Origin: Phoenix dactylifera
Taxonomy: Eukaryota > Streptophyta > Magnoliopsida > Arecales > Arecaceae
Direction: 5' to 3'
Assembly: GCF_009389715.1 (NCBI RefSeq)
Contig: NW_024067680.1
Span: 806,001 to 870,000, forward strand
DNA length: 64,000 nt
The position numbers were made by a program, and so were the translations under genes. Each line of letters opens with the position of its first letter. Position 1 is the stretch's first letter. Under the pieces are notes generated by a model, which ran no database searches, was not told the DNA's origin, and worked only from the letters and a program-made list of their open reading frames with translations. Below, piece by piece: positions 1 to 64,000 of this stretch.

Positions 1-10
1 AGGAGTCGAC

Positions 11-1568
11 TGATAGTCCCTAGACTCTACCACAAGTGCATGGGTCATGACAAGTAGAATAGGGCAAAAAGAGTATCGTTTCCACAAGGAGGCGATTCAA
101 GTACCAATTTATAAATTTCCTATATTATTTAGACAACCCCAAATTGATGTGACTGACTGCAATTTCTTGACCTGAAAAATCAAATGTGAAAGGTTCCTAG
201 GGCTTGGATTTCATCAATTGAATTCCTTCAATGAATTTAAATCTGATTGTTAATATTCTGCTAATTACAATGACCGAATCCCTTTTTTTTATGTGATATC
301 CTCTTTCAAGGTATAACACCTATACTTATATTAATCCTATGTCTACTTTCGTGATCATAGAAATTAATATAAATTCATTATGATCTGTGAAATTCTTGAT
401 TGTAGGTCACAAGGGTGTGCATTTATTTCTAAACTACACCACCAATGTTTGATAAATTCACCAACTAATATCGAACTTCAACTTTCGTTACTTCATTCAA
501 CATCTTAAGCATGCAATTCATGGCCAGTAAATTGCAAGAATGAAAACCGAAATCATCAAATTGCAATTAACAAAAGATATTCAATACAACCATACTCAAT
601 TCATATCAAAAATTCAATGACTACGTCCTAGCCCTAGGGTAAGAAAACTAGCAAATCATAACTAATAAATCAATCCAATTATTTCTCAAACATAAATTCG
701 CATTCAACATTCTTAAAAACAATTCAGCAAATAAAAAATAAAAAAATATATATATATGAGAAAGGAAAAGAACTCTGTATTTGCAAAAATCCTCCGTTCC
801 GTTCTTTCTCCCAGAATTCCAGCTTTTTCTTCCTCTCGGAATTTCTAGCTTTTCCTCCTCTCGGAATTTCAGATTCTCTGCTTCTTCTTTTTTTTTATCT
901 GCTTCTCCTCCTCTTCGTATCTGCTAGCTCTCCTTCTCTTTTTCGGAATTTCCTTTTTTTGAATTTTAAAACAGATTTCCTCCCTATCTGCTAGCTGAAA
1001 TCCCGAAATTCTAGGCTGATTTTTAGACTCGACTCCCAGCTGGATTTAGAGCACCAAAACGATATACTTTGGAGTTGGACCCTTCACGAAAGTTTTAGAT
1101 ATAGTTCTCAGCTTTCCAACGCATCTGGGTTTGCATTATTCTGACTTATATAACTCCAGATACAAGCTGAAAACCGAAACAGGGTCTGGGCCGCAGTAAA
1201 ATTCTGGACAGATTCGGACTTCTCCGTTTCGGCTAAGTTTTGGACTTTAAAACGGCAGAACTTGGTTTTGTGATCTTCATAAAAGTTTTAGATCTCCATC
1301 TTATCTTTCCAGCAAGCTAAACAACATCTAAAACGGAGGTCTGTAGCTCTAGTTAGAACCCAAAAACCGAACAGTGTTCTGGGTTGACTAGACCAGCCCA
1401 ATTTCAACCAATTCAATAATTAAACACCTGCAAAATACCAAGAATTTTCAAGAATTAAATAAATATAAAAGACACCTAAATTCTAGACAAATGAGCTAAG
1501 AACATACAAAACACTCTAAAACAAAATAATTAAGACTAAGAAAATGTGTGAAATAAATTCCCACGTCA
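11..1568 (-). repeat. 3' LTR of the Athila element
   Basis: This 1558-bp sequence is nearly identical to 8311-9868; differences seen are at about 336, 1018 and 1376. On the minus strand it starts TGACGTGG and ends ACTATCA. It contains several pyrimidine-rich runs and no coding frame of note. Confidence 0.95.
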
Positions 1569-2891
1569 AATACCCCCAAACTTGAATGTTTGCTTGTCCT
1601 CAAGCAAAAGAAAAACCATAAAAACAAAGGACAATAACCATAGTCAGGCTCAACTCATCACACCCAAAGGACCTATCATGTAAACATCAAATCTTCAACT
1701 TAGTACATAAACAATAGCAAATAAAGGAAAACTAAGCATACTCACATTCTCTAGATCAAATATCCATATATAATTCCAAACTCAATCATATTTATCATGC
1801 GACCAACACAATTGAATCATGTAACAACTCAACCTGCAATCACCCCTTTTCACTACTACAAACAAGGTAGCAAACTAGAGAGTTTTTTTTTTTTTTTTTT
1901 GAAATTTATTCTTTGTCTTTAAGTTGTCACTTGCCTTTTGACGCGAATACAAGCATTTGTGATGGATGCACCCGGTTACTCAACAAGTCACATACTTAAA
2001 GTGCTTTTGCATACTCATATTTCAAGTTGCCGTTTGACGTAAAAGTAAACATTGGTGATGAATACCCCTAGTTACTAAGCAACTCAAAACATTGGAGTAG
2101 AAAGAACTTTGTACACATTTATTTATTCGACTGTCTAATCATTATCACTCTATTTACTTAAACCCTGTTTAGGACTAGATCAAAGGGGATAATCACAAGA
2201 AAAGCATCACACTCATCTTTTATGCATAATCACACAACTCATACAACTTTGCAAGGAAAGATGTACTTCAATAATCCCAAAGGAAAACAAATATGCTTAC
2301 TCTTGCTTTATAAGATATTGCCTATCCTAAATCAAAATTCAATGCTTAAACACAATAAAGAACCCAAAAGTGTAATGTTGATCCTAGATAAGTCTCACAC
2401 AAGTGCAAATGCATGTTCATTTCTCCTAATCTTTCACATAAAAATTTGGTTTGGAAGACATGGATATGATCACCAATTAACTTGCATGAAAGTGAACAAA
2501 CCAGAATTTCGAAAAAATTTTCTTTCTCAAACAAACATAACCTGTACCAACATTCAGCATAATCAAATATCCACTCCCCCAAATTTTCACATTGTCCTCA
2601 ATGTGAAAGCAAAGAAAAATGGAAGACTAATACTCCCCTTTTAGCAAGGCTGAACACAATGAATGTCCGACTGAATTGAACACGAACTAGCTTTTTGCTT
2701 GATTTTTCTGCACCTACACAACACAACCAAAAAGAAAGGGGTAACAACAATAATTATTCAAAGACTTAAATAAAAACAACAATTAAAACATATAACAAAA
2801 GACAAAAGAAAGGATTTTTTTTTTTTTTTTTGTGGTTGGGTTGCCTCCCAAGAAGCGCTTGTTTACAGTCATTAGCTTGACTTCCACACCA
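1569..2891 (-). other. 3' non-coding region of Athila with polypurine tract
   Basis: Just inside the 3' LTR, the minus strand has a purine tract, AAGTTTGGGGGTATT, at 1569-1583. This is the expected plus-strand primer. The rest up to the gag-pol stop is AT-rich and holds poly-A/T runs (for example around 1886-1900 and 2816-2831). Only short chance open frames are seen, so there is no env-like gene. Confidence 0.8.
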
Positions 2892-5800
2892 TCAACCATA
2901 GGTAGGATTCTTCAAAGAGTAAATCACTCCTTTAGGAACCACATTACTAGCAAGATAAGGCTTCAAACGCTGCCCATTAACCTTGAATGCACCAGTGACC
3001 TCACTACGCACCTCAACAGCACCATATGGATACACTTTCGTTACCGTGAATGGGCCAGACCACCTAGAACGAAGCTTGCCTGGAAATAACTTAAGTCTTG
3101 AGTTGAAGAGTAATACTTGCTGCCCAATTTCGAAGTTTCTAATCTGAAGATGTTTGTCATGCCAATGCTTTGTCTTTTCCTTGTAAATCCGAGTATTTTC
3201 ATAAGCATCCAACCTAAACTCCTCCAACTCACTCAACTGTAACAATCTCTTTTCCCCCGCAGCTTTCAAATCCATGTTCAAATCCTTGATTGCCCAATAG
3301 GCCCTGTGTTCCAATTCCACTGGTAAGTGACAAGACTTTCCAAAGACAAGTCTGTAAGGAGACATACCCAAAGGTGTCTTGAAAGCTGTCCTATAGGCCC
3401 AAAGTGCATCATCTAACTTATTTGCCCAATCCTTTCTTGAACTGCTCACAGTTTTCTCCAAAATTTGCTTCAATTCCCTATTTGCAAGTTCCACTTGCCC
3501 ATTTGTTTGGGGATGATAGGCAAGTGCCACCTTATGAGTAACCCCATATTTCTTCAACAAAGCCTCAAATGACCGATTACAAAAATGGGAGCCTTCATCA
3601 CTAATAATAGCTCTCGGCACACCAAATCTTGAAAAAATATTTTTCTTCACAAATCTCATCACCACTCGAGAGTCATTAGTCTGAGTTGCAGTAGCTTCAA
3701 CCCATTTAGACACATAATCCACTGCTACCAGAATGTACTGATTATTGAAGGAAGAAGGAAATGGGCCCATGAAATCAATTCCCCATAAATCAAACAGTTC
3801 AACCTCCAAGATATTGGTCAAGGGCATCTCATTCTTTTTCGAAATGTTGCCAACCCTCTGACATCTATCACACATGCTCACATATTGTCTAGTATCTTGA
3901 TACATGGTCGGCCAATAAAAACCAGATTGCCATACCTTTGCAACTGTCTTAGAGGTACTGAAATGTCCACCACACTCCAAGGAATGGCAATAGTCAAGTA
4001 TATCCTCCATCTCATCTTGGGGCACACATCTTCTAATCATCCCATCTGCACAGTGTTTATAGAGTAGCGGTTCTTCCCAAAAATAATGCTTCACATCCCA
4101 CAAAAACTTTTTCTTCTGATGATAGCTCAAATCAGGGGGAACAATGCCACTCACCAAATAGTTCACCAAATCAGCATACCAGGGGATGACTGAAACTGCC
4201 AACAACTGCTCATCTGGAAAGCTTTCATTAATGGGCACCTCATCTGCTCTTGACTGCCCCTCTAATCTAGACAAGTGATCTGCCACCACATTCTCCATGC
4301 CTCTCTTGTCTCGAATCTCAAGATCAAATTCTTGAAGCAACAGCACCCACCGAATCAAGCGCGGTTTGGCATCTTTCTTTTTCAGCAAGTACTTGATTGC
4401 TGAATGGTCCGTATATACGATTACCTTGGAACCTACAAGATAAGATCGAAACTTGTCAAAAGCAAACACAACAGCAAGCAATTCTTTTTCAGTAGTTGCA
4501 TAATTCAACTGTGCATTATTTAAAACTCTACTAGCATAATATATAACATGCAACTTCCTGTCTTTTCTCTGGCCGAGAACAGCACCCAGAGCGAAATCAC
4601 TAGCATCACACATTAGCTCAAAAGGCAAACTCCAATCTGGGGCTGCCATAATTGGTGCTGACACCAACTCTTGCTTCAACCTGTTAAAAGCATTCAAGCA
4701 GTCCTTATCAAAATCAAACACAACATCCTTATTCAACAGATTACAAAGAGGTTTAGAAATTTTAGAGAAATCCTTAATAAAACGCCGGTAAAATCCTGTG
4801 TGACCAAGAAAACTTCTAACTCCCTTAACATTTGTAGGTGGTGGCAATTTTTCAATAATTTCTATTTTTGCTCGGTCCACTTCAAGGCCTCTTGCTGAAA
4901 TTTTGTGGCCTAAAACAATACCTTCCTGCACCATAAAATGACATTTCTCCCAATTCAAGACCAAATTGGTCTCCTCACAGCGCTGCAAAACTCGAGATAA
5001 GTTATCTAAACAACTATCAAAAGAAGATCCAAAAACAGAAAAATCATCCATGAAAACCTCCATGATCTTTTCAACAAAATCAGAGAAAATAGCCATCATG
5101 CAACGTTGGAATGTAGCAGGTGCATTACACAAACCAAAAGGCATCCTACGGAATGCAAAAGTACCATAAGGACAAGTGAAGGTGGTCTTTTCTTGATCTT
5201 CGGGGGATATAGAAATCTGGTTATACCCTGAATAACCATCTAAAAAACAGTAATATGCATACCCAGCAAGTCTCTCAAGCACCTGATCAAGAAAAGGTAA
5301 AGGAAAATGATCCTTACGGGTAACACTATTAAGTTTCCTATAATCTATGCAGACTCTCCACCCAGTTACTGTCCTAGTGGGAATTAATTCATTATTTTCA
5401 TTATGCACCACAGTCATCCCACCCTTTTTAGGTACTACCTGCACTGGACTAATCCATAAACTATCAGATATAGGATAAATAATCCCTGCATCTAACCATT
5501 TAAGAACTTCAGCCCTAACTACTTCTTTCATGTTCGGATTTAACCGTCTCTGATTTTCAACAATAGGTTTATGGTTATCCTCCATTAAAATTCTATGCAT
5601 ACACAATGAAGGGCTAATTCCTCTAAGGTCTGATATAGTCCATCCTATGGCTTTTTTTCTCAATCTCAAAATACGTATCAATTTGTCAAGTTGCTCATCA
5701 GACAAAGAAACACTCACAATCACAGGCAAAGTATTATTCTCACCTAAAAATGCATACATGAGATGTGAGGGTAATGGCTTCAACTCCAGAACTGGTGCTT

Positions 5801-8195
5801 GCACATTAGAAGGGGGAGGGGGTGGCTTACCTTTGCCGATATCCTCAAAATAAATACCTCTCTTCTTTGGCTTAGGACATGTAGCCTCTAATGCACACGC
5901 CACTTTAGCAATCTCTAGATTATCATCTTTACTTGTCCCTGCACTCACTAAACAAGTCTCAAGAGGTTCTTTAGTATTTTCAGCCTTAAAAAACTCTCTG
6001 GTCGACTCATCTACAACATCAACTCGAAAAACATGATCAGTAAAAGAAGGATATTTAGTAGCTTCAAATAAATTAAACTCTACCTCTTCTTCACCAACCT
6101 TCAAAGTCAACCTACCATTCTTAACATCTATGATAGCTCCAGCTGTGGCTAGAAAGGGCCGGCCTAAAATGATAGGGATCTCGGTGTCTTCTTCCATCTC
6201 CAAAACAATAAAATCAACTGGAATGATAAACTTCTTTACCTTGATCAGCACATTCTCAAGAATACCTAAAGGATATTTGACCGATCGATCAGCTAGCTGC
6301 AAAGAGATGGTAGTAGGCTTTAACTCCTTCAATCCAAGCTTCCTAGATACAGATAAAGGCATTAGTGAAACACTAGCACCTAAATCACACAAAGCTCTAG
6401 AAAAATCAACATCACCTATAGTACAAGGAATAGAAAAACTCCCTGGATCTCTTAGCTTTGGTGGAAGCTTATTCTGGATAATGGCACTGCATTCCTCCGT
6501 CAAGGCAATGGTCTCGAAATCTTCCAATTTCCTCTTCTTAGACATGATCTCCTTTAAAAATTTTGTATATGCAGGAATTTGTGCTAAGGCGTCTGCAAAA
6601 GGAATATTAATGTGAAGCTGCCTAAACACTTTCAAAAATTTCTCAAACTGTTGATCAATTTTATTCTGCTTAAGCCTTTGAGGAAAAGGAATGGGAGGAA
6701 CATAAGGTTCGACTGGTGGTAGTGGGGATGGTGTCTTGGCTAGGTCCTCAACTTCTTCACTGACCTTCTTGTTCACCTCTTCATAGTCTACTTTATCACC
6801 AACTATAGTCTCACCACTTACCTGACCAAGTTGCTTACCACTTCTCAAGGTGACTGCCTTGCAATGCTCCTTCGGATTGACCTCTGTCTTACTAGGCAAA
6901 TTACCCTGTCCACGAGAATTGATGGAATTGGCTAACTGCCCCAATTGAATCTCCACATTTCTATTGGAACTCGCCAACTGGTCAACCTTTGCTTCCAGTC
7001 TCTCAAATCTCTCTGAACTGGCATTGGCTAACTTCTCAATAGCTATCTCCCAAGACTGTTTACTTTCTGGTTGGGATGGTTTTGGTTGGAAACCAGGAGG
7101 ATGGAGAGGTCTAGAACTGCTACCTTGGTTACCTTGATCTTTCCATGAAAAGTTAGGATGATTCCTCCATCCTGGGTTGTATGTGTTGGAATAAGGGTTG
7201 TTCTGCTGTTGCTGCCTGTTATAATTAGACACAAATTGAACCTGCATACAATCAGAACTCATGTGAGCTCCTCCACAGCAATCACAACTCAATACAGGAC
7301 TAGAAACGGAATTCACATTACCTAGCTTACCGAACATTTTTACTAGAGAATCAACCTTGGCATTCAACATGTTTATGCCATCTACATCATACATACCTGG
7401 AACTTTCTTAGGCATACATCTTTCATTAGACCACTGATAATTGTTAGAGGCCATTTCTTCTAACAACTCATATGCCTCTTCTGTTGACTTACTCATTAAA
7501 GTACCTCCTGCAGCTGCATCTATAGTAATTCTGACTGAATGTGTTAATCCATTATAGAAAGTCTGTACAATCAGCCAATCAGGAAGACCATGATGTGGAC
7601 ACTTCCTCTGCAAATCCTTAAACCTCTCCCAGGCTTCATACAAAGATTCACCATCAAACTGAGCAAAACTGGTAATATCATTTCTAAGTTTGGCAGTCTT
7701 ACCTGGGGGAAAATACTTACTCAGAAAAGCTTGTGACAAGGCATTCCAGGTGGTGAAAGAGTTAGGCGCTTTGGAATTCAACCAGGCCTTGGCTTTATCC
7801 TTTAGAGAAAATGGAAAAAGTCGGAGTCGAATAGCATCATCACTAACTCCATTCATCTTGATTGTATCACAAATCTCCAAGAAATTGGCAAGGTGTGCAT
7901 GTGGATCCTCAGAAGGTCCTCCACCAAACTGCTCCTGCTGCACCATCTGGATGAGACCAGGCTTAATCTCAAAATTATTAGCATTGACTGTAGGTCTCAC
8001 AATACTGGGTTGAGCACCATTGACATTCGGCACTGCATAGTCACTCAACAACCTTTTATTCTGGTTATCTTGATTATCTGCCATGGCTACTGCTTGTTTT
8101 TGCTTTAGCTCTAATCTTTGTTGTTTCCTTAATGCTCGTAGGGTTCTCTCAATTTCTGGATCAAAAGGCTCAATTAGCTCACAGTTTCGTGGCAT
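2892..8195 (-). CDS. gag-pol: Athila gag-pol polyprotein, intact
   Basis: A single 1767-codon frame encodes the whole retrotransposition polyprotein. In order there is a retrotransposon gag domain (about residues 75-235), a CCHC-like zinc knuckle ([13 protein letters not shown], about 305), an aspartic protease whose active site reads CDLGAS rather than the usual DSGA or DTGA (about 601), a reverse transcriptase with [10 protein letters not shown] and catalytic FMDD (about 1048), an RNase H with CDAS (about 1195), and an integrase. The integrase has an HHCC zinc finger (about 1402-1448) and DDE residues in GIDFMGP, SDEGSH and NGQVE (about 1470, 1532 and 1568). The ATG at 8195 lies just downstream of the primer site. 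There are no internal stops or frameshifts, so the protein could be functional. The protease Asp-Leu-Gly is a variant worth noting. Confidence 0.93.
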
Positions 8196-8286
8196 ACACT
8201 AAATATAGAAAACGTAAATTAACAAAAAGAACAAAACAGTCTAAATTAATGCAGAAAATTATTTGTATTGATATTAAAAACAATCC

Positions 8287-8304
8287 TCCCCGGCAACGGC
8301 GCCA
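8287..8304 (-). other. Primer binding site complementary to tRNA-Asp
   Basis: The plus strand reads TCCCCGGCAACGGCGCCA, which is the 3' end of plant tRNA-Asp including CCA, so the minus-strand RNA can pair with that tRNA to prime reverse transcription. It is six bases inside the 5' LTR, as expected. Confidence 0.88.
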
Positions 8305-8310
8305 AAAACT

Positions 8311-9868
8311 TGATAGTCCCTAGACTCTACCACAAGTGCATGGGTCATGACAAGTAGAATAGGGCAAAAAGAGTATCGTTTCCACAAGGAGGCGATTCAA
8401 GTACCAATTTATAAATTTCCTATATTATTTAGACAACCCCAAATTGATGTGACTGACTGCAATTTCTTGACCTGAAAAATCAAATGTGAAAGGTTCCTAG
8501 GGCTTGGATTTCATCAATTGAATTCCTTCAATGAATTTAAATCTGATTGTTAATATTCTGCTAATTACAATGACCGAATCCCTTTTTTTTATGTGATATC
8601 CTCTTTCAAGGTATAACACCTATACCTATATTAATCCTATGTCTACTTTCGTGATCATAGAAATTAATATAAATTCATTATGATCTGTGAAATTCTTGAT
8701 TGTAGGTCACAAGGGTGTGCATTTATTTCTAAACTACACCACCAATGTTTGATAAATTCACCAACTAATATCGAACTTCAACTTTCGTTACTTCATTCAA
8801 CATCTTAAGCATGCAATTCATGGCCAGTAAATTGCAAGAATGAAAACCGAAATCATCAAATTGCAATTAACAAAAGATATTCAATACAACCATACTCAAT
8901 TCATATCAAAAATTCAATGACTACGTCCTAGCCCTAGGGTAAGAAAACTAGCAAATCATAACTAATAAATCAATCCAATTATTTCTCAAACATAAATTCG
9001 CATTCAACATTCTTAAAAACAATTCAGCAAATAAAAAATAAAAAAATATATATATATGAGAAAGGAAAAGAACTCTGTATTTGCAAAAATCCTCCGTTCC
9101 GTTCTTTCTCCCAGAATTCCAGCTTTTTCTTCCTCTCGGAATTTCTAGCTTTTCCTCCTCTCGGAATTTCAGATTCTCTGCTTCTTCTTTTTTTTTATCT
9201 GCTTCTCCTCCTCTTCGTATCTGCTAGCTCTCCTTCTCTTTTTCGGAATTTCCTTTTTTTGAATTTTAAAACAGATTTCCTCCCTATCTGCTAGCTGAAA
9301 TCCCGAAATTCTAGGCTAATTTTTAGACTCGACTCCCAGCTGGATTTAGAGCACCAAAACGATATACTTTGGAGTTGGACCCTTCACGAAAGTTTTAGAT
9401 ATAGTTCTCAGCTTTCCAACGCATCTGGGTTTGCATTATTCTGACTTATATAACTCCAGATACAAGCTGAAAACCGAAACAGGGTCTGGGCCGCAGTAAA
9501 ATTCTGGACAGATTCGGACTTCTCCGTTTCGGCTAAGTTTTGGACTTTAAAACGGCAGAACTTGGTTTTGTGATCTTCATAAAAGTTTTAGATCTCCATC
9601 TTATCTTTCCAGCAAGCTAAACAACATCTAAAACGGAGGTCTGTAGCTCTAGTTAGAACCCAAAAACCGAACAGTATTCTGGGTTGACTAGACCAGCCCA
9701 ATTTCAACCAATTCAATAATTAAACACCTGCAAAATACCAAGAATTTTCAAGAATTAAATAAATATAAAAGACACCTAAATTCTAGACAAATGAGCTAAG
9801 AACATACAAAACACTCTAAAACAAAATAATTAAGACTAAGAAAATGTGTGAAATAAATTCCCACGTCA
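8311..9868 (-). repeat. 5' LTR of the Athila element
   Basis: This is the promoter-side LTR for the minus-strand element, 1558 bp long and identical in length to the other LTR with about three mismatches. It ends next to TCGAC, the target duplication. Confidence 0.95.
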
Positions 9869-10142
9869 TCGACTCGGCTCTCAGGGTCCAAAATAACTTC
9901 TCTGTCTTTCTGTCCGTAACTCCCTGGAGTCGACTCGTACTACCCTGGAGTCGACTCGGCAGTATCGGAGTCGACTCGCGTTCTTCAGGAGTCGACTCGT
10001 TGACAGGTTTTGAGTTGGATCTTTCTGTTCGTCTGTCTGTTCTCAGTCGGAGTCGACTCGTAACGTATCCGAGTCGACTCGAGCCTGTGCCAGTGCTTCT
10101 GAAACGCTTGGAGTCGACTCGTAATCTCCCGGAGTCGACTCG
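9869..10142. repeat. Array of GAGTCGACTC palindromes at 20-21-bp steps
   Basis: Eight copies of GAGTCGACTCG start at 9927, 9948, 9968, 9989, 10050, 10071, 10111 and 10132. The gaps are 21, 20, 21, 61, 21, 40 and 21, all close to multiples of about 20.3 bp. Spacer sequences differ. A ninth copy was split by the Athila insertion (bases 3-10 joined to 9874-9876); it would lie 61 bp before the first. I do not recognise the parent sequence. The open frames across it are a by-product of the motif. Confidence 0.85.
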
Positions 10143-10940
10143 AGTATCAGACTTTGGTTCAAATTGACTTCTTAACTTATCCAAAATGTCTTGAACCAAA
10201 TCTAGAAACACTTAACCATAAATTTACAAGAATTTTACTGAAACACTAGATTGAATTCATTAGTAAACATAAAATATACTCAAATGCTTTGAGCTCATCA
10301 AAATCAAATAGGGTTATAATCAATCACTCCACACTATGCCATAAAAAAAAAGAATGCTAGATTGCTCATACACCACCCTAGTCCCATCTTGGATTAACAT
10401 CTAAGCAAGACTTGATTTAGGAGCGGCAAGTTGTGTTTCATTGTGGACAAATAGTTGATTTTTATTTGAGTAAAATGTGTGTAACAACTTCAAAAAATAG
10501 CCAACTTAGATACGCGGTACGAAAGTTTACATTTTAAAAAAAAACAAAACAAATAGGTGCTAGCTTACAAAATCCATGTTAGGGTAGAAAAAATTAGAGT
10601 CTTAATGATTAGAATTCCCAAATAATCAACCCCCTCTATTGACATTATATATTGTTAAATAACAAACTAATGTGGAGTATATGCCTGGGTTGGTCATTTG
10701 ATCGACACTGCTTGCAAATGGTTCATGTTACAGCTAGATTTGAGCTCCAATCAAGCTTGAATAATAAATAATTTTTTTCTTAATAAAAGTTATCATCCAA
10801 TCCACCTAAAAGGCATGACTGTCAGCGGGGTCTTATCCACAGTCAATAAAGTGCCAAACTTCATGACAATTAACTTAGACGCCCTCCGTTATTTAATATA
10901 TTTTTCTCCTGTTCTTGCTGAAGCCCTGTTACTCTGCTTT
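10143..10940. other. AT-rich intergenic DNA upstream of the first DUF3774 gene
   Basis: I see no gene, tRNA or clear repeat in this stretch. It is AT-rich with short homopolymer runs. Confidence 0.6.
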
Positions 10941-10950
10941 CAGCTAGATA

Positions 10951-11057
10951 AACAATATGGCCCCCGGTATCTGGGAAACCGTGGGAGGCCCAAAACCGGC
11001 AGCATCTCATCCCCAGTTTTCTCCCATCTCAATCTTTCAGCCAGCCTCTATATATAC
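10951..11057 (+). promoter_or_regulatory. Promoter of DUF3774 gene 1
   Basis: A 30-bp block at 10951-10980, with core GCCCCCGGTAT then GGGAAACC, is shared with three paralogues. A second shared block, near 11013, reads CAGTTTTCTCCCATC. A TATA box (TCTATATATA) lies at about 11048-11057, roughly 100 bp before the ATG. Confidence 0.75.
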
Positions 11058-11158
11058 ACACTCTCCTTCCAGCTTTGTTATCAAGCTCGCCAAAGCAAAC
11101 AACTTTCCTCCCTTCATATCTTCCTCAAATTCAGAGTACTCAGAGAGAGAGAGAAGAG

Positions 11159-11449
11159 ATGTGTTCTGCAAGCACGGCTTCTTTGATCGTGGCAGCGAGC
11201 ATGGGTGCGGTGGAAGCCCTCAAGGACCAAGGAGGGCTGTGCCGTTGGAACTATGCCATCAGATCTCTCAACCAGCAAGCCAAGAACAACATCCGTTCCT
11301 TCCCTCGGACCAGGAGGGTGTCTTCTTCTTCTTCTTCTTCTTCTGACATTGAGAGGAGGAAAGGATCTGAGGGGGCTGATGAGAAGGCCAAGCGATCGGA
11401 GGAGGCGCTGAGAAAAGTCATGTACTTGAGCTGTTGGGGTCCTAATTAG
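11159..11449 (+). CDS. Wound-induced DUF3774 protein, copy 1
   Basis: A 96-residue single-exon protein of the plant wound-induced family (DUF3774). Family hallmarks are the N-terminal segment ending VGAVEALKDQ-like (here MGAVEALKDQ), the CRWNYAIRSL motif, a serine-rich middle with a run of eight Ser, and the C-terminal VMYLSCWGPN. The biochemical role of the family is poorly known; members are small and are often induced by wounding or stress. The start was chosen by alignment with the paralogues (MASAS, MGSAS); here residue 2 is Cys, giving MCSAS. An upstream in-frame ATG exists at 11075 but is downstream of the TATA box and not conserved. The 5' leader has a GA-rich run just before the ATG, as in the other copies. 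Confidence 0.9.
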   Translation: MCSASTASLIVAASMGAVEALKDQGGLCRWNYAIRSLNQQAKNNIRSFPRTRRVSSSSSSSSDIERRKGSEGADEKAKRSEEALRKVMYLSCWGPN

Positions 11450-13120
11450 GACTTCAGAAGCAGGGGAGACCCAAAGATAAAACAAGTCTTTGTTTGGGTG
11501 TCTCCGCATCTGACTATTTTAGTACTTTGTAAATATGATGAGCCTTGAGATATACTGCGATTTTTGGAAATGGCCTTCGTGTGTTTTTGTTTCCTCCCGA
11601 ATTGCAGTTCGATATTATTTCACTTGTGTGTTTTTGCGACCTTTGAATTCCGATATGAACCAATTAAATGGCTGAGGCATTTGATTTTGATCGGCCCTTT
11701 CTAGGATCAAATTGAGAACACTTTGATACTAACGCCTTACTGGATGCATGTAATGTCTCATTTTATGTAGGAAAACTTGGAGATCCCCAACAATAATTCT
11801 CCAAAATATTGGTCTTGCCTCAGGCTTTGCTTGCACTTGATCCACCTACTTGGCATTCCATTCGCCAGAACTGCAACTGACACTGAGGATAATAAGGCAA
11901 CAATCCACTCAATCCATTTATTTGGGAACCCTATGCCTCAAAGCACTGCCAAAAGGAAATCCCAATTCATCTCGTCAAATGTCTTTCTCAAAATCTAGCT
12001 TACACGGTACCCCCTTGTATCTGAACTATCACAGTATGCAACCATTTCTTGAGCACTAAAAAAAGTTCTCTATAATCCATCTCTTTTTTATTAAGGCTGA
12101 TTGGGATTCATCCACCAACTGGGGAAGAAGTTTGGCTAATCTGGATGCTAGGATTTTAGTGATAATTTTCTACAGACCATCAAGTAAGCTGATGGGGCGA
12201 GAGTCACGAGCAGATAGAGAGCCATCTCAACGTAAGCAAAATTGAGGTGGGAGAGATCAAAGGTAGTATTGTGGAAGAAAAGCATGGGAAATCCATCCGA
12301 ATCTGGAGATAGAAACTCTATTAATAATGTCATTAATATGGATGTCCATATGACGAAGGGAGAGCTCTGCATAAACAAAGCCTCTACTTTAGTATACATA
12401 CATACATGTATATATGTCTAATGTAATTACACAGTAGGTCAACGATCGAACCAAACTACTATACTACAAGAGAAAGACATCAAGATTGGCTATGCTCTGG
12501 CTTTGCACGGCCAACGACTCTGGCGAAGTCACCCAGCTCAAGAGAGCATGCTTTACCGCATCTTGAGCCTCCACAGTGGTGGCACAAAGCAGAAGGAGGG
12601 GGTCTGCAAATCTTTTGCCTGGGGCTCGATGGCTCCCCGACCTCACTGTTTCGCTCCCCAACCTCATCATTGTTGTTTGCAGTCGAATCAAGATTGTCGT
12701 AGTCGGCCCATGGGAAGAGCCTCACCGTCTAGTTTCGACCCTCATTGAAGCCCTCCATGAAGGATTTAACCGTAATGAGGGCGAGCCGCGCTCGGTAGCT
12801 CCCCAACCCCATTAACCTCTCCATTGCCCGAGAAGTTTTCTTCTCAGCCTAGGCAACCTAGAGCCGAGCAACCCTCAATTCCTACTCCATTAACCTCTCC
12901 ATTACCGAAGATGCCCCCAGGAGACCCCAACGAAAGATGTTTGAAGGCGGAAAAAGAGACCGTTGGAATTCCTGGTATCCCGATATTCCGAGCCCGCGCT
13001 ATCTTCTTCGTTTTCTCTTTGGCCGTTGGAATATGGAATTATCTCTTCGCTGATATTCCTAGCTGACCGAAACCTCTTTCCCGTCTGATCACCCTTTCCT
13101 GTGTGGTCCCTCTTTGCCGT
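11450..13120. other. Intergenic DNA
   Basis: Apart from the 3' untranslated region of the first DUF3774 gene (to about 11560), I see no supported gene. The stretch 12480-12900 is more GC-rich and has two similar runs reading CATTAACCTCTCCATT (around 12810 and 12887), suggesting an old local duplication. Confidence 0.5.
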
Positions 13121-13381
13121 GAGACTGTGCCCCACTCTCCCTCTGACTCTGTTTTAACAGAGAGTCCCTGTTGGCCTGCCATTTTCTGTCCAAAGATTTC
13201 GAGCTGATTGCAATTCAGAAGCATCTGTTCCCTGTTGACCCAAAATGCTGAGAGTCACTCTTCCTCTTTCCATGAGACTGTGCCCCACTCTCCCTCTGAC
13301 TGTATTTTAACAGAGTCCCTATTGACCTGCCATTTCCGGTCCAAATATTTCGGGCTGATTGCAATTCAGAAGCATCTGTTC
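13121..13381. repeat. Tandem duplication, period 153 bp
   Basis: The segment from GAGACTGTGCCCCACTCTCC at 13121 recurs at 13274. Both copies run to GCAATTCAGAAGCATCTGTT. Each matching part is about 108 bp and they are separated by a 45-bp spacer. A few substitutions separate the copies. I see no coding role. Confidence 0.75.
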
Positions 13382-15411
13382 ATCCTTTCCTCCTTTTTCT
13401 AACCTGATTTTCATGCTATTTGTTCTTATGATAGCGAAGCTGTAATTATTTCTATCTCAGAGCACACAAATCTCGATCAAATTCATAAGAAAATAGTGAA
13501 AAGGCGGACACATCTATCTTCTACAATAATAGAAGTTAAATTTTATATTCCAAACAAGTTTCGAATGCTTGTTACCCTCATGGGCGATAAGCATGTTCGA
13601 AATATGCATCAAATACATATTAAGTTAAATGCGCCGGTGATCGAAATGGTTGTTACTCATTCTCCAAGCTTGATCGAAGTTGCTGATGTGCTAATTAATA
13701 AGAGGTAATGCAGAAGTTATTTTCATCCATTTATGTCTTGCCATTCGTAGTTTAAATTATTGTTGTATTGCATATTTCACTTCTTAGTTTGTGTATTTTA
13801 AGCTCAACATGGTTAGTTACTATGCTAAAATTTTGTCTAACCTATTGTATGAATAGTGGCCCATCCCATGATGTTGAATGTAGTTGCAGATCCAAAATTG
13901 TTTTAAAGGGTGGCTCAAGTAATTTCGATCAAATTGTTGAAGAAACAAAAGCCGCAATTGAAGAGGAACCTACTCAAAAAAATTCTTTGGATGCTTGGAA
14001 AACCTCTATAGAGGGCGTTGGTTAGGAGTTCAAGAATGTGAAAAGTCTTCGTGACACAATTCAAGGACGAGACCGCATTTCTATACCTCTTCCGGGGGGG
14101 GGGGATGTTTCTTTGTTTATTGTAATTGACTTGTGGAGCTCCAATAATGCACTACTGATAAGCTCCTATAAAGTTACTCGATTGAGAGGGTGAATCCTCC
14201 TTTTTAATGGTAATTGCCATACTAGCTTCACCTATTTTGCCGACTTTCATTTTTTTTAGCCTTTTTATAAGTCTTGGAAAGCTGTGACATGGCCTTTGCT
14301 TTTCTGTTGCCTTTCTCTCGCGTGCTCCTAACTTGACGCCCCTGCATAAGGAGAAACATATTTGGTGGCAGTTCCACATTCCTTTCTAGCTTTAGCATCA
14401 GTAGACCAAATAACCTGATAGAAAAATGCATTTTATATAATGACCATTTATACTACCATTCTAAAAACATATGCAGTACGAAGCAAACAATTATATACCT
14501 CCACGTCATCTGCATTATGGTGCATATCATCTTTCTCCACAGCAGCTTGGTCCATAGCTTCACCAACTGCAGTATGCTCTTCCCTCACCTAATAATTTGT
14601 TGTATTTAATTCATACATTAGTATATACTTGACAAGATTCCATAGTTAATAATTCGTCCAACTTTGCTTACCTCAGCAGAAACTGCAGCATGCTCACTAG
14701 GTTTGTTATCCACTAGAAGACCCTTATCTCATAGGACCTTCTCGACTCTCAACAGCCTCTTATTGATCAGGACAATCCTATCATCCTCCCCATTGATATC
14801 TCCTAAGATAGGTGATGAGGTCAGACGTAAATCTCCCCTTCCTATGCAGTTTGACCTCATCGTCCGTCATACTCAAACTAAGGATGAGTGCGAAATCACT
14901 CTCTACAAAAGGTACTAGAACCCTACCAAACCAAAAATCCTCCTCCACATCATCCTAAAAGAAGAGCAATGTGTCCAAGATAGGCCTACTCTGTTTGATA
15001 TATGAAAGGCCTAACATATGCCCAAAAGGAGTGCCACTAACCCTTTCCTTCTGCTCACAAGATATAGATGGAACTAAGATGACGGTAAAATTGACAAAGT
15101 GGCTGAAGTAACACCTTCTGTTGACCATATTAGTAGGGCCAATAGCAGATGCTTTGTTCGTAGTCTGAATTTGGGCCATCTATGATGTCTGCATCACAAA
15201 TATATTCAAACAATAATTTTCAATAATATCAACTTAAAATTAGAAACACATAATTCAGTAAAACATCTTGCATTAATAAATGATCTTAAAAACTAATACA
15301 AAGAGTAGAAATAGCACTGAATAGCTATCAGTGAAGGATATTCAAGATTTTTCCATCATAAATATGGCAAATGTGCTATCCCAACCTCTCTATCTATTAA
15401 TTTCTAGAATC
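13382..15411. other. Intergenic DNA with decayed TE-like remnants
   Basis: There is a G-run at 14093-14105 and several short open frames. The only recognisable piece is a possible DUF1985-like remnant (listed separately). The frames at 13496-13708 and 13768-14025 look like parts of a decayed coding sequence, but I do not recognise them. Confidence 0.4.
14815..15179 (-). pseudogene. Possible DUF1985-like transposon remnant
   Basis: On the minus strand, a frame with SGTPFGHMLGL followed, across a stop codon near 14955, by a segment ending VESDFALILSL resembles the DUF1985 pattern (TPFGxFLxL... then eFALvtGL) found in Ulp1-bearing transposon proteins. The match is short, interrupted by stops and made from memory of the family, so it is tentative. 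Confidence 0.3.
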
Positions 15412-15416
15412 CTAAC

Positions 15417-16145
15417 TATTGCTGGGGGTCCAAACCGAGAACGATTGGCACAGCGGTGTGAACGGGGTTCCCTTGGAATTGCTTCGGTTGCGCTCCACCT
15501 TCCGCTGGGAAACTTGCAAGCAAGCCTCGCACCACCACCGGGGTGGTGGGGGCCCTCCGACGATCAAGTTAGGGAAGATCGAAGGAGAAGGAGAGGTAGC
15601 AGGTAAGATGATACTCTGAAAAATCTTTCTTACCCTCCCCTTCCCCCCCAGCCGCATATATATCAGGCTGGGGGGTTTTTTTGGGGATTGGTCATCGTGT
15701 GGCACGATGGGGTTGCCACTGACATGGTCGTTACAGGACATCGTGGGGCAGCGCCGGGTACGGCCATGGCAGGGCGTAGTGGAGCTCCGCTTTGTACGGC
15801 TGTTACAGGGGATCGTGGGGCAGCGCCGGATACGGCCGTTGCAGGGAGTAGTGGAGCAGGGGGCCGCGGCGTGCCTCAGGGGAACAGTCTGTTGTTGTCA
15901 AGAGATTGCCGACTTGGGGTCGGATTGCTGGATCAAGGGGCACCCGACTCGGGGTCGGGCTGCGGAGCCGAAGATATCCGACCCGAGGTCGGATTGCTGG
16001 ATCAAGGGGCACCCGACTCGGGGTCGGGCTGCGGAGCCGAAGATATCCGACCCGAGGTCGGATTGCTGGATCAAGGGGCAGCCGTAGTCTTTCTGGGCGC
16101 GCGTGCCGGTCACGTGGGGCATGGTGGCTAAGTTCCCCCGTAACA
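15417..16145 (-). repeat. 3' LTR of the Tat element, 729 bp
   Basis: It matches 27574-28233 but has one extra 69-bp unit of an internal tandem repeat (about 15905-16080, containing CCGACTCGGGGTCGG and CCGACCCGAGGTCGG). Its plus-strand left end reads TATTGC where the other LTR has TGTTGC. Confidence 0.92.
15644..15682. other. Hairpin with TATA in the loop (3' LTR copy)
   Basis: A perfect 10-bp stem, CCCCCCAGCC paired with GGCTGGGGGG, encloses the 12-base loop GCATATATATCA and is followed by seven T. The ATATATAT in the loop is the best TATA candidate in the LTR, so the LTR promoter may sit in a cruciform-capable palindrome. Confidence 0.7.
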
Positions 16146-16160
16146 GTAGCCCCCCACTTC
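16146..16160 (-). other. Polypurine tract of the Tat element
   Basis: On the minus strand, GGAAGTGGGGGGCTAC lies directly inside the 3' LTR (which starts TGTTACGGGGG), in the position of the plus-strand primer. Confidence 0.65.
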
Positions 16161-16411
16161 CGAGCCTGGAACCAGGAGGGGAACGGGTGAAGGGAGTGAT
16201 GCTTCGAGATTGCCGCCATCCCTCGGAAAGGCGCGCGCGCTCCGAGCTCCCCGCCTTCTTTATGGCGTATGGCGGTTGTCGCTGATCTGGCGGTCTGCGG
16301 ATTTCGGCGGACATCCTTCCTTAATGGCGTCGATTCGCCTTTGGGGCGCGAACGATCCTTCGGTAGCCAGGCGTCCTCTGGCGTCACCGAGGCGTCACCC
16401 GCCTTTCTGCC

Positions 16412-16680
16412 TATTTAACCGGGGGCCCTCCCCCGTCCGCCTTTCTCTTCACAGGCATCCTCGAGTTTTTCCCTTGTGCTGCTGCCGTTGCCGTCGGACT
16501 GTTCGTTCGCTCCTCCTTTGACGCTCTCGGAGCCGTTCTTCCTTCCCTTCCGGTGAGTTGCCCCACTCTTCAATTTAGGGCTCTCCGTACTTTCTCCTTT
16601 CGTATTAGTGTACCCCAGTCGTTCCGGTCCCTTCTCCCCTCTTGACCCCGTCCTGACCGTAGATTCACTGGCCGTTAGGG
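16412..16680 (+). promoter_or_regulatory. TATA box and leader of the antisense Tat gene
   Basis: TATTTAA at 16412-16418 is followed by a leader with a likely 5' UTR intron: donor CCGGTGAGT at 16553 and acceptor CCGTAG ending 16662. The coding ATG follows at 16681. The promoter lies inside the element, some 270 bp from the inner edge of the 3' LTR, and points against gag-pol. Confidence 0.6.
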
Positions 16681-19002
16681 ATGGACGAAGTAAGAGCGGA
16701 CCGTATTCAGTCGGAGCTGGTCCCCGAAAACCTAGATAGGTTCGTGGCCCGGTACCACCTTCCCGAAGCCTGCAACGTTACGCTTCCGGGGCCTGAGGAG
16801 AGGATGTCCCATCCTCCTCCAGGAAAGGTCGCCATCAATGAGGACATCCTTCGGGCTGGGTTCCGCTTTCCCCTCTCGGACTTAGTCGTGCAGGTGCTTC
16901 GAGGTTTAAGAGTGGCGCCGACGCAACTGGTGCCGAACTCATGGCGTACCCTGACGGCCTTCCAGGTTCTCTGCCGCATGCACGAGGTTCCCGCCACCCT
17001 GAACGTCTTTTGGGAATGCTACGGCCTGAACGGCCACCCCCGGGACAGAGGGTGGTGGTGCTTTGCGGCGCGGCGAGGGTGCGGCCTCGTCAAGGAGGCT
17101 CCTTCCTCCATTCATGGCTGGAAGGAGCGTTTCTTTTTCATCGACGTAGATCCCTCTTGGGGAATCGGGACAACCTGGGAGACGCCGATGAAGTCCCCGA
17201 TCGGCCTATCGAGGTTGTCGAGGGAGGAGTCCGATGGCGTCGCCATCTTGAGGGGGTTGGTTGCCGAGGGCCGGCTCCCCCCGGTGGCTCGCCTTATTTC
17301 CGAGGATGCCTTGGTGAACGTCGGTCTGAGCTCGGTCCCCGCCGACCGTGAGCCCGCCACGACTTCTTCTTTTTAGCTCTTTTCTCCTCTTTCATTTCTT
17401 CTTTCCATCAGTTTCTCGGTTTCTAACCATCTCGTCCTTTTTGCAGAAATCGACGACGTCATGCAGTCGGACAAGGCAATGGCTGTTAGTAGGGCGTCCC
17501 TACTGGAAGCGGTCCGGAGGAAGAAACGGACTCCTCCGAGCGGGGTCCCACCGGCGAAGAAGCCCCGCCAGCAGGCGACTCCGACGCCGACAGACGGGTC
17601 CGGGCCCACCGATCAGGGGGACGCCGCGGGCTCGGACCGACAGTTGACGCCGCATCAGCCCTCCGGTGATGAGACTACCGTTTTTCTGGAGGTGTCATCC
17701 GGGCGCGCCCGAGACGGCCGGGTCGGACGCGGTCGGTCCCCAGCCCGGCCTTCGACTCGGTCGGCTTCGGATGATACGGGAAGGAGGGGCGCGCCGAGGC
17801 CCCGGCCGAGCGGGACCCTGTCGATTTCTGGCGCGGCCCCCGCCCCGAACACGGTCGGCATGACTCTCCCCCAAGCGATGGGTAAGGGTAAGGCTGCAGA
17901 ACCACCATCCGGCTCCGGGGCGAAGTCGGGGTCGGCCTTCACTTTCGCCGGCGCCCGAAACCTCGTCGAGACGGTGCTGCTGGAGGGGGACCGTAGGCAG
18001 GTCCGGCAGATGGGTATCTCTGAAGTTGGAGCTGCCAGCTGCGTCTGTCTCATGTCGGTGAGTGTTCTTTTGGTCGCTTTCGTCATTTATAGGCTCTATT
18101 GATCCCCGTCTGACGCTCTCATTTTTCCTACCTCTTAGCTCGCCCAATACATGATCCGCCTGGAGGAGAGCCACGAGGAACAGGCGGGGCTTCTGGCGAG
18201 GGCCGAGAGGCGATTGAAAGCTGTAGAGGAGGGAGGCCGGGCTGCGGCGGGGAGGACGACCAGGGACCTCGAGACGAGGCTCCAGGTGGCCGAAGAGCGG
18301 GCACTCGGCTTCGCCGCCCTCGAGAGGCAACTGTTGGAGGCTCAGGAGCAACTCAAGGTTGCCTCGGGTCTCGAAAGCGAGATCAGGAAGGCGGAGGAGC
18401 GGGCCGAAAAGCAGTCCCGGAAGGCTGCCGACTTTCGGGAGAGGTGGGAGAAGGCCCAGCAGTCGGCCGACAACGCCCGCAACCGAACCCGATCTCTTGA
18501 AGCCAAGCTGGCCGAATTGGAGTCGGCCTTTGAGGGGACTCGTGCGAGCAACCAGGAGCTTCATTCGCGCCTGGAGGAGGCTGAGGCTGCTCGCGTCGCT
18601 GCCGAGGCGAAGCACATGGAGGCTCGGGCCGATCTGCTGAGGGTCTCTTCCGAGGCGGACGACCGGATTGTGGCGAAGGTCATGGAAGCGAAAGCTCAGA
18701 TTACGGAGCGAGTGGAGGCGGCGCTGGCCGAGAAGAGCGCGGAAATCGGGCGTCAGGCGGTACAGGCCTATCGTCAGTCCGCCGAGTTCATCCGTGACAT
18801 GTCGGACGCGGGGTCCGACTCCTTTGCCTTAGGCTTCGATGAAGGCCTGGCAAGGGTGTCCGCTAAATACCCCGAAATTGACCTGAGTGGGGTCTCCCTC
18901 CTCGACTCCCCTCCGATGCCATTGCCTGCCGATTCTCCAACCGTCTCCCTACCCTTCGCGGACGCGCTCGCCGTTCCCGACCCAGGGGTTCCTCCAAGCT
19001 GA
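16681..19002 (+). CDS. Antisense accessory gene of the Tat element (PF04195-like)
   Basis: Three exons join in frame: 16681-17347, 17447-18057 and 18139-19002. All introns are GT-AG (donors GTGAG and GTGAGTG; acceptors TTGCAG and TCTTAG), giving 713 residues without a stop. The N-terminal part, about residues 40-190 with FPLSDLVVQVLRGL and the later GWKERFFFI, fits the plant 'putative gypsy type transposon' domain (Transposase_28). A basic, proline-rich middle precedes a long Glu/Ala-rich coiled coil (about residues 430-620) and a tail with GFDEGLARV. Tat elements are known to carry such extra frames in sense or antisense; their function is unknown. Unlike gag-pol of the same element, this gene is unbroken. 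Splice sites are predicted by eye but their phases agree. Confidence 0.82.
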
Positions 19003-19174
19003 CTCTCTGTACTTTTCTTTGTTCTTTTCTTTGTATGTTGGCGTTTTGCCACGTTGTATGGGTCTCGACCCTGATGCAACGAAAGTTAATGCAAACAAAG
19101 TGTTTCCTCATTTCACTTTCGTCCTTCCTCTTTTTAACTCCTGGTAGCGCCTCGCCGACTCCTGACTCTTGAAG
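19003..19174 (+). other. 3' end of the antisense Tat gene
   Basis: T-rich sequence after the stop is followed by GTTAATGCAAAC near 19086. The transcript probably ends here, just before the tandem arrays. No exact poly-A site can be assigned. Confidence 0.4.
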
Positions 19175-19404
19175 TTCTTCCGGCGCTAGGCCAGGCATCC
19201 GAGGGTTAGGCCTCAGAAAATTTTTCCGGCGCTAGGCCAGGCATCCGAGGGTTAGGCCTCAGGAAATTCTTCCGGCGCTAGGCCAGGCATCCGAGGGTTA
19301 GGCCTCAGAAAATTCTTCCGGCGCTAGGCCAGGCATCCGAGGGTTAGGCCTCAGGAAATTCTTCCGGCGCTAGGCCAGGCGTCCGAGGGTTAGGCCTCAG
19401 GAAA
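19175..19404. repeat. 46-bp tandem repeat, five copies
   Basis: The core CGGCGCTAGGCCAGGC starts at 19181, 19227, 19273, 19319 and 19365, an exact 46-bp period. Units carry GGCATCCGAGGGTTAGGCCT and differ by one or two bases. Related sequence is embedded in the adjacent 121-bp repeat. Confidence 0.92.
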
Positions 19405-20993
19405 TTCCGCTCGTTGGTCGGCCAAGGCTGGCGCAAGCCGAGGCGACCGGTCGGGGCTTCAGGCTAGTCTGCTCCCGGGATGATCATCGGGTTAGCCTGG
19501 CATCCGAGGACCGAGCCTCGGGGAATTCCGCTCGTTGGTCGGCCAAGGCTGGCGCAAGCCGAGGCGACCGGTCGGGGCTTCAGGCTAGTCTGCTCCCGGG
19601 ATGATCATCGGGTTAGCCTGGCATCCGAGGGCCGAGCCTCGGAGAATTCCGCTCGTTGGTCGGCCAAGGCTGGCGCAAGCCGAGGCGACCGGTCGGGGCT
19701 TCAGGCTAGTCTGCTCCCGGGATGATCATCGGGTTAGCCTGGCATCCGAGGGCCGAGCCTCGGGGAATTTCGCTCGTTGGTCGGCCAAGGCTGGCGCAAG
19801 CCGAGGCGACCGGTTGGGGCTTCAGGCTAGTCTGCTCCCGGGATGGTCATCGGGTTAGCCTGGCATCCGAGGACCAAGCCTCGGGGAATTCCGCTCGTTG
19901 GTCGGCCAAGGCTGGCGCAAGCCGAGGCGACCGGTCGGGGCTTCAGGCTAGTCTGCTCCCGGGATGGTCATCGGGTTAGCCTGGCATCCGAGGACCAAGC
20001 CTCGGGGAATTCCGCTCGTTGGTCGGCCAAGGCTGGCGCAAGCCGAGGCGACCGGTCGGGGCTTCAGGCTAGTCTGCTCCCGGGATGATCATCGGGTTAG
20101 CCTGGCATCCGAGGGCCGAGCCTCGGGGAATTCCGCTCGTTGGTCGGCCAAGGCTGGCGCAAGCCGAGGCGACCGGTCGGGGCTTCAGGCTAGTCTGCTC
20201 CCGGGATGGTCATCGGGTTAGCCTGGCATCCGAGGACCAAGCCTCGGAGAATTCCGCTCGTTGGTCGGCCAAGGCTGGCGCAAGCCGAGGCGACCGGTCG
20301 GGGCTTCAGGCTAGTCTGCTCCCGGGATGGTCATCGGGTTAGCCTGGCATCCGAGGACCAAGCCTCGGAGAATTCCGCTCGTTGGTCGGCCAAGGCTGGC
20401 GCAAGCCGAGGCGACCGGTCGGGGCTTCAGGCTAGTCTGCTCCCGGGATGATCATCGGGTTAGCCTGGCATCCGAGGGCCGAGCCTCGGGGAATTCCGCT
20501 CGTTGGTCGGCCAAGGCTGGCGCAAGCCGAGGCGACCGGTCGGGGCTTCAGGCTAGTCTGCTCCCGGGATGATCATCGGGTTAGCCTGGCATCCGAGGGC
20601 CGAGCCTCGGGGAATTCCGCTCGTTGGTCGGCCAAGGCTGGCGCAAGCCGAGGCGACCGGTCGGGGCTTCAGGCTAGTCTGCTCCCGGGATGGTCATCGG
20701 GTTAGCCTGGCATCCGAGGACCGAGCCTCGGGGAATTCCGCTCGTTGGTCGGCCAAGGCTGGCGCAAGCCGAGGCGACCGGTCGGGGCTTCAGGCTAGTC
20801 TGCTCCCGGGATGGTCATCGGGTTAGCCTGGCATCCGAGGACCGAGCCTCGGGGAATTCTGCTCGTTGGTCGGCCAAGGCTGGCGCAAGCCGAGGCGACC
20901 GGTCGGGGCTTCAGGCTAGTCTGCTCCCGGGATGATCATCGGGTTAGCCTGGCATCCGAGGGCCAAGCCTCGGGGAATTCCGCTCGTTGGTCG
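19405..20993. repeat. 121-bp tandem repeat, about 13 copies
   Basis: Identical landmarks (GGATGATCATC or GGATGGTCATC) recur every 121 bp from 19480 to 20932. Each unit includes the palindromes CGACCGGTCG and CCCGGG. Two variants occur: GATGATC usually with GAGGGCC, and GATGGTC with GAGGACC. Their order (A A A B B A B B A A B B A) shows that multi-unit blocks were duplicated. Because 121 is not a multiple of 3 the array does not encode a repeated protein. The 3' non-coding part of Tat elements is known to be hypervariable and a source of satellites. Confidence 0.95.
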
Positions 20994-22063
20994 CGCCCCT
21001 ATCACTTGCCGCTCGATGGGGTTTCTCCGTGGCCAGCTGCGATCGTGTTTCTCCTCCTCTCGAAGCGTCGCCTGGGGAACACCAGAAGGCCATTAAATGC
21101 TAATTGAGGCGTTACCTGGGAAATCGGACCGGCCAGTTGCTGCTTGCGAGGAGTGCCAGTTAAGCGGCCGCGATACGCGCGTTCTTCGAGGCGGATGCGG
21201 CCTGGACGCGTGCGGAGATATGTGGGCCGCGGGATACACGCCGCCCGGAGTGTCCTGCACGAAGAATGCAATTAAGGAGAACGACGCTTAGGAGATCGTG
21301 GGGGGATAAACCTCGAGAGCCGGAACGGCTCCTGATTCGATGTGCCCGCATTTATTGGAGCCACCCGCATCGGAACGACCAGGGGGCCACAGTTTGGCTA
21401 TAAATATAAGCGCAGGTGCGGTGGAGCCTGCCAAGCCGGAGCTGTTCAGGTTGCCATGGATCGTGGACCTCCTCTCCGGCGCGTGGCTGGGAAACCCCCG
21501 CCGGAGGAACGGGAGGCGCGCCCCTCGCAACTTTCGCCAACTAGTCGTTTCATCTGGGATCAACAGGGAGATTCTCTCCGGTGGAACTCCGTTCTAGGCG
21601 TTTCATCCGGGATCACATCCCCCCTCTTTTCAGTCCCACCTCCCGATTGAGCTCTGCGCTAGACGCTTCATCCGGGATCGCGCCTCCTCGCGCTCTTCTC
21701 CCTTGTATTCCTTTCCTCCCCTTCTCCTGGGAAGGACCGGAATATCCCTTGGAGGTGGCGTTCCTCTAGAAGCAGTGCGAACTTCTTCTTCGTCCGCGCC
21801 GGCTCTTCGTCTTTTGCGTGAGGCGTCGATGGCGCCTCCGGGGGGACGCACCCACGCCCGGTGGGATTGCAGCTGCTTCGGATGGAGGGTTCGGGATCCC
21901 AGATCTTCAGCTTAACGGAGTCCCCACCTCTTCCTTACTTTCTTTACTCCCCAATTCCCCTCTGGGAATTCTTTGTAATCACACGAACACGCCATTGTAA
22001 CCAGGAATTATTGAGATGAAAAGGACTATACATTTTTTGAACTGTCTTTCTGGCTTTGTCTTT
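20994..22063 (+). other. Possible second antisense transcription unit in Tat
   Basis: A strong TATA box (TATAAATA, 21399-21406) points to the plus strand. About 600 bp downstream lies a T-rich, AT-rich end (around 21960-22030, with TTGTAATC and ATTATTGAGATG). Only short frames lie between. It could be a non-coding antisense transcript ending at the pol stop codon, or the remnant of another promoter. No protein is recognised. Confidence 0.35.
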
Positions 22064-25000
22064 CTACTGGTAATACACCCGTAGGTTAGCGGAATTCCAG
22101 CTCCTTGGAATTTCTCGACCATCTAGGGCCTCCAACTGGTAGGAGCCAGGTCGGTTTACCCAGCGAACCCTATACGGGCCTTCCCAATTTGGCGCCAGCT
22201 TCCCACCTTCCGCGGGTTGAGATGCTTTGGCTCGCCTTAGCACCAGATCTCCGATTCTGAAAAGTTTTGGTCGGACCTTGGAGTTATAATATCGGGCCAC
22301 CCTCCGCTGATACATCGCCATCCGAACCTGCGCCATTTCCCTCGCTTCTTCCAAGAGGTCCAGGTTTCCTCGGAGTTGCTCCGAATTGGCCTCGGGTCGG
22401 TGCGTAGCCACCCGGGGCGAGGGGAGTCCGAGCTCCACGGGGACAACCGCTTCCGTGCCATAGGTTAGGCTGAAAGGCGTCTCCCCGGTAGGGGTCCGAT
22501 GCGTGGTCCGATACGCCCAAAGGACGTTCTCGAGTTCTTCGACCCAAGCTTGCCCCGTCCGACCGATTCGCGCCTTAATTCCTTGGAAGATTGTCCGGTT
22601 TGTCACCTCGGCCTCACCGTTGGTTTGGGGATGCGACACAGATGTGAACCGATGCTCGATCCCGAACTCTTCGCAGAAGTCACGGAAATGCTTGTTGTCG
22701 AACTGTCGACCATTATCCGAGATGAGGACCCGGGGTACCCCAAATCGGACAATGATGTTTTTCTTTACGAACTTCCGGACTTGCGCCTCCGTGATAGTGG
22801 CCAGCGGCTCTGCCTCCACCCACTTGGTGAAGTAGTCGATTGCAACAATCAAGAATTTCCGCAGGGCGGAAGCGACGGGGAATGGTCCGAGGATATCCAT
22901 TCCCCACTGTGCGAAGGGCCAGGGTGCGGTGATTGGTGCCAAGGGGACAGAAGGGACTCTCTGGACGTTGGCGTGGCGCTGGCAGGCATCGCATTTCCGT
23001 ACGTGATCCTTTGAGTCCTCCAACAAGGTAGGCCAATAATAGCCTTGCCTCATGATCTTGTGCGCCAAGGACCTAGCCCCCGAGTGCGATCCGCAGACGC
23101 CCTCATGGACTTCGCCAAGGACGTAGGCCGCCTCCGAGGGGCGGAGGCACCTTAAGAGGGGGGCGGTAAACGAGGTCCGATACAGCCTCCCTTCATAGAG
23201 TACGTAGTGGGCGGACTTCCTGACAAGTCGCCGAGCTTGATCTTCGTCTTCAGGGAGGATCCCTTCGGCGAGGTAGGCGACGAGCGGGTCCATCCAAGAC
23301 GGCTCCGGATCAATCGCCATCACTGCTCCAGCCTCGCCGATGCCCGGGGCATCCAGGGTCTCCAGGTAGATTGCCCTCGACAAGTTGTGCGCCTCTGCGC
23401 CCACCAAGCGGGACAATCTGTCGGCCCTGGCATTTTCGCTTCTGGGGACCTGCTGGATGCCGACACTGCCGAGGTCGGGAATGAGTGCTTGCACCTTCCG
23501 GATGTAGTTCTGCATGGTCGGGCTCCGGGCCTCAAACTCCCCACGGACCTACCCGACCACCAGCTGGGAGTCGGTGAAGACCTTCAAACGCCGGATGCCG
23601 AGCTCTCCGGCGAGTTTGAGTCCCGTGACTAGGGCCTCGTACTCCGCCTCGTTGTTGGTCACTGGAAATCCAAACCTCAAGGCATACTCGGCTATCACTC
23701 CATCAGGACTGGTAACGACCAGCCCGGCCCCTCCACCCTCGGGGTTCGACGACCCATCGATGTGAAGCGTCCAGGTCGGGAGGTCGAGGCTGGGCGTTTC
23801 CGGTGGACTAGGTTCCGCCTCCTACACCGTGCACTCAGCGAGGAAGTCCGCGAGCACCTGGGCCTTGATGGCGGGTCGAGGCTGGTAGCGGATGTCGAAC
23901 TCACCGAGTTCTACTGCCCACTTCACCAGCCGTCCCGCATTCTCGGGGTTGCTGAGGATCTGTCGTAGTGGTTGATCAGTTAAGAGGGTGACAGAATGGG
24001 CCTGAAAATAGGGGCGGAGCCTCCTGGTCGCGGTCAGCAGCGCGAAGGCGATCTTTTCAGCCTTCGTATACCGCGTCTCGGCGTCCCGTAGGACCCGGCT
24101 GATGTAGTACACAGGCTTCTGGAGCTTTGCCTCTTCCCGAATCAGCACCGCACTGACCGCGGTTGGGGAGACCGCCAGATAGAGGTAGAGCATCTCCCCT
24201 TCTTGCGGCTTGGACAGTAGGGGAGGAGACGCCAGGTATTCCTTGAGCTGGTCGAATGCTGCTTGACATTCGGCCGTCCAGAGGAAGTCTTTCGGGCGTT
24301 TTAACACCTTGAAGAATGGTTGGCAGCGTTCGGCCGATTTTGCCATAAATCGTCCGAGCGCGGCGACCCTTCCAGCGAGCTCCTGAACTTCCTTTACTTT
24401 GGTCGGAGGGGACATACCTTGGATGGCCTTGATTTTGTCCGGGTTGGCTTCGATACCCCGTTGGTTGACAATGAAACCAAGGAACCTCCCGGCCGAAGCG
24501 CCAAAGGCGCACTTCGCTGGGTTCAGCTTCATGCGAAACTTCCGTAAGGTGGTGAAAGTCTCCTCCAGATCCACAATGTGCTGGTCTGCCTGGCGGCTCT
24601 TCACCAGCATATCGTCCACGTACACCTCCATGTTCCGGCCGATTTGCTCTTTGAAGATTTTGTTGACGAGGCGCTGGTAAGTGGCGCCAGCATTCTTCAG
24701 ACCGAAGGGCATTACCTTGTAGCAGTACAGCCCCCGGTCCGTTATAAAGGCAGTTTTCTCCTCGTCCTGTGGGGCCATCATTATCTGGTTGTAACCGGAA
24801 AAGGCGTCCATGAAAGACAGCAGCTGATATCCGGAAGTCGCGTCGACCAGTTGGTCTATCCGCGGAAGCGGAAAGCTATCCTTAGGGCACGCCTTGTTCA
24901 GGTCGGTATAGTCGACGCACATCCTCCACTTCCCGCTCGCCTTCCGGACAAGTACAACATTTGCCAGCCACTCGGGGTAACTCACCTCCCTTATGAATCC

Positions 25001-27532
25001 TGCCTCCAAGAGTTTGTCTACCTCCTGGTCGACCACCCGGATCCGATCCGGGGCACAGTGTCTCTTCTTCTGCTTCACTGGCCGGTGGGTCGGGTCGACG
25101 TTGAGGGCGTGAGAAATGACCTCCGGGCCGATCCCAGGTACATCGGCCGCCGACCAGGCAAATACATCGGCATTGGCTCGGAGGAATTCCACCAACCGGG
25201 CCCGAGCTCCCGGGTCGAGATTGGCGCCGACCCGGACCACCCGGTCCCGGCGGCCTTCCTCGAGGGGAACTTCGACCACACCCTCGGCCGGCTCCCCCTG
25301 CCGCAAGGCCACCTCGTCTCTGGCATCAAGGGACTCGACGCTTAGGGCTTCTGCGGGCTTCTTCCCTTTGAGGGTCGCTAGGAAACATTGCCGTGCAGTC
25401 GGTTGGTCGCCTCGGACCTCCCCGATCCCGACCGCCGTGGGGAACCGCATGAGCAAGTGGTACGTAGAGACCACCGCGCGAAGGGCGTTCAGTCCGGGTC
25501 GTCCGAGGATAGCGTTGTAGGCCGAGGGAACACGGACGACCAAGAACCCGAGTCGCACCGTGGCTTTTGCGGGTGCGACGCCCGCAGTCACAGGCAGCTC
25601 AACGACACCTTCCGCCGGGACAGCGTCACCGGTGAATCCTATGAGGGGGGTGGATATTTTGTGCAACAATTGTCTGGACAAGCCCATCTTTTGGAAGGCC
25701 TCGTAAAACAAGATATCAGCTGAGCTTCCACTATCCACAAGAACACGCCTTACATCATAGTTTGCCATAGTGAGGGAGATCACCATGGCGTCATCGTGGG
25801 GGGTCTGAACCCCCTTTACATCCTCATCACAAAAGGTGATTACATTGCCGACCCTCTGCCTCTTTGCGACGGCCGCCCCTGACGCCTCCGTCGAGCCCCC
25901 TGCGTTCCTCACGGGCCGGGGGCAGCCCCCAGTGATAGTGTGGATCACCCCCGCAACGGGTCGATTCTGCTCCCGAGGCTCCGGAGGAGCCGGGTCGGCC
26001 GGACGCGGGTCTGCGGGGGGACGTCGGTCGCTCACATATCGACCGAGATGCCCCCGACGGATGAGAGCCTCGATCTCATCCCGAAGCTGGAAGCAGTCCT
26101 CTGTGTCGTGGCCGTGGTCTCGGTGGTACTCACAGTACGCCCTGGAGGGCCTCTTCCCAGGTATCCTCCGCATCTGTCTCGGGGCCGGGAGGTCCTCCCG
26201 CCCCTTGATCTCCATAAGGATCTGGGCCCGGGGAGTCAGGAGAGGGGTGTACCGGTTGAAACGTCGGGGCGGAGAACGAGGGCGTGGGGCGCCGTGGTTC
26301 TTCGCCGGCGACGGGCTTCTGCGCCGACGCTGGGGCGTCGGGCTCCTCCTCTGGCGTGCCTCTTTCCGCCTTTTCTTCCCAAGCTTTGGAGGGATCTCGA
26401 CGGCCTCCTTGCTCCGGTGGGCGGCCGCCTCCTCGGCGTCCGCATACTGGTTCGCCCGAGACAACAGCTCTGGGAAGCTCCGCGGCAGGCGTTTGTCCAG
26501 GGAGAAGGTGAGTCTGCCCTTCCGGAAGCCACGCTTCAGGGCTGAAAGAGCTACCTCCTGACTCAGGTTCCGGACCTCCAGCGTAGCCCTGTTGAAGCGG
26601 GTAAGATAATCCCGCAGGCTTTCTCCCTCGTTTTGCCGGACATCAAAGAGGGAGTCGGAGACCAGTCGCCGCCGGCTACTGACGGCGAAATGAGTGATGA
26701 AGAGGCGGGTGAACTGGTCGAAGGACCGAATTGAGTCAGCCTCCAGCCCGGCGAACCACGCCCTCGCCGGGCCACGGAGGGTTGCCGGGAAAGCCTTACA
26801 GAGAAGGGGATCTGATGCTCCGTGGAGGAGCATAAGGGTCCTGAAACTCTCGACGTGATCCCGCGGGTCCGCCGCCCCGTCATAGGGCTCGATCGCCGGC
26901 ATTTTGAACCCCGGCGGATTCGGGGTCCGCAGGATCCTCGAGGTAAGCGCCGGCTGGGAGAAGATCTCTAAGTCGGCGAAGGGATCTTTGGAATGGCCCT
27001 TCAGGACCTGGAGTTGTCGGTGGAGATCGTCCACCCGCCGGTCCAGGGAGCGCGACCGGTGGGTGGGAGACAAGGAGCGGCGAGAGGGAGACCGACTGGA
27101 GCGCGGGTTCCTCGAGGACTGGGGGGTCTGGGAACGCGCCCGGGCCCGCCTCTCGTACCCCGCGCAGCTCCGGTGGGAAGGTCCCGGCAGAATGGAGCGT
27201 GCTCGAGAATCCTCCTCGCGCCGGCGCTCCTCCCCATGGGAGAGGAAGGAGCGCGGGTTGAGGAGGACAGGCGAACGCTCAGGCAGCGGCGGCTCCTGAG
27301 CCCACTGCGGCGCCCGGGACATCGCACCCTGCAGATTCTGCACCGCCTCCGCGAGGGTGCGAACCTGCTAGGTTAGCTGGTCGAACTGGGCGGCTTCGAC
27401 CGTCTGAATGGGCGGTGGGGCGGTGGAGTGTTGCTGAGAGTGTGTCGGAGATGCAGCGGCCTCCCGGCCAGAGGCGCGAGAGGCCCCACGACCGGGAGCA
27501 TTGGAAGCTCCACGACTACCTCGCCGTGCCAT
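22064..27532 (-). pseudogene. gag-pol: Tat gag-pol broken by three in-frame TAG codons
   Basis: One frame runs from the ATG at 27532 to 22064 with TAG at 27368-27370 (near the gag N-terminus), 23822-23824 (after the first RNase H) and 23549-23551 (in the second RNase H). Otherwise it is complete: gag core with ARAWFAG (about residue 258), zinc motif CEYHRDHGHDTEDC (about 470), protease VDSGSSADI (about 600), reverse transcriptase with FMDAFSGYNQ and YVDD (about 910 and 972), RNase H (about 1100-1210), a second RNase H with HIDGSS (about 1257), and integrase with HHCC (about 1480-1514) and DDE residues in GMDILGP, SDNGRQ and NGEAE. The dual RNase H is a Tat hallmark. At least two of the ambers sit where a glutamine is expected, so CAG to TAG changes are likely. 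The element can probably move only with help. Confidence 0.88.
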
Positions 27533-27553
27533 TACGATCGCTCTGAAATCCGG

Positions 27554-27571
27554 TCCCTTCCTCTAGCGCCA
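27554..27571 (-). other. Primer binding site of the Tat element
   Basis: The minus strand reads TGGCGCTAGAGGAAGGGA two bases inside the 5' LTR. The TGG start fits a tRNA 3' CCA end. I could not assign the tRNA with confidence. Confidence 0.6.
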
Positions 27572-27573
27572 AC

Positions 27574-28233
27574 TGTTGCTGGGGGTCCAAACCGAGAACG
27601 ATTGGCACAGCGGTGTGAACGGGGTTCCCTTGGAATTGCTTCGGTTGCGCTCCACCTTCCGCTGGGAAACCTGCAAGCAAGCCTCGCACCACCACCGGGG
27701 TGGTGGGGGCCCTCCGACGATCAAGTTAGGGAAGATCGAAGGAGAAGGAGAGGTAGCAGGTAAGATGATACTCTGGAAAATCTTTCTTACCCTCCCCTTC
27801 CCCCCCAGCCGCATATATATCAGGCTGGGGGGTTTTTTTGGGGATTGGTCATCGTGTGGCACGATGGGGTTGCCACTGACATGGTCGTTACAGGGCGTCC
27901 TGGGGCAGCGCCGGGTACGGCCATGGCAGGGCGTAGTGGAGCTCCGCTTTGTACGGCTGTTACAGGGGATCGTGGGGCAGCGCCGGATACGGCCGTTGCA
28001 GGGAGTAGTGGAGCAGGGGGCCGCGGCGTGCCTCAGGGGAACAGTCTGTTGTTGTCAAGAGATTGCCGACTTGGGGTCGGATTGCTGGATCAAGGGGCAC
28101 CCGACTCGGGGTCGGGCTGCGGAGCCGAAGATATCCGACCCGAGGTCGGATTGCTGGATCAAGGGGCAGTCGTAGTCTTTCTGGGCGCGCGTGCCGGTCA
28201 CGTGGGGCATGGTGGCTAAGTTCCCCCGTAACA
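27574..28233 (-). repeat. 5' LTR of the Tat element, 660 bp
   Basis: Ends are TGTTGC...TAACA on the plus strand. It carries the same TATA-loop hairpin (27801-27839) as the other LTR and one unit fewer of the 69-bp internal repeat. Next to it is the target duplication CTAAC. Confidence 0.92.
27801..27839. other. Hairpin with TATA in the loop (5' LTR copy)
   Basis: Stems 27801-27810 and 27823-27832 pair perfectly, with GCATATATATCA in the loop and a T run after. This is the copy that would drive gag-pol on the minus strand. Confidence 0.7.
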
Positions 28234-28238
28234 CTAAC

Positions 28239-28660
28239 CATTCCAACAATTTAAAACAAGCTGCAACGGTTGACAAACCTGTTCAAAGGCTCCAGAGACA
28301 ACATGGGGACGGTTTGGGAAGTAATGCTGAACGAAGCTTTGGCTGCCACCGAGTCGGCTGAAATCGAGAGCGTCAGGGAAATCTTCTAGAGAGTGCGAGT
28401 TGATAGAATGTCGTACGCTCCCAAATCTCAGTCGAAAAATGGAGAAAAAATAAACTCAAACTAGCAGAGGGGGAACAACGGAAGATTGGATGAGCAAAAG
28501 AGCGATAGAGCTTTCTCTAAGGATGAGGAGAGCAGATTAAAGGTGGGAGAGTGGACCTAGGGTTCGAAACGGAGGAAAAAACAAAGAAAGAAAAATGAAG
28601 GGGATGAAAGGGCATTAAGGTCTTCTGATGGTCATTTATTACACCTCGAAAATACGTCTG
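28239..28660 (-). other. Exon-like open segment of unknown origin
   Basis: On the minus strand, a frame at about 28270-28445 reads through LEDFPDALDFSRLGG and FPNRPHVVSGAFEQ, then meets GTTTGTC, which could be a splice donor. The FPxRPxVVxGA pattern recalls the start of JmjC/cupin-like proteins, but I cannot confirm this. There is no clear start codon. It may be a gene fragment cut off by the Tat insertion. Confidence 0.25.
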
Positions 28661-30620
28661 GAGTGTTTGTTAAAGAACCAGTCAACAGAGACTGAAAATT
28701 AGAGACCGATTCAAAAATGGACCGTTCATTAATTTCTCCAAAAAAGAAAGCAGAAGAGCAGTAGAACCACCACCCAAGCTTGATATGGAGCAAGTTGATA
28801 AGTATGTTCTGTAGGAGTTCTTCTCAGAGTGATGGAGAGGGTGCCTAAAGCCTTCTCAAGTATGGTGGACTTGAGGGGGGGCTCCGCCCTCCTTTAAAGA
28901 ATTTTGGATGATCCGGATTGGTCCACTCAGTCACCTTCCTATCGAGATCGGTAAATATGCATCGCACCAATATTGCTCTAAATGGTCAAATGACACCTCA
29001 GGAGGCAGAGCATTAGGACTTGTCCTTCAGAGGATATCATTCTAGAGTTAATGTCCTCATTAAAATAGCATTGAGTGTAACAAATGGCCACTTTTTGTGC
29101 CGGATCAAAGAGATGCTTCGGACGCAGAAGGAGGGCTAGTGTTACGGCATTTAATGACCAAAATGATGTGTCACAATGAGATTCGTCCAGCTCACAACTC
29201 GTGTGGTGACACAAGGCTACCCAAAAACTCTCCAAGGTATTCTAATCAAGCCCTCTCTACTGAGACAAGTAGATCTAAGGCGGCTGACCTCCGAGACTAA
29301 TATCTCTCGGTTCAGCTCGACTATCTCAGCCACCTATTCGAGCTGAGCAGGATCTTTCTGCAAAAAAAGCAGCTCAATCCCCCTACCTTAAATCTGCACA
29401 TGGCCTCAACAATCCAATCATATGCCAAACTATTACAGCATGTTCTTAAATTTGTTATGCCGTATCCGTAGTTTGTTACGGCTCGACTCCAAGTTTGTTA
29501 GAATATAATTCATTGGAGATGTGGGATACTAGCTATAAATAAATCTGAAATCTCTCCATCGAAAAGGTAACACAAAATCACTATAGCTAAGGAAGACCTT
29601 GCCATTATGTTCTTTCTTCCTTCTTTTGTTCCCCTCCAAAATTCTCTCAACTTAAGCATTAGATGGGATTGGGAAACCATATTATTTCAGCTGCGGCGGT
29701 ATGGAAGAAGGAAGGCGTAGCGCTCACACGAGTAAGTGCAAGACCCCCTACGGGCCTTTCTAAAGTGTGACACACTGATTTCTGCTAGGATTACATCGTT
29801 CATCCAGCAATTTAAGCGAGCGTTAGGGTTAGAATAGACTGCGAGGGAGAATTTTTTCTAAGAGCTCATCCACTGGCTGACATCAATGAAAGCAGTCTTT
29901 GTACTAAGTGCATCAAATATGTATTTTCAACTTTTGCTTTGCTTATGGGCCCCACTTGGAATACTTAGTGTGTTTGGTTCAAAATTATTACTAAAACTCC
30001 TCAGGGACCGTCGATTGAAAGAATTTCAGAAAAGATGGATGTCGCAACTTCATCATTCTTTGAGTCATTGGCAGACCCACGAGAGGACATAAAAATAAAT
30101 GCAGTTGTACCCTTTCCGCAAAAAAGCTACTTCAGAAAGAAATCATCGGTAGAGATATATAGAGATGGTCCGTACCAGCGTCTCAAAATTGGTGGTAATA
30201 GAATTGTTGGTGATCGAATGTTGAGTCCCCTCACATGATAATTATCACTAGTTTATGAAATCTTTAACATAAATACTAAGGTAAATCTACGTGTACCAAA
30301 GCAAATCCAAGCGTGTTTTGCTGTGGTGGTTGGGTTTTCGGGTTTTCAAGATGGATGGACCTCAGCCCAAACCTCAGCCAATAATATTTCGGGCTGAAAC
30401 TAAAGGAGTCGAGTGCCATGTAAAAGACTATCAGCTCATACAACTTTGGACCCACTCCCAAGATGTCGATTTGGGTCCTGTCAGCTACCAAGTCATCCCC
30501 ACCCCCATGAACAGCCCCTACCTGTACTTGAAGACGAGGCCTGTGAACTCAAGATGCAGCCAAACTTCGCTTGACCCATCATTGTCCGTGTGATGCTGAA
30601 ACCTTTGCTCAATAATCATA
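28661..30620. other. Intergenic DNA, probably containing a decayed LTR
   Basis: No intact gene is seen. The stretch 29440-29760 has LTR-like features: a TATAAATAA at about 29534, a T-rich run, then AACTTAAGCATTAGATGGGA, like the tail of many plant LTRs. No partner LTR or target duplication was found. Confidence 0.3.
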
Positions 30621-30624
30621 AACA

Positions 30625-30745
30625 AACAATATAGCCCCCGGTATCCAGGAAACCGCGGACCACAGAAGGTAAACAAGCAGCAGCTCACCCCCGGTTTTTC
30701 TCCCACTCCATTTCTTATCCATTCTTTATCACGGCTTTATATATC
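30625..30745 (+). promoter_or_regulatory. Promoter of DUF3774 gene 2
   Basis: The shared block (core GCCCCCGGTATCCAGGAAAC) lies at 30625-30654, the GGTTTTTCTCCCA block near 30692, and the TATA box (TTTATATAT) at about 30736-30744. Confidence 0.78.
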
Positions 30746-30836
30746 AACCACCTCCTCGCCACTTTCTCGGCGAACTCACCAAAGCACCCTTCTTGCTTCA
30801 ACCTTTTAGTTCACGGTATCAACGAAGGAGAAAGAG

Positions 30837-31124
30837 ATGGCGTCTGCGAGGAGTGTTTCTTTGATTGTGGCAGCAAGCGTGGGGACCGTGGAAGCTCTCA
30901 AGGATCAAGCGGGACTTTGCCGATGGAACTATGCCCTGAGGTCTCTCCAACGGCGAGCCAGGAGTAGTGACATGGGATCGGTAGCTCAGGCCAGAAGGAT
31001 GTCTTCTTCTTCTTCTTCTATTGTTGAGAGGATGAATGGAAGGGAAGGGATCGATGAGAAGACCAAACGGTCTGAGGAGTCACTTAGGAAAGTCATGTAC
31101 TTGAGCTGTTGGGGTCCCAATTAG
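30837..31124 (+). CDS. Wound-induced DUF3774 protein, copy 2
   Basis: This 95-residue single-exon gene starts MASARS and ends VMYLSCWGPN. It carries the family motifs VEALKDQ and CRWNYALRSL, and a Ser5 run in the middle, with a basic, charged segment (ERMNGREGIDEKTKRSEESL) before the end. It is most like copies 1 and 4. Promoter spacing (182 bp from the conserved block to the ATG) and the GAGAAAGAG-type leader are as in its paralogues, which fixes the start. Confidence 0.92.
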   Translation: MASARSVSLIVAASVGTVEALKDQAGLCRWNYALRSLQRRARSSDMGSVAQARRMSSSSSSIVERMNGREGIDEKTKRSEESLRKVMYLSCWGPN

Positions 31125-32464
31125 AGAACTGTGGACGCTGAATTCTGTTGGGTTTTTGTGTTCTCGTTTATGGGACATTTGTAATTGTAAATTTTGAGTG
31201 CATATTAAGATATTTTGGAATTGGTCATCATTTTCGTTCTTCTCTTGATTTGGGAGTGCATTCTAAGGCTATATTATCTTTGGATTTTGCTGCGACAAGA
31301 TACTTTGATTACAAAAACAAAAGAAGATGATTATATTTTTTTAAGAGAAAGACTGTTAGGACGCTATCAATGAACCACTCCCCATCTTCGTTACTCCAGC
31401 GGGTTGGGGATTATTTTCTCCTCATCCAATGTAATGGACTAATAATGCTGTTCCTCTCGCTGGAAATGGCTTGATTTCTTGCCCAACAAATGAAAGGTTT
31501 TCGATGGGCAGAGGGATTTGGGTCGCAGCATGAGCAACCATTGTACCAAAAAAAAATTTGTTAGGGTTATTGTTTTTTTTAAAAAAAAAATTTCTTGAAC
31601 ATGTCAAGTTCAGATGTTTCTTCTTTGACCTGAATAAGGTGGGATCTCACCATCTAATATTTGGAACCTTGGAACTCCTTTGAATGAAAAAAAAAACCAA
31701 AAAATATTAAAAATAAATCAAATTATAAAATACATGTAGAATTATTACATAAATTAATTTATTAAAAATAAATAAGTAATTAAATAAATAATTTGCTTGG
31801 GTAGGTTTGGTTTAAATAAATAATACATAGTATATCTGTTCTACCAAAAAAATTATAAATCGTGCCCAAGCTTTAGATGTACAGACTCGGGACAAGTCTG
31901 GGTAGGGCTGGATTTACAGGATTTAAGAATAATCCTAGAACAATGGTCAAAAACATGTCAAAAATAAATTTTGAGTTAATAAAATAACATTTTGTGGACA
32001 ATAACATATTTTATGACATTGTTAAAACTCTAATATAATTTTTTAAAAAACATCCTGGAATCTAAACTAGATGTACAATCTAGGTGGGATCAACTCAAAC
32101 ACACCGCCTAACTAGCTCATTAGATAGTGTTGAGTCAAGCATTTACAAATTCGAGTCTAGGGAAGGCCTAACAATCCCTACCGGCCTTACTTAAATTAGG
32201 TTAGAATTGGTCATTAATCCAACCCAAACCTGACCAACCTGATCCAATTCAAGATATAAATAAATAATTAATTTACATATATGTTTTTAATTGCTTAATA
32301 TGATTGAGATCTCAAACATTATCTTTAATTTAAATTTATCATCAATTTAATGCAATATCATATATTAAAGGCGATCAAAAATACTTGAAGAGCTGCCTCC
32401 CTTCAAACAATAATAACGAGGGAAACGTATGGGCAAAATGGAAACTTCACCCCAAAAACCACCC
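31125..32464. other. AT-rich intergenic DNA
   Basis: After the 3' untranslated region the sequence is very AT-rich with many short A and T runs. I see no gene or structured repeat. Confidence 0.6.
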
Positions 32465-32473
32465 CTCGGAACC

Positions 32474-32522
32474 GGGTAGTTCTAAATACACCCCCCCGAT
32501 TGCTCAGGACACCCCCCAAAAA
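32474..32522 (+). repeat. Left terminal inverted repeat of the MULE
   Basis: It is identical over 49 bp to the reverse complement of 39724-39772. Diverged partial copies of the TIR follow at about 32547-32582 (TACACCCCCCCATTTGCTAA) and 32636, so the left end carries tandem TIR-like units. Confidence 0.95.
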
Positions 32523-32950
32523 TTAAAAAAAAATTAAATACTCTCTACACCCCCCCATTTGCTAAGGACACCCCTAAAAAAATAAAAAATCCTAAATTAC
32601 CCTTCACCCTCCCCACCCCCTCACCTAAATTGCTCTCTACACCCCCCAAACCCCCCCCCCCCCAACCCCGCTCTTCCCCTCCAAAACTCCACTCCAGCCG
32701 GCTTCTCCCTTCCGCCCAAAAAACTTCGCCTCAAGCACCTCGCCGGCGGCCAAACCCCCTCCGTCTCCCCCTTCTCCCTCGCCCAAAACCCCCCCGTTCC
32801 CCCTTCTCCCTCTCGTCGCCGGCATTCTCCCCTTCTCCCTCTCGTCGCCGGCATTCTCCCGGAACCACCTCCCCGGCCATCTCCCGAGCAACGAGCACCT
32901 CGCCGGCGCCTCCACGACCACGTCGAGGTAGCTCCCCGCCCCCCCGCCTC
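32523..32950. other. C-rich left arm of the MULE
   Basis: A strongly C-biased plus strand holds the TIR-like copies and a short tandem duplication (CTCTCGTCGCCGGCATTCTC twice, around 32812-32850). It probably contains the transcription start and 5' UTR of the PMD gene, with a possible donor CGAGGTAGC at about 32928. Confidence 0.5.
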
Positions 32951-33256
32951 CAGTGCTCCGTTCGGCACTGGATCGCCGAACAGAAGGGTTCTGTTCGGCT
33001 GAACAGTGCCGAACAGAAGCCCTCTGTTCGGCAACACTCAACCGAACAGAAGCCTTCTGTTCGGCTGCACGGTGCCGAACAGAAGCCTTCTGTTCGGCTG
33101 CACAGTGCCGAACAGAATGGTTCTGTCCGGCTCTGAGCAGCCGAACAGAAGCCTTCTGTTCGGCTCTGTGCAGCCGAACAGAAGCCTTCTGTTCGGCACT
33201 GTGCAGCCGAACAGAAGGGTTCTGGTGCGTGCCGTGCTGAATTTTGTGCCGAACAT
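32951..33256. repeat. Left subterminal palindrome array of the MULE
   Basis: About seven units of GCCGAACAGAAG facing CTTCTGTTCGGC alternate with short spacers such as TGCACAGT, period about 36 bp. Each full unit is a palindrome with one central base. The whole array is repeated in inverse orientation at 39176-39425. It probably lies in the 5' UTR intron of the PMD gene (acceptor TTTTCAG at 33318). Confidence 0.9.
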
Positions 33257-33320
33257 TTATGTATGCAATTGAATTATTTTCTTTGATATAGCCTAACATT
33301 GAATTTCTATATTTTCAGAC

Positions 33321-35235
33321 ATGGATCCCCGTCCCGCCAGAGTTAGACCTACGGCGTCAGCTAGGAGACGTCGTGCTAGGATTGCTTCTCCCGAGCCTGC
33401 TCATATGCCATTGGACTCTCCTGAGTCAGAGCATGATGATATGCCCGCTAGGGGCGAAGACGATGAGTCCGTTGGACCATGTCCAGGAGGTCCAGAGGAT
33501 GAGTCCGTCCTGATCAGTTTCAGGACGCATATAGCAGCTTCCATCTGGAGGCAACAGGTATTGTTTATTTGTTATAGCATTATATTTTGTTTATTGATGT
33601 TTTATAAAGTAGTAGTAATTATACATTTATATTACAGGAACGAGCTCCACTAAAGTGCATGAACCATACTGCCAAGGTTGGTGAATGGAAGTGGTGGTCT
33701 TCAAACCAACCAAATACCAGGTTCAGAGCACTATTGAGGCAGTCGGGCCTCGTAGAGTTAGTACAGTGCTCTTATCGATTCATCGATAAGATTCTGATTT
33801 CGGGCTTCGTAGAGAGATGGCAGCCCGAGACGAACACCTTCCATATACCATTTGGCGAGATCACTATCACGTTGGATGATGTATCCGCCATTTTAGGGAT
33901 TCCTGTCGCAGGTTCCTCAGTATCAGTTTCTCCTGAGAGGATGAGTGATCGGGATGCTGAGGAGCTACTTGTGGAGTTGTTGGGGGTGTCAGCTGGAGAC
34001 GCGCGTCAGGAGGTACTGTCATCGCGCGGTCAGTCTGTGAGGATGGAGTGGCTGAGGACTCAGTTTCACTCTGTATCTGATAGAGACAGGCAGCAGAGGA
34101 TAGAGTGTGCAGCACGAGCCTATTTGTTATTTTTGTTAGGCTGCACACTCTTTGCTGATAAGAGTGGGACCAGGGTGCCTATAGCGTATCTGTGTTTACT
34201 GCGGGATCTGGATAGGGTGAGCACATATGCCTGGGGTACAGCTGCCTTAGCATATTTGTATCGGCAGTTGGGGATTGCGTCGAGGTCATCAGTGAGACAG
34301 ATCAGTGGTTATATGACGCTTCTGCAGGCATGGATTTATGAGCATTTTCCAGCACTCAGTCCTCACCCGTCGCTCGAGTATACTGATGCCAGTCCCCGCG
34401 TGCACCGCTGGATGCCCGGTACTCCATCCCGTACCACGATGGACCATTTAGTGGTTCTACGTGAGTCATTGGACCTTTTGAGCATCGATGAGGTACGTAT
34501 CATATTACCATTTGCTTGTGTTTGTCAGTACATTTAATATGCGATATAGTATAAAACTGAAATGGACCTTTTGTTTTACAGGTTATTTGGGATCCCCATC
34601 ATCGGCTTCGGGGAGATCGCCCATATATACCCGTCGCATTTTTTAGTGGCTCCATCAAGTGCCTTGATATCGTAGAACCCTATCATCCAGAAAGGGTTCT
34701 TAGACAGTTTGGTCGTATTCAGACCATCCCTCGAGCGCCACTAGCCCCTACGCGAGCCAACAGAGGTTCCACAGCAGGCTCGTACCGGATACATTACTCC
34801 TATATGGATCAGCTTTGGGAGCGGTGGGAGGACCACGTGCTGAGCCAGGCGAGCAGGAGCCACCCAGTTACCCGGCCATCAGACAGCGTACCGGGATACA
34901 TGGAGTGGTATCTCCGTATCACGCACGTTGCAGTTCAGCCTCCTCATCTGCGCTCGAGTACTCATTCTGGAGCTAGGGGAGGTCATGATGATGCTGACAT
35001 GCACCGGCGGCGTAATGCAGCTGCACTCGGTATCAGTACCGACATTGTACGGATGGGTCCCTCAGAGGCTACGTCACTAGGTGCCGGGCACCTATATGAT
35101 GCTATTTCTCAGATGCATCAGGTACTTCTGGGTGATGAGCCTGGCCCGAGTACAGCACCCTCTCATTCGGATCCAGGACCCTCTCATTCAGACGTACAGC
35201 AGTACACGCGTCGACGATGGCGTCATAGGGATTGA
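33321..35235 (+). CDS. PMD (plant mobile domain) protein encoded by the MULE
   Basis: Three exons join in phase 0: 33321-33557, 33638-34492 and 34582-35235, giving 581 residues. Introns are GT-AG (donors CAGGTATT and GAGGTACGT, acceptors ATTACAG and TTTACAG). Exon 1 encodes an Arg-rich then acidic leader. The rest is a PMD domain: hallmarks include the FHIPFGEITITLDDVSAILG segment, the LLGCTLFADKSGTRVPIAYL segment and WGTAALAYLYRQL. A Ser/Pro-rich tail ends in a basic RRRWRHRD. PMD proteins occur in host genes (MAIN, MAIL1) and in transposons; host members are needed to silence transposons in Arabidopsis. What the transposon version does is unknown. The 3' end with two GTAATCTTTGTAAAGCCT copies (about 35249 and 35308) follows. 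Confidence 0.9.
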
Positions 35236-35412
35236 TGATGGAGCCTTTGTAATCTTTGTAAAGCCTTTGATATTAATGAAAAATATATATTTTTGGTACA
35301 TTTACGTGTAATCTTTGTAAAGCCTGGCCCGTTCTATTTTACACAAATATAACAGTGCACATAACAATCAATCTAACAATGCGAAGACAGATATTTTTTG
35401 ATTTATATTGAT

Positions 35413-35467
35413 GATGGAGTTTCAAAAATTGTACATATATAAACAATCAATCTAACTCTACTGTCTT
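35413..35467 (-). repeat. Duplicate of the transposase terminal exon end
   Basis: This matches the transposase stop region: GATGGAGTTT here corresponds to about 35893, and the AAAATTGTACATATATAAA to CTACTGTCT part corresponds to 35945-35988. A gap of about 39 bp has been lost in this copy. The duplicate and the original bracket the captured AGO4/DRM block. Confidence 0.85.
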
Positions 35468-35489
35468 GCCTCCACCTCCCCCTGAGGAG

Positions 35490-35694
35490 ATGGAGTCCCG
35501 TGGGGGGTTTGACCCTGAATCTGATACGACTGATGTTCTGCCTCCACCTCCCCCTGAGGTACCTCCAAATGTTGTTCCAATCAAAGCTGACCCTGGACAA
35601 AGTTCCCCTCCAAAAAAGGCAGCAAAGCCTAAGAGGGTGCCAGTGGCAAGACCTGGCCTTGCAAGGAGAGGGCAGCCGATTAACCTCTTAACCA
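35490..35694 (+). pseudogene. AGO4-like: Captured 5' coding fragment of an AGO4-clade Argonaute
   Basis: From an ATG the frame reads through LPPPPPEVPPNVVPIKAD, then KPKRVPVARPGLARRGQP and INLLT. This is the typical N-terminus of AGO4/6/9 Argonautes (LPPPPP-x-PPN, then R-x-P-x-AR-x-G and GQ-x-I-x-LLTNHF). It breaks off just at the LLTN position. Only about 68 codons are present, without the PAZ, MID or PIWI domains, so it cannot act as an Argonaute. A 20-bp run, CCTCCACCTCCCCCTGAGG, occurs both at the left junction (about 35469) and inside the fragment (about 35540), a likely template-switch scar. AGO4 proteins carry 24-nt siRNAs in RdDM. Confidence 0.85.
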
Positions 35695-35722
35695 AGAACA
35701 TCACAGAGCCCTCTTTTCCAAC

Positions 35723-35890
35723 AAATGTGTTAATCATCTGCTCAAGCTTGTCACCGTTAAGTTCTTGTACATCAGAAAGGTCTATTAGTTCCCCTGTTTG
35801 ATTTGTTTGCTCCCACCAGCTCTTAAGTATGTTTCTGTTTACATCTGAAATCTCAACGGAAACAACAGTCGTCATATGTATTCCCAGCTG
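35723..35890 (-). pseudogene. DRM-like: Captured fragment of a DRM de novo DNA methyltransferase
   Basis: On the minus strand the frame runs LGIHMTTVVSVEISDVNRN, then ILKSWWEQTNQTGELIDLSD and ends at LEQMINTF. DRM2-type enzymes have VVSVEIS-x-VNRNILK followed by WEQTNQTGELI just before the catalytic GGSPCNN motif, so this is a piece of the methyltransferase fold that stops short of the catalytic cysteine. There is no start codon of its own. A linker (35695-35722) joins it to the AGO4 piece. The two pieces face each other. DRM enzymes place RdDM-directed methylation on transposons. Confidence 0.87.
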
Positions 35891-35968
35891 ATGATGGAGT
35901 TTCACAGTACATGACTCTAAGAGCCCCAAAAAATTTACAACTTTCAAAAATTGTACATATATAAATAA

Positions 35969-38900
35969 TCAATCTAACTCTACTGTCTCGCTAATTATAA
36001 CATTAGGTGAGATGCTCTCTTTGAACTGTTGAATCCGTGCTTCATATGAATTTTCCCATCCGGTAGCACAAGGAAGATGATATTTTCGCCAGTTGGTCGC
36101 TACTGGCGGAACGGGATGTCCCGGCAACAAGAACACCTTCAAAATTAGAAATAAGAAAATATTAATAGCTACAAAATTATAAATAAGCAAAATTAAATAA
36201 GCAAAATTAAATATTCGCAAGTGTTGTGAACGTAGTACCTCAACAAAATGATTTCCATTTACGAATCCGATAGCGATATCTTTGCGGGATAGAAGAGGTA
36301 CTGGCACAGAACGGAGAGGTAGGAAGGTCAGACATTGTTGCAACGAGAGATGGTATAGGACAACATTATAGCAGGATGCTATAAGATGACCCATGTCCGG
36401 CATAGTCATCCATCTGTCATATGGTGGACAATCATCATAATATGATAATGCATGAGTGATCTCAGCAATCGTCCCTTCCACACCATATAATGTGCGATAG
36501 TGGTCCGAATGACATTGCAACTCTTGCAATAAATCCTTCCTAACACGCACCCAGTCATCTTCTCCAAATCCCAGTAAGTCAGCTATTGCCCTAAATCCGC
36601 AATTCCCATCAGCTTTTACATCCTTGATATGCTGGATGTATGGTCTCAAGGCAGAAGGAATAGCATCAATATAGATAATGGGCGTATGTGACTGGGCTCT
36701 AGTACGAAAAATCTGCAAATAATATCAAATGATAGAAAATATGTAACAATGGCAGAACATGTCCCGTATCGGCACATCTCGGCACGGCACATCCCGTATC
36801 GGCACATCTCGGCACGGCACATCCCGTATCGGCACATCTCGGCACGGCACGTCCCGACATGTCCCGTATCGGCACATCTCGGCACGGCACGTCCCGACAT
36901 GTCCCGTATCGGCACATGACATACCGGCATGGCACGGACCGTCCCGTAGACGTTGTGATACCTATTGTAAGGAAATAAATATTTGGTACTTACCTTTTGC
37001 TTGGGCCGTCTCTTTTGAATCTGAGTAGATGGATTGCGGATGGTAACTTTCTCAACACCAGGTGAATAACTATCCTGTCCAGATAGAACCAACTCAAACG
37101 CAGACGGGTCACGTCGAGTAGACGTATCAACCTTCAGTGAAGCGCGCCCACGTGAACCGGTCTTCCGTTTTGCAGGCTCTAAAAGAGGTGTACTATCTGG
37201 ACTTGCAATCTCTCGTAACTTTTTGATCATCTGCAATTGAGAAGCCCCATCTAACTTCTTGAATCGTAGCGCAATCAAATCTAACTCTGCATCACAACTC
37301 AACTGAATTGGCTGCACGGGGGGGGTAGGCAGAATATCAAGTTTCCTCCAATGAGGATCTATGCAGTCGAGAGGAATGGGCCGACCTTCCACCCTGTACC
37401 GCGCAATCTGGTGAGCACATGGTATACCATGTGTGCGTCGAATAGCGCACCCACAATTTGAATCATCAAACCCAACTGAATTGGCTCGTTTCGATTGGGC
37501 GAGGACATGATTTAACGCACTTATAGATATGAAACCTCGCAACTCTTTGAATTCAGCTGGCTTGAAGTTGTGCTGCACTACCAATAAACTCTTCTCCAAT
37601 GAGGCTTTAACGGAGCTGTGCTGCAACTCAATCAATCCATGTATTCTAGTCCAAGATGACTCGAAACTTCCTTGGCTTGATCCAAGCTGCTTTTTGAGCT
37701 TTGCATGTGCACTCTCGACCCTAGTAAACAAATGAAAGTTAGATATAAGAATTGAGGCAAATTAAATTTAAATGAGTCTTTATTTGTGATACCTATTTGT
37801 CGTCACATTTCCGTAGTGCCTGCATGTATCAGTCCACGCCGCAACAAATCTTTCCTTGTATTTGCTCAGCCAAGTATCTGACACATACTGTAGTGCATCT
37901 GGATAGGTACCGAACTCTCTCTGCAGTGCACTCCAGCGATCATTATACTCGTCTTCCGTGGAGGACAGCACTAGTACATTCCAACTCATAATAAATTTAT
38001 CCCATTTCTCCTTCAATTCGAAAAATTTTTTGCACTTGGCCAAAACATTCCTACTAATATGCCATCTACATAATAAATGTCTAGCAGTAGGAAATACTCT
38101 ATGAATTGCATTCATCAAAGCCAAGTCTCTATCTGTAACAATCAACTCAGGCAAAACATCATCAGCTATGACACTGCGCAATCTCTCTAATGCCCAAGTA
38201 TAGCTTTCTTCCCCCTCAGAATTTAAGTATACAAAAGCAACTGAAAATGTCATGTCAGTAGATGTCACCCCCACAATCTCTAAGAGCGGAAGACGATACC
38301 TATTCGTCTTGTACGTGCAATCCATTATCAACACACGGGGAAATGCACGGAACAAATCAATGCTGCCAGGGTGTGCCCAAAATAAGTCATGCACAACATC
38401 CGTATTAGTACAATTCCTATGCCACTCAATATATTTAGCCTCTGATAATTTACCTAATAGATGTTGCATTTCAGACCTCCCGGCTTTCTCTGCAACCTTA
38501 AACCGTTGACGTACATTGTAGATAGTCTTGATAGTCGTAACATTGAGGGCATCTCTTTTCTTCAATGTGGATAATATGTCCTTTGGACGAACCAAACTCT
38601 TCGACATATCCACTAACAATTCCGTCTCCTGCTCAGATAATCTCCCTGCATATGAGTGCCCCTCCAGATTCTCTGCAGCGGGATGATTGTGCACTCCACA
38701 TACGACCAGTAATATCCAATCATCCGCAGTATCCAATTTCTTTCCTCTTAATGCAAAAGGGCATCCACACTTCTTTGTCCCACAGGCAGTCTTTATTCGC
38801 TTTTCTTTTGTGGTTCGGTACGTCCCACCCCTCTCACAACCTAACGTAATTCTGGGTTTCTTAGAAATGGTACCTGCATCGGATGATTTGATTACAACAA

Positions 38901-39509
38901 CAAAACCATTTCGCCTCCCAGCTTCACGACACCAATTACACAAGTCCTCTCTACTCTTGAAGATCTATACATTAAACAATTTATGTAAGTACACAGTTGT
39001 AAAAATAGCTCGCTAAACTAATACAAAATTGCACAATATATTATAATACCTCGTAAGTTGTAAATTCGCTTGTGTAATCCAGTACAAATTCTGATCCAAT
39101 TATACTCGATTCGGTTGTAGCATAGCCCTACATATAAAATAATTTATCACCAAGAATTAATGAATCAGAGGATCTGTTCGGCACAAAATTCAGCACGGCA
39201 CGCGATTTGGCACGAGAAGGCTTCTGTTCGGCTGCAGAGTGCCGAACAGAAGCCTTCTGTTCGGCTGCAGTGTGCCGGACAGAAGCCTTATGTTCGGCAC
39301 TGTGCAGCCGAACAGAAGCCTTCTGTTCGGTAGAGCGTTGCCGAACAGAAGGCTTCTGTTCGGCACTATGCAGCCGAACAGAAGCCTTTTGTTCGGCGAT
39401 CCAGTGCCGAACGGAGCACGAACCGTGAAAAAAAAAAACTTTCGAAACAAGGTGGAACACGTACCTTTGCGGCCGATTCTTCGTCCCAAATCACTAGTTG
39501 CTTGTCCAT
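35969..39509 (-). CDS. FAR1/MULE transposase fused to an OTU protease domain
   Basis: Six exons on minus join in frame to 887 residues: 39509-39465, 39127-39050, 38964-37793, 37720-36994, 36712-36239 and 36136-35969. All introns are GT-AG. Domains in order: FAR1-type zinc-finger region (CGCPFAL ... HNH, about 105-137); MULE transposase core with acidic residues in LIMDCTYK, VTDRDLA and RVESAH (about 257, 321 and 434); SWIM zinc finger CGCAIRRTHGIPCAH (about 520-535); then an OTU cysteine protease with DGNCGF (Cys near 711) and GNHFVE (His near 829), followed by FLLPGHPVPP. OTU proteins remove ubiquitin; why a transposase carries one is unknown. The first ATG lies outside the palindrome array, which falls in intron 1. 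Intron 5 (102 nt) is a multiple of three with no stop and could be retained. Confidence 0.88.
36761..36947. repeat. CGTATCGGCACATCTCGGCA repeats in transposase intron 4
   Basis: A 30-bp unit (CGTATCGGCACATCTCGGCA followed by CGGCAC...) repeats three times, then in a 40-bp form with an inserted CGTCCCGACA-type segment. The unit GGCACGGCAC also occurs at the inner edges of the two subterminal arrays. It lies between exons 4 and 5, so it is not coding. Confidence 0.85.
39176..39425. repeat. Right subterminal palindrome array of the MULE
   Basis: This is the inverted counterpart of 32951-33256: the outer end (GATCCAGTGCCGAACGGAGC) and the inner end (GGCACAAAATTCAGCACGGC) both match as reverse complements. 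It has about six palindromic units and lies in intron 1 of the transposase gene. Confidence 0.9.
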
Positions 39510-39723
39510 GCTTCGAATGGGGCTTAAATCTCCTTCAAAGATCGCCTAAACGATGTAAATGGATCGAGGGGTTTAAGGGGGGTTTGAGGGGTGGTTTTTT
39601 TTTTCCTTTTCAAAACGAAACGGAGGAGGAGACGGAGGAGGAGGAAGGGGGGTGTACTGAGAAAATTTCAAGGGCAATATGGTAATTACACTAAAGGTTA
39701 GTTTGGGTATTTTTTTTTTTTGG
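39510..39723. other. Right arm of the MULE, probable transposase promoter
   Basis: From the transposase ATG outward the minus strand is pyrimidine-rich (the plus strand has GGAGGAGGAGACGGAGGAGG near 39620) and ends in T/A runs next to the TIR. No clear TATA box is seen. Confidence 0.4.
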
Positions 39724-39772
39724 TTTTTGGGGGGTGTCCTGAGCAATCGGGGGGGTGTATTTAGAACTACCC
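39724..39772 (-). repeat. Right terminal inverted repeat of the MULE
   Basis: Reverse complement is identical to 32474-32522 over 49 bp. The 9-bp target duplication CTCGGAACC follows directly. Confidence 0.95.
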
Positions 39773-39849
39773 CTCGGAACCGGACCTCAGCCCCTGCTTT
39801 CATTTGGCCAACCACGCGGTACCGCCAGCCACGTACTAGCCTGTAAACA

Positions 39850-39968
39850 AACGACCACGCCCCCGGGATCCAGGAAATACGGGGAAAGAAACCAAAACCA
39901 GCAGTACTTAGCCCCTGGTTTTCTCTCGTGCCACCTCTCCCGTTCCTTCCATTGGCGGCTTTATATAC
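39850..39968 (+). promoter_or_regulatory. Promoter of DUF3774 gene 3
   Basis: The shared block is at 39850-39879 (CGCCCCCGGGATCCAGGAAA), diverged at its edges. The second block (CCTGGTTTTCTCTCG) is near 39915 and the TATA box (TTTATATAC) at about 39960-39968. The MULE ends only 77 bp upstream of the block. Confidence 0.75.
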
Positions 39969-40075
39969 CCCCCATTTCCTTCCACCAACCTCGTCAAAGC
40001 AATCTCCACCGAAAGCACGCTACTTTCTTCCATTAAAATCTTCTCTGGTTTCCCAGCGTTAGAGAAAGAGAAGAG

Positions 40076-40339
40076 ATGGCCTCTGCAAGCAAGGCTTCTT
40101 TGATCGTAGCGGCAAGCGTAGCGGCAGTAGAAACGCTCAAGGATCAAGCAGGGCTGTGCCGATGGAACTACGCCTTGAGGTCTCTCCACCAGCGAGCCAA
40201 GAGCAGCGTGGGATCTTTAAGTCAAGCCACCAGGATGTCTACCTCCATTGAAAGGAGCATTGGGAAGGTGGAGAGAGCGAAGAGGAGGGAGCAGACACTG
40301 GAGAAAGTCATGTACCTGAGCTGCTACGGGCCCAAATAG
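40076..40339 (+). CDS. Wound-induced DUF3774 protein, copy 3
   Basis: This 87-residue single-exon gene starts MASASKASLIVAAS and has VETLKDQ and CRWNYALRSL. It is the most diverged of the four similar copies: the serine run is missing, and the C-terminus reads VMYLSCYGPK where the others read CWGPN. Promoter and leader (AGAGAAGAG before the ATG) match the paralogues, so it is probably expressed. The changes at the otherwise constant C-terminus may mean altered function. Confidence 0.9.
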   Translation: MASASKASLIVAASVAAVETLKDQAGLCRWNYALRSLHQRAKSSVGSLSQATRMSTSIERSIGKVERAKRREQTLEKVMYLSCYGPK

Positions 40340-43300
40340 AATTTTAGAAACAAGGGGATGTCTGAAATGGCAACTAATCTCTGTTTTTTCTCTCTCTCTC
40401 TCTTTATTTCTAAAGTTTTGGGGATCGAACTTTGTAATACTGAATACTGAAGTTCGAGTATATTCTAAATTTTTTTGGTGATGGCCGTTTATATTCTTCT
40501 ATTGTTTTGAAATGGCTCTGATGTTTTCTTCACAATGTTATCTGACCTTTGAATTCAACATTAATGTTAAATGGCTGAGGTGTGTGAGGTTGGTGAATGG
40601 TCTTCAGGAATTATAGTGAGCTTCAGGAAATCAGTTATAGCAACAAGTATGTATCAAAAAAAGTTAGTTGGAGTAAATAAAAGAAAAAGAAAAAAAATTA
40701 CATAATAATTAAAGGATCAATAAGCTGATTAAAAAAACCTTTTATTTTGCTAATTCTCTATTAAAATGGGGAGACCTTGATGAAGTCCGAGATGCTCCGT
40801 AGGCTTCGTATCTTTTTGAGAGGATACGCTGGCTTCCTATCAAGCAAGAAAAAGGGTCTCCTGGCGTAGATTCATACAGCACAAATTCACTTGTAAGATA
40901 TAACTTTGATTAGAAATAAAGTAATCATAAATTAATGTAGTGGAATGGGGAGTGATATGATTTACGCGTAACCCAATGCTCAAGCTGAGATCTCCACGAA
41001 ATTCGGGCCGGACGGGCAGAAACGCTTTTCAGGAAGTATTAGCAACTCTAATAAGAAAAAGATTTTGTTTTAGAAAATAATGCTGTGTCTAAAACGAGGA
41101 TCTTTTAAGCATAAACAAATGGTTTTCCATCTCTAAATTATATTTCATGTTAAAGTGTTCCAGCTCTAAACCATTTTTCATAGGTAAAATGTATTATTAA
41201 CCATATCTCTTCTAATGTTGGATGAAGAAAAAATGCAACAATAAAATGTATATGCATGCACTAGACCCTTAATCTATCTCGGTAGGTTTCAATGGGGCTT
41301 GTGAGACATTATATGGATAATTATGATTCACAATTAGATTGGTATTCTATTTTTCAGAAGGCAATTATTATTGTACTTTTTTTCATATTATTTTATAAAT
41401 ATGGGATTTTTTTTAGATATCATGCGAGAGATTAGAACACAAACATTCATTAAAAATAAGTTAGACAAAACCAAGGGGTGCCTCAAGATCCCTAAGAAGT
41501 TGTTAATAACCACCGTAGCAGTATCCAGTGGATGTTAATGGGATATGTGCACCCTAGGAACGTAGAAATTTTGATACCTTAGAGTTTCACTACATATAGA
41601 TATATATATGAATGGAATAGGAAACTAGCATTATTAGTATAATGCTTATAGATTCATCAATTACACAGCTCATTAATCAATCGAGCCTACACTAATACTT
41701 ACTATACCACATGACTAAAACAATAGAACACAAAATAACCATATGATCACAAAATTAATTCTAGACTTCTTAAATATTTATTGAGGTGACAACTTAGCCC
41801 ATATAACATAACAAAACAGTCAAATTGGTTCATAATTAATGGAAGCTATTTTATGTGAAATTCCAACATTCTTCCACTTAAGCAATATTGATTAAAACTT
41901 TAACTTTCAAAGAAAATATATTTATTATGTATAAAAATTGAAAAAGACTCTCAAGCTATATTTATCTTATATGGCCACATATATGAATGTCTTGAATGAA
42001 TAACATTTTAAATCAAAATTTAATTCAACAAAATCACTAACATCAAATTATAGCAGATTTTATGTTATCAATTGACATGCTACCTGCATCGCCACCACCA
42101 TCCTCAATTGCTCCACCACTACCGTCTTCAACTCCCTCGCTTGCCTCTTCGAAGAGTTCAAGTCCAAGTGCATGTCTCATCTCACCAGTGACAAGCTCAT
42201 CGGCATCGCATCGGGGTTGAGGGTTGAGAAGGGGCTTCAGAAAAAGCTTCTGAATATAGAAATATTTAGCGTATCATCCATACTTTTTCATTCCAAAATA
42301 CTTTTGAAGTATTTACCGTACCAGCCATATGCTAACCGGCTCCAACTAGCTTGCAATGGGTAAATCAATGCTACCCAAGTTGAATCGGATGGCAAGAAAA
42401 AAGCTATTGATAAAAAAACTTAAAAGCCCTTTACAAGTATTTAATGCTGGTTATAACGTACATGCAACATCATTTTACTTCTAACAAAATAAATAAAAAA
42501 TTAGGTAAAATTTAAAATTTAAAAAATAATATAACATTAATTATTAAGTTTAAAAATATAGTTATGGTTAGTGAAGGATTACAAATTAGTCGACAAAGTA
42601 CCCAAAAAAATATTTTTTTTAGTTTAGAGATTGGATGGATGGAGGGAGATTAGAATTAAGGAGCAGAAATATTTACACGAAATCCTCCTAATGGCAACCC
42701 TAAAATTAGAAAAGATATGCCTAAGAGTGGAAACAACCTTTACCAACAAATTTTTATTTAAAAATATTGTACATATCAAAAAGATTAGAAATATTATTAT
42801 TTATAAATAGTGTGAGAAAAGAGTAACTATAATAGGTCGAAAATATGGAAAGAACGGAAGCTCATTTGTGCCCTATACCCATATCCAAATAGGGCGGAGT
42901 CGAAACAAGAAAATAACTTGATTAGAGACAACAAAGACGGAAAATGGAAGATCGAGTCAACTATATTGGTGGAGAAGATATAGAGATTTAGGTTCCCTAA
43001 GTTTATATATTAAGGAAAAAAAAAAGTGAAATTGCATTGAAATTCGGCTCACAATGGGGCTGAATTCAGAGGATTGACACATCTGCCAAAGTACAAATTG
43101 TATTTAGAAGCAACCAAAAATATATGCATAAATTAACAAAATCAATTTAAGCTTGGCATGACCCGAAGAGAGATGCTAGCTAGAGTCCATGTATTTGTCC
43201 AGAGGCAATGTAATTCAAGGTTTCTGTTCGCTAGCGTTAGATAAATATATCCTCTTTGTTATTTCTATTTATCATTATAATAAAAATAATGATAATAGAC

Positions 43301-43841
43301 GAGAATTTGTCCCTTCTTTGCTCCAGTATAGCTTTTTACAAAAGCCAATTTATCATTATAATCGAAGAAAAAGCACAATATTATCAATTTAAATAACTAT
43401 TCATCAAATAAAAACTATTCTGAAATATCACAAAACGTTAATTCAAAAATATTATTTATGAACAATAAAAACATCAACCAATGCTCCATCAGAATTCTTT
43501 GTCACAGTCATCATTAATATAATATCATGTAGATGAATGCCTTTAAAACTGGCATTATTTTAAATATGAGACCTAATTAAAGTTGGGTCCCAAGTCCAAG
43601 TTGGCTGGGGTGCTTTCCACCTGCACTCACGTATCACTGCACGGCATATGCAGCTACCGTTCGCCACCAACCCACGTCGCTGCCCGTTTCCTGAGGTCTA
43701 ACTAAAAGCTTACAAGGAACCAGGAGCCCTCAGTATGCGGCAAAGTGGCAAACTTCCACCTACCTTCCTTGGCACTGATGAACCTTTCTTGTTGTTGAGA
43801 CGTCTGTTTCCAGTTAGCTTGCTTATTTAAATGATAAACAA
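40340..43841. other. Long AT-rich intergenic stretch
   Basis: I find no intact gene. Around 42075-42260 there is a more GC-rich stretch with an open frame (SLACLFEEFKSKCMSHLTSD is part of it) that may be a gene fragment I do not recognise. The stretch 41840-41900 (CAACATTCTTCCACTTAAGC) resembles the tails of some retroelements. Both are weak. Confidence 0.4.
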
Positions 43842-43966
43842 AACAACATAGCCCCCGGTATGCAGGAAACCATGGAGCCCAAAGCTGCAATACCAGCAGC
43901 AGCTCTCCCACTGTTTTCTCCCATCCCTCCTCTTCTTATCCCATCTTTCCTACTGCCTTTATATTG
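43842..43966 (+). promoter_or_regulatory. Promoter of DUF3774 gene 4
   Basis: The shared block is at 43842-43871 (AGCCCCCGGTATGCAGGAAA), the ACTGTTTTCTCCCATCC block near 43908, and a TATA box (TTTATATTG) at about 43958-43966. Confidence 0.77.
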
Positions 43967-44065
43967 CCATGGCCATCCCCACTTTATCATCAAGCTCACC
44001 AAGGCAGACAACTTTGTTGCACTAAGATCTTCTTCAGATTCACAATACTAGGAGGAAGAGAAGAG

Positions 44066-44350
44066 ATGGGCTCTGCGAGCAGGGCTTCTTTGGTTGTGGC
44101 AGCGAGCGTGGGGGCAGTGGAAGCTCTCAAGGACCAAGCAGGGCTGTGCCGATGGAACTATGCCATCAGGTCTCTAAACCATCAGGCGAAGAACAGCATG
44201 GATTCCTTCTCTCAGGCCAGGAGGATGTCTTCTTCTTCTTCTTCTAATATTGATAGGAGGAAAGGAAGGGAAAGGGTTGATGAGAAGGCCAAGCGATGCG
44301 AGGAGTCGCTGAATAAAGTCATGTACTTGAGCTGTTGGGGTCCCAACTAG
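44066..44350 (+). CDS. Wound-induced DUF3774 protein, copy 4
   Basis: This 94-residue single-exon gene reads MGSASRASLVVAAS, then VGAVEALKDQ, CRWNYAIRSL, a Ser5 run and VMYLSCWGPN. It is close to copies 1 and 2. An in-frame ATG at 43964 overlaps the TATA region and is not conserved, so the start at 44066 is preferred. Confidence 0.92.
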   Translation: MGSASRASLVVAASVGAVEALKDQAGLCRWNYAIRSLNHQAKNSMDSFSQARRMSSSSSSNIDRRKGRERVDEKAKRCEESLNKVMYLSCWGPN

Positions 44351-47086
44351 AAATTTTAGAAGCAGGGGAGATGCAAAACTTGCAACTGCTCTCTATTGAG
44401 CCTCTGTTATGGTCTCTTTGACACATTTAACTATAAATTTGACTGCATACGCCTATTGTTTCAATCAAGCCTTGAGATTCTTCGCTTTTGGTTTGAACCA
44501 TATGGATGTATTGTAGTCTTGGTAGGAAAAAGAAAAGAAAAAAAGAAGAAGGGAACCCTGTTCACTGGGTGCCAAAAGCTGAAGTTGGTTGAAGCATTAG
44601 TCTTCAGAATAATGTCTTATTCAACATAATAGAATAAGATTTCAGAAAGAAATTTCAGAGGTTTCGTTTAGTAGAAGGGAAGACTAAAGAAGAGAACCCT
44701 CAGAACAAAATCTCAGCATTTTTTTAGGGAAAAAATAACAAATGCTCAACTTATTAACTTGGCTTTTCCTTCTTTCTCTGCTGGGGCCGCTGGGCAATTG
44801 GTGTCTTGGATTTCTGCAGATCTCTCTCTGTATGTGCGTGTGTTTATCACGATCCACCATTCGGTTTCCATTTCTAATTGAAACAATGGGATTTCTACTA
44901 CGTTCTTGCTCTCCCCTAACATGATTAAGTGCAAAGATGACTAAGAGGAGGGTATCAATGAGCCTTTGTAATGCACTAATTGATCCAATTATGATCTGAA
45001 ATATGGCATTTGGGTATGAAAATAAGACACGATAATCCGGTTCAGGTTTCAGAATTAGATCTGAGCTGATGGGGTTTAGTTTTGGTGGATTCATTCATAA
45101 TTTATATATATGCACATATATTTTTTTAATTAAAACATTATAGTAGAGAATTATTAAATCATAACCTACCTTGTCCCACCAAATTCTAAATTTTGGTTTT
45201 TGATTTTACTTCAAAGCGAACTTGATTATCTAAGAAGAAAAAACAAAAGACTAAGTCGGAACCTACTTGCAGTTTTCTATCAACGTTTTGTATCATCATT
45301 TTATTTTTCAAGGCTCACACTTTTTTTTATTGATTAGGGAAGGCTTAAAGGAGCCATCAAGTTTTTATTAAAATAGAAAAAGAAAATTATGACTTGGAAG
45401 AGAAAACAATATCAGTTAGAAAGAAATAGGAAAGAAAATTGGAACCCAAATGAAATATTGAACAATTGGAAGAGAGTTAGGAATATCTTTGATTTTTCTC
45501 CATTTTTTTTTAAAAGTTGATTTTTTTTATTATTATATAGAATTAGACCATTCATTGAAATTATGACGATCAGTATAAGCAATAGAAATGATGAAAGATT
45601 GCTTGTTAAGAAAAATCTCATATATTTCCATCCTTCTAAATAATAAGCTGAAATTGTTTTAAGAAAATTCTGAGTTTCTATTCTATTCAAAAATTCTGAA
45701 AAGAGATTTGAGGGTGAAGAACTCCAAAAAAGTAGTATATTCCTTTCCAAAGGGTAGAAAAAAAGAGGGCATGAAGAGAATAAGTGATCTACTGATTCGT
45801 GTGCTTGATGACATGAAACACAAGCTCCAAAGCTCCTATGACTTTTTTTTAAGGATATCTTTGGTATTTAATTTTTCCTTCCAACAAAGCCAAAGAAAAT
45901 ATTTGCAATTTAGAGGTACATCAAGACTCCAGATTGAGGAAGCAAACCAACATCTAACTTCCCTAGTATTGAGAAGTTAATAAATACATGCAATGGTGAA
46001 GTCACCTTTGCTATCAAGTTTCCATACCGGCTTATCTTCATGTAGGTTCAAAGTTATCCGTTCAAAAGATGAATTCTAACGTCTTGAGATGGTTGAATTG
46101 GTTCCATTTCTTAAAGAGATCTACAACTGCACCAAGGTCCAAGATATAAAAGGGGTCTTTCACTTGGTGCTTCTTGGTGACGATGGACTGAATGAGGCTG
46201 ATTCCACCTTCCCTTGAGCCCCTTTTGAGGTTTGATACCTTCTTCCCCTTGGCCCCTGGGGCACTTACGGCTCACACTTTATGACATAATATTTTGGCAC
46301 ATAAAATCATTTAGAAAAGACTCATATTTATAGTAAAAATTTTGGTAAATACCCAATCAGTATCCAGTACAAAACTTTGCTGATAGTTCTTGTTCCCGTT
46401 AGTTGACACCCCACTTCTAAAGGCTCAAAGTAGATCAATGTTCAAATCCTAGGCGTTGTTCAAAAGACCAAAAAAGAAAAAAAATCTAACATTTAATCTA
46501 ACGCCTGATTTTTTTTCTTTGCATGGATATAAAGTTTTAATTGGGTTTATGTTTCAATCTAGATACATACATATATTTTGTATATGCATATGTTTCATGT
46601 ATGTGCATATGTGTGCATGTATATGTATCTCCCTTTCATATATGAACTCCATGGCTGTACACATCAACCTCTTGGCCATTCTTTGACCATCCAATGTGAA
46701 ATTGCTTTCTAGACGCAGATAGAGAGTTCAAAAAATGGAGTACTATTTTTCTGATTAGAAGCATGATAGCTGGAGTTTATGGTTTGTTCACCTAATTTGA
46801 GTAGCAATGCTGTCATGTAGGGTAGGCATTGGTTACCTCCTGACTCAAACTTGGATCAACCTAGAGATTTGGTTCTACGTTTTAATTCGATCGTTAATTA
46901 AGAATTAGAAAGATAGGTCTTGTGTGAGGATCCATGCGAGCGTGTGTTTAGTCCCACATCGGTTATTTGCTAGATAGATCTTAGATACTTATACAAGTTT
47001 TGAAAAATTATTTAAAAATTAGTGCGACATGAAGAACTCTTTACGTTGAGCCGCCCATTGGTCTCCCATTTTTTTCATCAACAATA
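44351..47086. other. AT-rich intergenic DNA
   Basis: No gene is supported. A segment near 46947 (TTTAGTCCCACATCGG) carries a sequence common in plant retroelement-derived DNA. Alternating purine-pyrimidine runs lie at 46560-46640. Confidence 0.5.
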
Positions 47087-47094
47087 GGTTTGTC

Positions 47095-48070
47095 CAGAGC
47101 CGGCCCGAGCCTTAGGCGATCGAGGCGGTCGCCTAAGGCCTCGGGCCAATGGAAGGCCCCCAGGAGGTGAAGCTAGCAAAGAGATTGAGAGAGAGAGAGA
47201 GAGAGGGGGAAATTTCTTGCGTTGTGACCAAAAGGAAGCAAAGGCCCCATATAAAACGGGAACAAGAGCCGGCTACGAGTCTTCCCCCTTGATGGAAGGG
47301 AGGTGGAGAGTTTCCTGGCCTGCAGAGGGGCAATTTGGGAAGTTGGGGACAGTAGTTTTGCTTTGGGTGGGGAGAGAGAGAGAGGGGAGGGATTTGGTTG
47401 GCTTGATACACGCCTGAAGCCACTCCTATCTTTCATCCCTTCTCTTTTTTGGTTTTGGTCTTGGTTTTCCTTCCCTCACATTACTCCTGATCCAGCAGGG
47501 CCATCGGGAAGAAAGATAGGGGGATTGGAGATGGACTTCTTGGAGGGTAGAGAGAGAAAAGGAGGGGGGGGGTGTTGAATGGCTGCTGTGCAGTGATGCT
47601 GCAATTGCTGCTTCGGTACTCACTTGAAAGGGAGATGGTGGGATGGGATTTTTATTAATTAGATCAAGTGAATCTCCCATAATGCCCCTACTTTCTTTTA
47701 CAGAGAGGTTCTTTTCTGGACAAATTCTTTCCTTTACCTTGACCATGAAGTGCCATGGGATGACCTTTTCCTATTCTGCTCTTGCTTGACAGGGTAAAAA
47801 TATTATCAAGCATTATCTCAATTATTTAATCAGTTTCATAGTTAAGATAATTACTTTTCTGTGCTTCCATTCAAAAATTATATTAAATTGAAAAGACTTC
47901 TTGTCTATCTTTGTTAGATTCATGTATCTTTGTTGAAATAGTGTACTTGATAACTATCTAATTTCATATCATTTTTTAAATATTTTATATTTATTCAAAA
48001 TTTTATTATTAAAAAAATGCCTTATTTATTGGATTCGCCTTAGGCCCCCAAATGTATTGGGCCGCCCCTA
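47095..48070. mobile_element. Non-autonomous hAT-like element
   Basis: A 976-bp insertion with an 8-bp direct duplication GGTTTGTC (47087-47094 and 48071-48078). The ends are CAGAGCCGGCCC and, inverted, TAGGGGCGGCCC, which fit hAT-type terminal repeats. Near each end is GGCCTAAGGCG or its complement; the left end also has a strong internal palindrome around CGGTCGCCTAAGGC. It encodes no transposase. The inner part has GA-rich runs (about 47188-47206 and 47370). Confidence 0.65.
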
Positions 48071-48488
48071 GGTTTGTCCCGGCCTCCAGCCTAATCTGAG
48101 CCTATTGGCACCTCTCCTTCGTTTGGAGAGGGAATGAGTTTGAACCAATCTCTTTTGCTAAATTCTAGGAAATAAAACACAAGTTTCAAAAGAATATACC
48201 CCGAAACCACAAATCAGATGGCCACAAGCCTTTGGTTTGTGAGAAGGCCATCAGTTTTCTTTTTATGCCCTTTGGTTGAAGCCCATTGGCAGCACAACGA
48301 AACTGCCGTTGTCCCGTCGAAAACGCCCACCATATAAGTCCCATGAGTTAGGTGTGGAAAGCCAAGCATATTCTTTCACAAACCTGGGAGTCCCCAAAAA
48401 CCATCAACTGGCTATGGTTTTCATTCGAAAGCCATCTATTTAAGCTCCTGCAACTCGAGAGGGAGGGAAGGAGGAGAAGTTAGTCGCC

Positions 48489-48749
48489 ATGAGTTTGAGG
48501 TACATAAGCAGGATGAGCCAAAGAGCAATACAACTGTTGAAAGAGCAGCAGATGGGCTCCAAGCCCACGGCTACTCTAAAGTCCCCCAACCCCACCCAGA
48601 CTCAGGCTGGAGCCAATCAGGTCAGGTGGTTCTCCGGTGCTGCCGCCGACCACTCGGCGAAGAGTCCGGCTTTAGATGAGAAGCTGAAGAGGAGGAGAGC
48701 AGAGAAGGCTGAGAATGTCATGCACCTCATCTGTTGGGGTCCCAACTGA
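48489..48749 (+). CDS. DUF3774-family protein, divergent type, copy 5
   Basis: This 86-residue single-exon gene begins MSLRYISRMSQRAIQLL and ends AENVMHLICWGPN. It lacks the VEALKDQ and CRWNY motifs of copies 1-4, so it belongs to a second subgroup together with copy 6. The conserved C-terminal VM-x-L-x-x-WGPN places it in the family. A TATTTAAG at about 48437 is a likely TATA box, 50 bp upstream. The shared promoter blocks of copies 1-4 are absent. Confidence 0.82.
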   Translation: MSLRYISRMSQRAIQLLKEQQMGSKPTATLKSPNPTQTQAGANQVRWFSGAAADHSAKSPALDEKLKRRRAEKAENVMHLICWGPN

Positions 48750-49531
48750 TCTTGTGATAAGAGTTGTTTTTTATGTGTTTATGAGAGGATAGCAGATATT
48801 TAAGTATACGGAGTATATCCACTCATGGATGGTGATAAACTCGTATTTCTGGTTACTCGTTAATTTTTATTTGTGGATAAACTCGCTTCCTGGTGGATAG
48901 CAGTGCTTCTGTTGTCCTTTCTTTCCCCTTCATATGAGGCTTTGAGACAATTACACTACTTTGTTCGCTTGGCCGTGCATAATAAATATAAGAAGGGTAA
49001 TATGATAGCCCGTGAAGGGATTGAATGGATTATGTCTGTAACCATTATTTTTAAGCAAAACCATGATTATCCGCCACATTTTATTGAATGGAATGCTGTA
49101 AAAAAGGCTTAATCCTAAAGGAGAGAAGCAGTAGAGGCTCTTACATGACATTAAATAACATCCTTTTTTTAACCTCTTTCCTTTCATGCCACCATACGTT
49201 TGTCAATATAAAACATCATGAGTTGATCTCAAGGAAGTAAAGACAGCTATATTGGATTGTCTTATTCCACTTATCGATATGCCGTGATTCATCGACTTCA
49301 TGAATCAAGGAAAGAAAACATGCAAAAGAATCCAGAGCGCCTCATGCCACCCAAATATTTGACTGAATTATATGAAAGGTATGAAAATAATAACTTTATT
49401 TCCATGAAAAACCCACTGTACAAATTATGCTTCTATCTCCACCAAAAAGAAAATTCCTTTACGAAACTTATACACAAAACTCTCCTCATCTCCAAATATT
49501 CAGATAAACGATATGGAAATCTACAACCCCT
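48750..49531. other. Region between convergent copies 5 and 6
   Basis: 3' regions of the two genes and about 700 bp of AT-rich DNA with no other supported gene. Confidence 0.5.
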
Positions 49532-49780
49532 TCAGTTGGGGCCCCAGAAGCTCAAGAACATGACGGTCCGCAGCGCCTCCTCGTTCCGTTTCCGCTTATC
49601 CTCACCGGCCGTAACCCGAGACTGGAGATTCGACGAGGCGGTGGAAAGTCGCCTCGCCCGCCCGGACGCAGAGGAGCTGGCGGCGGTATCCTTAACCGAC
49701 CTCGACGCGTGGTCGCGCATCCCCTGCGCCGCCCTCGCGCCGCTCTGGACCACGATCCTGCTCATGTACCGCAGGCTCAT
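49532..49780 (-). CDS. DUF3774-family protein, divergent type, copy 6 (inverted)
   Basis: This 82-residue single-exon gene on minus starts MSLRYMSRIVVQSG, close to copy 5, and ends LRTVMFLSFWGPN. A Met four codons earlier (49792) is possible, but the chosen start matches copy 5. The middle is Ala/Ser/Arg-rich. A TATA box (TTTATATATAAAG on the minus strand) lies at about 49947-49959, some 170 bp upstream. The coding part is GC-rich, unlike copies 1-5. Confidence 0.85.
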   Translation of the reverse strand: MSLRYMSRIVVQSGARAAQGMRDHASRSVKDTAASSSASGRARRLSTASSNLQSRVTAGEDKRKRNEEALRTVMFLSFWGPN

Positions 49781-49959
49781 CCAACCGTCCAATACTCAAT
49801 GAATCGGAAGACCGTCGGAGATTTCTGAAGTGGAGGATCTCAGATGGAGAAGAATGGAAAAGCGTTATCACTTTAAGAAAAGCTCGGAACTTAGAAAGTG
49901 GGATTTTGGATGGGAGAAGGTTGACAGCAAGAGAGGTATGGTACCTTTATATATAAAGA

Positions 49960-51151
49960 TAAGGCGGAGTTCCGGTGGGCAGGTATCAATGGTTTTGGAT
50001 GGGAAACAGTGGCTGGAGTTCCGGAGGGAAGTGAAAACGACGGGCTATAGCCAGTGGATTTCGACGAGGAGGACACGGGGATTCGGGGTGGATTTGGACG
50101 AGATACTGTCGGTTTTGGAAGTGGGAATTTTCTGGAAGTCGGATTCCGTGTTTGCGCCGCACGTTTATTGCGGCTGAGGGGGATTTAGTGGTAACGGAAG
50201 GGATTTGACGTGGCCTGGTGCTTGGATCCGGGAAAACCAAGGGCTTCAGTGGAGAATTTGATGCAATAAATTTCTTGTACGTCTCCATAGGAGATAAAAC
50301 CAAGGATACCAGCCGTGTTTTTCCCTCGTTTTTATTAGGCCAGGTGGGGCTAATCCCAAATCCGACGGAGCCACTCGCAGAGTCAGAAGATTAATTAATC
50401 AAAGAAGGAAAGGGGAGGCCAAGGGAACCGAATTTCTGAACTGTTGCTTAGAATAAAAGTAATAGTGATTATAAATATTTTCGCTTTTTTACTGCATGCT
50501 ATATAGAAGAGAAAAGATAATGGTTATTATGTCATGTTATTTGATGTTTAATATTCTATTATAATACCAATAAAAGTTGCTTTACAGAAAAGATTGTAAC
50601 AAGAAAATATTGCTCCATATTTTCTGCTGGGGGTTTTAGATCGATGGCTACAAAATTAAGGTTTAGACAATTAGAAAATTTTATGCTCCTGCAATTCCTA
50701 AGATATGCTAAGATTCAGAAGTGTTTAACCTTGGCAAGTTAGAGAGAATTTCAACTCTCTCAGAGTAATTGGAGAGTAATCAATGGAAAGAGTTTTTCCA
50801 ATTATTTTTTATATAATAATTAGCTAAAATGATCTTGATGATAAATTTCCTTGTTAGAATTTTAGAAATGAATTTTCAGTACTTTGCTCTAATTGCTGAA
50901 AATATATAGAATATGGGCTAAGTAGTTCTAATAAATATTGGTTTCTCCTGGCTAAAAAAGCCAAATATAACTTCTAGTGAGGAATTTAATAAAAGTAACC
51001 ATAATATAAATGCTTTTCACCATCAGTTTCAAATTGACAGCCCTCCACAGCAAGTAATATATCAGAACATGGAAAATGGGCAAAAAAGATCTTGGGCCAT
51101 CCATAAAATTATAACGAACATGTTCCAACTCGAGAAGGTAGAGAAACCTTA
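49960..51151. other. Intergenic DNA between copy 6 and the kinase gene
   Basis: The upstream region of copy 6 (to about 50330) is moderately GC-rich; a 115-codon open frame on plus there has no recognised match and overlaps the promoter. The rest is AT-rich and includes the 3' untranslated region of the kinase. Confidence 0.5.
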
Positions 51152-54100
51152 TTAGCTGAGGTGAGCTATGTCTATATCCTCTGGAAATTTGAACGTCTCT
51201 GCAGCGCCAAACTTCCTCCTCTCCCCTTCCCACTCATCTTCAGAGTCTTCGCAGCTATCTTCATCATCATGATGGCTGCTCGCTGATGAAGGTGTTGAAG
51301 GGTCATGGATACTTTTGGATCTGCAGTGGTTAGTTGCAAGCATTTTAACCTGACCAAGATGGGAGATCTCCACAACAACAGTGTCATCATCCATGGGAAG
51401 AGGCTGCTTCCAGGGCTCCCCATCAATTCTCATGTATGTGTGGTCTGCTGCGCCCTTGTGGAACTCGAAGCGAATTCGATGTGCCTACAAGCAGAAACAA
51501 TGGACTCAAGTTGTGCATGAATTTTTTGTCGAGTAATGCATGAGTTTGACCAGAATATCCTCTAGTGGAAGTTCTCATTGTTCTGTAACAGCATTAAAAA
51601 AGATGCACAATTTATAAATTTCAATAACTAGTTGTCATGGATCATTATTTCTGATGGAATAGAGAGCAGATCATTACTGATACAGCAATTTGCTCGGATA
51701 AGAGTGGAAGGTGAATAATGATACAGATAACATGGTTAGTTGAAACAGGAGATTAACATACCTGTGCAAGACGAGTTCCATGTCCATTGGGAGCAAGCAA
51801 AACAAGCCCATGCCAAGCATCTCGAAAGCCAACAACCTCAAGAAGGCCATCATCGACATATGGTGCAGTCAGATCCCTCTATAGAAGACCACAATCAAAG
51901 TTTCAAGGGATGTATTTGATAAAATTTTGTCCCACAGAACCGTCTGATTATAATGAGGGAGGTGTAAGAATGGTAAAGCAAACTCACATCTCGTGTTTTC
52001 CTCTGATTTGGAGTTCCCCAAGGATTTAATCCTCCAGAAAAGCTTGGTAAGTTAAGACAAACTATCGATCTGATGCTGCAAAAAATTAAGCAGTTTACTT
52101 AGTTGGATGACCCTTTAATGTTGTGAAATAATCTGCGACCGAACATGATTACAAACAAGCAGTATATCTTGAGGAGTATATCAATGTGGTGCATAGAGTC
52201 TACAGCCGCTTTTCAATCATCCTCCCATCTCAAAACTACAGACATGGCTGGTCTTAAGAAACACCTAAAAGCCTAAAAGTCAACCAAATTAAGCCTGTAT
52301 TAAAAGGAGGTCCTATTCTTTGGAAGTGCTTCCAGCAACAAGAATTTGGTAGTCTCACAAATTTTTTCAGGCAATCACATATCCATTAAAAAAAAAAAAT
52401 CAACATAGCAGCACAAAACAAAATTAATATACAAGGAGGTTGTGTGAGAGTATGTTGTTAGGTGAAAGAAAGGGGAAAAAAATATACACATTAAAATCTA
52501 GCTATTATATAATTAAACCACTTGGAGTAGGGCATGCAAAACTGGCCACCAATAAGTATCCACAAGGTATATGCTTTTTATCTTCTTCTGGAGGATCCTG
52601 CTAAGAGAAAGAGGGGAGCGGCACTGATAGAGAGATAGAGAGAGACTCCCCCTTTCTCTGCATTCCCACTCTATCCACAAATTTATTAAATGATTATACC
52701 AGCTGAAGCATACATGGTTGTAACTTGGAAATGAATGAAGAAAAATGTTGCGCCATCAGTTTACCTGTGCGGAATATGGAGTTCTTCCCACTGGCCCGGT
52801 CTTTTCATGAGCTTCACCTTTGCAAGCTGAGCTATGTTCCTGCATAAACATTAAAATTAAAACTGAAAAGACCGATGCATGTTATCAGTGGTATTGGATT
52901 CTAGTAAAGTTTAGGCTGGAGATTTAAGCATGAAACAGCAGAACTGCCAAGTCCCTACTGTATGGGTAAGATTCTGTTAGTCCTTTCTCGTCATCCTCCA
53001 TGCAAGGCCAGATGTTTATGTTGAGGACAGAAGTTTCATTCTAATAAATTAAGCATGCAAGGATAATAGAAGTATTTCAAATATTTTTTCACCAAAAAAA
53101 AAAATAAAGCCAGTATAAAGGTGAAGAAATTTGCTCAGATATAATATCTAAACCAGCATAAATCATGTGTTTAAAGAATTAGTTGTATAAAAATATGTTT
53201 CTTGAGTGTATGTTAAAGCTGGAAATAAAGCCAATAAGAAGACTGCGCTCATTCATGTTCAAGTGTAGCCCTGGATCCTTCAAAAAGGGAAACTTTAGCA
53301 TGTTCTCAGTGGTAATTGAAATTGCTTATTATAGTTTAGATTGCAGGAATATAAACTTATAATTTCCTAACCATCATGAACTTCATTGGGCTGAGTTAAC
53401 AATGTCAGAAAATGATGACTACTCTTTCAGTTAGTACACATTATATAAACCAGAAACAAATATTTTACCTTGAAGAAGGATGAAAGAGAGAAGCACAAAA
53501 CCATCCTTGTGTACATCCAAGCTTCGCATAGGTACTCTGCACTATGATAATTATGTTTATTAACATTTCCTCAAAAAAGCTTGGCTTTGCATGATAGAAC
53601 GCACATCATTTAAAATGCAGTTAATAATTTCACACTAATGCACTGGTACCACACAAATTTATCTGCATCAGTCAACAATGAAGTTTATTCAAAATATTGT
53701 AGAATTTTGACAAGTTTACCAAAAGCAATAAATGCATGAGTACCTATACTTAATGGTTATATGGCGGAAAGAAAAAAGAATAGCATTTTGTGGACCTCCA
53801 CAAGAGCTTGCAGCAAGACAAATTCATTTTCATACTAGGCTAAATTAAAGAATGGGAAAACAATTTCTCCTTGGAAGAATATTCATCTTGTTGTATGTGT
53901 ACTACAACAGCACATAACAACAAATAACAAGAGAGAATCTTCTTATTTCTGAACCAACATGAAGAAAATATGACCTGATTAACTAACTGGTTCTTGAACT
54001 TTTCCGGGTGCTGCTTCCTCTCAGAGTGAAATGCATATGATACTTGAGCATCCATTCCTGTAACAACAGGAAATTTATCATGCACATAACCATGTTGCTC

Positions 54101-57100
54101 AAAATTTTAGTTAAAATAATCATCAAACGACATACCTGACTGGCATATGTTTTGTCCCTACTCACAGATTTAGTAAAAGAGAAAATAAAACACTGCATAA
54201 TATAAGAATAAGAAACATAACATCTCAGTTTATTGAACAATATACCATTTCTGTTTTCAAGTTCAATCATGCTAAGCTTGTATTTCAACAAGCAAGCATA
54301 TTTTCCAGAGCAGCAATGCTTCAAACATTCTTCATATTGTGCTTATATTGCTAACAACTCTAGAGTTCTAAAGTGCTTACTGGCGGGTCACCAACTTGAC
54401 CTTTACAACTTGCGGAGACAACTAGTTGTTGCACATCAAGGTGAATATATGATATCTACCCAAAATAGCCATTACCTAAAAGCTGCTTGCTACCACTTCA
54501 TTCAGATTCGCCCTACAGTAAGCTTTTAAAATGAAGTGAACCAAAATGGTGACATTTTAAACTTAAAGGTGAAGATGAGGAAGCAAGAATACATGTTGTC
54601 CATTCTATAGAAGCATCGGCAGATAAGCTCAAAGCAAGATGGCTATATATACAAAAAGAATTAGTCACTAGACTCCTTTATGTGAAGAGATAATATGGGC
54701 ACCATGAGACCTCACTCTGCCACATTTTGACATAGCACTAGGACATCGAGGGTGTTGATTTAGTATTTCTTCCCGTCAGTATTCTCTTTTATTATTTTTT
54801 TTCTTTCTTTTACATGCACATCTCTGAAATCATGACTAAGCAAGTTGACCTAGATCATCGAGAATCTCATAGACGAACAAGCAAAAATCCCAAAAGACAA
54901 TTAAATAATGTGAATAAAAAATAAAACTAAAAAAAACTAGCATTAAAGGTAAACGAAAGTTGATAAAGATGATTGTTACAAATTATTTTAATAAGATAAT
55001 ATCAGGATTTGGAACTTGTGAATAAGGCTATTTAAATAAAATGTTCTGATATTCCCTTGCAATGAGACTATATTTCTTACCCATACTAAAGTAGTTCCAA
55101 AATCCCCCACGGAACGTGTCATAACCTTCCTGAGAAGAGGTAAACAAGAACAAAGAACTTAAATTATTTATTAAAAAGAAACAGAATAAGAACTGATGGT
55201 ATTGGAACCAAAAGTTTAAAATTCAAAAAGGGAATTACATATCACCAAGTGTGAGATAGTATGAATAATCAATAGAAAGAGTAAAAAAGGTCAAAATCTA
55301 TAGTTAACCATGTAAGCAAGCTGTCACCACTGCTTGTCCATCAGCATAATCCAATAATTATACAAGTCACATGGTAATTAGTGTTTTGGCTGATTAATAC
55401 TTTTCAACACAATAAAGTAGTTTATAAAATTGTTCAGACAAGCATAAAAGCAGAAGAGATTTCCTTACCACATTAAGCGAGTCTGAGCTAGAGACACGGT
55501 GAAATGCATGCAGAGCATGTGGAAGCTCTAGAGGAGCAATTGGATCACAGGAACCATCCTTGGGAGCTCGCATCCTCATGATAATATGCCAGCTGAGGTC
55601 AAAAAACATAAGCAATTAAATCAAACATTGTGCTTCAGATATCTATATGGCATGCAGGAATATTCCTCCATTCTTGCAAACATTATTATCAGATTACGAA
55701 AAAGTCAACTGTAAAATGGAGAAAGCAATTATATCAAAAAAGGAAAAAAGAAAGTAACCAACTCATAATGAACAAAAAAGCTAAAATAGGTAGACTATGA
55801 TAGAATTCCAATAGATATAGTAATTGACCAAATGTTTATCATGGTATGCTGCATCTAAGCAGTGGAAGCACCTTCCATCAAGGCACCAATAAACTAAATA
55901 TTACCGTGGACATTTGACCATATATATTTCAGCTTTGGGTCAAGAATGGAATAGCATGTACACAGTGTTAGAAAAATGTCAACTATGTAGTATATTTTAC
56001 ATATAAATAATAGCATCATATGTTGCAAAATTACACAAACCATAAATACAGGAAAAATCCACCATGTTATAAGTAAAAAAATGGTTTCTTAAGAGCATTG
56101 GCATTAATATATCAGGTAAGATCTGATCTAGGTCCGTCATAAATAGTAACTCATACTTAAATGTTTGGATTTGAAATTGGAGTCAAGATCTGAAATGGCA
56201 GGATTTTTCATCATGCCAGGTCGGCTTAGGCATGGCTTCATGAAAACCTGGATGTGTATTGGAACTCTAAGGGGTTCTGGATTTTCATCCTGGCACTGAA
56301 TCAACTGATGTAGTTTAAGGTTCGGGTAGAGGGTCTGTACCTTCATCGTGGATTTGCAGCAGACTGTTGTGTTTTTCCTCGATACAAAAAGATGCTATAA
56401 CAACGGAGCTAGAAAAAAAATTGGAGAAGCTATGCACTCACAAAAATCTAAATTACGTGAATAGAATATCACCGATGACAGACAAGCAGATAATATAAGA
56501 TAATTGACGAATCATGGATTGCAACTATAAGTGCTGAATTTTAGATCCCAGCAACATCACTAGTTTAACAAAGTCGATATAAGTCATATAAAAAGTAACA
56601 TTAATACCTACAGAGGAATAAAGGTGAGACACTATTTCATTCAAAGCAAATAAAAGTCCTAAAACTAAGAATAATGCGATTAGAACATGCTACCTATCAA
56701 TTTGCATTTCTCTTGCTTTCATCACTTGCTCAAGAAAATATTCTACAGATTGACGATCCGTACCAGGGTTCTTCTTTCCCTGCAGTGGTAGTTGAATGCA
56801 TGACATAGAATAAATTGCTTGATATGAATCAAGGAATCATTGGTATCCTGAGATAAGTCGAGCAATATAACCTGGAGGCTCCAAATTAATATTTATATTG
56901 ATTAAAAACTATCAAAATAAGCCTTACTGGTTTGCATACATACAGATACACAAACACATTCAATCACTAAAAATATGTTTGTGAAGCACTAAACATGAAG
57001 TAATTTAGTAAGATTTTTCATCTCTTACTGAATTTGTATTTCTCCAGATATTTCACTAATCTAAAGAATATAGTAAATGACAGAAAAATATTATATAGTC

Positions 57101-58098
57101 ACTTTTGCTTGTATCCTGATGAAGGATCTTGGCTTTTGACATAGAAGCATGTGCATAAAAGTTGAATGTTGTCCTCTGAAGATTGAATCAGAAGAGGCAA
57201 ATCTCTGATTCCAGGATCGCCCCAAGGCCCAAAATGCCAGTCTTCGTAAGCAGTGAGAAAATGTACTAATTACAGAATAATATTTGGATCCCCAAACAAG
57301 AAAGTTACGTGGCCTACCCAACCAAATGAAAAGGGAAGGTTGTTCCCTGTTCCCAAGGGCACTGTAGCAATAGGAGGTGGCTGAGCAAGTTTAAGGTCAC
57401 AAACAACTCCAAGCAGCCAGCTTGCTGTGCCATCACCACCTGCAACCTAATGAAATAATTGCATGTCTAAGATAAAACATTGGAGTTCCTTCAAAAAAAA
57501 AAGGAAAAAAGAAGAAGAAAAACATGTAGTTGATAAAATCTGTAAACAATTGTATGCTCTACTAATTCTGGAAAATGAAGCTGTAAGGAGCACCAGCTAA
57601 AAAAGATCTCCTTAGCACCATTTCAGAGTCTTTCACTTACAATTAGTCTCAATCTCCTCTCAATGTCAGCGGCAAGAATATCTTCATTGGACTTAAGTTT
57701 TTCAAAGTTGCAGTAAAGTCTGTGAAGCACCTTATCGGGAGCCTCCTCTCCTAAATCAAAAACCTTAAATAAAAAATATAAATGATAAATTAATGCAGTG
57801 ACCATAACAAATCATATTCACCATAACAGTTGGCGGATTATGATCATGAACAGCACATATCTGTGCAATCTCCTTTCTCTCAGGGATCAAGAAGTACCTG
57901 AAAACTATTGAGAAGCTCACGATACGTTTTAAGTAAATCACCTCCAAGCTGGCCACCACTTTTTGAGTTAATGAACACTATTACAGGACAAGTGGGAGTA
58001 TAACTAACTTCCTCGCGCTCTGCATCAGGTACTAGTATGTAATCTGGGATATAGAAGTTCTTCAATGGCTGCTTCATCTCAGAAGAGCAGTCATCCAT
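51152..58098 (-). CDS. DGK5: Diacylglycerol kinase, DGK5 type
   Basis: The enzyme phosphorylates diacylglycerol to phosphatidic acid, a lipid signal in stress and immunity. Twelve exons on minus join in frame to 491 residues: 58098-57898, 57763-57641, 57446-57318, 56779-56694, 55592-55469, 55129-55081, 54057-53975, 53536-53469, 52839-52765, 52075-51988, 51878-51762 and 51484-51152. The catalytic domain has [15 protein letters not shown] (exon 1), GGDGT (exon 3) and [14 protein letters not shown]. The accessory domain has [46 protein letters not shown] and [11 protein letters not shown]. The tail is acidic and ends in DIDIAHLS. There are no C1 domains, as in the short plant DGKs. All introns are GT-AG. 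The acceptor-like CATTTCAG just before the ATG suggests a 5' UTR intron. Confidence 0.92.
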
Positions 58099-58103
58099 CC
58101 CTG

Positions 58104-60500
58104 AAATGAACCTACAGCAATTGCATTATAACATGGATGAGGAATTGTGATTTAATTCATGAATGTGTGGGAGCTGTCAGTGGCAGAGTTGCATGGATAT
58201 GGATATAAGAATTGGATTTGGAAATGTATCCAAGTGTCTACTTGGCAAGAGGGAGAAAGAGAGATACAGGGATATGTGAGATAACATATGAATTTGACTA
58301 AATTATATATTTATATCTTTAAACATTACCTATTTTAACATTAAAGAAGTTCAAAGATATTGTTTATTAAGATCTTTCAAAATACATGTTTGCCATTCAA
58401 ACTTTTCAATTAAATTAATGACTTTTAAAAAAATAATTTCGCAAAGTTGTTTCAATACCTGTATCCTTAGCAAACCTCAAAAAAAAAAAAAAAACTCATT
58501 CCTAATATCAAATTAGAGGATCAAACTCATTGTTGAAGGAGTTCGAATCAAACATTGTTGCAACAGTTCAACTCTCTTCCAATTTTTAAAAGTGGCTAAC
58601 AAAGAACTTCATGTCATATATATCTGGTATCCAATACATATCAACTTGGATATGTATCCGACATAGATTTTAGAACTGAATGCATGTGTCCAGGTAACAC
58701 TGATCAGTGGCATGCGATAAGTGCATAAGCAATGTATAAATTTAAGCTATGCAAATAATAAATGATATACTCAAAATCTAACAATAGCTTACAGAACCAA
58801 AGTACTTGTTAAAACAATGGATCTGTGAATAAGTAACCTTTTCCCAATTGTTAACGGGTTGACCAATCTGAAGGCAATGAGTTATGGTTATTGTAGAGTT
58901 TAGGAAACGATCTCATGTGTATTATAATCTTTTTTCATGGCTGATGAAAGGTATATTTAAGATTGTAATACACAATGCCCATAGTAGTTAAAGCCTAAGA
59001 CCTGATGCAGAACTGCAGCAATAACACCTCTGAAGATAAATGAAAGAGTCCACCCACTAAACGTCCTCTTTGTCCTCACCAAGGAATATGCTAAATGTTG
59101 CAAAAGCTGTCAACACCCAACGCCATCTCCCCAATTTAGTTGGCCGAGCATAGAACAGGGTCAAGAGTATGTTATCAGATCTTTCTTTCTTTTACATACA
59201 TTTCAATTCTTATTAAGAAAAGTATGCCAAGAGAGTTCAACACCAAAACCGAACAATTCTGAACCTAAGAGAGTAAATAATAATTCTTATATAATACCGA
59301 TATGTTCGAGACGTTAGAGAAATTTCCCCATTCTCCAAAGATGGTAGCAGAATTCAGTTGAGAGAGAGAGAGAGAGAGAGAGAGCAGAGAAATGAAAATT
59401 GCATTCAATTCAGATACATATTTTGAATACCAGTAATCCAAATAAGACGCATCTTATCATCGAGATGTAATCAGATCACGTTAAGAGTTTTCAGAAGTCA
59501 AAAATTGAATGCCATATTGCATTACACAAGGCTTCAAACTCCATACAAACATAAAACTTTTTGAAACATGTCTATCAGCTCAAACACAAGTCATATTTTA
59601 TAGAATAAGCAGGTTGTAGATGGAATCAATTAAGATAGATCGAGCATAGCTACCAACCACTCGAAAGCTACAAACTTTCAACTGAACGTGCATTCAGTAA
59701 ATAAGTCATATTTGAGACGAATCACACTTCTCAAGGATCTAATGACGACGCGACGACCTGAAGATAGATCACCATTATAACCACAGGTCATCATACTCCA
59801 CAATAGACTTTATCAACGACGCACATTCCCACTCTCTCTACTGTCCATTAATCAATTCAAATAACAAAAGAAATCAAAATGGCACCAGCAAACTCAGCTG
59901 GATTTCAAGTTCCAATGGAGATCTCACACCATCAAAAGAATCTAAAAAACAACATCTCATGCCTTCTAAAAAAAAATCAACTTTTTGGAAGAAAATTGAG
60001 CGGAATAACCCTAAGATTCTTGCATGGATTGAGAAATCAAAAAATAAATTCCATTGAATTCGGATCCGAGAGGCTCACCAGAGAAGCAATCCGCGGTGAA
60101 TCGGACAGATCTGAGGAGAAGGTCGGGGTGCTTCTCCCGGTTTGAATCCAAGACCCGATCCGGAAGCCGAAGTGGGAGAAATTTTGACCGTTCGGGCATT
60201 TAATTGCTGGATTGGGGACAAAACAGGAATTGTGAATTTCTACGGAGGAGAAGAAGATTCAATGCTCGTTTCTCATCTTCCAGAAGCGCACGTATGCGTA
60301 CGCGTTGAGTGCGCGGACAAGATGTATTTGACTGTAGATTTAAACGGTGGATATGACGTCCGCATAGCAATTATTATGATATTCCCCTTTTCTCGGCATT
60401 CAGGTATAACATCCTCCACGCGGGACTCGTTTTTACCATATAGAAAAATCAAAGTGCACAGCCAACGCGACTTAAAAAGGTGACCCTGATGGAATTATCC
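58104..60500 (-). other. Upstream region of the kinase gene
   Basis: A (GA)n microsatellite lies at 59360-59384. The more GC-rich stretch 60060-60200 is a plausible 5' UTR exon or promoter of the kinase, but I cannot fix its splice donor. Short open frames here have no recognised match. Confidence 0.35.
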
Positions 60501-61984
60501 TACGTGGCATATCTTTTGGCCTTAGGGATTGAGTTTAGATGGTTGTCCCGGTTCGGATATCCATGAGCTTCCCGATGCGCTGAGGTCCGTGGGTCAAGCC
60601 TTCTCATTCGTTTTCAGATTATACCTTTCAGTGTGAATGGCCGTCTTCTTTCAACATGATTGCAACTCTCACTCATCCATCTATTCAGATCTTAAAGTTG
60701 CTATTTTCAATTCAATAGTTGACAAAAAAAAAAAAAAAAACACCATTTTGAAAAATACAACCCGAGCCCAATAGGCGCATGTCCCATTTGGTGCTTACAC
60801 AATGAGCTCTCGATGAGCTAAAGTTTTTTTTTTTTTTTTTGGGGAGGGGGGGATACTAGAGCTAATTAGCAAAAAAATAATAATAATAATTTTTTGGATA
60901 AAATCATCAATCATCTATTAGTAATATCATCTTATTTTGGGGCTAACGCTACGTTGCACGTTAATGAGTAGTTCTTTTGCCACATGGAATAAGAGGATAC
61001 GTGCAACATATGACGTTGGTCGTTATGGATAGAAAGTTTGTTGTTTTTTTCAATTGTCCGATTTGTTCATCTGGTTTTTTTGTGTGTGTGTGTGTCCGTG
61101 CAAGTCCACTTTTGCCACGGTCATGGACTTCTTTTGGCAGGATACATCGATGGTGGAGTTGGTTGTTGTGGACCTGTGGTGGATATTTATTGGTGGGTCC
61201 CATACGTTACGCTCCTCCCCCTCCCAAATTATCGAGACCAAAGTTGGGTAGGTAGAGAATGAATGTATAATTTTGAATATTTCTAAATGGTTTTACCAAG
61301 GTTTTCGTAAATGTATTGGGGTTGGGTATTAACTAGTATAATTATTTTATTACTCTGGACGGTATAAATTGATATAGGCCAAGATATCAACTGATAAAAT
61401 ATCACTGTACTGGTTGAGACTGTAAAATTTACTTTTAACTATTTAAATATTTTTTACTAGATTTTTTTATATATATATATTTGCTTAGTTTTCTTGGCAA
61501 ATAATGAAGCCATCGAAAAACTAGCAAACCTAGCTAGATTTCAGGCTCCATTGGAGATCTTGATCAATCGTAAGAAATCGGAAATGATTGTCTTGTGGCC
61601 TAATTTCATAAAACTCTAAAATTTTAACTTTCTTTTTTCGAGAGAAAACTGAATGGAATTTTTGCACGCATTAGGTACTCTACAATATTATTCAGTTAAA
61701 ATCGGATCAAGATCTTGCCAAAGAGCCAACCGGAAATTTTTGACCTAGCTCACCAATTTGAATTGCAATTGACTTGAGATAAGCAGGTTCAACTTTGGCA
61801 AATATTATTCATAAAACAAGTTATAAACTCAATCATGCATGCATAAATCATCCGTAGAACATAGTTCTTGGTGTTTAGTATAAACAAAATCATAAATCAT
61901 TTATTATTGATTAAATCATTTTTCTCAGACTAAATTCTAAAGTCACTATTATACCTGTGATAGGGTTGTAATTGACAAACACTT
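60501..61984. other. AT-rich intergenic DNA
   Basis: Contains A and T homopolymers (about 60723-60741 and 60825-60840) and a (TG)n run at about 61081-61096. No gene seen. Confidence 0.55.
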
Positions 61985-62140
61985 ATCCATTGGTAGGGTC
62001 GTATGCCAACTACTATTACCTGCTAGCAGGGTCATATGCCAATAACTATTATCCATTGGCAAGGTTATATGTCAACTACTATTATCCGCTGGCATGATCG
62101 TATGTCAACTATTATTACCCACTATTAGGGTCGTATGAAA
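61985..62140. repeat. 33-bp minisatellite, about 4.5 copies
   Basis: The core AGGGTCGTATGCCAACTA recurs with a 33-bp period (starts near 61995, 62028, 62061, 62094 and 62127) with several substitutions. No coding role is seen. Confidence 0.85.
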
Positions 62141-64000
62141 CTGGATGTCGATTAATCCCACTTTCAGGGGCGATACAAAGCTATTTGAGAGTTCTGTTGT
62201 CATAGACAATGAGACATTTTTTCTTAAGTTGTATTTTCTTGAATTATACATGATTAAAACACTAAATGGCTTTATAAAGTTCATAGCCCATAAATAAGTA
62301 TTTAATAGTAGAATAACCATGAAATTATTCTTTTCAAAAACAAAAATACAATTTTATAAATATGGAACTCATTGTTCACAAATAGTGCTTAACGGTAAAA
62401 CAATCATGGATCCATTAATTCACCATAAATCATGAGTTTCATAATATTGTATGCTTGATTTTTAATTTAAAAAAAATATGATATCATCAATATTTAACAC
62501 TATTTTCATATTTTCATAATACGAGAAAATAAGTATAAATTTGAAAATTAAACATAAGGCATTAAACTTCACTAGGTGATTTAGTTAACTCTATTAAAAA
62601 TATTAAAAGTGAGATTAATTTTTATTTGAATTAAAATAAATAAGAAATGAGATAGTTGGTCGGTGGCAGTATTCGGCAGTTTCGGATGGATCAGGTCTGA
62701 GTGATTCGATCTTTAAACCATAAGGCATGACTTGATCGGGGCCAAGTTTAATCAACATGGCTCATTAATGAAGGTTTCAGAGACATTCAACATATGCCAT
62801 TGTTTCTTCGAAGGAATTCATAAAGCACGGCTTTCACTGTTCGTTTGTTAGGCGCATAATTTTGGTAGTGTCAGCTAAAAAGTTCTCGCCTCACTGCAAA
62901 AAAAAGAGGATATAGCAACAGCCACGACTGCTGGTGAAAGCACTGAAAACTGATGGAAAAACCCTTCTCAACGATTGCACTGGCTGCTACTGCGCTGCCG
63001 CCAAAAGTGCCATTGCTGTTTTTAATCCCGACAGATTATTATCATTTGTTCGTTGCATGGTGATCGGAAGGTTGGCTGGTTAATTAGTTGGGTCATCGGT
63101 TAGGTAGAAGGTTGCTATTTGGGCCTACGGGCCAATTAGTGGATGGCTTTCATTACTTATGATTGAGACCACCTCATCGTGCTAGAAGAAGGGGAGCACC
63201 AATCTAACGAACAACTTTGGAGTATAGAAGACTAGCTGCAGCACAAGGAGGATCGGATTGAATCGACTTGATCAAGTGGGGATCTGTCTAGCATTTTCGC
63301 ATGGTCCATATCCTCTTACACAATTTTGTAGATACATTGTAATTTGATGTCATGAGCTTCTTTATGTCAGTTTTGCAGGGGCGTTTTCTATATGTCCTTC
63401 CATTAACGAGCCAACAAAGTTTAATAATGCTTTTCGATATTTTGGAACCCTAGGGTCGCATTTCAGGATGCTCTGTTAGGTATTATCAGGAAGGTGGACA
63501 GGAACAATCCAGTAGACCAATTTCCTTGCGGATTCTTGTGGTGTCCATTATTGCCTCCCCTATTTCACAAGTCATTTTGTAATTATAGTCTGAGTGATGG
63601 TTATATAGGCTTGTAATCATCTGGTTTCGTTAACAAAAACTTTATTTTTATAGTTCCATAACTTCTATTGTCTTGCCTTTGCCTTATATGCAATTCCAAT
63701 TATGTCGCTGGCTCCTTGATGCAGGAGCAAGGCGCCCAATCCTTAGGGCGTGCGCATGAAGTTGGGTTTGATTTTTGGTTCGTTTTGTTAATTGAGTCCT
63801 TAATTAAGTTGTAGTTTGCTGAATTGAGTCTTTTAATTGAGTCCATATAATTGATTGCCAAGTGGCATCAAGGGGTCCACATCAAGTAGTGTGAAAAGAG
63901 GACTTGGTCCACTCCTACTTTAATTAGGAGTCTTACTTGGTCCCTTGGTCAAATCCTACTCTGGTTGGAAGTCCTTTAGCCCTTAGTATTTAAGTTTAGT
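62141..64000. other. Intergenic DNA with TE-like ends
   Basis: At about 62894 the sequence CACTGCAAAAAAAAGAGG, followed by GC-rich short repeats (to about 63010), resembles one end of a CACTA-type element. At 63780-64000 the sequence (GAGTCCTTAATTAAGTTG, CTACTTTAATTAGGAGTC) looks like the beginning of an LTR cut by the window edge. Neither has a partner in the window. Confidence 0.3.

What the first reader, a model, noticed from the sequence alone, without database searches (positions are those of the whole stretch)
35468..35892. A MULE has captured pieces of two RdDM genes, AGO4 and DRM
Between the stop codons of its two genes, an apparently autonomous MULE carries the N-terminal coding part of an AGO4-clade Argonaute (35490-35694, plus) and a piece of a DRM methyltransferase domain (35723-35890, minus). 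Both host genes act in the same pathway, RNA-directed DNA methylation, which silences such elements. Capture of random fragments by MULEs is well known, but two pieces from one defence pathway in a 0.4-kb block is unexpected. In rice, a CACTA-borne miRNA (miR820) targets DRM2, so a transposon acting on this enzyme through small RNA has precedent. A counter-silencing role here is inference.
Basis: partly seen in the sequence, partly recalled or inferred. Interest (0 to 1): 0.96.

Follow-up and report, generated by a model that had tools for sequence, protein, structure and literature searches.

The report
Transposon carrying host silencing-gene fragments
In the date palm, a jumping gene has picked up pieces of two genes that plants use to silence jumping genes and has spread them to dozens of places, but some sister copies without the pieces look just as young, so whether the pieces help it is an open and testable question.

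Summary
The window (date palm) contains a 7.3-kb MULE with 60-nt TIRs (58/60 matching), a perfect 9-bp target duplication, a plant-mobile-domain gene and a transposase gene. Between their stop codons lie 210/211 nt of an AGO4-type Argonaute exon (plus) and 173/176 nt of the last DRM2 exon (minus). Both parents are annotated genes in the same genome. The block is one version of a changing cassette found at 82 or more places, at least 51 with AGO4. DRM with an unidentified 232-nt piece (X) came first, probably in a 3-kb Pack-MULE (L062); AGO4 was added once, replacing part of both. Flanking repeats, shared junction bases and a slipped 21-nt copy suggest template-switching repair. Of 100 family copies classified, 39 carry the cassette and 61 do not. 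Empties on the same backbone are as young as AGO4 bearers (0.51% median difference in both), although empties taken together are more diverse (1.5-2.0%). The capture is real, recent and amplified; nothing shows that it helps the element. The block probably lies in the transposase 3'UTR, giving AGO4 antisense RNA. A counter-silencing role is possible (about 0.2) and untested. It extends the miR820/DRM2 precedent: a new variant of a known kind.

The parts
32474..39772 (.). MULE element, 7299 bp, flanked by a perfect 9-bp target duplication CTCGGAACC (32465-32473 and 39773-39781)
32474..32533 (+). left terminal inverted repeat, 60 nt (58 of 60 match the right one)
39713..39772 (-). right terminal inverted repeat, 60 nt
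33321..35235 (+). plant mobile domain (PMD) gene, ATG 33321, stop 35233-35235, with introns (gene model by eye)
   Evidence: Pfam PMD E 8e-58 and 2.1e-10 in two frames
37780..38964 (-). transposase exon frame: FAR1 and MULE transposase domains
   Evidence: Pfam MULE E 5.6e-27, FAR1 3.2e-6
35969..36724 (-). 3' exon frame of the transposase gene, OTU-protease-like (weak), stop 35969-35971
   Evidence: Peptidase_C65 E 0.024, below its cut-off; OTUD5 E 0.019, but an unrelated polymerase entry scored better at 0.0072
35420..35469 (+). left copy of a 50-nt direct repeat flanking the cassette (48 of 50 identical to the right copy); it repeats the 3' end of the transposase gene
   Evidence: 96-nt duplication in L004 and L022
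35942..35991 (+). right copy of the flanking direct repeat
35467..35487 (+). slipped second copy of an internal AGO4 stretch (same letters as 35539-35559), joined to the exon start at a short shared AGG
   Evidence: on the gene's strand of 20 kb around the host gene only the internal copy, one base different, was found
35485..35695 (+). AGO4 fragment: the exon with the presumed start codon (ATG 35490) of the host AGO4B-like gene
   Evidence: 210/211 identical
35691..35725 (+). remnant of piece X (X positions 110-144); shares 5 nt with AGO4 and 8 nt with DRM
35718..35893 (-). DRM fragment: part of the last coding exon (methyltransferase domain) of the host DRM2-like gene
   Evidence: 173/176 identical; PDB match E 1.6e-19

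Best explanation
This is a recently active date palm MULE family that captured part of its host's DRM2 gene and later part of its AGO4 gene. SHOWN: a DRM segment including 3'UTR, interrupted by a 232-nt piece X, occurs in a 3-kb non-autonomous member (L062) and, shorter, between the two genes of larger members; AGO4 was found joined to X at one and the same junction. INFERRED: the DRM segment was taken up first, then moved into the autonomous form by template-switching repair of a break near the transposase gene's 3' end, which duplicated the flank; AGO4 was added once by the same kind of event, replacing the DRM 3'UTR and part of X; the product was then copied by ordinary transposition. INFERRED effect: the block is transcribed as the transposase gene's 3'UTR (AGO4 antisense, DRM sense). 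This may yield small RNAs matching both host genes, but the cargo is most likely a passenger not needed for the family's success.
For: Annotated parents matched at 210/211 and 173/176. 9-bp TSDs for the window element and L062. L062 carries the longest DRM stretch seen plus X. AGO4 ends at the same base in 38 of 38 cassette rows (40 of 57 candidates scored) and joins X at position 110 in the 9 of 9 AGO4 cassettes annotated against X (L007, L040, L049, L063-L067, L095). DRM+X without AGO4 in types C, D, F. Flanking duplications, 5- and 8-nt shared junction bases and a slipped 21-nt copy. Empty-site siblings. Passenger status: 61 of 100 classified family copies lack the cassette; 17 of 47 empties read sit on the AGO4 bearers' backbone with the same median difference, 0.51%. 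Polyadenylation-like variants before the block on the PMD side (35275) and only after it on the transposase side (35409).
Against: Both identified cargo genes act in one pathway, which a pure-passenger account must call coincidence (roughly 1 in 1000 for the second gene, from recalled gene numbers). Empties taken together are more diverse than AGO4 bearers: median 1.53% for 21 and 2.0% for 28 against 0.51% for 33. AGO4 bearers form the largest tight cluster (32 of 33; the 47 empties gave 22 and 16). The order Pack-MULE first, autonomous element second could be reversed. Transcription of the block is not shown, and no canonical AATAAA was found between the genes on either strand.
Confidence: 0.68

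Rival explanations
1. Counter-silencing cargo: RNA from the block (AGO4 antisense and DRM sense in the transposase 3'UTR, or dsRNA from convergent read-through) yields small RNAs that lower AGO4 and DRM2 and so weaken RNA-directed DNA methylation of the family; selection kept both pieces.
For: 170 of 403 21-mers of the block match the host AGO4 exon perfectly and 109 match the host DRM exon. Two of two identified cargo genes are in one pathway. AGO4-bearing copies number at least 51, form one tight cluster and are less diverse than all empties together. Precedent: miR820 in rice CACTA elements, possibly derived from OsDRM2, targets OsDRM2 (PMC3459959, abstract and passages).
Against: Empty siblings on the same backbone are as young. 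No unusual hairpin. Several copies have a reduced or lost cassette (L063-L067, L084, possibly L076). siRNAs from such blocks may instead add methylation to element and donor gene. No RNA data here.
Confidence: 0.2
2. Camouflage: carrying near-perfect pieces of essential silencing genes penalises the host for making siRNAs against the element, because they would also hit AGO4 and DRM2.
For: The review PMC13317346 describes this 'camouflaging' idea for captured genes (passages). High identity to both parents.
Against: Only about 0.4 kb of 7.3 kb would be protected in this way. Same-backbone empty siblings are as young.
Confidence: 0.08
3. Both pieces come from one chimeric host locus or pseudogene that already joined AGO4, X and DRM, so there was one capture, not two.
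For: One fixed AGO4-X junction in the 9 AGO4 cassettes annotated against X.
Against: No such locus among the rows seen: the AGO4 query gave two host places plus 38 cassette rows (40 of 57 candidates scored); DRM gave the host gene, a distant paralogue and 31 cassettes (33 of 33 scored), and the host gene plus cassettes (40 of 92 scored); X gave cassettes only (40 of 81 scored; 26 of 26). DRM+X exists without AGO4. The capped lists do not exclude it wholly.
Confidence: 0.03

Closest known systems
Rice CACTA elements with pre-miR820 (PMC3459959; abstract and passages seen)
   Same: A DNA transposon carries a piece similar to, and possibly derived from, the host DRM2 gene; copy number rose in BB-genome species.
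   Different: There a miRNA represses OsDRM2, shown by experiment. Here there is no unusual hairpin, the element is a MULE, an AGO4 piece is added, and no effect has been measured.
Pack-MULEs (rice and others; review PMC13317346, passages seen)
   Same: Host gene fragments between MULE TIRs with target duplications; L062 is of this kind.
   Different: The window element has transposase exons and a PMD gene of its own; the cargo sits between them and varies among siblings.
Arabidopsis VANDAL/VANC anti-silencing MULEs (PMC10398659, abstract and passages seen)
   Same: TIR-type elements with a second gene and with tandem repeats in noncoding parts (that VANDALs are MULEs is recalled).
   Different: VANDALs have degenerate TIRs and an anti-silencing protein. 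Here the TIRs match at 58/60 and the second gene is a PMD gene; VANC was not compared.
TE-borne PMD-C domains (PMC7156037, passages seen)
   Same: The PMD gene; [quoted passage not shown]
   Different: That paper concerns the host proteins MAIN and MAIL1, not cargo capture. The PMD subfamily of the window gene was not determined.

Membership tests
Mutator-like element (MULE) | Mutator-type transposase | tested here: met
   Pfam MULE E 5.6e-27, FAR1 3.2e-6
Mutator-like element (MULE) | long TIRs and about 9-bp target duplication (feature recalled) | tested here: met
   60-nt TIRs, 58/60; 9-bp TSD CTCGGAACC
Pack-MULE (non-autonomous, gene-carrying) | host gene fragment inside MULE TIRs | tested here: met
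   AGO4 and DRM fragments
Pack-MULE (non-autonomous, gene-carrying) | no transposase of its own (definition recalled) | tested here: not met
   the window element has transposase exons; L062 matches only the last 33 nt of that exon stretch (38932-38964) and beyond
miR820-type transposon microRNA | stable hairpin precursor | tested here: not met
   fold of 35420-35991, z-scores -0.34 and -0.45; short local hairpins were not scanned one by one
miR820-type transposon microRNA | small RNA that cleaves the host mRNA | not testable with these tools
   no small RNA data
VANDAL/VANC anti-silencing MULE | degenerate TIRs | tested here: not met
   TIRs 58/60; feature from PMC10398659
VANDAL/VANC anti-silencing MULE | VANC-type protein | not tested
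   no VANC sequence was compared
Autonomous element | intact full-length reading frames of both genes | tested here: inconclusive
   domain exon frames are open; splicing and full-length frames not verified

The most novel reading that the evidence does not exclude
A MULE family has built, step by step, an RNA weapon against its host's silencing pathway: first a DRM2 fragment, then an AGO4 fragment placed antisense in the transposase mRNA's 3'UTR, so that every transposase transcript also carries RNA matching the pathway's Argonaute and its methyltransferase; this two-gene form gave the family's tightest burst of copies.
Probability: 0.2. Interest if true: 0.95.

Novelty: new variant of a known kind. 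Interest (0 to 1): 0.72.

Why it matters
Whether transposons exploit captured silencing-gene fragments rests, to my knowledge, on few cases, of which miR820 is the clearest. Here one young family in a crop genome carries pieces of two genes of one pathway at more than 80 places, with a reconstructable order of capture and equally young empty siblings on the same backbone. That is a natural experiment: small RNA, methylation and expression data, or date palm genotypes differing in cassette load, can separate counter-defence from hitchhiking. It also suggests cargo moving between a Pack-MULE, larger relatives and two backbones of one family.

Tried and rejected
Rejected: (1) chance resemblance, by identity to the parents. 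(2) A strong hairpin or miRNA precursor over the block; no Rfam family at gathering score in 32000-40000. (3) The 21-nt stretch before AGO4 as an upstream AGO4 exon: on the gene's strand of 20 kb around the gene only the internal copy was found, so it is read as a slip. (4) X as a third RdDM gene: it has a possible 33-codon exon-like stretch, but no protein relative was found (2 candidates, none at E<=10). All 26 rows fall at cassette loci. The 40 scored rows (of 81 candidates) also fall at cassette loci, by the pooling and by reading those seen only through X (L053-L056). X stays unidentified; a host source among unscored candidates is not excluded. (5) Lower variation of the block than of its flanks in 26 of 30 copies is not used as evidence of selection: those loci were picked by block identity.

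Literature: among the titles and abstract openings listed (12 of 213 shown) and 115 I saw no report of AGO4, or AGO4 plus DRM, captured by a MULE, nor of this date palm family. Only open-licence PMC papers are held. I read passages of five papers (PMC13317346, PMC3459959, PMC7156037, PMC10398659, PMC11986588) and no whole paper.

Full report
Origin of the window. It is G000:C33:806001-870000 in a 773-Mb assembly. The AGO4 and DRM parents on C1 are listed as Phoenix dactylifera proteins on a contig of exactly C1's length, so the genome is date palm.

The element. TIRs of 60 nt at 32474-32533 and 39713-39772 match at 58 of 60 and are flanked by a perfect 9-bp duplication, CTCGGAACC. On the plus strand is a plant-mobile-domain gene (33321-35235; Pfam PMD E 8e-58). 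On the minus strand is a transposase gene with FAR1 and MULE domains. Its last frame looks weakly OTU-like and stops at 35969-35971. The domain exon frames are open; full-length integrity was not verified.

The block. AGO4: 35485-35695, 210 of 211 nt identical to the exon with the presumed start codon of the host AGO4B-like gene. DRM: 35718-35893, 173 of 176 identical to the last coding exon of the host DRM2-like gene. Between them is a remnant of a third piece, X (35691-35725), sharing 5 nt with AGO4 and 8 nt with DRM. Before AGO4 lies a 21-nt slipped copy of an internal AGO4 stretch. A 50-nt direct repeat flanks the block (48 of 50); in L004 and L022 the duplication is 96 nt long. I read these marks as template-switching break repair (inference).

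Copies. A DNA search with the block gave 40 scored places at 98-100% (86 first-look candidates). A DRM query gave 33 rows: the host gene, one distant paralogue, and 31 further places, of which the 11 delivered as loci (L039-L049) are variant cassettes of this family. Pooling the rows, without the host places, gives 80 distinct cassette loci, 45 with an AGO4 or block hit; not all were read individually. L084 and L095 make 82. L046-L049, L067 and L095 bring those with AGO4 to at least 51. Types seen: A (window: AGO4 211, short X, DRM 176), B (L040: AGO4 211, X 123, DRM 361), C (L045, L050-L052: DRM 3'UTR 55-90, X 232, DRM 395 or less), D (L039, L041-L044: DRM 3'UTR 90, X 166, DRM 343 or less), E (L046-L049: AGO4 200, X 86, DRM 244 or less), F (L061 read, five similar rows: DRM 430, X 35, DRM 3'UTR 70). 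L046-L048 lack most of the transposase gene.

Order. L062 (C1:10477500-10484500) holds a 3.0-kb element of the same TIR family (left and right ends 93% and 87.5% like the window TIR) with a perfect 9-bp TSD, ATTCATCTT. It carries about 1.47 kb of the DRM 3' region with X inside, no PMD match and only the 5' edge of the transposase gene. The 9 of 9 AGO4 cassettes annotated against X join it at the same place, while DRM+X occurs without AGO4. So DRM+X most simply preceded AGO4. That L062 represents the first form, rather than a derivative, is inferred from its longest DRM stretch.

Control: siblings without cassette. A query for the uninterrupted site matched 40 of 40 scored places over all 356 nt at 99% (253 first-look candidates). 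An exact 26-mer next to the site occurs 133 times, reversed control 0. Of the 100 places listed, 37 lay at known cassette loci, 33 at places, and 30 were unknown. All 30 were read: 28 without cargo, one of which (L076) looks like loss of the cassette between the flanking repeats, and 2 with cassette (L084, DRM only; L095, A-type with a 140-nt insert of unknown source in AGO4). In total 39 carry the cassette and 61 do not. In the copies read I saw no other cargo at this site; some empties have a 46-53-nt variant stretch nearby in the PMD 3' flank.

Ages. Over 396 nt at the PMD gene's 3' end, 33 of 34 A-type copies (one dropped for coverage) have a median pairwise difference of 0.51%. Of 50 empties fetched, 47 covered the region: 17 lie within 3 differences of the A consensus, also with median 0.51%, and 30 lie at 8-15 differences. 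Against my reading: empties taken together are more diverse, 1.53% for 21 and 2.0% for 28 over a slightly longer stretch, and A forms one cluster of 32 of 33, larger than the empties' clusters of 22 and 16. Since loci were picked by similarity to the queries, diversity and cluster sizes are not a fair contest; the same-backbone comparison is the better one. By differences from the A consensus, B (2), F (3) and three of five C copies (2-4) sit near the A backbone, E in between (4-7), D (7-9) and two C copies (8, 9) near the other. So cassettes seem to have moved between backbones (inference).

How it may work. Among four polyadenylation-like hexamers tested, variants occur before the block on the PMD side (35275, 35282, 35346) but only beyond it on the transposase side (35409, 35291); canonical AATAAA occurs on neither strand between the genes. 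So the transposase mRNA probably carries the block, with AGO4 antisense and DRM sense (weak inference). Of 403 possible 21-mers, 170 match the host AGO4 exon and 109 the host DRM exon perfectly. There is no unusual hairpin. Small RNA crosstalk with both host genes is expected if the block is transcribed, but its direction (lower AGO4/DRM2, or extra methylation of the element and exons) is open. A review describes both silencing of donor genes and camouflage for captured fragments (PMC13317346, passages); a Brassica study discusses siRNA crosstalk (PMC11986588, passages).

Coincidence. With about 30 RdDM genes among about 28,000 (recalled), a second random capture from the same pathway has a chance near 0.001. 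This was noticed after the fact, and two further pieces (X, L095's insert) are unidentified. It is suggestive, not proof of selection.

Comparison. In rice, pre-miR820 in CACTA elements, possibly derived from OsDRM2, gives a miRNA that represses OsDRM2 (PMC3459959, abstract and passages). Here there is a MULE, two genes of the pathway, many copies, no unusual hairpin and no functional data. I saw no report of it in the listings.

Noticed in passing
L062 1113-4136 (G000:C1:10478612-10481635): A 3-kb Pack-MULE of the same TIR family with about 1.47 kb of the DRM2 gene's 3' region and piece X inside, flanked by a perfect 9-bp duplication.
   Followed up: yes
L095 (G000:C29:1113377-1114162): An A-type cassette whose AGO4 part holds a further 140-nt insert with an internal repeat; possibly another capture. 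The search for its source did not complete.
   Followed up: partly
L076 (G000:C2:18365554-18366339): A copy whose structure fits loss of the cassette by recombination between the flanking direct repeats.
   Followed up: partly
L045 1223-1454 (piece X): A 232-nt piece sitting in the DRM 3'UTR without loss of DRM bases; exon-like 33 codons between AG and GT, but no relative found in proteins or, among scored rows, outside cassettes.
   Followed up: partly
window 32897-33281 and 39130-39448: 33-nt tandem repeats rich in GTTCGGC near both ends of the MULE, matching each other in direct and inverted orientation.
   Followed up: no
window 36757-36945: Tandem repeats (CGGCACATCCCGTAT-like) in a presumed intron of the transposase gene; the length differs among copies.
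   Followed up: no
window 30810-31124, 40037-40339, 43838-44350: Three related short frames (wound-induced-protein-like, name recalled); the MULE lies between the first two.
   Followed up: no
window 2892-8198 and 22064-27367 (-): Long retrotransposon-like polyprotein frames (Ty3/gypsy type recalled from motifs).
   Followed up: no
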